Shown here: piece after piece, positions 1 to 33,177 of the stretch | How the letters are laid out: every line of letters starts with the position of its first letter | Position numbering within the stretch: position 1 is the first letter of the stretch | Source of the DNA: Acidobacteriota bacterium | GTDB taxonomy: Bacteria > Acidobacteriota > Terriglobia > Bryobacterales > Bryobacteraceae | DNA length: 33,177 nt | Direction: 5' to 3' | Assembly: GCA_003223115.1 (NCBI GenBank) | Contig: QHXW01000032.1 | Coordinates: 7,615 to 40,791, forward strand | Notes under the pieces: generated by a model | The model's database searches: none | Told to the model about the DNA's origin: nothing | What the model saw: the letters and a program-made list of their open reading frames with translations, nothing else | Program-made: the position numbers and the translations under genes

Positions 1-176
1 CGCGTCCCGATGGCTGTCTTTACCCATTCGTAGGCCCTGGCCAGTTCGTCCAGTGTGAAATCGTCATTTCCGATTCGCCCCTCGCGTCTCCAGCTCGCAA
101 TCTTCGCCTGAATGCTGGGGAGCGTCGGGGCAAAGCACAGGTCGACATTCACCAGCGAACCGCCGCCAACAGCCAT
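1..176 (-). pseudogene. GMC-oxidoreductase-like fragment, runs off the left edge
   Basis: This minus-strand frame reads in from an ATG at 176 and is still open at base 1 (58 codons). Near its start it has the string MAVGGGSLVNVDL, which fits the GGxSxxN signature next to the FAD site in GMC-type flavin oxidoreductases (cholesterol oxidase-like enzymes). The rest (PSIQAKIASWRREGRIG, then LDELARAYEWVKTAIG) reads like ordinary protein. The N-terminal Rossmann motif expected about 80 residues earlier is absent, because upstream DNA codes for a different protein in another frame. I therefore infer an internal piece of a GMC enzyme joined to the neighbouring gene by a deletion. It overlaps the end of the next gene by 28 bases. 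A short unrelated gene remains possible. Confidence 0.4.
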
Positions 177-619
177 TCCGTTCCGGACATATAATGTTCT
201 CCGTCGACGGGCTCGCGGAACATATGATAATGCCGTTGGAGACGCGCGACATAATCGGGCGACTGAATCAGGAATCGGAACAGGTTCAGAAGCGCAGAGG
301 AGTATTTGGTCTGTGGGTTGAGCGTGTCGAGGTACGGTCCCTTTGTTTCGATGGGATCGCTGTCGGCCGCGCCCCATTTTCGGTAGAAATCCAGGCTCTC
401 CCAGCCGTAGCTGATAGTGGCCCAGATCTGGCGCCATCCGGTCTCGGGCCGCAACACGTCAATCATCACCCGTCGGCAGTCGCAACCGGGCTCGTTGCAG
501 TATAACTCCACGAACCCCTATTCCCCATCTGGAAGATCCTGCCGCTGTGTGACGGTAACGGACCTCGTCTCACGCGCTCCCAGCTCGGGAAATCTTTCCA
601 TAAATGGAACCATCGGCAT
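149..619 (-). pseudogene. conserved protein of unknown function, interrupted by TAG
   Basis: One frame runs from ATG 619 (GGAG nine bases upstream) to a stop at 149, broken only by a TAG at 518-520. Before the stop it reads PELGARETRSVTVTQRQ and LPDGE. After it comes GF, then VELYCNEPGCDCRRVMIDV. The halves fit together as one 156-residue protein whose stop replaces a single residue, probably Tyr. The Cys-rich segment CNEPGCDC could bind a metal, and the later ATISYGWESLDFYRKW stretch looks globular. A GTG at 511 could restart translation and give a 120-residue C-terminal product. I do not recognise a named domain. The C-terminus may also be damaged, since it ends inside the start of the GMC-like fragment. 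Confidence 0.55.
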
Positions 620-1013
620 TTGATTCATCTCCGGGGCCCGCTGCCCGCCACGTGATTGTACTGGATTTCGCGGCCAAGCGGGCTGGACAAATCTCATCGA
701 ATTGTTTACTGTATGGTGGATGAGTGCGACAACGGCTCGCCGCGCAAGGCAACCGAGAGCAGCGGCGAATCGCCAGCGGCACTCCACCAAGCCAGCCGTG
801 AATAACTGCATCGGGAAGTGGAGCGGCTGCGGCGAGAAAATGAGAACTCCGGCGTTATCCTAAACGTCAGACTGTTGCCCTCTACATCTCCTCGAACCCC
901 GTTGGGGCTAGTTTCTGATAACCACACATCTCGGCCAGGATCGTTGGGAGGGCTGGGGCGAGCTGGGGCGAGCTAGCCCGACGCATTTTCCCCGGAGGTA
1001 AACTGAGAAACAT
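620..1013. other. intergenic region upstream of the TlpA-like gene
   Basis: There is no convincing gene. A short plus-strand reading at about 800-850 has the coiled-coil-like string REVERLRRENEN, reminiscent of the tail of IS3-type OrfA proteins, but it lies behind a stop and has no other transposase feature. A 10-base unit, AGCTGGGGCG, is tandemly repeated at 951-974. GGAGG at 994-998 is the likely ribosome-binding site of the next gene, although the 15-base spacing is long. Confidence 0.4.
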
Positions 1014-1601
1014 ATGCCGGATCATCGTTTGGTTCTAGCGACTCTCGCCGCGTTGGCTTTGGCAGCATCCACCCTGGAGGCGGCCGTCATTCCGCGTACA
1101 CCAGACGATCTGACCATTACCATCGCCAGCGGCAAGCAAGTGACTCTGAGCCAGTACAAAGGCAAGGTGGTGGCAGTCATTTTCATCCTGACCACCTGCC
1201 CTCATTGCGAGGCCGCCGTTCAATGCCTGATCCAGGACCAGAACGAGTTCGGGCATCGCGGCTTTCAGGTGATCGCATCGGCAATTGAGGACCACGCGCA
1301 GACTAGCGTGCCGGACTTCATCCGTAGATTCAACCCGCCATTTCCGGTGGGCTACAGCGGTCTAAAGCCGTCGATGGACTTCATGCAGCACCCACCTAAG
1401 TTGACGCCGCACATGCCGCTAATCGCCTTCATCGATAGGCACGGGATTCTTCAGGCGCAGTACGAAGGCAGGGAGCAATTCTTCGTTGAGGATCGGATGG
1501 CCAAAAACCTCCATGACAAAATCGCGGCGTTGATGGGCAGAGGCGCGCCAGCACCAAAGGGAAAGGGCGTCCCGAAGGCCGCGGTCCAGCCCAAGAAATA
1601 G
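1014..1601 (+). CDS. exported TlpA-like thioredoxin-fold protein
   Basis: This 195-residue protein probably acts outside the cytoplasmic membrane in thiol-disulfide exchange or as a peroxiredoxin-like reductase. A hydrophobic signal segment (residues 6-24, rich in Leu and Ala) is followed by a thioredoxin fold. The string LTTCPHCEAA contains the active-site CPHC (Cys62, Cys65) after a hydrophobic strand, and Pro135 in HMPLIAFIDRHG fits the cis-proline loop. CPHC is the DsbA-type dipeptide, more oxidising than the CPPC or CEPC usual in TlpA and ResA. The last 20 residues are a Lys/Pro/Ala tail. The insert at residues 95-130 (HAQTSVPDFIRRF onward) is as in AhpC/TSA-redoxin relatives. The gene stands alone and the frame is intact. 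Substrate unknown. Confidence 0.85.
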   Translation: MPDHRLVLATLAALALAASTLEAAVIPRTPDDLTITIASGKQVTLSQYKGKVVAVIFILTTCPHCEAAVQCLIQDQNEFGHRGFQVIASAIEDHAQTSVPDFIRRFNPPFPVGYSGLKPSMDFMQHPPKLTPHMPLIAFIDRHGILQAQYEGREQFFVEDRMAKNLHDKIAALMGRGAPAPKGKGVPKAAVQPKK

Positions 1602-1636
1602 AAGTGACGGACATGGATGCGGCGGCGCTCCTCACG

Positions 1637-1655
1637 CGCCTGAGGGCCTCAGGCG
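1637..1655 (+). terminator. hairpin downstream of the TlpA-like gene
   Basis: CGCCTGAG and CTCAGGCG form a perfect 8-bp stem around a 3-base loop, about 35 bases past the stop codon. No T-run follows, so an intrinsic terminator is possible but not demonstrated. Confidence 0.3.
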
Positions 1656-2005
1656 AATGCAATGCCGTGAACGTCGCTGGCATGGCCGCTGAGGGAGGGG
1701 GAAAAAGGTGCGTGGCCATTGCTAATTGCGCTGCTATTTGGCGGGCCTGCTACACCCACTCCGCCTTTCTCTTAGTTGAACTGATCTGGCGCCGTCACCC
1801 AATTGGGCCATCAGCGGCATACCGTTAGTACAAATTGCCTTATCACCGTCAACCAAAGGGCTCATTTGAGGCCGGGGCAAGAAGTGCGGTTCAAGGAAGC
1901 ATGGAGCGCTCCTGATCTCACAGCAGCCCGAACCGGCGGAACGCCTGCTTGATTGCCGTCACCTTCTTTGGCGGGCATGGTTCTCTTTGGGTGCGGTTCC
2001 TCGCG

Positions 2006-2080
2006 GATAGTGATCGAGCCGATCGCGAAGGTCGGAGCCGTGCCGAAGTTACGCAGCGCAAACCGGAGATCTTGAATGCA
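2006..2080 (-). pseudogene. ADOP permease trace (pre-TM1 segment)
   Basis: The minus strand reads CIQDLRFALRNFGTAPTF followed by AIGSITI. This matches the motif before the first membrane helix of ADOP permeases in this window (for example [23 protein letters not shown]). The match stops before the usual [12 protein letters not shown] and there is nothing similar upstream, so only a scrap remains. It extends the former range of ADOP genes about 3 kb to the left of the main cluster. Confidence 0.5.
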
Positions 2081-2257
2081 GGATATGAGGAAGAGATCCT
2101 GAGGCCAGCAGTTTTCAGCGTCTCCCCCGCTGGCATTTGCGTGCTCTGGGCACCATTGATGAGCCACTCGGAAACTGCTTGTATCCCCGTTCTATTGTTC
2201 AATTGGCGGCTACATCGACAAAACCCGGGGCGCGGACGCTGGTGCCCTGAGCAGACC

Positions 2258-3364
2258 TCAGGATTCTAGCCCCAGAAAGGCTCGCATCCGATCTAGCTCT
2301 TCTCCAAGTTCACGCTTGAAGGCGCGATCACGTGGGGGCGTTTCAACATAGCCGAACTCCGAGTCAAGCTCGCCGTTCTTTATCGAGAGGTTGCTCCAGC
2401 CAATGACGCGGTCGCGCCAAAGCAGCGGGAGAGCGTAATAGCCGAGTTTGCGTTTGGGCTGCGGTGTGTAGGCCTCGAAACGGTACACCCAGCCCCACAA
2501 TAGCTCGAAGCGGTCGCGGTCCCACACGACTGGATCGAAGGGTGTCAGCACGCGCACTACGTCCGGCGCTGCATAGCGGGGCGGATTCTCTTCGGCCGGC
2601 CAGTACCATTCGGTGGCATCGACCCGCGTATGCGAGAGCCGCTGTTTGGCCCGCTCCAAGGCACTCTTCAACTCGCTTTGCCACTGGGGTACGGCAAAGC
2701 GTAACCGGCGCACAAGGTCAGAAAGACATGCACTGGGTAGGGGCGCGTAGATTCTGACAGCCACATCGACTAGCCTGTCGAGCCGTGCACGCTCTGCTCC
2801 GGCATCGGCCGGTTCCATCCCGTGCTGATGCGCAGCATACATGCGAATACCTCCCTCGCGTCGAACCACACGCAGCATGCCGCGGTAATGCATGGCATCC
2901 AGCAGATGGGTCGTGGCATTTGACGAGCCGCCCCAGTAATTCCTCACTGTGCCGTGCGAGAAATGCTCATTTACTTCGCGCGGATGCACAGTACCGCGTT
3001 CGCGTATGAACCCCAGCAGGAGTTCTGCCCGCTTCTTGCGTTCAGCCGGCCAAGGCTGACGGCTTTCCGCGGGGACGCAGGATTCCGAGCGCGGATGCAT
3101 CAGGGCTTGTATGGATCTTGGCATGTAGCCGTAGACGACGAAGAAATCCTCCTCAAGACCGAGCTTCTCGTACTGTCGTTCCAGGTCGCCGGCGCGATAG
3201 TCCTTGACCCGATGGCGCAGGATGAGATCTTGAGCGCGCGCTGGCGCGCGGATCGGATCGGCCTGTACAAAGCCCAACTCATGGAGTGCACGTCTTAGGG
3301 TCGTCGGCGTGAAGAGGCTCCGAGCAACGGCAAAGCGCCGCAGGTCATCAAGAGTGATACGCAT
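2258..3364 (-). CDS. YcaQ/AlkX-like winged-helix DNA glycosylase
   Basis: This 368-residue protein belongs to the HTH_42 family of YcaQ (AlkX) and AlkZ, monofunctional DNA glycosylases that unhook interstrand crosslinks and remove bulky alkylated bases. Those enzymes use a QxD or QxQ catalytic motif near residue 37. Here LGFVQADPIRAPARAQDL gives Gln34 and Asp36 if translation starts at ATG 3364. Further family features are DLERQYEKLG, the YMPR motif, a winged-helix stretch (RGTVHPREVNEHF), WGGSSNATTHLLDAMHYRG and the C-terminal LTPFDPVVWDRDR and LPLLWRDRVIGW segments. The length is close to the roughly 400 usual for the family. An in-frame upstream extension to 3460 adds 32 non-family residues and is rejected. 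The gene stands alone and is intact. The QxD form points to the YcaQ rather than the AlkZ subgroup. Confidence 0.88.
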   Translation of the reverse strand: MRITLDDLRRFAVARSLFTPTTLRRALHELGFVQADPIRAPARAQDLILRHRVKDYRAGDLERQYEKLGLEEDFFVVYGYMPRSIQALMHPRSESCVPAESRQPWPAERKKRAELLLGFIRERGTVHPREVNEHFSHGTVRNYWGGSSNATTHLLDAMHYRGMLRVVRREGGIRMYAAHQHGMEPADAGAERARLDRLVDVAVRIYAPLPSACLSDLVRRLRFAVPQWQSELKSALERAKQRLSHTRVDATEWYWPAEENPPRYAAPDVVRVLTPFDPVVWDRDRFELLWGWVYRFEAYTPQPKRKLGYYALPLLWRDRVIGWSNLSIKNGELDSEFGYVETPPRDRAFKRELGEELDRMRAFLGLES

Positions 3365-3593
3365 AACCGAGTGTTCGCCCCGCTTCGCAGCGCGACTAAC
3401 TAACGCGTTCGTACTGTTGCCTCCATACACCATAACCAAACATTGATTTACTCTGAACAATGGTCGATCCTGCGGTTCGCGTACCCCCGTGCCCGTGAAG
3501 TCGCGATCCAGTCATGTGACACGAACAACGCCGGTCGTGCCGCCAAGTGCGCGACCCCCGTTTCTGGATCGTTATCGGTTTCAGCTAAATCGG

Positions 3594-4061
3594 TCAGGCA
3601 TCGCCAGCTCGACGGGACTGCCTGCGAGATACTACTGTGGCCATAGAAACTGCGATTGCTATCACGAGCCACGATGCCAGGGGCACAACAAGGAACACGA
3701 AACCGACTTTCGCCCTGAGATGCCGGAAGGCGACACCGCCGTAGATCGACAAAGAAACCAGACTGACGACCAGCATCACCATGTAGAGCGGCACTCGGAC
3801 ATCGACGGTCCAACCGTTCGAAACGACGTAAGCCCATACGGCGGTTATGAACGGGAAGACCACCCAGATCCCGAAAAGCAGCAAAAGGACTCGTGAATTC
3901 TGACGGTGACTTGCACGGAGCATGAACGCGAGCGATGCTCCGGCCCCAGCCAGCACGGCAATGAGGGCTGCTCTGCGCAGTGAGCTAAGAATGCCGTGCT
4001 TGAACACTACCCGGGCCCCTTTAGACGTCATCTCACCGCGCTCGTGATGATGCTCTTCCAT
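3594..4061 (-). CDS. small four-helix membrane protein of unknown function
   Basis: I chose ATG 4061 because GGGAG lies just upstream; the frame is open further but the extra 67 residues are not protein-like. The 155-residue product begins with a His/Glu-rich cytosolic stretch (MEEHHHERGE). Four hydrophobic helices follow at about residues 31-49, 58-80, 91-112 and 119-144, and the protein ends in a basic tail (SRRQSRR). The positive charges (SLRR, RHLRAK, RRQSRR) suggest both termini are inside. No enzyme motif is visible and I do not recognise the family. It is transcribed in the same direction as its neighbours but is separated from them. Confidence 0.6.
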   Translation of the reverse strand: MEEHHHERGEMTSKGARVVFKHGILSSLRRAALIAVLAGAGASLAFMLRASHRQNSRVLLLLFGIWVVFPFITAVWAYVVSNGWTVDVRVPLYMVMLVVSLVSLSIYGGVAFRHLRAKVGFVFLVVPLASWLVIAIAVSMATVVSRRQSRRAGDA

Positions 4062-4273
4062 CTCTCCCAATGGAGTTGAGTGTGGCACAGCCCGTGTGCA
4101 ATGGCCACTTGCTCCTAAAACGCCCGACTCGCTGATCTGGTGCGGCTGAGGCCTCCGAAGTTCGGTTCGCGGAAGCGTGACGGCGGTTCCCGACGGGATC
4201 ACGGGTCCTCGAACCCCGTTTCGAGACCGTGAGCGGAACAAGTCCAGGATGCCGACGTCCAAGTGCCTGCAGC

Positions 4274-4546
4274 TCAGACCAGACGGTCGTATTCGGAGTG
4301 AGTGCCGATCCAGTACCAGACGATGCGATCTTTCTTCATGACCGCCAGAGCGCGATATTCAAGACCGATGCGAACCAAATAGATGTTATCCTCGCCTTCC
4401 AGTTTCTTGAATTGCAAACCGGGGTGCGCCGGATTGCTCTGGAAGAGACGATAGGCGCGCTTGGCGTCCCGTTGGGCGCCGAAGGGTAGATCTGAAAACA
4501 AACGCCTACGTGCCGGGTCGTCCTCCCGTGCCATACGGCGGATCAC
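4274..4546 (-). CDS. RelE/ParE-superfamily toxin, fused to antitoxin tail
   Basis: The C-terminal 75 residues fit the RelE/ParE/HigB toxin fold: helices LFSDLPFGAQRDAKRAYRLF and NPAHPGLQFKKLEG, then strands IYLVRIGLEYRALAV and IVWYWIGTHSEYDRLV. The ending IGTHSEYDRL is typical of the subgroup whose members usually begin just before the first helix. Toxins of this type cleave mRNA on the ribosome or poison gyrase; which applies cannot be told. The first 12 or so residues (MIRRMAREDDPA) look like the end of the antitoxin instead, in the same frame, so a deletion seems to have joined the two genes. ATG 4546 or ATG 4534 could still start a toxin-like protein. Activity is uncertain without its normal N-terminus. 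Confidence 0.6.
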   Translation of the reverse strand: MIRRMAREDDPARRRLFSDLPFGAQRDAKRAYRLFQSNPAHPGLQFKKLEGEDNIYLVRIGLEYRALAVMKKDRIVWYWIGTHSEYDRLV

Positions 4547-4686
4547 ATCGCGTTTTTCGGCAAAACGCTTCTTCCAGGCGTCTTCGTCGGCTAGCGAGGC
4601 GAGGATCTGGGACGCAATATCGCATCCTGCTCATCCTGGGGCAGTGCGACGACTTTTTCCAGCGCCTTCTCCAACAGCGTCGACAT
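4517..4686 (-). pseudogene. frameshifted antitoxin of the adjacent toxin
   Basis: From ATG 4686 the minus strand reads MSTLLEKALEKVVALPQDEQ and DAI. After a 1-base loss (or 2-base gain) near 4611-4622 it continues in another frame as ASQILASLADEDAWKKRF, AEKRDVIRRMARED. This is the usual short helical antitoxin found before RelE/ParE-type toxins (hydrophobic helix, EQD motif, ILESL, then a W-containing acidic helix). In the original frame translation stops shortly after the shift. The C-terminal part that would wrap the toxin is missing and runs directly into the toxin frame. Confidence 0.6.
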
Positions 4687-4844
4687 GCTTCAATTCAATC
4701 TTATCAGCGGACACTGGTGAGCCGCTATGCCACGCCCCGAAACGGAGTGCGTTTTCAATGAACGAAATGCCTACACAACCAAGTGGCTGAACGCTTGCAC
4801 CGTCGCGACCGCCAGCAGCAGGCCCAAGCCGGGGCACGTCATGC

Positions 4845-4866
4845 GCGGCTGAGGAAGCTCAGCCGC
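4845..4866. repeat. perfect hairpin between two broken genes
   Basis: GCGGCTGAG and CTCAGCCGC pair in a 9-bp perfect stem with a 4-base loop. No T-run follows on either strand. It lies between the antitoxin start and the end of the AlbA_2 remnant, and may be a terminator or the end of a small repeat. Confidence 0.4.
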
Positions 4867-4882
4867 CGCCTGGCGATCACGT

Positions 4883-5390
4883 CTATAAGTCATTTGCAAT
4901 CAGTTCGGAAGCAGCTCGGAAGTCGATCGCTTCCGAGTTCAAATCCGGCATCGGTTGTTCGTCGAACGAGGAGACCTGGTTGTAGCGCCGCATTCCCTCG
5001 ATCAGGAATGAGTCGGCCCGCCGGTTCGCTGAACCCACGCGGACAAAAACGCCCTCCGCCGGGCCCAATCGATTGAGGTAGTGTGGCCGATTGGGGCTCG
5101 GATAGATCTCAACCGCGAGTACCTGAGTCTTTCGGCATCACCTCCATGGAGGGAACCAGCTTGGGAGAGATGCTATCCGCAATCAGGCTGGCGAGGCGCT
5201 CTTCGTCCGCCAGTACGTCACGGACACCCTTGACCTTCTTCGTTCCGTTCTCGACTCCAAGCACCATGACGCCGCCCGAAGTATTCGCAAACGCCACAAT
5301 AGCTTTCAGAACGCCTTCCGGGGACAAAAGATCGCGCTTGAACTCCAGCGTCTTGCCTTCGTGCCGGCTAAGGAGGGTCACCAGATCCAC
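4883..5390 (-). pseudogene. AlbA_2 (Schlafen-type) domain protein, frameshifted and truncated
   Basis: From GTG 5390 the frame encodes an AlbA_2 domain: EGKTLEFKRDLLSPEGVLKA, IVAFANTSGGVMVLGVENGT, then a helix rich in Asp/Glu and SISPKLVPSMEVMP. These are the features of the nucleic-acid-binding module in Schlafen and RecG-like ATP-binding proteins. Near 5125-5133 (an AAA in the coding strand) the frame shifts. The next frame restores family sequence: KTQVLAVEIYPSPNRPHYLN, GPAEGVFVRVGSANRRAD, LIEGMRRYNQVSSFDEQPMP. It then stops at 4883, well before the C-terminal wHTH and ATPase-like parts usual for longer members. So there is one base insertion plus 3' truncation. The upstream GTG start has only a weak ribosome-binding site. 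Confidence 0.75.
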
Positions 5391-5450
5391 AACTCTGCAT
5401 TTTGCTCGGATGTCGAGCCATGAGTAAACCTTCCGAGTACGCCGCCGAAG

Positions 5451-5474
5451 GGCGGGCGGCTTGGCCCACCCGCC
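5451..5474. repeat. G+C-rich hairpin at the edge of the ADOP region
   Basis: GGCGGGCGG and CCACCCGCC pair over nine positions with one mismatch around a 6-base loop. It lies 20 bases beyond the truncated end of the ADOP remnant. It could act as a terminator or mark a rearrangement border. Confidence 0.35.
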
Positions 5475-5494
5475 GTGGCTCCGGCGAAACGCGA

Positions 5495-6237
5495 CTAGCT
5501 ATAGCGCTCGATTTGGATGGTTTTGCCTAAGGTATTCGGGTCCGACCCCGAACCGCGTCTGCCAATAACCGTAGCTCAGGATGACGACCGGGCTTGCATT
5601 TGGATGCGTTTCTTCTTCGGTAAAGGCACGCCCGAGAGATGGCCAAACACCGAAGACGCGGAACAATTCTGACGTTGCCCACAGGCCCGCTACCTGCTCG
5701 GGCCCGTCGTCTCCCTCCGTGTTGACGGGAATGGCCTGTGCGATTGCAAGGGCTTCAAAGGATCGGGCGCGGTCATGAGCTACGCGGGTGGACAAGAGTG
5801 ATCCCGTATTTGGGATGGTGCTCGACCAGCGCGATGATGCGGTCCGGATGTGGGTAGGGTTGCGGCTTCAGCAGCGCTGCGTTCACGAACGTGAAGATGG
5901 CCGTATTCGCTCCGATTCCGAGCGCGAGTGACAACACCGCAATTGCGGTGAAGCCAGGGCTCTTGCGCATCGTTCGCAGGGCGTAACGAAGATCTAGCGC
6001 GACTCGTTCGAACAGGATCCATCCCCACATTTCCCGACTCACCTCCTTCAGCAGTGTGTCGTTCCCAAACCGTCTCTGTGCTTTGTACTGCGCGGAGTCC
6101 TGATCGATTCCCATATTCCGGTGTTCCTGCTGCCGCAGCTCCGTGTGCAGCCGCATCTCTTCGTCTAGATCGCGCTCGAATTGCTGACGGCTGACGATAA
6201 ATCGCAAGCTCCGCCAAAGCTCACCAATCCAATCCAT
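5495..6237 (-). pseudogene. ADOP permease, 5' quarter only, two frameshifts
   Basis: The start (ATG 6237) gives a normal ADOP N-terminus: [19 protein letters not shown], then the cytosolic prefix with [15 protein letters not shown] and REMWGW, the pre-helix motif [20 protein letters not shown] and helix [14 protein letters not shown]. The frame is lost near 5785-5795 and resumes as FEALAIAQAIPVNT and FRVFGVWPSLGRAF (start of the periplasmic MacB-like domain), PVVILSYGYWQTRFG. A second shift near 5530 leads to GKTIQIERYS and a TAG at 5495-5497. About 600 residues that should follow are missing. The prefix is of the GELW/EEMRLH type, like the genes at 6390 and 21718. It is preceded by a matching PadR remnant. 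Confidence 0.85.
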
Positions 6238-6249
6238 CAACCCGCTCGC

Positions 6250-6383
6250 TTATGAAGTCTGAATCACGCGTATCATCGCCTGGTTCACGCGCTGGAATTA
6301 CGACAGCTCGACTTCCAACTGTTTCCGTCCGGCTCTCGTGAGCTTGCAGTAGGGCGCTTGCTAAGTCCCCGCCGTGACACCGC
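6250..6383 (-). pseudogene. PadR regulator, 3' end only
   Basis: The minus strand matches the C-terminal third of the intact PadR at 24477-24803: KLTRAGRKQLEVELS, then FQRVNQAMIRVIQTS and TAA at 6250-6252. A TAA at 6298-6300 replaces the Gln codon of the SQF motif. Similarity upstream fades at about 6380, immediately before the stop codon of the ADOP at 6390. This is the tail of a PadR gene that once headed the ADOP remnant just downstream. Confidence 0.7.
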
Positions 6384-6389
6384 ATTTAT

Positions 6390-9008
6390 TCACTCATAAC
6401 GCAGCGCCTCCATGGGATCTACCTTCGCCGCTCTTCGCGCTGGAATGTAAGTTGCCAACATCGCAACAATCACAAGAAACATCGGCACGAGCACAAAGGT
6501 CGGGACGTCGAAGGAGCTCAGCCCGTAGAGCATCTCGCACAGCACGCGACTGACGGCGATGCCGCCAGCAAACCCGATCATGGCGCCGACAGACACCACA
6601 CGAAGAGCCTGTTTCAGCACCAGCGCGACAACCTCAGCTCTTTGCGCACCAAGAGCGATACGGATACCCATTTCCCTCGTCCGCTGGCTCACGATGTAGG
6701 CGATCGAGCCGTAAATGCCCACCGATGCCAGCATGAGCGCCAGCAACCCGATAGCCCCGGAGATCCCGGCACTGACGCGCGCCGGCCACATCGAGAGCGC
6801 AACTACCTGATCGATAGTCGAAACGTTGACGTACAGCTTTCGATCGAGCGCTGCCGCCTCGTTACGCAGCGCCCCCGCGGCGGTCCTGACGTCGCCCTTG
6901 GTGCGGATCAGCAAGCTAATTCTGTGGCCATACAAGCTTTGAAACCGACTCGCCTGTGCCTTCGGTATGTAAGTATAGGGTTGCGGTGCATTGGCGATAT
7001 GAAAATCGCGGAAGTCTTTTACCACGCCGATCACTTGAAAATCAGTACCTGGCTTCCCTTCGCGCAGATGCTTGCCGACCGGATTCTGTCCGGCCCAGAA
7101 TTGGCGAGCGGCGCTCTCGTTGATCATGACCCCCGGCGGCGAGCCACTCGTATCGCCTGCTTCGAAGGAACGCCCGATCAACGTCGGCACACCTAACAGC
7201 CGGAAGTAATCTGCAGAAACGACGTTGAAGGCCACATCAACCGCCTGTCCTTCGATTTCGAACCGGGTCAGACTGATATCGTCGCCCAGCGGCAGACTGC
7301 GCACCAGGCTCGTTGCTCGCACCTGGGGCAGATTCTTCGCGCGTTCCAGCAACTGTCTGTAGAATTCATCCACTTGCTTATCGGAGTAACCCCTGCTGCG
7401 CGGATCGAACGACACTGCCAGGAGATCCTTTGTATTGAATCCAGCATCTATAAGGCTCGCCCTCAAGACACTGCGTACGAACAACCCCGAGACAATCAAA
7501 AGAACAAGGGAAAACGCAACTTGCCCGGCCACCATTGTGTTGCGTATCCGGGAACGGCTCACGTTTGCGCCAAAAGCACCGCCATCCTTTAGCGCCGAGG
7601 ACAGATCGGGCCGGGAGAATTGAAGGGCCGGCGCCAAGCCGAAAATCGCCCCAGTAACCAGCGAGAGAAGCAACGAGTAAATGAGCACCGCAGAGCCAAG
7701 TGGCAGCTCGAAATTATAGTCGTATAGTGCAAGGTCGGGCTTGGTGGCGGCACTAAATACAATCTTGGGAATCCACGCGGTGAGCACGAGCCCCGCACCA
7801 CCCCCAGCGAGGGCCAGCAAAGTACTCTCGGTCAGCAACTGGCGAATCACACGTCCACGGCTCGCGCCCAGCGAGAGCCGGAGGCCAATCTCTTTTTGTC
7901 GGTTAACTGCCCGGGCCAGAAGCAGATTGGCCAAATTTGCGCAGACAATCAACAACACCAGACTCACCGCTCCCATGAGTAACGCGATCACCGGCACTAC
8001 GTTCCCCCGGGTCCTGGGATTGATGTACGAAGCCGGCGATATGACGACGCTGAAGCCTTGGTTGGTTGCCGGATACTCTAACTCGAGACGTCGCGACAGA
8101 ACGGTCATTTCGGCTTGCGCCTGTTCCAGGGTGACGCCGGACTTCAAGCGGCCCGCTACGGCGAGCCAATGGCCCTGTCGGTCATCGGGTCGGTAATCGA
8201 ACGTTGTCGTAGCTGGGATTAGCGGAACCCAAACGTCGGGAGGCGGTATCGTGATGCCGCCGAAACCAAGCGGAGCTACCGCAATTACCGCATAGCGCCG
8301 CCCGTTCAGGGCGACAGTCTTTCCTGTAACGTTGGGGTCGGAATTGAAATGCCGCCGCCAAAATCGATGGCTGATTACGGCCACTGGTTCGTCCGGGAGT
8401 GCCGGGCCCGTCCCGAGAACCGTCAAATAATTCCCTGACACGAAATCCGCCAGAACTCTTCTGCCGGTGTCATCCAGATATGGATCATCACGCTTGACAG
8501 CGACCAAGCCCGCAAAAACTTGGTTCTTGTGCCGAAAGTCGACATAATCCGGATACGAGCACCACATGGCGCTAGAAAAGCGCGGATGTCTGTTGAAGAC
8601 CAGGGCGACAGTGGACGGATCGCGCACCGGCATGGTTTGCAAGAGCAAACTGTGAATCAGCGAAAAAATGCTCGAGTTGACGCCGATTCCCAGGGCGAGT
8701 GTTAGAATCGCAGCCACCGTGAAGCTCGGGCTTTTCCGGAGCACCCGGAGTGCGTAGCGCAAATCCTGCCCTAGCCGATCGATCGATCCCCAGCCCCACA
8801 TTTCCCCGCTGGTCTCGCGCAACAGCAACGCGTTCCCGAACTGCCGTTGCGCCCGGTAACACGCCTCCTCCGGTTCAACGCCGGCCTCGATCAGCCTCTG
8901 CGTCTTTAGGTCGAGGTGCAGCCGCATTTCTTCTTTCAAATCCCGATCAAGCTGAGTGCGGCGCAGAAGCACGCCGAGCCTGCGCCAAAGTTCACCGAGC
9001 CATGCCAT
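6390..9008 (-). CDS. ADOP-family duplicated orphan permease
   Basis: This intact 872-residue inner-membrane permease has two MacB/FtsX-like halves. A cytosolic prefix (residues 1-95: MAWLGELWRRLGVLLRRTQL, EEMRLHLDLK) leads into RYALRVLRKSPSF and helix 1 (about 98-118, LTLALGIGVNSSIF). Then come a periplasmic domain, three helices around 335-455 (LLIVCANLANLLLARAVNRQ is the FtsX core), a further helix near 490, a second periplasmic domain, and three last helices from about 750. The last group carries the FtsX motif RTREMGIRIALGA, and the protein ends PARRAAKVDPMEALRYE. Unlike its relatives it lacks about a dozen residues of the GR-x-ED loop: VLGTGPALPDEPVAVISHRF. No ATPase is linked. Its PadR, 13 bases upstream, is broken. 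Transported substrate, if any, unknown. Confidence 0.93.
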   Translation of the reverse strand: MAWLGELWRRLGVLLRRTQLDRDLKEEMRLHLDLKTQRLIEAGVEPEEACYRAQRQFGNALLLRETSGEMWGWGSIDRLGQDLRYALRVLRKSPSFTVAAILTLALGIGVNSSIFSLIHSLLLQTMPVRDPSTVALVFNRHPRFSSAMWCSYPDYVDFRHKNQVFAGLVAVKRDDPYLDDTGRRVLADFVSGNYLTVLGTGPALPDEPVAVISHRFWRRHFNSDPNVTGKTVALNGRRYAVIAVAPLGFGGITIPPPDVWVPLIPATTTFDYRPDDRQGHWLAVAGRLKSGVTLEQAQAEMTVLSRRLELEYPATNQGFSVVISPASYINPRTRGNVVPVIALLMGAVSLVLLIVCANLANLLLARAVNRQKEIGLRLSLGASRGRVIRQLLTESTLLALAGGGAGLVLTAWIPKIVFSAATKPDLALYDYNFELPLGSAVLIYSLLLSLVTGAIFGLAPALQFSRPDLSSALKDGGAFGANVSRSRIRNTMVAGQVAFSLVLLIVSGLFVRSVLRASLIDAGFNTKDLLAVSFDPRSRGYSDKQVDEFYRQLLERAKNLPQVRATSLVRSLPLGDDISLTRFEIEGQAVDVAFNVVSADYFRLLGVPTLIGRSFEAGDTSGSPPGVMINESAARQFWAGQNPVGKHLREGKPGTDFQVIGVVKDFRDFHIANAPQPYTYIPKAQASRFQSLYGHRISLLIRTKGDVRTAAGALRNEAAALDRKLYVNVSTIDQVVALSMWPARVSAGISGAIGLLALMLASVGIYGSIAYIVSQRTREMGIRIALGAQRAEVVALVLKQALRVVSVGAMIGFAGGIAVSRVLCEMLYGLSSFDVPTFVLVPMFLVIVAMLATYIPARRAAKVDPMEALRYE

Positions 9009-9021
9009 TAGACTTCTCCAG

Positions 9022-9347
9022 TTATGCTGTCTGAATCACTCGTATAATCGGCTGGTTCACGCGCTGGAATTGCGACAGCTCAATTTCCAATTGTTTCCGT
9101 CACGACTTGGTGAGCTTGTAGTACCGTGCACGACGGTTACCAGCCGTAACACCCATTCGGCGGTGACCCATCTTTTGATGAGCATCCGCTGGAGAGCCGG
9201 ATACAGAGATCCTTCCTCGACCTGCAGAACATCTTCGGAGATCTGCTGGATCGAGTTGGTGATCTCGAAACCGTGCATTTCGCCTCCTCGAGCGAGGGTT
9301 TTCAGAATCAACACGTACAGCGTCCCGGGCGGGATCTCGTCTCGCAT
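9022..9347 (-). pseudogene. PadR regulator with deletion and nonsense codon
   Basis: This is the near twin of the intact PadR at 24477-24803. It starts MRDEIPPGTLYVLILKTLAR (ATG 9347; ATG 9362 also possible), with the PadR winged helix HGFEITNSIQQISEDVLQVE and EGSLYPALQRMLI. At 9152-9154 a run of four C is reduced to three, so the frame is lost after VTAEW. The correct frame continues TAGNRRARYYKLTKS, but there TGA at 9100-9102 replaces a Gly codon (GGA in the intact copy). Homology resumes with RKQLEIELSQFQRVN and VIQTA, stop at 9022-9024. Two independent lesions make this a real pseudogene rather than a sequencing error. The wing and dimer helix are lost, so the ADOP at 6390 lacks its own regulator. 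Confidence 0.85.
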
Positions 9348-9359
9348 CGGATCTTTTAA

Positions 9360-9405
9360 CATAGTTAGACTATGCAAGTCTGAATCCGTTAGCAGAAGAT
9401 GTCAA
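9360..9405 (-). promoter_or_regulatory. promoter and operator of the broken PadR gene
   Basis: On the minus strand TTGACA (9400-9405) is 17 bases from CAGACT (9377-9382), a good -35 with a weak -10. CATAGT-TAG-ACTATG (9360-9374), a 6-bp inverted repeat, covers the predicted start of transcription. The block is nearly identical to 24816-24861, so the regulatory DNA is preserved although the regulator gene is broken. The intact PadR at 24477 could act here in trans. Confidence 0.6.
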
Positions 9406-9469
9406 GTCGGTTCCGTTGCGGTCCTAGGGTTGTCTGCCCGGACACGTGAGGAATGGAACAATCATGCCC

Positions 9470-9502
9470 TTGACTATCTACAATAGCCGGATGTATTGTA
9501 GA
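9470..9502 (+). promoter_or_regulatory. promoter and putative PadR operator of the ADOP array
   Basis: TTGACT (9470-9475) and TATTGT (9494-9499) are 18 bases apart, a plausible sigma-70-type promoter. TCTACAAT (9477-9484) and ATTGTAGA (9495-9502) form a perfect 8-bp inverted repeat with a 10-base spacer, placed exactly over the -35/-10 interval and the -10. This is where an autorepressing PadR dimer would bind. Transcription would begin about 8 bases before the PadR start at 9514, so the leader is very short. Confidence 0.65.
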
Positions 9503-9513
9503 TGATCTGAAAT

Positions 9514-9849
9514 ATGGGAAAACCAAGTGGTCTCGTCCAGGGCACCCTGGATCTTCTGATACTCAAGACCATTTCACTCGAGCCCAAGCACGGCTGGGCG
9601 ATCGTCCAACGCATCCAGCAAGTATCAGCAGAAGTGCTCCAGGTTCAGCAAGGCTCGCTTTATCCGCCACTGCACCGGTTGGAGCAACAGGGCTGGATCA
9701 AAGCGCACTGGAGTGAGACAGAGGGCGGACGCAAGGCGAAGTTCTACTCATTGACGCGAGCCGGTCGAACACAGATGGAAAAGGAGCTGGCCAACTGGGA
9801 CCGGCTGTCAACGGCGATCAACACCGTCGTCCAGACAAACGAGGCGTGA
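9514..9849 (+). CDS. PadR-family regulator of the ADOP array
   Basis: This 111-residue winged-helix repressor has the acidobacterial PadR pattern: GKPSGLVQGTLDLLILKTIS, HGWAIVQRIQQVSAEVLQVQ (recognition helix region), QGSLYPPLHRLEQQGWIKAH (the SLYP motif) and a wing KAKFYSLTRAGRTQMEKEL. A C-terminal helix for dimer formation follows. PadR proteins repress and respond to small ligands. It is the first gene of the plus-strand operon. Its stop is 3 bases before the first permease, with GAGG in the overlap, so the two are surely cotranscribed. It belongs to the KPSxLVQGTLDLL subtype, as does the regulator at 29606. ATG 9514 is the natural start but has a weak ribosome-binding site; with the short leader this may be near-leaderless. 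Confidence 0.92.
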   Translation: MGKPSGLVQGTLDLLILKTISLEPKHGWAIVQRIQQVSAEVLQVQQGSLYPPLHRLEQQGWIKAHWSETEGGRKAKFYSLTRAGRTQMEKELANWDRLSTAINTVVQTNEA

Positions 9850-9852
9850 GGC

Positions 9853-12480
9853 ATGCGCTGGGCGGACAAGCTTCTGTTGCGACTGCGATCTCTGTTGCGC
9901 CAACATGCAGTCGAACATGAGCTGGACGCCGAACTCCGCTTTCATCTCGAGCAGCAAATCGCAGAAGACCTCGCCGCCGGCATGTCGCCTGAAGAAGCTC
10001 GCGTCGCGGCCCAGCGGAAAATCGGCGGGCTTGTACAAATCAAGGAGGAGTGTCGGGAGGAACGCCGGCTTGACTTGATAGAGAACTGCGTCCGGGATCT
10101 TCGTTACGCCCTGCGCTTGCTGGGCAGGAACCCAAGCTTTACGGCCGTAGCCGTGATGACGCTTGCAATGGGCATCGGTGCCAATACAGCTATCTTTTCC
10201 GTCGTGCGCTCAATCGTGTTCCATCCCTTGCCATTCCGTAACCCGGAACGGCTGGTCTGGATTCGTGACGACCCTTCTGTCCTCTCGGTCACCTTTCAAT
10301 CCTGGCGTCGAATGAGCAACTCCTTCGATGCCCTTGCCGCTTTCTATAATGATTTTTTCACTTACGGTGCTGTCAACTGGACGGGACGCGGCGAGCCGCA
10401 GCGGCTTTCCGGAGTTGAGGTATCGCAAAATCTCTTGCCAATGCTAGGCGTCGAGGCCGCTGTTGGGCGCACGTTCCGCCCTGGCGAGGATCAGCCAGGT
10501 GCGCCTCCAGTGATAGTGCTCAGCCATGGCTTTTGGCAACGCAGCTTCGGCTCTGATCCGAGTGCGATCGGGCAAGTTCTTACGTTAAACGGTAGGAACT
10601 TTACCGTTGCCGGCGTGTTGCCAGCCAGCTTCGATTTTGCGGCCGTATTCTCGCCTGGAGCGCGCGTCGACATTTTCACGCCGTTGATCCTGGACAAACT
10701 CTCCGAGGAGATGTCTCATTACCTGGGCGTCATTGGGCGCCTGCGACCTGGTGTAACGGTTGCGCAAGCGCAGTCGGAAATGGACGCCCTCGGCAAGCAA
10801 CTGAAAGCGGTCGACCCCACGTTGCGTGCAATGGTCCTGCCTATACACGACGCCGTTGTCGGTGAAGTACGAACACCCCTATTGGTGCTGATGAGCGCCG
10901 CGGGCTTCGTACTGCTGATTGCCTGTACGAATTTAGCCAACCTTCTACTCGCACGGGGCACTGCTAGGCAAAGGGAGATAGCCGTCCGTTCAGCCCTGGG
11001 AGCCGGCCAAGCGCGCCTTGTCCTTCAGCTCCTGACAGAGAACATGTTGCTGGCACTCTTGGGCGGCGCCGTGGGTCTGTTGCCGGCATTTTGGCTTGTG
11101 CCGTTCATCAGGACATTGCCGAATTTGCCGTTCCCTCGCCTGAGCCAGGTTCGCATCGATGTCGGCGTTCTCACATTCACGGTTGTGGCCTCAATTGTGA
11201 CCGGCATACTCTTCGGCCTGGTTCCGGCAGCCCAACTCTACGGCTCAGCCATTACCGATCCGTTGAAGAAAGGTGGCCGAAGTCTGAGCGCGGGCAAACA
11301 TCGAGTGCGTGATTTGTTGGTGGTTGCCGAAGTAGCGCTTGCCTTAGTGCTGCTCGCTGGCGCGGGACTTCTAATCCGCAGCTTCTGGCATCTCTTGCAG
11401 GTTAATCCGGGCTTCCGTCCTGAGGGGGTTATCGCGGTGGGGATTGATCCGGGAGGCCAAAAATATGGATGGCTCAGATCACCGGATCGCGGAAGGCGGC
11501 TGGTCAGATTCTTCGATGAAATCCGTCGCAACGTTGCGGGGATACCGGGCGTGGAGGCAGTCGCGCTCACCGACAGCTTGCCGCTTGACCGGGACCGCGG
11601 CTTCTACATCAGGCCCGCAGGACGAACCTACAGAGGACTGAATGAAACACCTCTAGCCTCGATTCACGTCGTGACTCCCGACTATTTCCGCGTTATGGGT
11701 GTTTCATTGAAGCGTGGGCGAACGTTCATGGAGCAGGATACGGCCGACAGTGCCGTGGTGATGCTAGTGAACGAAACGATGTCACGAAAGATTTGGTCTG
11801 GGAAAGACGTTCTTGGGCAATTCGCGGAGATCGCCGGCCGTAAAGCGCAGGTGGTAGGGATAGTCGGCGATGTCCGCCACTCGGCACTGGACCAGCAGGC
11901 AGGAAACGAAGCGTATCTGTTGTTCGCGCAGTATCCCTACACCTTCATGGATTTGGTCGTTCGCACGACCCTGGAGCTGGGGGCGTTAGCCCCCGCTATC
12001 CGGAAGGCGGTTTGGGCGGTCGACCGGGACCAACCTCTGGCACAGTTCCGGACTATACAGCAGATAATCGATCGGACGCTTTCACCCCGCCAGTTCAGCA
12101 TGATGCTCTTGGGCGCATTCGCGGGTCTGGCGATTGTGCTGGCGTCAGTGGGCACTTACGGGGTGATGGCCTATTCCGTTGCGCAACGTACGCATGAGAT
12201 CGGTATCCGCATGGCGCTAGGAGCGGAGCCAGTTGACGCAGTATGCCTTGTTGTGGGGCACGGAATGACATTGGCTGGGATCGGCATTGCCGTTGGATTA
12301 GCGGGAGCGCTAGCGCTGACCCGTTGGCTTGGCAGCCAACTGTATGGCGTTCGCCCGGCTGACCCTCTCAATCTGCTAGGCGTTGCCGCGCTGCTCGTTT
12401 CAGTCGTCGCGCTAGCCAGTTACATGCCAGCGCGCCGAGCTTCGCGCGTGGACCCTATGGTCGCCTTGAGGTACGAGTGA
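9853..12480 (+). CDS. ADOP permease, array member 1
   Basis: This 875-residue membrane protein is intact and the first of the coupled array. The prefix MRWADKLLLRLRSLLRQHAV with ELDAELRFHLEQQIAEDLAA (residues 1-70) is cytosolic and helical. Helix 1 is at about 97-118 ([18 protein letters not shown]). The first MacB-like periplasmic domain includes LGVEAAVGRTFRPGED and VIVLSHGFWQRSFGSDPS. FtsX helices start near 343 (LIACTNLANLLLARGTARQR, then EIAVRSALGAG). The second half repeats the plan, with a periplasmic part (VMGVSLKRGRTF, VGIVGDVRH) and final helices from about 749 (SVGTYGVMAYSVAQRTHEIG). It ends PARRASRVDPMVALRYE. It has no ATP-binding motif. The stop overlaps the next start as TGATG. 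Confidence 0.94.
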   Translation: MRWADKLLLRLRSLLRQHAVEHELDAELRFHLEQQIAEDLAAGMSPEEARVAAQRKIGGLVQIKEECREERRLDLIENCVRDLRYALRLLGRNPSFTAVAVMTLAMGIGANTAIFSVVRSIVFHPLPFRNPERLVWIRDDPSVLSVTFQSWRRMSNSFDALAAFYNDFFTYGAVNWTGRGEPQRLSGVEVSQNLLPMLGVEAAVGRTFRPGEDQPGAPPVIVLSHGFWQRSFGSDPSAIGQVLTLNGRNFTVAGVLPASFDFAAVFSPGARVDIFTPLILDKLSEEMSHYLGVIGRLRPGVTVAQAQSEMDALGKQLKAVDPTLRAMVLPIHDAVVGEVRTPLLVLMSAAGFVLLIACTNLANLLLARGTARQREIAVRSALGAGQARLVLQLLTENMLLALLGGAVGLLPAFWLVPFIRTLPNLPFPRLSQVRIDVGVLTFTVVASIVTGILFGLVPAAQLYGSAITDPLKKGGRSLSAGKHRVRDLLVVAEVALALVLLAGAGLLIRSFWHLLQVNPGFRPEGVIAVGIDPGGQKYGWLRSPDRGRRLVRFFDEIRRNVAGIPGVEAVALTDSLPLDRDRGFYIRPAGRTYRGLNETPLASIHVVTPDYFRVMGVSLKRGRTFMEQDTADSAVVMLVNETMSRKIWSGKDVLGQFAEIAGRKAQVVGIVGDVRHSALDQQAGNEAYLLFAQYPYTFMDLVVRTTLELGALAPAIRKAVWAVDRDQPLAQFRTIQQIIDRTLSPRQFSMMLLGAFAGLAIVLASVGTYGVMAYSVAQRTHEIGIRMALGAEPVDAVCLVVGHGMTLAGIGIAVGLAGALALTRWLGSQLYGVRPADPLNLLGVAALLVSVVALASYMPARRASRVDPMVALRYE

Positions 12481-12482
12481 TG
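12468..12482 (+). promoter_or_regulatory. coupling site, ADOP 1 to ADOP 2
   Basis: GAGG (12468-12471) inside the Leu-Arg codons of the terminal ALRYE lies 8 bases before ATG 12480. The stop TGA (12478-12480) shares its A with that ATG. A GTG at 12477 could also start, but the ATG matches the spacing seen at every other junction. Confidence 0.75.
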
Positions 12483-15164
12483 CGCTGGGCGGACAAGCTT
12501 TTGTTGCTTCTGCGCTCGCTTTTCCGGCACGGGAGCGTTGAACACCAACTGGACGCCGAACTCCGCTTTCATCTCGAGCAACAAATCGAAGAGAACCTGG
12601 CTGCAGGCATGAGCGCTGAAGAAGCCCGCTACGCAGCGCGACGTTCCATCGGTGGCCTCGCACAGATCCAGGAGCAATGCCGCGACACGCGCCGGGTCAA
12701 CTGGATTGCTGATCTCTTGAAGGACCTCCGCTACGGGCTGCGGATTCTGCGAAAAAGTCCCGGCTTCACCGCGGCCGCAGTGCTCTCCTTAGCGCTGGGG
12801 ATCGGGATCAATACAGCGGTGTTCAGCCTGATAAACGCCGTGCTGTTGAGAACGCTGCCCGTGAAGAATCCCGAGCAACTAGTCGTGTTCAACCATCGCA
12901 ACGACATCTCCTATCCCATGTATCAGGATCTACGCGACAGGAACACGGTACTCTCGGGCCTGCTTTGCCGGTTCACCATTCCGGCTAGCATGAGTGCCGA
13001 TGGCCAGACAGAGCGGATTTCGGCAGAGCTGGTGTCTGGAAATTACTTCGAGGTACTGGGGGTCGAGGCGCTAATTGGCCGTACTCTCATGCCTGATGAC
13101 GCACGCGTGCCGGGCGCCCAGCCCGTGGTAGTTCTCAGTAACGCGTTCTGGAGGCGGCGGTTTGGATCCGATCCTAGCGTGGTCGGAAACATGATCCGAA
13201 TCGATGGGCATCCAATGACCGTCGTCGGCATTACGCCGGCCGGATTCCAAGGCACCGAAGTAGGCGTTTCGCCGGACGTTCGCGTGCCGCTCACGATGTA
13301 CCGTGCAATGATCCCGCATTTACCGGGCGAGGTTGACATGAACAGCCGCGGCTGGACATGGCTTGACTTGGTGGGCCGATTGAAAGATGGAGTCAGCGGG
13401 GCACAGGCGGAGTCGGCTTTGAACACGTTTTACGTACATGCCCGTGAAGACGAAGTGCACGGTGTTTTCAAAGATATACCGTCGTCTGCGAAGGCCCAAG
13501 TGCTCTCCGAAAGATTGCGGCTTGAACCGGGCAGCAGGGGTGTTTCCGAGCTTCGCGCGATGTTCTCCCGTCAGCTTTGGGTCTTGATGGCGGCAGTCAG
13601 CGTCGTCCTGTTGATTGCCTGCATGAATGTCGCGAGTCTCTTGCTGGCGAGGGCGATGGCGCGCCAGAGGGAAATTGCTGTGCGGCTCGCGCTGGGTGCC
13701 AGCCGTGTCCGAGTCGTGCGCCAACTCATCACCGAAAGCGTGATGCTGGTGCTCATCGCCACGGGTGCCAGCATTGTCATCGCTCGCTGGGGGAGCGACA
13801 TGCTGGCAAGTTTTCTGCCGGGACGCAGATTGCCGGTTACGTTGAACCTCGCACCGGATTTCCGGGTACTGGGGTTCGCGGTGATTGTTTCCTTGGTGGT
13901 GGGAATTCTCTTTGGCTTGGCGCCGGCATTGCAGCTCACGCGGTCTGCGGTTGCTCCAGCTCTGAAGGCTCAAGCAAGCTTGAGCGGGCTTCGAGGCCCG
14001 TTGACTTTCCGCAAGATCCTCGCGGTAGCTCAAGTCGCATTGTCGTTGCTGCTGCTGGCGAGTGCGGGCTTATTTGTGAGGACCCTTCGAAATCTAAAAG
14101 GTCTCGATCTCGGGTACGACCGGGAGAACGTTCTGCTGCTGGATCTCATTCCATTGCTAAACGGCTACAGCGATGACCAGAGCACCCGGTTTTTCGAACA
14201 GGTAATCGAGCGGGTGAATCAGATACCCGGCGTGCGGTCCGCAAGTCTCGGATCCATGGGGTTTCTGGAACTTGGCTTCCCCAGGGAAGACATTCACATG
14301 GAAGGTCGCAATACGCCGCGAGGAGAGGAGAGGGTCGGTTGGATCAACACTGTAAGTCCAAGGTATTTCAAAACGCTCGGGATTCCAATGCTGCTGGGTC
14401 GCAGCTTCACTGCGCGCGATACGAAATCTGCCCCGAAAGTAGCCATCGTCAATCAAACATTTGCTCGACAGTATTTCGGTGGCGAGAATCCTCTCGGCCG
14501 CCACATCGGGTTCGGGGACACGAACGGCATTGCCATCGTTGGCGTTGTTCGTGATGGCAAATACAAAGACGTGCGCGAGAAAACACCGGAACTGGTGTAT
14601 GTGCCGTTTCAGCAGAATCCAGACCCGGCGATGACTCTGCAGGTGCGCACAGTTGGCGATGCGGCAAAGGTGACGGCGGCCGTCCGGCGCGAGGTGCAGG
14701 TCGTGGATGCGAACGTGCCGGTCTACAAAGTCAGAACACTCGAGGCTCAATTGGATGAATCACTCTCCCAGGAACGTCTGGTCGCGACACTGTCGAGCTG
14801 GTTTGGCGCGTTTGCACTGCTGCTAGCCGCGATCGGTCTGTTTGGGGTGCTGGCCTATAACGTCACACGTAGGACCAACGAAATCGGCCTTCGAATGGCA
14901 CTGGGCGCAGAGCGCGGCGGCGTGATTTGGATGGTATTACGCGAAGCGCTGCTGCTGGTGGGCGTGGGCGTTGCGATTGGCGTGCCGCTCGCGCTTGTGC
15001 TGGCCCAGTCGGTGTCGAGTCTGCTCTATGGACTGAAGCCTACCGATTCGCTGGCCATCTCGGCCGCCGCGGTGATTTTGTTCGTAGTTGCCGCCATAGC
15101 CAGTTACCTGCCCGCGCGGCGAGCTTCGCGCGTGGATCCAATGGTGGCCTTGAGGTACGAGTGA
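12480..15164 (+). CDS. ADOP permease, array member 2
   Basis: This intact 894-residue protein has the same two-half plan as member 1. Its first 60 residues (MRWADKLLLLLRSLFRHGSV, ELDAELRFHLEQQIEENLAA) are nearly the same as those of members 1, 3 and 4. After helix 1 (about 98-118, [17 protein letters not shown]) the periplasmic domains diverge strongly between members, for example HNDISYPMY-type loops here (HRNDISYPMYQDLRDRNTVL). This fits specialisation of the outer part. FtsX helices begin near 363 (LLIACMNVASLLLARAMARQ) and again near 775 (AAIGLFGVLAYNVTRRTNEI, then GLRMALGAE). The end is PARRASRVDPMVALRYE. Its start is translationally coupled to member 1 and its end to member 3. Confidence 0.93.
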   Translation: MRWADKLLLLLRSLFRHGSVEHQLDAELRFHLEQQIEENLAAGMSAEEARYAARRSIGGLAQIQEQCRDTRRVNWIADLLKDLRYGLRILRKSPGFTAAAVLSLALGIGINTAVFSLINAVLLRTLPVKNPEQLVVFNHRNDISYPMYQDLRDRNTVLSGLLCRFTIPASMSADGQTERISAELVSGNYFEVLGVEALIGRTLMPDDARVPGAQPVVVLSNAFWRRRFGSDPSVVGNMIRIDGHPMTVVGITPAGFQGTEVGVSPDVRVPLTMYRAMIPHLPGEVDMNSRGWTWLDLVGRLKDGVSGAQAESALNTFYVHAREDEVHGVFKDIPSSAKAQVLSERLRLEPGSRGVSELRAMFSRQLWVLMAAVSVVLLIACMNVASLLLARAMARQREIAVRLALGASRVRVVRQLITESVMLVLIATGASIVIARWGSDMLASFLPGRRLPVTLNLAPDFRVLGFAVIVSLVVGILFGLAPALQLTRSAVAPALKAQASLSGLRGPLTFRKILAVAQVALSLLLLASAGLFVRTLRNLKGLDLGYDRENVLLLDLIPLLNGYSDDQSTRFFEQVIERVNQIPGVRSASLGSMGFLELGFPREDIHMEGRNTPRGEERVGWINTVSPRYFKTLGIPMLLGRSFTARDTKSAPKVAIVNQTFARQYFGGENPLGRHIGFGDTNGIAIVGVVRDGKYKDVREKTPELVYVPFQQNPDPAMTLQVRTVGDAAKVTAAVRREVQVVDANVPVYKVRTLEAQLDESLSQERLVATLSSWFGAFALLLAAIGLFGVLAYNVTRRTNEIGLRMALGAERGGVIWMVLREALLLVGVGVAIGVPLALVLAQSVSSLLYGLKPTDSLAISAAAVILFVVAAIASYLPARRASRVDPMVALRYE

Positions 15165-15166
15165 TG
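15152..15166 (+). promoter_or_regulatory. coupling site, ADOP 2 to ADOP 3
   Basis: GAGG (15152-15155) is 8 bases before ATG 15164, and TGA (15162-15164) overlaps it. The layout is identical to 12468-12482. Confidence 0.75.
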
Positions 15167-17905
15167 CGCTGGTTGGACAAGCTGCTGCTGCGGTGGCGAT
15201 CGCTGTTTCGCCGACATGACGTAGAACACGAGCTGGATGCGGAACTGCGCTTCCACTTGCAGCAACAAATTGAAGAAAACCTGGCGGCCGGCATGAGCGC
15301 CGAAGAAGCACGCTACGCAGCACGGCGCACCCTTGGCGGAGTGGCACAAATCCAAGAGCAATGCCGCGACGCACGAGCCGTAGCGGTCATCGAGACTCTG
15401 ATGCAGGACGTGCGCTACGGGTTTCGGATGATGCGGCGCAGTCCTACACTTCCCGGTGTGGCTGTCCTCTCGCTGTCGCTCGGCATCGGGGCCAACACCG
15501 CCATCTTCACGCTCATCGACGCAGTTCTCATCAAGATGCTACCGGTCAAAAGCCCCGAGCAACTCGTGGTAATTACCTGGGGCGCCAAGGACTGGCCGAA
15601 GATTGTGGAGTCGCATCGCGGCAGCACCGACCGGGGAAACGGACGCGTAACGGCTTCATCATTTTCTTATCCCACATTCCGACAACTCCGCGCGCGTAAC
15701 TCGGTTCTCTCGGACACCTTCGCATTCGCCGGACTGGAGCAATTGAATGTGAGCGTGGCCGGACATGCCGAAATGGCCAGTGGCCAGCTTGTTTCGGGGA
15801 ATTACTTCTCCGGTTTGGGAGTTCAAGCTCTCGCCGGCCGCACGTTGGTAGACGAAGACGACAAAGAGAGCGCGCAGCCTGTAGCCGTAATCAGCTTTAG
15901 GTTCTGGAATCGACGCTTCGGCCTCGATCCCTCCGCGGTGGGCAAAGCCATCACGGTGAACGGTGTTCCGTTCGTCGTCATCGGCGTGACTCCGCGCAAG
16001 TTCTTTGGAGTAACACCAGGCAACGCCCCGGACCTTTTCATACCGGTGGCAATGCAGCTTCGCGTAGCGCCAGGTTGGGCGGAGCACCGGCCGTCGTTGT
16101 TTCAGGCAAATGACTCCTGGTGGCTCAGGGTCATGGGCCGGTTGCAGCCGGGAGTGAAGCTCCAGCAGGCACGCGCCGCGCTCGACGTGATCTTCCGGCA
16201 AAGCATAACGGCGGGTCTTTCCTCCCTGCCGCCGCCGCAGGAGATGCCGGCGATCGAGGTGAGTTTGGGCAGCAAGGGACTCAGCGACCTGCGGTCCGAG
16301 TTTTCCCAGCCGCTGTTCATCCTCATGATCGTCGTAGGTCTCGTGGTGCTGATCGCTTGTGTGAATGTGGCGAACCTGTTAATGGCGCGAGCCGCGGCAC
16401 GCCAGAAAGAGACCGCCGTGCGCCTGGCCCTTGGTGCCGGCCGGCTGCGTCTTGTCCGCCAGTTGCTCACCGAAAGCGTGTTGCTGGCGATGATGGGCGG
16501 CGCTTTGGGAATGGTGTTGGCCACATCAGGCGAGAGTCTCCTGTTGAGTCTGGTGTCAGGCGGCGAAACACCGCTCGCTCTCGATCTGCGGCCTGACGTT
16601 CGCATCCTGGGCTTTTGTCTGGTTTGCTCGCTCCTCACCGGCATCCTGTTTGGACTGGCGCCCGCTCTGCGCGGAACGCGTGTTGACCTGACACCGGCGC
16701 TAAAAGTGACCGCGGGTATCTTGGGCGCTCACGATGATCGCTCGAAGCGGGGGTTGGGCAAGTTGCTGGTGGCTTCGCAGGTGGCCATGTGTCTCGTGCT
16801 GCTGACCGGCGCCAGTCTGTTCGTGCGCAGCCTCCAGAAGCTGAACGCGATCGATGCCGGATTCAACCGCTACAACCTGTTGTTGTTCAGCATCGATGGA
16901 ACGGCGAGCGGCTACAGAAGTATCCGGTTGGGGACGCTATATCAGGACATACAAGCCCGACTGCAAGGAATACCAGGGGTGCGCTCCGTCAGCCTTTCGC
17001 AGCACAGGCTCATTGGAGGCAGCGCGTCGACCGCTGGCGTGGAGGTCCCAGGCTATAAGCGTCGCCCCAACGAACAAATGAGCTCGTGGATGAACTGGGT
17101 AGGCTCCGGATTTTTCGAGACCATGGGTATTCCGATCCTGATCGGCCGCGGCATAAGCGCCCGCGACAGTGAGACGGCGCCTAAGGTGGTTGTCATCAAT
17201 GAAGCCTTTGCCCGCCACTACTTCGCAAACGAAGTCCCTGTGGGAAAGCGGCTCGGTGACAATACACAAATCGTTGGCATAGTGAAGAACGCCAAATTCA
17301 ACCGTCTGCAACACGAAGCTCCCCCGACTGTGTATGTGCCTTACCTGCAGAACCTCGAGAGTATAGAGGGCATGAATTTCGAAGCTCGCACGGTCGGCAA
17401 TCCCACGGCCATCGTTCGCGACGTGCGCAGTGCCGTGGCAGCTGTGGACCGGAACCTGCCATTGTTCGATGTCAAGACGCAGGTCCAGCAGATCGACGAG
17501 TCTCTGGTTCAAGAACGCCTGTTCGCGAGGCTCTCGACTTTGTTCGGCATGCTGGCGCTGCTATTGGCTTCGATCGGGCTCTACGGCGTGATGTCTTACG
17601 CGGTGGTGCGCCGGACGAGCGAAATCGGGATCCGCATGGCCCTAGGTGCCGAGTGCGGCGAAGTGCTTTGGCTGGTGCTGCGAGAAACGATGCTTGTGGT
17701 CACAATCGGACTCGGCATTGGCCTGCCGGCGGCCGTGGCTTCTACCCGTTTGATTCGCAATCGACTGTTCGGCCTCGAGCCGGCCGATCCGCTTGCCATC
17801 TCGGGTGCGACGTTGGTGCTGATCGTGGTTACAGTTCTTGCCGGCTATCTGCCCGCGCGGCGCGCCTCGCGCGTAGACCCGATGATCGCCTTAAGGTACG
17901 AGTGA
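15164..17905 (+). CDS. ADOP permease, array member 3
   Basis: This is the longest member of the array, 913 residues and intact. The prefix is MRWLDKLLLRWRSLFRRHDV and ELDAELRFHLQQQIEENLAA. The pre-helix motif is altered from SPGFTAV to SPTLPGVAVLSLSLGIGANT. The first periplasmic domain carries about 30 extra residues near 140-170 (WGAKDWPKIVESHRGSTDRG), absent from members 1, 2 and 4. FtsX helices start near 382 (VLIACVNVANLLMARAAARQ) and near 794 (ASIGLYGVMSYAVVRRTSEI, GIRMALGAE). The protein ends PARRASRVDPMIALRYE. An in-frame upstream extension into member 2 is rejected because the TGATG junction with its ribosome-binding site marks the start. Confidence 0.93.
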   Translation: MRWLDKLLLRWRSLFRRHDVEHELDAELRFHLQQQIEENLAAGMSAEEARYAARRTLGGVAQIQEQCRDARAVAVIETLMQDVRYGFRMMRRSPTLPGVAVLSLSLGIGANTAIFTLIDAVLIKMLPVKSPEQLVVITWGAKDWPKIVESHRGSTDRGNGRVTASSFSYPTFRQLRARNSVLSDTFAFAGLEQLNVSVAGHAEMASGQLVSGNYFSGLGVQALAGRTLVDEDDKESAQPVAVISFRFWNRRFGLDPSAVGKAITVNGVPFVVIGVTPRKFFGVTPGNAPDLFIPVAMQLRVAPGWAEHRPSLFQANDSWWLRVMGRLQPGVKLQQARAALDVIFRQSITAGLSSLPPPQEMPAIEVSLGSKGLSDLRSEFSQPLFILMIVVGLVVLIACVNVANLLMARAAARQKETAVRLALGAGRLRLVRQLLTESVLLAMMGGALGMVLATSGESLLLSLVSGGETPLALDLRPDVRILGFCLVCSLLTGILFGLAPALRGTRVDLTPALKVTAGILGAHDDRSKRGLGKLLVASQVAMCLVLLTGASLFVRSLQKLNAIDAGFNRYNLLLFSIDGTASGYRSIRLGTLYQDIQARLQGIPGVRSVSLSQHRLIGGSASTAGVEVPGYKRRPNEQMSSWMNWVGSGFFETMGIPILIGRGISARDSETAPKVVVINEAFARHYFANEVPVGKRLGDNTQIVGIVKNAKFNRLQHEAPPTVYVPYLQNLESIEGMNFEARTVGNPTAIVRDVRSAVAAVDRNLPLFDVKTQVQQIDESLVQERLFARLSTLFGMLALLLASIGLYGVMSYAVVRRTSEIGIRMALGAECGEVLWLVLRETMLVVTIGLGIGLPAAVASTRLIRNRLFGLEPADPLAISGATLVLIVVTVLAGYLPARRASRVDPMIALRYE

Positions 17906-17907
17906 TG
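17893..17907 (+). promoter_or_regulatory. coupling site, ADOP 3 to ADOP 4
   Basis: AAGG (17893-17896) is 8 bases before ATG 17905, and TGA (17903-17905) overlaps it. The Leu codon is TTA here instead of TTG, which still leaves a usable Shine-Dalgarno core. Confidence 0.75.
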
Positions 17908-20526
17908 CGCTGGGCTGACAAACTTCGGTTGCGTTTGCGCTCGCTTTTTCGGCACGGGAGCGTGGAGCAGGAGCTGGATGCCGAGCTGCGATTCCATCTG
18001 GAGCAGCAGATTCAAGAAAACCTGGCGGCCGGCATGAGCCCTGATGAAGCCCGCTATGCGGCGCGCCGCACGATCGGCGGAATCGAACAGATCAGAGAAG
18101 AGTGCCGTGATGCGCGTAGCGTGAGGTTTATCGAAACGTTACTGCAAGATCTCCGGTACGCACTACGCATGATGCGTCGCAGTCCGGGGTTCACCGCGGT
18201 GGCCGTGCTCTCGCTGGCGCTCGGCATTGGCGCCAACACCGCGATTTTTTCCTTTGCCAACGCCATCCTGCTTAAGAAGCTGCCAGTCACTGATCCGGAG
18301 CGTTTGATCACAATCGGGTGGTCGGTGAACTATCCCTTTTTCCGCGAACTCGACCGGCGCAACGGGGTACTTGCCGGTCTTGCAGGCCGTTTTTCCATCG
18401 ATCTGAATCTGACGGCCGAAGGCTCGACCGAGCGGATGCATGGCGAGCTAGTCAGCGGCAGTTACTTCCCCGTACTCGGCGTGGGCGCTGCTCTCGGCCG
18501 GGTCCTGGCCGAAGAGGACGACGGCGCCGAAGACGCCCATCCGGTGTGCGTCATCAGCTATGACCTCTGGCAGAAAAAGTTCGCAGGCGCCCCGGACGTT
18601 CTGCATAAAGCCATCCTTCTCAATGCACGGCCGTTTCAGATTGTCGGTGTGAGCGAGCGCGGTTTTCGCGGCGGGGCGCTGCAGGGCCGTTTCGATGTGC
18701 ACGTACCCATGTCCATGACCGGGTTTTTCGAGGGAGAGAAACGCGACTCGACCGGCTGGAGCTGGCTGCAGATGATCGGTCGTCTGAAACCAGGCATCAC
18801 ACGCGTGCTGGCTGAAGCCAATATTCAGGCTGTAGGCACTCACATCGACAAGGAACAGGGCCACGAGAAGTGGAAAGCCTCGTACCGGCTGTTTCCGGGA
18901 GACCAGGGCTTTGACGATCACCGCGACGAGTTTGAGAAACCCATTCTGGTTCTACTCGCGGTCGTGGCCAGCGTCCTGTTGATAGCCTGCGCGAACGTCG
19001 CCAACCTGCTGCTCGCGCGAGCTGTCGAGCGTCAACGGGAAATCGCCGTGCGACTCGCGCTGGGAGCTACGCGGGCGCGTCTGGTTCGGCAGTTATCGCT
19101 CGAGAGCCTGGTGCTTTCCGGAGTGGGCGGAATGGTTGGTTTTCTGCTGTCCTTCTGGATGGTGCAGGCTCTGGTCTACTTCTTACCGAGCGACAACTTT
19201 GCGATCGGGCTGCGCCCCGACCTGCTTGCGCTGGGATTTACAGCGGCCCTCTCGATCATCACTGGGCTGCTCTTTGGCTTGGCTCCGGCCTGGCAGGTCA
19301 CGCGGCCCGACGTCGCGCCGGCCCTGAAGCAGGAAATGGCGGGGCGAGCATGGGCCAGTCGAGCGCTTCTGCGGCGAGCGCTCGTCGTGTGCCAGATCGG
19401 CGCATCACTGGTGCTGGTGTTCGGCGCTGGCCTCTTTGCACGGACGTTGCGCAATCTACGCACTGCCGATCTCGGATTTCGCCCGGAACAGATCATTCTG
19501 ATGACCATGGATCCATCGCTCAGCGGCTATAAGGAGGCCGACACAGCGCTGCTGTACAACCGGCTGCTCGAAACAATCAGAAAAGTGCCGGGTGTTCGAG
19601 CTGCCAGCCTCGCGAATATGACCGTTCTTTCGGGAGGAATGTTCGCCGCCGACGTCGGCGTGACTGGCTACACGCCCCAGGACCACGAGCCGAACTACTA
19701 CCTCAATTGGGTAAGCGCAGACTATTTCAAAACATTGGGAACACCGATTCTGCAGGGTCGCGATTTCAACCGGTGGGACCGCAAAGGTGCGCAGCCCGTC
19801 GCCATTGTGAATCAGCGGTTCGCAACCCACTTCTGGCCCGGGCAGAACGCGATTGGCAAGCGCTTCCGCTGGGGAGGGTGGAAGTCCGACGTCGAGATTG
19901 TGGGGGTGGTGTCGAACACCAAGTACCAAACGATTCGCGAAGAGCCGCAGTTCATCTATTACCTGCCGGTGACGCAGCAGCACGTCTCGGGGCTGACATT
20001 ATACGTTCGCACGGTGGGCGATTCCGGCCGGATGATCTCCAGCGTACGCGATATCGTGCGCGCGCTTGATCCCCGGCTGCCGGTGTACAACATCAAGACG
20101 CTCGAAGCACAGATTGATTCGCAGTTATCGCAGGAACGCATTCTGGCATCCCTTTCCACATTCTTCAGCACCGCGGCCACGCTGCTGGCAGCGCTCGGAC
20201 TTTACGGAGTGGTGGCGTACTCCGTCAAACGACGTCACCGGGAAATCGGCATCCGCATGGCACTCGGTGCTCGTGGCCGGGACGTCATGCTGCTCTTCGC
20301 GCGGGAAAACCTGGCGACGGTTTTGTTGGGCATTGGGATCGGCATCGCGTGTGCTTACGCCAGCGCCAAGTACTGTGCCAGTCTTCTGTATGGTTTGCGC
20401 TACAACGACATCGCCACGCTCGCAGTGGCTAGTGTACTGATGCTGGCGGTCGCACTATTGGCGTCATTTTTGCCCGCACGCCGAGCCTCGCGCGTGGACC
20501 CTGTAATGGCCTTGAGGTACGAGTGA
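17905..20526 (+). CDS. ADOP permease, array member 4
   Basis: This intact 873-residue protein starts MRWADKLRLRLRSLFRHGSV and closely resembles member 2 at DNA level over the first 100 bases. Helix 1 (about 97-118) reads [20 protein letters not shown]. The first periplasmic domain has VGAALGRVLAEEDDGAEDAH, and FtsX helices begin near 343 (LLIACANVANLLLARAVERQ). The second half begins after RRALVVCQIGASLVLVFGAG. The final FtsX block near 753 is LGLYGVVAYSVKRRHREIGI, where the usual RT-x-EIG is RHREIG. It ends PARRASRVDPVMALRYE. It is coupled to member 3 upstream and to a broken fifth member downstream, so it is effectively the last functional gene of the operon. Confidence 0.93.
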   Translation: MRWADKLRLRLRSLFRHGSVEQELDAELRFHLEQQIQENLAAGMSPDEARYAARRTIGGIEQIREECRDARSVRFIETLLQDLRYALRMMRRSPGFTAVAVLSLALGIGANTAIFSFANAILLKKLPVTDPERLITIGWSVNYPFFRELDRRNGVLAGLAGRFSIDLNLTAEGSTERMHGELVSGSYFPVLGVGAALGRVLAEEDDGAEDAHPVCVISYDLWQKKFAGAPDVLHKAILLNARPFQIVGVSERGFRGGALQGRFDVHVPMSMTGFFEGEKRDSTGWSWLQMIGRLKPGITRVLAEANIQAVGTHIDKEQGHEKWKASYRLFPGDQGFDDHRDEFEKPILVLLAVVASVLLIACANVANLLLARAVERQREIAVRLALGATRARLVRQLSLESLVLSGVGGMVGFLLSFWMVQALVYFLPSDNFAIGLRPDLLALGFTAALSIITGLLFGLAPAWQVTRPDVAPALKQEMAGRAWASRALLRRALVVCQIGASLVLVFGAGLFARTLRNLRTADLGFRPEQIILMTMDPSLSGYKEADTALLYNRLLETIRKVPGVRAASLANMTVLSGGMFAADVGVTGYTPQDHEPNYYLNWVSADYFKTLGTPILQGRDFNRWDRKGAQPVAIVNQRFATHFWPGQNAIGKRFRWGGWKSDVEIVGVVSNTKYQTIREEPQFIYYLPVTQQHVSGLTLYVRTVGDSGRMISSVRDIVRALDPRLPVYNIKTLEAQIDSQLSQERILASLSTFFSTAATLLAALGLYGVVAYSVKRRHREIGIRMALGARGRDVMLLFARENLATVLLGIGIGIACAYASAKYCASLLYGLRYNDIATLAVASVLMLAVALLASFLPARRASRVDPVMALRYE

Positions 20527-20528
20527 TG
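20514..20528 (+). promoter_or_regulatory. coupling site, ADOP 4 to broken ADOP 5
   Basis: GAGG (20514-20517) is 8 bases before ATG 20526, and TGA (20524-20526) overlaps it. The site is intact although the gene it serves is broken. Confidence 0.7.
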
Positions 20529-21270
20529 CGTTGGGCTGAAAGGCTTCGCTTGCGCGTGCGGTCACTGATTCGTGGGCGCCGCCTCGAGCAAGAACTCGAC
20601 GCCGAACTGCAATTTCACCTGGAGCAACAGATCCAAGAGAACCTGGCGGCCGGCATGAGCCTCGAAGATGCTCGTTATGCCGCACAACGCGTAGTTGGCG
20701 GCCTCACACAGATGAAGGAGGAATGCCGGGGACATGCGACGAGTCAACCTTATCGAGACATTGTTCTAGGACATCCGATATGGCTGGCGCATGCTGCACA
20801 ACAGTCCGGGAGTCACTACCGTCGCAATCGTGTCACTGGCTCTCGGCATCGGCGCAAACGCTGCAATTTTCACCATCATCGACGCCGTCATGCTTAAGAT
20901 GCTGCCGATCAAAAATCCAAGTGAACTGGTGCAACTGAGCCGCTACTCTCAGGGAGAACACGGAAACTTCTCCTATCCGTGCTACGAGCAGCTTCGCAAT
21001 CAGAACCACGTTCTAGCGGGTGTTTTCGCGGTGTCCTATCCGAGCGGGTTTAAGATGCGCGTCGCTGGAGAAACCGAGCGAGTACTATATCAATACGTTA
21101 CCGGAAATTACTACGCCGTCCTCGGCGTGAACGCGATTGCCGGCCGCGTCATCCTGCCTGATGACGACAAGCTCACCGGAGCGCCATCGGAGCCGGTGGC
21201 CGTGCTGAGCTACGGCTTCTGGAAGCAGCGGTTTGCCGCGGATCCATCGGTCATCGGTCGGACGGCGTAT
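20526..21270 (+). pseudogene. ADOP permease, array member 5, truncated
   Basis: The gene starts normally (MRWAERLRLRVRSLIRGRRL, ELDAELQFHLEQQIQENLAA). A run of four G at 20728-20731, one too many, shifts the frame after KEECR. In the correct frame DMRRVNLIETLF is followed by TAG at 20767-20769 (Gln in relatives). Then [36 protein letters not shown] and the first periplasmic domain up to QRFAADPSVIGRTAYL read normally. Similarity ends abruptly at about 21265-21270, roughly 600 residues short. The DNA beyond is the end of a minus-strand ADOP fragment. So there are three lesions: insertion, nonsense and truncation at a rearrangement junction. Confidence 0.88.
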
Positions 21271-21725
21271 CTGTATCCAGGAGTTTTCGTCGCCCTGCGA
21301 GTAGGTTTCAGAGAATTGGACTAACTGTTCCGGCCGTTCGACCGGGAGCGCCTTCAGGACCACAGCATTCAGCAGACTAAAGATCGCGGTGTTTGCTCCG
21401 ATTCCGAGCGCCAACGACCATAGCACTGCCGTCGTGACGCCAGGATTCTTCGCCATCATCCGCCGCCATGGGGGATGTCCTGCAGCCAGACTTCCAGCCA
21501 TCGCCATCCCCACATTTCGCGGCTGCCTCCTTCAGCCCAGTGTCGTTTCCAAACAGGCGTTTGCGCTGCATACCGTGCGGAGTCCTGATCAATTCCGGAA
21601 TTCTGATACTCCCGCTGCCGCAACTCTTTGTGGAACCTTATCTCTTGTTCGAGATCACCCTCAAACTTTTGGCGGTTGACGAAGAATCGAAGTCTTGGCC
21701 AGAGTTCACTCACCCAGCTATTCAT
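21271..21725 (-). pseudogene. ADOP permease, 5' end only, several frameshifts
   Basis: Read leftwards from ATG 21725 this gives MNSWVSELWPRLRFFVNRQK, LEQEIRFHKELRQREYQNSG and DQDSARYAAQ. After frame changes near 21480-21560 come RLFGNDTGLKEAA, SREMWGWRWLEVWLQDI and [51 protein letters not shown]. Similarity ends near 21277-21282, where the plus-strand member 5 also ends. Its ATG overlaps the stop of the upstream ADOP (21718) by 8 bases, so the two minus-strand genes were once coupled like the plus-strand array. The prefix is of the SELW/EQEIRFH kind, matching its upstream neighbour. Confidence 0.85.
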
Positions 21726-24465
21726 GGCGTAAAGCCTGCATCGGGTCCACGCGTCCAGCGCGCTGCGCGGGGATCCACGCCGCCACTGTTGCGACTGCCA
21801 GCATCAACACGCTCGCCGCAATGAAGCTCACAGGGTCGTTGGGTTCGATGCCATAGAGTGCTTCCCGAACCACTTGCGTCATGGCGAGCGCCGTAGGGAC
21901 TCCTATCCCGATCCCGGTCGCCACCATGAACAGACTGCCGCGCAGCACCATCCACAGAACGGCGTTGCACCCGGCGCCGAGCGCCATGCGAATGCCGATT
22001 TCCGATGTCCGCCGCGTCACAGTGTACGCCATGACACCATACAACCCAATAGCCGCGAGCAGCGCCGCGATCAAGCCGAAGGAGCCGATCAGACCGGCGG
22101 CCAGTCGCTCCGGACTTAGCGACATGCGGATTTGTTGTTCCTGCGTCAGTAGATCGGCTACGGGAACATCGCGATCCGTCTCGGTCACGGCCCGTCGTAC
22201 CGCGTGAGCAATCGATAGCGGAGGTACCGCGGTACGAACTTCAAAGGTGGCTTGCCCTACCCAATCGGCGTTTTGCAAGTAGCTGAGATATGCGGTCGGC
22301 GGAATCGCGCTTCTCAGATCAGTGTACTTGGCATCCCTACACACACCGATGATTTGGACGGTATCTTTTGCGACTTTGGGCTGTCCGGTCAGCTGGCCGA
22401 AGTAGAAAATCTTGCCCAGCGGATTGTTTCCGGCAAAGTAATCCCGCACAAATGTTTCGTTCACAACCGCGACCATGGGAGCATTCGGCCTGTCCCCCTC
22501 ATTCAGGTCCCGCCCGATCAGTATCGGAATGCCCATGGCAGCGAGGAAACCGCTGTCAGCCACCATCTCATATGTCCGTGCCGATTCCTTTCCCTTGGGA
22601 CTGTATCCCGGAACCGAAATATCGCTGTTACTCATGCTGCCTGCAATCAGAGGAAACATTGAGAACGTAGCGGCTCTTACGCCAGGAATGGCCGAGACTT
22701 TCTTTCTGATCCGCTCGTACACTGCCAGCAGTTTACCTGCCTCATATCCGCTACGCGAGCCGTCCACGGTGAAGATCAGCAGTTGCTGCGATTGGAACCC
22801 CGGATCGACTTTTGCGAGGTTGACGAGCGTGCGTATGAACAGTCCCGCGCCCGCGAGAAGCAGTGTGGACAGAGCTACCTGCCCAACGATTAGGCTGCGG
22901 CTTAACCGCGAATGCGGGGTCGCACCGAATCCGCCCGTTGCCCCGTCCTTCAGTGAAGGCGTCAGGTTGATGCGTGTCGCGCGGAAGGCCGGCGCAAGCC
23001 CGAATATCAGTGCCGTCAGTAGTGCGGTTGCGACGGTAAACAGCAATGTTCGGGCATCCACTTGAACATCGAGAGTAAGAGGATTTTTGCCGCCCGCCAA
23101 GGCGAGAACAAGTTTTGACAGGGGGGAGGCGAAAGTCAGTCCCGCCCCCGCTCCTAAGCCTGCTAGCAGAAGACTCTCGGTCAAGAGCTGCCGGACGAGC
23201 CGCCAGCGTCCGGCGCCGATGGAAAGGCGCACCGCCATCTCCCGCCGTCGTGCTGTCCCTCGCGCCAGCAGCAGATTGGCAAGATTCGCGCAGGCGATCA
23301 GCAGCACGAAGGCCACTACGCCGCTCAGAATGAATAGCGGCCCCGATGCATTTTCGCGCCACATCGGGACCCCACCCGCACCGTTCTCGACGACTGGTCG
23401 CCATGGATGCCGTTTCTGTTCTGGTTTATCCTCATACCGCGCACTGGCCCGCGCCATCACTACATCCAGAGCACCCCACGCCTGGCGATCCGGAACACCC
23501 GGCCGCAGCCGCCCCAGAATCTGCACCCACCAAGAATCCTCTCTTCCGAGCGAGTACTCTTTTCGCCCGTAGGCTTCTGCAAGCGCCATGGGTAGGATCA
23601 GGTCGTTGCCTTCGCGGGGCTCAAGTCCCAAGAATGGCTTCGGAATCACACCAGCGATGGTCACAGGACGACCATTCACTCTGATGGTGCGGCCAACTAT
23701 GGCCCGATCCAGGCCGAATCTTCGCTCCCAATACCGATACCCGATGACCGCGACCGCAGGCGCTCCCGCTCGATCGTCTTCCGGCGACAGCATTCGTCCG
23801 AGGAGCGGATTCACTCCCGCTCCTCTGAAAAAGTTGCCCGTGACAAAAAGTGCGCCCGCGTAGTGGCTCTCTCCTGCAGCGAGGACCGTTAAGTCTGCGT
23901 GAGCGAAGCCCATCACATCGGAAAACTGCGGCACGCTGGTCGCCAGCAGCTGGTACATGGGATACGAGAACGAGCTGTGCACCTCGATATTGTGCAGCGT
24001 GGTTGAATAACCGCTTCCCGTAGACATGGGAATTCTCGGTTCGCCCGTCCACAGCACCAGACGCAACTGTTCGGGATTGCGAACAGGCATGGACTTCAGG
24101 AGAATCGCATTCACCACGCTGAAAATCGCGGTATTCGCCCCGATGCCGATCGCTAGCGATAGAATCGCGACGGCTGTGAACGCCGGGCTCTTCCGTAACA
24201 TGCGCGCTCCGTAGCGCAGGTCCTGTAAGAAGGTTTCGAGCCAGCGCCATCCCCAAACGTCACAGCTTCTTTCCTTCATGAGCAACGCGTTGCCAAAGCG
24301 CTGCTGCGCGGTGCTGCGAGCATCGTCAGGCGCGACGCCGGTTTTCATCTGCTCCTCCGCTCTCAGTTCCACGTGCAGGCGCATCTCTTCTTCCAGATCG
24401 CGGTCGTTCTGACGGCGCCGCACCAGCGCCCGGAGCCTTCGCCAAATTTCACCGATCCATTCCAT
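21718..24465 (-). CDS. ADOP-family duplicated orphan permease
   Basis: This intact 915-residue permease starts at ATG 24465, 11 bases after the PadR stop, with GAGAG upstream. A longer in-frame start lies inside the PadR gene and is rejected. The prefix is MEWIGEIWRRLRALVRRRQN with LEEEMRLHVELRAEEQ and CDVWGWRWLETF. Helix 1 is [20 protein letters not shown]. The first periplasmic domain has a long loop (WTGEPRIPMSTGSGYSTTLH), then NPLLGRMLSPEDDRAGAP. FtsX helices begin near residue 373 (LIACANLANLLLARGTARRR) and near 798 (IGLYGVMAYTVTRRTSEIGI). The C-terminus is PAQRAGRVDPMQALRHE, slightly different from the PARRASRVDPM-ALRYE of the array. It is followed by an overlapping broken ADOP. No ATPase is linked. 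Confidence 0.93.
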   Translation of the reverse strand: MEWIGEIWRRLRALVRRRQNDRDLEEEMRLHVELRAEEQMKTGVAPDDARSTAQQRFGNALLMKERSCDVWGWRWLETFLQDLRYGARMLRKSPAFTAVAILSLAIGIGANTAIFSVVNAILLKSMPVRNPEQLRLVLWTGEPRIPMSTGSGYSTTLHNIEVHSSFSYPMYQLLATSVPQFSDVMGFAHADLTVLAAGESHYAGALFVTGNFFRGAGVNPLLGRMLSPEDDRAGAPAVAVIGYRYWERRFGLDRAIVGRTIRVNGRPVTIAGVIPKPFLGLEPREGNDLILPMALAEAYGRKEYSLGREDSWWVQILGRLRPGVPDRQAWGALDVVMARASARYEDKPEQKRHPWRPVVENGAGGVPMWRENASGPLFILSGVVAFVLLIACANLANLLLARGTARRREMAVRLSIGAGRWRLVRQLLTESLLLAGLGAGAGLTFASPLSKLVLALAGGKNPLTLDVQVDARTLLFTVATALLTALIFGLAPAFRATRINLTPSLKDGATGGFGATPHSRLSRSLIVGQVALSTLLLAGAGLFIRTLVNLAKVDPGFQSQQLLIFTVDGSRSGYEAGKLLAVYERIRKKVSAIPGVRAATFSMFPLIAGSMSNSDISVPGYSPKGKESARTYEMVADSGFLAAMGIPILIGRDLNEGDRPNAPMVAVVNETFVRDYFAGNNPLGKIFYFGQLTGQPKVAKDTVQIIGVCRDAKYTDLRSAIPPTAYLSYLQNADWVGQATFEVRTAVPPLSIAHAVRRAVTETDRDVPVADLLTQEQQIRMSLSPERLAAGLIGSFGLIAALLAAIGLYGVMAYTVTRRTSEIGIRMALGAGCNAVLWMVLRGSLFMVATGIGIGVPTALAMTQVVREALYGIEPNDPVSFIAASVLMLAVATVAAWIPAQRAGRVDPMQALRHE

Positions 24466-24476
24466 TGGACTCTCTG

Positions 24477-24803
24477 TCACGCGGTCTGAATCACGCGTAT
24501 AATCGCCTGGTTCACACGCTGGAATTGCGACAGCTCGACTTCCAACTGCTTCCGTCCCGCCTTCGTGAGCTTGTAATAGCGCGCCCGGCGGTTGCCAGCC
24601 GTCACACCCCATTCCGCGGTGACCCATCCCTTAATGAGCATTCGCTGGAGCGCCGGGTACAATGATCCTTCCTCCACCTGCAAAACATCCTCCGAAATCT
24701 GCTGAATCGAGTTGGCGATCTCGAAACCGTGCATTTCGCCTCCGCGAACGAGGGTTTTGAGGATCAGCATGTACAGCGTGCCGGGTGGAATCTCGTCTCG
24801 CAT
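24477..24803 (-). CDS. PadR-family regulator (IPPGTLY subtype)
   Basis: This 108-residue winged-helix regulator reads MRDEIPPGTLYMLILKTLVR, GGEMHGFEIANSIQQISEDV, EEGSLYPALQRMLIKGWVTA, a wing NRRARYYKLTKAGRKQLEVE and a final helix SQFQRVNQAIIRVIQTA. The frame is open to 24833. I prefer ATG 24803 because AAGAG sits 5 bases upstream and the predicted transcript starts near 24826, but ATG 24818 is possible. It heads the minus-strand operon with the ADOP at 21718. It is the only intact copy of three related genes in the window (the others at 9022 and 6250 are broken), so it may control all operators of this type. Confidence 0.92.
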   Translation of the reverse strand: MRDEIPPGTLYMLILKTLVRGGEMHGFEIANSIQQISEDVLQVEEGSLYPALQRMLIKGWVTAEWGVTAGNRRARYYKLTKAGRKQLEVELSQFQRVNQAIIRVIQTA

Positions 24804-24815
24804 CGGATCTCTTGA

Positions 24816-24861
24816 CATAGTTGGACTATGCAAGTCTGCATCCGTTAGCAGAAGATGTCAA
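24816..24861 (-). promoter_or_regulatory. promoter and operator of the intact IPPGTLY-type PadR
   Basis: TTGACA (24856-24861) is 17 bases from CAGACT (24833-24838) on the minus strand. CATAGT-TGG-ACTATG (24816-24830) is an inverted repeat over the predicted start site. The block differs from 9360-9405 at only a few positions, including the centre of the inverted repeat. Confidence 0.6.
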
Positions 24862-25057
24862 GCGTATTCCCGCACGCGCCTCGGAAGTCCGGTTCGAGGA
24901 AGCGTGGAAGGTTGCCAAACGGATGAGGCCCGGCTTCCCAGATCCCGATCCGGGACAACAGCGGTCGACTTCGTTCGGCTACAGCGTCCGAAATGAAATG
25001 GGGTTCCGGGGTAGAATACATATGCTCCCGGCTCGGTAAGCTCGACGAGGTAGCGAA

Positions 25058-25200
25058 TTGGAAACGCTGTTCCAGGATCTGCGCCACGCGATCCGCCTGC
25101 TGCGTAAAAGTCCGGGCTTCACGCTTGTGGCTGTACTTTCCCTGGCGCTCATCGGTGGCACAGTACTATCTTCAGTGCGTTTAATGCGACCCTGATCCGC
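25058..25200 (+). pseudogene. ADOP permease, pre-helix and helix 1 fragment
   Basis: Starting at TTG 25058 the plus strand reads [31 protein letters not shown], then after small deletions in the GIGANTA region [15 protein letters not shown] in another frame. This is the segment around helix 1 of an ADOP or MacB-type permease without the usual cytosolic prefix. A TAGAAT at 25012-25017 could be its old -10 element. The sequence then passes directly into methyltransferase sequence. The 24862-25057 stretch before it shows no recognisable gene. Confidence 0.75.
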
Positions 25201-25795
25201 CGGCTCCGGGAACACGTTATTCACCCGGGCGACATCGTACTGGATTGCGAGCGCGAGCGACGGAGACTTCACGCGCGAAGCGCTCCAGGCAGGAGCGAAA
25301 AAGGTAGTCGCGATCGAGCTGGCACCGCAGAGTATCGAGTACCTGCCGCGCAACCTTGGCAGCGAAATCTCCGCCGGGCGCGTGGTGGTTTATCCGAAGG
25401 GTGTGTGGGACAAGTGGGACTAGGAAGACCAGATCACGTTGAACGTGAGGGACGATAACTTCGCCGCCAATAGCGTGATGATGCGGCCGGAGGCTCACAT
25501 AACGGTATCACGGCGCCATTGACAACGATCACATTGTGGCGGAACTGGAGCTTCCGCGCGTGGATTTCATCAAGATGGATGCAGAGGGGGCCGAAACGCG
25601 AGTGATCGCCGGCGCCTCCAATACGAATAAGCCCCGGCTTGCCATCACGACTGAACACGGCCCGGATGACGAGCGGACCATTCCGCAAGCGGTGAGAAAG
25701 GTGCGTTCCGATTATCAGCTGGAGTGTGGGCCTTGTCTGGAAGCTAATGGCCACATACGAGCCGACGTATTTTACTCTACTGAACGTACGCCGGC
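25200..25795 (+). pseudogene. FkbM-family methyltransferase, multiple lesions
   Basis: Pieces in different frames assemble into an FkbM-type SAM methyltransferase. VIHPGDIVLDC is the SAM-binding strand, followed by a shift near 25247-25253, then DFTREALQAGAKKVVAIELA, PQSIEYLPRNLG and GRVVVYPKGVWDKWD. TAG at 25421-25423 follows, then DQITLNVRDDNFAANSVM. Further shifts between 25503 and 25530 cross the APLTTI-type motif and give VAELELPRVDFIKMDAEGAE, the family's hallmark, then PRLAITTEHGPDDERTIPQA and ECGPCLEANGHIRADVFYS. Such enzymes O-methylate sugars or glycan-linked groups. The N-terminus is replaced by the permease fragment upstream. At least four lesions make restoration implausible. Confidence 0.85.
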
Positions 25796-26159
25796 TCTCT
25801 GGCCGAGCGAACTCGAACCGCTCTGGTATTCGTCGTGCCGTGCTTCGCTGCAGGTCGCCGCGAACGGGAATTGCGGAGAACAATGTTTACACAAAATGCT
25901 TTACACGCGCCCGCGCGTCACAGAAACGGTCGCGGGATGCGATGGGTTGGCGTGCACAGATTGGACCAGTTAAGTCTTTAATTTAAATACCGGCCAATCT
26001 GCTTGACTCTAAAGCGCTTACGCCGAAAGCCACGGACCAAACACTTTGGCCGGTATTTCAGTACCTTTGGCCCGCGATGCCCTGGGTATGGCCGTGGCCA
26101 GGGCGCTCCGTATGGAGGACAGGGAGACCTTGTGTCTGGTGACTCGAAGCTTATAGCGG
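25796..26159. other. intergenic region with an inverted-repeat element
   Basis: No gene is recognised. The FkbM frame stays open to 25973 without family sequence. The notable content is the 74-bp inverted-repeat element at 25985-26058. Downstream, 26059-26159 shows nothing I can name; it should hold the end of the minus-strand ADOP transcript. Confidence 0.5.
25985..26058. repeat. 74-bp element bounded by 13-bp perfect inverted repeats
   Basis: AAATACCGGCCAA (25985-25997) and TTGGCCGGTATTT (26046-26058) are exact inverse complements separated by 48 bases. The structure suits a small MITE-like insertion or a long-stem RNA or terminator. I see no clear target-site duplication around it and no second copy in the window. 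Confidence 0.6.
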
Positions 26160-28799
26160 CTACTCGGCGCGCAACGTCTGCATCGGATCTCCTGTTGCCG
26201 CTCTCAAAGCCGGGCGTGCGCTCGCAACCGCTCCGATCGCCAGTATCAACGCACTGGAACTCAGGTACGCAACAGGATCAGTGCCACTAATTTCGTAGAG
26301 GACGCTAGCGAGCAAACGGCTCAGCATGAATGCGACCGCGAGGCTTACAGCCAAGCCGGCGACCAACGGGATCATCGCGCCGCGGAGGACTACGCCAATT
26401 ACATCTCGCGGCGTTGCGCCCATTGCTACGCGAATGCCGACCTCGCGCGTGCGAAGAGCGGTAGTGTACGCGACCACGCCATAGACGCCAGCTGATGTCA
26501 GGAGCAATGCCAGGCCGCCGAGTACAGAAAAGATCCACGCCGAAAAGCGCGGACGCCATATGGCATCGGCGATCACGTCGTTCAAAGTCTCTATTTTGAC
26601 AATGGGCTGATTCGCATCGACCGTCCAAATTGCTCTTTTGAGTGCACCGGCCAGCGCTAGAGGATCGCCGGAAGTGCGGACAACTATGCTTGACAGGAAT
26701 GCGCCGAAAATGAACTGCGTGTATGGAAGATAAATTTCACCATTCGGAGGCGTCTCGTAGCTCATTTGCGGGGTGTTCTGAACCACCCCAACAACCATGG
26801 CTCCGTCTCCTGAACCCTCACCGGGCAACTTATCGCCCACCGCATTGCGGTCTGGAAACAGTTCCCGGGCCAGGCGCTCATTGATGATGGCCACACCTGG
26901 CGATTCTTTTTGATCAGCCTCGGAGAAGAAACGGCCAGCAATCAGCCGGGTTCCCATCACGGAGAAATACTCCGGGCTGATTGTCCGCGCCGCGACAAAC
27001 CCTCTCCCATTCGGGCCGTTTTGATCCAGTGAGGTGTTGACATTGGACAGCGGCAGATTATTCACGACCGCCAGAGCTTTCACGCCGGGAACTCGGTGGA
27101 GTCTTTCGACCAGTTCGTGATAGTACGCCATTTGCTCCGGTTTGGTGTCGTATTTGCCGCCGGGCCGAAGTTTTCTCAGGCTGCCGACCGGTACGCGCAT
27201 CGTGAGTACGTGATCGGGATGAAATCCGTGATCGGCTTCTTCCAAACGGACCAGGCTTCGAATCATGAGACCTGAACCGACCAGCAATAGAAAAGTAAAT
27301 GCCGATTCCGATGCGATCAGAACGGAGAAGAGCCGTCCCGACGTTCGCGATCCTCCGGACGCATGCCCGCTGCGCAGCACGGCCTGCAGATCAGTTTTCG
27401 ACGCCATCAGTATTGGCGCCACGCTGATGATGCCCGCAAGCGTCAGACACAAGGTTACATCGAACAACAGAACGCGCTCATCGAGCGCTATGCGCTGAAC
27501 GTGGGGCAGCGGAATGGGTAGCCGGGCGAGCTGCTGAATGAGAGATTGGAGCGCGTAATGCGCGATCACGATGCCCGCGGCGCTTCCCGCAAGTGCGAGC
27601 TCGAAGCTTTCTGCAAGCAGTTGCCGCACCACCTGCCACAATCCCGCTCCCAACGAAGCGCGGATCGCCATCTCTTTTTGCCGCTGCACGGCACGGCTCA
27701 GCAGCAGGCTGACCACGTTCACGCAAGCAATCATCAGGACAAGACCCACTGCGCCGAGAATGAAGACTAACGTCAATTCATATTCCCGCGTGGGCGTTTC
27801 TTGCCACGGCGAGACCTTGATCCGCAGGCCTGCTTTCTCCTTTGGATCCTCGCGCTCGAATTGATGGGCGGCAACCTCCATAGCGTTGCGAACGTGCCAA
27901 ATGGAGATTCCCGCCCGCATTCGCGCCACCACCTCCAGCCAGCCACTGGTAAATCCCGGCCTCAGCCGGATAGGAACCCAGAGATCCATGTTCGAGTACG
28001 CAAATTCAAAATCCGGCGGCATCACTCCTGCGACTGTGTAGAGCTCGTCGGAGAGCAGGATCACACGTCCCACTACACTGGGATCGCCACGAAACACGCG
28101 TCGCCAGAAGCGATCACTGAGCACGGCTACGTTCGGCGCGCTTGGATCATCATCCGCTTCGACCAAGGCCCGGCCCAAGCGCGCGCGGGCGCCCAACATC
28201 GTGAACAGCCCGGCGGACGCGCGGCTGACGATGGCCTGAGCGGGCTCGTCGATGCCGGTCACGGTCACGTCGTCCCTGACGTACGCCGTGGCGTTGTCAA
28301 ACAGGTCCGTGCGGGTTCGCAGGCGCAAGAAGTCTGGCGAGAACATGGCGTTCATTTCGCGTTTCGTGGTGTTTTCTTCGATCTTGACCAGCCTGTCGGC
28401 CGACGTGTACTGGAGCGGTCGCAGCAGCACGGCGTCAACAACGCTGAAAACCGCCGTGCTCGCGCCGATGCCGAGCGCCAGAATCGCAATCACACCCGCC
28501 GCGAACATTGGCTTCCTCTGGAGGGCTCGAAGTCCATGGTGGAAGTCGTGAACAAGAGTTTCGATATAAGGCACGTGACGCATATCCCGGCACCTTTCTT
28601 TTTGACGTTCCATTCCATCCATGGCGCGCAACGCGGCACGCTTGGCCTCATCTGCTGGTTTGCCTGCGGCAAGCTCCTGCGCGATGAGTTGGTCGAGGTG
28701 AAAGCGAAATTCTTCCTCGAGTTCTTGTTCGACTCGATTCCGGCGAAAGAAGGACCGGACGCGAAGTGGAACGGCATACCACCAATGCTCGAAACGCAT
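26160..28799 (-). CDS. ADOP-family duplicated orphan permease
   Basis: This intact 879-residue permease starts at ATG 28799, behind GGGAGGG and 16 bases after the preceding gene. The prefix MRFEHWWYAVPLRVRSFFRR and ELEEEFRFHLDQLIAQELAA is a divergent form of the MRW-type. The pre-helix motif is atypical (FHHGLRALQRKPMFAAGVIA), and helix 1 is LALGIGASTAVFSVVDAVLL. FtsX helices start near residue 343 (LMIACVNVVSLLLSRAVQRQ) and near 760 (SAGVYGVVAYTTALRTREVG, IRVAMGATPRDV). It ends RPALRAATGDPMQTLRAE rather than PARRASRVDPM-ALRYE, and is the most divergent ADOP of the window. It is the third gene of a PadR / exported protein / ADOP operon. No ATPase is linked. Confidence 0.92.
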   Translation of the reverse strand: MRFEHWWYAVPLRVRSFFRRNRVEQELEEEFRFHLDQLIAQELAAGKPADEAKRAALRAMDGMERQKERCRDMRHVPYIETLVHDFHHGLRALQRKPMFAAGVIAILALGIGASTAVFSVVDAVLLRPLQYTSADRLVKIEENTTKREMNAMFSPDFLRLRTRTDLFDNATAYVRDDVTVTGIDEPAQAIVSRASAGLFTMLGARARLGRALVEADDDPSAPNVAVLSDRFWRRVFRGDPSVVGRVILLSDELYTVAGVMPPDFEFAYSNMDLWVPIRLRPGFTSGWLEVVARMRAGISIWHVRNAMEVAAHQFEREDPKEKAGLRIKVSPWQETPTREYELTLVFILGAVGLVLMIACVNVVSLLLSRAVQRQKEMAIRASLGAGLWQVVRQLLAESFELALAGSAAGIVIAHYALQSLIQQLARLPIPLPHVQRIALDERVLLFDVTLCLTLAGIISVAPILMASKTDLQAVLRSGHASGGSRTSGRLFSVLIASESAFTFLLLVGSGLMIRSLVRLEEADHGFHPDHVLTMRVPVGSLRKLRPGGKYDTKPEQMAYYHELVERLHRVPGVKALAVVNNLPLSNVNTSLDQNGPNGRGFVAARTISPEYFSVMGTRLIAGRFFSEADQKESPGVAIINERLARELFPDRNAVGDKLPGEGSGDGAMVVGVVQNTPQMSYETPPNGEIYLPYTQFIFGAFLSSIVVRTSGDPLALAGALKRAIWTVDANQPIVKIETLNDVIADAIWRPRFSAWIFSVLGGLALLLTSAGVYGVVAYTTALRTREVGIRVAMGATPRDVIGVVLRGAMIPLVAGLAVSLAVAFMLSRLLASVLYEISGTDPVAYLSSSALILAIGAVASARPALRAATGDPMQTLRAE

Positions 28800-28815
28800 A
28801 CTCAGCCCTCCCTCA

Positions 28816-29604
28816 TCAGCGCCATTTGATAACGTCTCCAGGCAAGAGAGGCACGCGCAACGCCTCGTGATCGCGGTTGTCGACTTCAACGGGAGCGAGT
28901 TCGTTCTGATAGCGGCGAAATAGTTCGACATGCCGATGATTCTCAAAGAAGTCGGCAAGGGTACTGCCCCACGAAACTGTTCGACGGGCGCCATTCACCA
29001 TGACTGCAATTTCCAGCGATACCGTGCAAGCTTCCGGAAAGACTGTGCACTGAGAGGAACCATCGCCGCAGACGGATTCGGGCTCGCTCATGAGCTGATT
29101 TGTCATGCGGTCGAGTTCATCTGTTGATTTCGCGCCCAGCAGAACGGCACTGCGGACGTTCGATTTTTTACTTAACAAAACCTGATAGAAGAACCGGTGA
29201 TGATGGCGGCGTTGCTGAGATTCACTCAGCAGTTGCTGAACCGGAGGCTGGTCGGAAGGCGGTTGGTCTACGCGCGACTCGACCGAGATTTGCTCCAGTG
29301 TGCCCGTCGGAAGCACTTGATAGCGGGCGATCTCCGTCCCGAGGAAGTTGGCCAGCCCATGTTTCGGTGCGCCTTCGCGGAAATAGGCGTTTTCGACGCG
29401 CAGTTCTGTCTGCGGGCCTAGTTCCACCCAGCCAGAGCCGACTTTCGTGTATCGGCTGAGGATTTCGGCGAAGGGAACCTCTTTGGAATCGGGCGAGCGG
29501 AGCAGGTAATCGGGCTGCGCTGGTAGAACCCGGAATGCTGTTGCGGAGTGGTGGGCCACACAGGATACAGTCAGCGCCAACACAAGCACCAGGATCGGCC
29601 GCAC
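28816..29604 (-). CDS. exported protein of unknown function in an ADOP operon
   Basis: This 262-residue protein starts at GTG 29604; GGAGG of its ribosome-binding site lies in the last codons of the PadR gene. An N-terminal hydrophobic segment (residues 3-17, ILVLVLALTVSCVAH) is a signal peptide. Cys15 could be a lipid-anchor site, but the preceding residues fit a lipobox poorly. The mature part has no domain I recognise. It contains KVGSGWVELGPQTELRVENA and a polar Gln/His stretch near residues 125-137 (QQRRHHHRF). A loop with two Cys at about 178 and 185 and a third near 192 follows (VCGDGSSQCTVFPEACTV), and the end is VPLLPGDVIKWR. It lies between regulator and permease, so it may be an extracytoplasmic partner of the permease. 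Confidence 0.75.
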   Translation of the reverse strand: MRPILVLVLALTVSCVAHHSATAFRVLPAQPDYLLRSPDSKEVPFAEILSRYTKVGSGWVELGPQTELRVENAYFREGAPKHGLANFLGTEIARYQVLPTGTLEQISVESRVDQPPSDQPPVQQLLSESQQRRHHHRFFYQVLLSKKSNVRSAVLLGAKSTDELDRMTNQLMSEPESVCGDGSSQCTVFPEACTVSLEIAVMVNGARRTVSWGSTLADFFENHRHVELFRRYQNELAPVEVDNRDHEALRVPLLPGDVIKWR

Positions 29605-29605
29605 G

Positions 29606-29941
29606 CTACGCCTCCGTTAGCCTCACCACAGCGCTAATCGCACCTGCCAGCCGTTCCCAGTTCGCAGCTTCTTTCGCCAGATGTCTGCGACCTAATCGAG
29701 TGAGGGAGTAGAATTTGGCGCGGCGGCCGAGTTCGCTCGTTTTCCACTGTGCTTTTATCCAGCCCTCCTGCTCCAGTTTGTGGAGCGCCGGATAGAGCGA
29801 GCCATCGCTCACGTGGAGCACGTCGCGCGAGACTTGCTTCAGGCGTTGACTGATGGCCCAGCCGTGCAGGGGCTCGAGCGCCAGAATCTTGAGAAGCAGG
29901 AGGTCCAACGTGCCCTGCACCAAATCAGACGGCTTACTCAC
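29606..29941 (-). CDS. PadR-family regulator (LVQGTLDLL subtype)
   Basis: This 111-residue winged-helix repressor starts at GTG 29941 with CGAGG upstream. It reads SKPSDLVQGTLDLLLLKILA, HGWAISQRLKQVSRDVLHVS, DGSLYPALHKLEQEGWIKAQ, a wing RRAKFYSLTRLGRRHLAKEA and a C-terminal dimer helix ending VVRLTEA. It is clearly related to the regulator at 9514, which also controls permeases of the RFHL prefix kind. Its stop codon is one base before the next gene's start, so PadR, the exported protein and the ADOP form one operon. The promoter carries a different inverted repeat from the one at 9477, implying a different target sequence. Confidence 0.92.
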   Translation of the reverse strand: MSKPSDLVQGTLDLLLLKILALEPLHGWAISQRLKQVSRDVLHVSDGSLYPALHKLEQEGWIKAQWKTSELGRRAKFYSLTRLGRRHLAKEAANWERLAGAISAVVRLTEA

Positions 29942-29947
29942 GAATAG

Positions 29948-29994
29948 CCTCGGTTACCGAGGACAATTCTACGCTATGTGACCTCGGTAAGCAA
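29948..29994 (-). promoter_or_regulatory. promoter and multi-site operator of the PadR/ADOP operon
   Basis: On the minus strand TTGCTT (29989-29994) and TAGAAT (29966-29971) are 17 bases apart. TTACCGAGG (29954-29962) and CCTCGGTAA (29982-29990) are perfect 9-bp inverted repeats around the -10. A third half-site, CCTCGG (29948-29953), pairs with CCGAGG (29957-29962) as a compact palindrome. Three half-sites at and around the promoter strongly suggest an autoregulatory PadR operator. Confidence 0.65.
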
Positions 29995-30077
29995 CTAGTG
30001 GAACGTCCCAGTGATACCTACAGCGTGATCGGAGCGTCATTATGATGTCGTCGATTACTCGTGAAACAGCCCTTTCG

Positions 30078-30118
30078 TCCAACAATCTGGATCTGTCCTG
30101 GGAAACGCCGGTCACGTC
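30078..30118. repeat. direct repeat, left copy (downstream of the kinase gene)
   Basis: The stretch contains TCCAACAATC, GATC and TCCTGGGAAACGCCGGTCAC in the same order as 33132-33177, with an indel in the middle. Weaker similarity extends about 15 bases to the left of both copies. The surrounding 29995-30245 shows no gene. Confidence 0.65.
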
Positions 30119-31797
30119 CGGACAAGGTGCAGCAACGTCAATCGTTCATAAGCAGCCGCGCCGGGCTCTTCATTACATAGGGATTTATCGCCAGGAATCG
30201 GCAGAAGCATGTTGCTACGATTGCTGGTCGCATATTCGGGTCCGATCAGCGAAAATTCTCCACCAGCACTAGGTTGCTGCCGGCCTGATCGATCTGCGTA
30301 TACAAGATCCAACGCCCACCTGGGGAAACCGAGATTGCCGTGTTGCTAGAATTATCCAGGTTCGTCCCGCGCGGGAATTCGTACAACGTCGTCGAGTGCC
30401 GACTGGAGAAACTGTAAGACTGCATCATAGGACGCAGCACGTCCTTCCAGTCGAAGAAGTATATGCCGTCTTTCGCTATCGCCCAAATGCCCGTACTGGC
30501 TTTGTCGAGCACCGGAGTTTCCTCGCCGCCTTCGACTGCGACTCTCCAGATGCCCGGACTTTCTAGTTTGGAGTAATAGACGAACTTGCCGTCTGGCGAT
30601 TCGAACGCTTCGTAGCCGCCGCCCTTGGTTACCTGCACGGCCAAGCCCCCTTGCGCGGGAGCCTTCCAGATTTGCCAGTTCCCGCTTCGATTCGAGCTGA
30701 AGTAAACCCACCGCCCATCGCCTGACCAACTCGGGCGTATATTGTTCGCGGTCCCTGAGGTCAGCATGCGAGGCACGCCACCATCGGCGCTGATCAAGAA
30801 GATGTCGGCTTTGCCGGCTTTAGGCGCGTCGAAGGCGATCCAGCGGCTGTCAGGAGACCATCGTGGGCTTCCGGCAGGAGGGCCTCCGAGCGAAGTTAAC
30901 TGCGCGGGTTCGTGCCCATTGCTTTCGCACGTCCAGATTTCGTAGTTGCCCGAACGTGTGGAGGCGAAGACGATTTTCTTCCCGTCCGGAGAGAATTGGA
31001 CCTCCTGATCCGCCTCGGTGGAAGCAATCCATTTCTCCGGTGCGGCTCTCAGATCATGTGCGTTCGGCCCAGGTATGCGCCAGATGTTGGGATCGGTGAC
31101 CGATCGCTGGTACGCCAGCCTATTACCCTGACGCGAAATCGAGGGCCCAACGCCGTTTTCGCCTGCGCCAGCGAGCCGTTCTGGACGCCCCCCCGCAGCC
31201 AGGATGATCCATAGCGCCGAGCCACCAGCCTGCGCCGCCGAGAACATGATATTCCGGCCGTTGGGTGTCCAGTCCAGGCCCAAGATGATATCCTGACCGG
31301 AGCTGACACGGCTGGGTACGCCGAGAGAGCCGACCGCGGCGACTGGAACGACATAAATCTCATCACTCGCCCACGAACGTCTTCTGACGAACGCCAGGCT
31401 CTTGCCATCCGGAGAGAAACTCGGCTGGAAATCGCCCTCATACTCGTGCGGGGCCGATGTCAGCCGGCGTTTTTCTCCGCTTTCGATCGAGATGAGGTAG
31501 ATACTCGCGTTCTCCTGCGGGGCACGGTCGGCTACGGCCAGGATCCTCCCATCAGGCGACCACGACAGGTTGGCAAAGAAAACATAGAAGGGTTCTGTCG
31601 TTACCTGGCCCAGTTTTCTTTCCGGGCCGCCCAGGGCCGGAATCGTGAGAACCTCGGCCACGGAACCTGTGTATCTCAGAAACGCCAGGTGGCCGCCATC
31701 CGGCGACCACGCCGGGGACACATCCAGACCTGGGTTGGTGGTTAGTCTCAGTGGCTTGCCCGCCTCCACGAGCTTGACATATATGTCGAAATTGTCA

Positions 31798-32892
<1,095 letters not shown>

Positions 32893-33131
32893 GCACGCCT
32901 CCCAGGTGCCGGATTCGTGTATCATACATCCGGCAGCGAGCACGAGAACGGTCAGTGCCCCTTCGAGAAGACTAGCGCGTGAACTAGTCCGTGTCATGGC
33001 AGTGCTGGACCTGAACAGCATTGTAATGCTACTCAGCGGGAAGTCATGGCTGTTCTGAAACTGCGGTGTGCGACCGATTCGTTAGTGGGTTCAGAAAGCA
33101 ATCACAATAGCTGTCGCGAACAACCCTACCA

Positions 33132-33177
33132 TCCAACAATCCAGATCAGATCACTCCTGGGAAACGCCGGTCACGTC
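33132..33177. repeat. direct repeat, right copy (upstream of the kinase gene)
   Basis: This is the second copy of the element at 30078-30118 and reaches the window's right edge. The interval 32904-33131 between it and the kinase start shows no convincing gene; one frame there has a hydrophobic string but no support as a coding start. Confidence 0.65.

What the first reader, a model, noticed from the sequence alone, without database searches (positions are those of the whole stretch)
9853..21270. Five ADOP permeases in one translationally coupled tandem array
Four intact genes and a truncated fifth follow one PadR with no gap. Every junction is TGATG, and the ribosome-binding core (GAGG or AAGG) lies 8 bases before each ATG inside the codons for the conserved C-terminal ALRYE. 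So the constant C-terminal peptide also serves as a ribosome-loading signal, which makes each permease a self-contained unit that can be duplicated head to tail and still be translated. Near-identical ends with divergent periplasmic middles suggest a modular, diversifying set rather than simple gene dosage. ADOPs are known as duplicated orphan permeases; an array of this depth with a built-in coupling cassette may be undescribed.
Basis: partly seen in the sequence, partly recalled or inferred. Interest (0 to 1): 0.8.

Follow-up and report, generated by a model that had tools for sequence, protein, structure and literature searches.

The report
One regulator, many swappable permeases
A row of soil-bacterium membrane-pump genes behind one regulator tends to share the same short front piece, matched to that regulator, while the rest of each pump looks freely swapped between rows, which hints that the front piece is the plug by which different pumps report to one gene switch.

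Summary
Four intact ADOP permeases and a broken fifth follow one PadR. All four ADOP-ADOP junctions are TGATG, with GAGG or AAGG 8 nt before the ATG inside the ALRYE codons. The in-gene Shine-Dalgarno is real: AGG at 9/9 such junctions in this genome, against 13/79 ADOP ends with no ADOP after them and 0/9 at 8-nt-overlap junctions (8 of 9 the same peptide). It is ordinary, though: coupled LolC-LolD-like pairs show it too, and a 20-gene ADOP run exists elsewhere in the phylum.

The unexpected result is modularity. Neighbouring ADOPs tend to share a ~75-codon N-terminal cap and a short tail, but their ~780-codon bodies are no more alike than random pairs. Recombinant genes with switches in or just after the cap exist. 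Cap similarity tracks the array's PadR (r 0.65; internal genes 0.77); body similarity does not (about 0). The cap is distantly HAAS-like; HAAS is a published PadR-partner domain, also reported fused to FtsX/MacB_PCD permeases.

Best reading: a HAAS-PadR-type module in which exchangeable permease bodies carry a plug for one PadR. Swapping is shown; signalling through the cap is inferred. New variant of a known kind.

The parts
9514..9849 (+). PadR-family regulator at the head of the array (TIGR03433)
   Evidence: 147.6 bits against cut-off 101.8
9841..9855 (+). PadR-ADOP1 junction: GAGG, 8 nt, ATG; stop-start gap 3 nt
   Evidence: sequence
9853..12480 (+). ADOP 1, intact (875 aa)
   Evidence: TIGR03434 911 bits, cut-off 622
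9853..10077 (+). cap of ADOP 1 (perm_prefix_1, HAAS-like), about codons 1-75
12468..12482 (+). junction 1: GAGG TACGAGTG ATG (TGATG stop-start)
12480..15164 (+). ADOP 2, intact (894 aa); modelled structure
   Evidence: TIGR03434 954 bits; AF2 pLDDT 88
12480..12704 (+). cap of ADOP 2
15152..15166 (+). junction 2: GAGG TACGAGTG ATG
15164..17905 (+). ADOP 3, intact (913 aa)
   Evidence: TIGR03434 918 bits
15164..15388 (+). cap of ADOP 3; a related contig joins its first ~110-135 nt to an ADOP 4 body
17893..17907 (+). junction 3: AAGG TACGAGTG ATG
17905..20526 (+). ADOP 4, intact (873 aa)
   Evidence: TIGR03434 920 bits
17905..18129 (+). cap of ADOP 4
20514..20528 (+). junction 4: GAGG TACGAGTG ATG
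20526..21273 (+). fifth ADOP, broken: cap intact, frameshift after it, truncated in the first periplasmic domain
21184..21707 (-). remnant of a minus-strand ADOP that appears to begin in an 8-nt overlap with the end of 21718-24465, facing the broken fifth gene
21718..24465 (-). neighbouring ADOP with a different cap (start codon estimated); a PadR match lies at 24486-24785 (-)
6390..9008 (-). divergent ADOP; the PadR match at 9031-9329 (-) is broken, with ADOP remnants at 5529-6222 (-)

Best explanation
The array is a PadR-headed operon of orphan FtsX-type permeases with a modular build. Each gene has a front cap of about 75 codons, a helical, presumably cytosolic domain distantly related to the PadR-partner domain HAAS, and a short ALRYE tail that carries the ribosome-loading site for the next gene. 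Cap and tail tend to be shared along an array, and the cap matches the array's PadR. The transmembrane and periplasmic body (about codons 80-870) is exchangeable and has been swapped by recombination at or just after the cap. Shown: coupling-type junctions, shared caps with unrelated bodies, recombinant genes, cap-PadR matching. Inferred: the cap docks on PadR, so several different permease bodies can report to, or be controlled with, one repressor, and coupled translation makes them together.
For: Neighbours in arrays (17 pairs, body nt identity <0.60) exceed non-neighbours by 0.18-0.21 nt identity over codons 1-75, 0.08 over 76-90, within -0.02 to +0.02 from 91 to 860, 0.04 over 861-872, 0.08-0.15 over the last 18. 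Permutation 0/10000; without the window's genome (6 pairs) 0/10000 for nt, 5/10000 for synonymous identity. Trees of 37 array genes: junction type changes 12 times on the cap tree and 23 on the body tree (200 shuffles each: minimum 22, mean 25.4 and 25.6); the body tree rejects one clade for the nine genes of TGATG-type arrays (AU p 2e-60). Recombinants: C330 gene = ADOP 3 start, ADOP 4 body, switch between nt 109 and 136; C184/C429, C282/C429 and a cross-species pair C85/G002. PadR identity against cap r 0.646 (Mantel 0/2000), against body -0.008 (1075/2000); internal genes against the head PadR: cap 0.773 (0/1000), body -0.061 (833/1000); G010 alone (2 contigs, 13 heads) 0.670 (1/2000). Cap vs HAAS: hhalign 71%, P 3.7e-5, three controls 0.2-1.3%; three ADOP-like permeases elsewhere have a cap over the HAAS cut-off. 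HAAS-PadR dyad with FtsX/MacB_PCD fusions is in print (PMC11237479, passages).
Against: Cap sharing is a tendency: in 4 of 18 neighbouring pairs cap nt identity is only 0.55-0.60 (non-adjacent pairs average 0.48-0.50), and two 8-nt-overlap arrays (C282, C137) have a head cap of another type than the gene behind it. The tail does not track PadR (r 0.08 to 0.13). No Pfam HAAS hit for 10 caps at E up to 10, none in the window's genome, no DUF1048-type entry among the 5 PDB sequence hits. No contact between cap and PadR was tested; caps could stay matched by linkage and within-array conversion. The four window caps alone are rejected as one clade (AU p 0.0045), because caps are shared with four other loci, and the TGATG clade on the cap tree has support 24 only. 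The EIGIRMALGA motif is nearly invariant, which fits ATP-driven transport better than a pure receptor. The window's genome is a fragmented assembly (594 contigs, 4.8% contamination).
Confidence: 0.55

Rival explanations
1. Recombination by-product: the conserved TM1 motif just behind the cap and the conserved tail are merely the best homology for crossovers, so bodies are exchanged there and caps stay next to the PadR by linkage. The cap has no PadR-specific role.
For: Switches lie close to the most conserved DNA (codons 91-120, nt identity 0.61-0.65 even in random pairs); ADOP 3 and 4 share a 26-nt exact block at the C330 switch; cap and PadR are neighbours in head genes.
Against: The PadR-cap correlation is at least as strong in internal genes, which are not next to PadR (0.773 against 0.646), and falls at the domain edge (0.43 to 0.08 across codon 75) rather than gradually. 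Within-array conversion could still produce this.
Confidence: 0.3
2. Plain head-to-tail duplication of whole permease genes: bodies diverged fast, caps and tails slowly under selection.
For: Codirectional arrays, mostly with one junction type each; one set of genuinely similar tandem copies (80-87% nt) in G003:C26.
Against: Bodies of neighbours are no more alike than random pairs and do not group by array on a tree (31 changes, shuffle mean 30.5). Synonymous identity between neighbours is higher in caps than in bodies, while in pairs with closely related bodies the cap can be far more diverged (dS 0.53 against about 0.15; 0.77 against 0.16-0.28).
Confidence: 0.08
3. One reading: an ADOP-specific coupling cassette that makes each permease a self-contained duplicating unit.
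For: TGATG with AGG at 9/9 such junctions in this genome; codon choice follows the junction (0/9 AGG at 8-nt-overlap junctions).
Against: The same cassette occurs at LolC-LolD-like and permease-permease pairs in other acidobacteria. Of 32 ADOP-ADOP junctions found in this genome, 23 are not TGATG. A scan of genome contigs for TGATG followed by MRW gave 22 stretches, of which one was acidobacterial, from the window's genus.
Confidence: 0.07

Closest known systems
ADOP family (TIGR03434) with PadR TIGR03433
   Same: All four intact genes and the PadR pass the curated cut-offs.
   Different: Cap-PadR matching and body exchange were not found in the paper searches made.
HAAS-PadR dyad (PMC11237479, passages read)
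   Same: A helical domain N-terminal to a multi-TM protein beside a stand-alone PadR; that paper lists a fusion to FtsX-like TM with MacB/PCD domains.
   Different: Several proteins with related caps share one PadR and have unrelated bodies.
MacB, LolCDE, YbbAP and BceAB permeases
   Same: Fold: best Foldseek matches are YbbAP chain A (9ge6, E 2.4e-17), then MacB 5gko, LolCDE, BceAB.
   Different: ADOPs are classed as lacking an adjacent ATPase (recalled from the family description) and carry the cap.
Termination-reinitiation at overlapping genes (PMC6728339, PMC10666635; passages read)
   Same: TGATG overlap with an SD inside the upstream gene.
   Different: Only that the site lies in a family-wide conserved C-terminal peptide.
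hsdS specificity-domain shuffling (recalled, not searched)
   Same: Works alike: constant segments flank exchangeable variable parts.
   Different: Unrelated proteins; no inverted repeats or invertase were looked for here.

Membership tests
ADOP (TIGR03434) | score above the curated cut-off, two MacB_PCD-FtsX modules | tested here: met
   911-954 bits against 622.3 for the four genes; two MacB_PCD and two FtsX stretches in each of ADOPs 1, 2 and 4, the three scanned against Pfam
ADOP (TIGR03434) | no adjacent ABC ATPase gene | not tested
   no ATPase domain among the window proteins scanned, but not every ORF was scanned; the feature itself is recalled
PadR, acidobacterial (TIGR03433) | score above cut-off, next to an ADOP | tested here: met
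   147.6 bits against 101.8; ADOP starts 3 nt after its stop
HAAS domain (PF22564) | match to the curated family model | tested here: not met
   no HAAS hit for 10 caps at E up to 10; 0 hits in the own genome, 19 of 119 phylum genomes have one
HAAS domain (PF22564) | profile-level homology | tested here: inconclusive
   hhalign 71%, P 3.7e-5, FGN over LGDP, controls 0.2-1.3% (HAAS profile of 18 of the 26 hits, three of the 18 below cut-off); bridging ADOP-like permeases L197, L208, L212 over the cut-off, L212 only with its neighbours in the frame
HAAS-PadR dyad | stand-alone PadR gene beside the HAAS-like protein | tested here: met
   the window array has one; 47 of 87 cap-bearing ADOPs in five genomes are directly headed by a PadR in the stretches held, 13 more are internal genes of such arrays
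HAAS-PadR dyad | HAAS passes a signal to PadR | not testable with these tools
   needs binding and expression tests; co-variation only
TGATG termination-reinitiation pairs | overlapping stop-start with SD in the upstream gene | tested here: met
   4 of 4 ADOP-ADOP junctions in the window; duplex energy <= -3.5 at 9/9 in the genome
TGATG termination-reinitiation pairs | translation of the downstream gene depends on the upstream gene | not testable with these tools
   reporter experiment needed

The most novel reading that the evidence does not exclude
ADOP arrays are modular one-component receptor banks. Each ADOP body senses or exports a different envelope signal or substrate; the HAAS-like cap is a plug specific to the operon's PadR. 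Evolution plugs new bodies into a fixed PadR-cap circuit by in-frame recombination, so one repressor gains new inputs without re-wiring. This would be a histidine-kinase-free counterpart of the Bce flux-sensing transporters and would explain why these acidobacteria keep dozens of 'orphan' permeases with dozens of PadRs.
Probability: 0.25. Interest if true: 0.85.

Novelty: new variant of a known kind. Interest (0 to 1): 0.62.

Why it matters
ADOPs form a very large paralogous family (at least 67 in this genome), and I found no paper on their function in the searches made. The cap-PadR match gives them a testable role: the cap as the link between permease and regulator, the body as the variable input. 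It also gives an independent, evolutionary test of the proposed HAAS-PadR dyad, and shows how paralogous membrane genes can be re-assorted while operon position, translation and regulator pairing are kept. The Shine-Dalgarno-in-ALRYE point alone would be a footnote.

Tried and rejected
Depth of the array as the novelty: rejected, deeper runs exist. Coupling cassette as ADOP-specific: rejected. Positive selection on periplasmic domains: omega <0.4 in every region measured in seven pairs with closely related bodies; older pairs are saturated. Origin of neighbours' bodies by local duplication: rejected on trees and profiles. Prefix-less arrays as a control: G115 (21 genes compared, 20 of them the compact run) and G049 (16) show no N-terminal neighbour effect, only a weak tail effect. 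RNA families and tRNAs: none in the window. Pfam scan of caps at E up to 10: no HAAS, only unrelated weak hits. PDB sequence search with the cap profile: 5 hits, none relevant. Cap-only AlphaFold model: pLDDT 72.9, pTM 0.47, not used for a fold search. AU tests on the body tree for the G010 pair and for the four window genes did not finish. In one search the first hhalign attempt failed; repeated.

Rows dropped or chosen before counts: C-termini whose residue at that place is not Arg (5 of 84 ends without a following ADOP); pairs with body nt identity 0.60 or more (1 of 18 neighbouring pairs), or body aa identity 0.65 or more; cap-bearing genes shorter than 1,500 nt. The group of five 8-nt-overlap genes tested leaves out the two head genes of those arrays and was named after the cap tree had been seen, so its p value is not a clean test; the nine TGATG-type genes include C433, whose junction reads TGACG. 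The HAAS profile left out the permease-borne hits and short hits. In one search I first set aside four sites of a 122-bp repeat (L065, L066, L067/L085), which are uncoupled but AGR; with all 37 sites counted the contrast is 22/24 against 4/13, p 2.4e-4, and outside the genus 13/15 against 4/12, p 0.007. The TGATG search required the ALRYE pattern, so coupled permeases with another C-terminus are not in the table. Genomes G001, G002, G003, G010 were sampled by the stretches I chose, not exhaustively. The profile used 300 of the 1,278 non-adjacent pairs. The match list was cut by the tool and was used only to spot long arrays.
Full report
What is there. The window lies in a 9.14-Mb, 594-contig assembly. 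The only acidobacterial hit of a genome contigs junction scan is a contig titled Bryobacteraceae bacterium JOPF025 (JASHOO010000303.1, 3,555 bases). It agrees in length and junction place with G001:C199, and G001 is in the window's genus. A PadR (TIGR03433) at 9514-9849 is followed by four intact ADOP permeases (TIGR03434; 911-954 bits, cut-off 622) at 9853-20526 and a broken fifth to about 21273. The four ADOP-ADOP junctions are TGATG with GAGG (three) or AAGG (one) 8 nt upstream of the ATG inside ALRYE. The PadR-ADOP1 junction is TGAGGCATG, also with GAGG at 8 nt.

Is the embedded ribosome site more than chance? In 116 distinct ADOP 3' ends of this genome, the Arg codon of the terminal motif is AGG at 9/9 TGATG junctions, 13/79 ends with no ADOP behind them (Arg only; Fisher 8.7e-7) and 0/9 junctions with an 8-nt ATGAGTAA-type overlap, although 8 of those 9 encode the same ALRYE (Fisher 4e-5). 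AGG makes up 6.8% of Arg codons in ADOP bodies. Predicted pairing with the 16S tail reaches -3.5 kcal/mol at 9/9, 26/84 and 0/9. The codon therefore follows the junction, not the peptide. Common descent of junctions contributes, so these are not nine independent events.

It is not peculiar to ADOPs. The pattern ALRYE-TGATG was sought in 297 genomes of the phylum and 41 relatives (the own genome is in both), giving 37 distinct sites. In 24 an ORF of 79 aa or more that reads as a real gene starts at that ATG, and 22 of these have AGG/AGA; of 13 without such an ORF, 4 do (p 2.4e-4). The 15 coupled sites outside the genus are eight LolC-LolD-like pairs, two ADOP-ADOP pairs, four other permease-permease pairs and one oxidoreductase-like partner. 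ADOP and permease partners were checked with a home-made ADOP profile; the other names come from reading the translations. Coupled overlapping genes with an SD inside the upstream gene are a general phenomenon (PMC6728339, PMC10666635; passages read). Depth is not unusual either: a run of 20 codirectional ADOPs lies on G115:C29, and G049:C10 has 16 with larger gaps. The exact TGATG-MRW junction itself is rare: 22 stretches in genome contigs, one of them acidobacterial; the window's own genome may be left out by that tool.

Modularity, tested. The four window genes are 40-49% identical to each other. Over 87 cap-bearing ADOPs from five genomes of the window's family (47 from the window's own), 17 neighbouring pairs exceed non-neighbours by 0.18-0.21 nt identity in codons 1-75 and 0.08 in 76-90. 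The difference stays between -0.02 and +0.02 from codon 91 to 860, is 0.04 at 861-872, then 0.08 and 0.15 in the last 18 codons (300 of 1,278 non-adjacent pairs sampled). The excess holds at synonymous sites and without the window's genome. It includes G010, an assembly of two contigs, where one pair has caps 86% and bodies 49% identical. It is a tendency, not a rule: 4 of 18 neighbouring pairs have caps only 0.55-0.60 alike. On trees of 37 array genes the body carries no array signal (31 changes, shuffle mean 30.5) while the cap does (22, shuffle minimum 27). For junction type the numbers are 23 (body; shuffle minimum 22, mean 25.6) and 12 (cap; shuffle minimum 22). The nine genes of TGATG-type arrays are rejected as one clade on bodies (AU p 2e-60) and form one branch on caps, though with support 24 only. 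Five downstream genes of 8-nt-overlap arrays behave likewise (body p 9e-4; cap support 99), but that group was named after seeing the cap tree, and two head genes of those arrays have another cap. The four window caps alone are rejected as a clade (p 0.0045), because four other loci share those caps.

Recombinants. Contig C330 carries a diverged, frameshifted copy of ADOP 2 followed, across TGATG, by a gene that matches ADOP 3 up to nt 109 (all but one diagnostic site) and ADOP 4 from nt 136 (a few exceptions), with the switch inside a 26-base block identical in ADOPs 3 and 4. C307 has a PadR and ADOP 1 collinear with the window at 87% nt, then a different permease (about 40% identical to any window gene) after the junction. 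C184 and C429 share a cap at 98% and differ in body (46%); C282 and C429 share a body (92%) and differ in cap. A body of C85 is 81% identical to one in another species (G002) behind unrelated caps. Switches lie at about nt 110-260; one further case lies near nt 450-500. Some of these contigs come from a fragmented assembly; the cross-species case and G010 do not depend on it alone.

What the cap tracks. For 47 cap-bearing ADOPs headed by a PadR (1,026 pairs), PadR identity correlates with cap identity (r 0.646, Mantel 0/2000) and not with body (-0.008, 1075/2000) or tail (0.083). For 13 internal genes, which are not next to the PadR, the head PadR correlates with the cap at 0.773 (0/1000), with the body at -0.061 and with the tail at 0.128 (654 pairs). 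G010 alone (13 heads) gives 0.670 (1/2000), the window's genome (21 heads) 0.644 (0/2000). Along the head genes r is 0.36-0.49 for codons 1-75 and at most 0.09 from codon 76 on. In the model of ADOP 2 (pLDDT 88.1) the cap is helices 3-15, 17-41, 46-57 and 60-71, before helices 75-92 and 94-122, the latter taken here as TM1. NCBIfam calls the cap permease prefix domain 1.

Link to HAAS. PMC11237479 (passages read) defines HAAS, a three-helix domain with a GxP motif that, in its words, always occurs with a stand-alone PadR-like protein. It reports fusions to FtsX-like TM with MacB/PCD domains and proposes HAAS-PadR as an alternative to two-component systems. Our caps do not reach the Pfam HAAS model. 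A profile comparison gives 71% and P 3.7e-5 with the cap's FGN over HAAS LGDP, against 0.2-1.3% in three controls. In other acidobacteria, ADOP-like permeases carry a cap over the HAAS cut-off (L197, L208, L212). I therefore call the cap HAAS-like, not a proven HAAS.

How it most likely works. Shown: one PadR; several permeases of unrelated body; related caps along most arrays, matched to that PadR; coupling-type junctions. Inferred: the cap contacts PadR, so PadR activity depends on, or co-varies with, any of the permeases. The fold resembles YbbAP, MacB, LolCDE and BceAB, and the EIGIRMALGA stretch is nearly invariant in 58 sequences, which suggests that ATP-driven transport by an ATPase in trans is retained. 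A transporter that reports to its regulator is then the natural picture, as in Bce systems (recalled). Whether coupling serves equal dosage or assembly of mixed complexes is open; overlapping genes are enriched for complex subunits (PMC10666635, passages).

Novelty. In the paper library (PMC, open licences only) searches for ADOP/Acidobacteria/permease, 'duplicated orphan permease', TIGR03434, and acidobacterial PadR/permease/MacB combinations listed nothing on ADOP organisation (listings seen, hits judged by title and abstract start). A Solibacter paralogy paper (PMC3174227, passages read) has no occurrence of 'PadR' or 'gene conversion' in its main text. ADOPs, PadR pairing and HAAS-FtsX fusions are known; body exchange behind PadR-matched caps is, as far as searched, not described.

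Noticed in passing
L067, L085 (G127:C1:2549513-2549774), L065, L066: The 3' end of an FtsX-type permease is repeated in 122-bp tandem units, each ending ALRYE-stop, with TGATG opening a 40-aa ORF; seen in G127 and G292, and a single such end in G260, all of one genus.
   Followed up: no
G115:C29:80000-148565 (L086-L089): A run of 20 codirectional cap-less ADOPs; several spacers hold similar low-complexity text (CTTGGGTCTTTGGTC-like).
   Followed up: partly
window 21184-21707 (-) and 20526-21273 (+): Two truncated ADOPs from convergent arrays meet near 21.2-21.3 kb, as if a deletion had joined the ends of both arrays.
   Followed up: partly
window 9031-9329 (-): A PadR broken into two pieces in different frames, one with a stop, lies divergent to the intact PadR, in front of the ADOP at 6390-9008.
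   Followed up: partly
L105 (G003:C26): Three tandem ADOPs 80-87% identical in nucleotides: an ordinary recent duplication, unlike the window array.
   Followed up: no
window 30246-33021 (-): PD40 beta-propeller protein next to a Ser/Thr protein kinase.
   Followed up: no
L015 (C433), near locus position 2597: Junction TGACG instead of TGATG: the expected ATG is ACG, so the overlapping GTG is probably the start codon.
   Followed up: no
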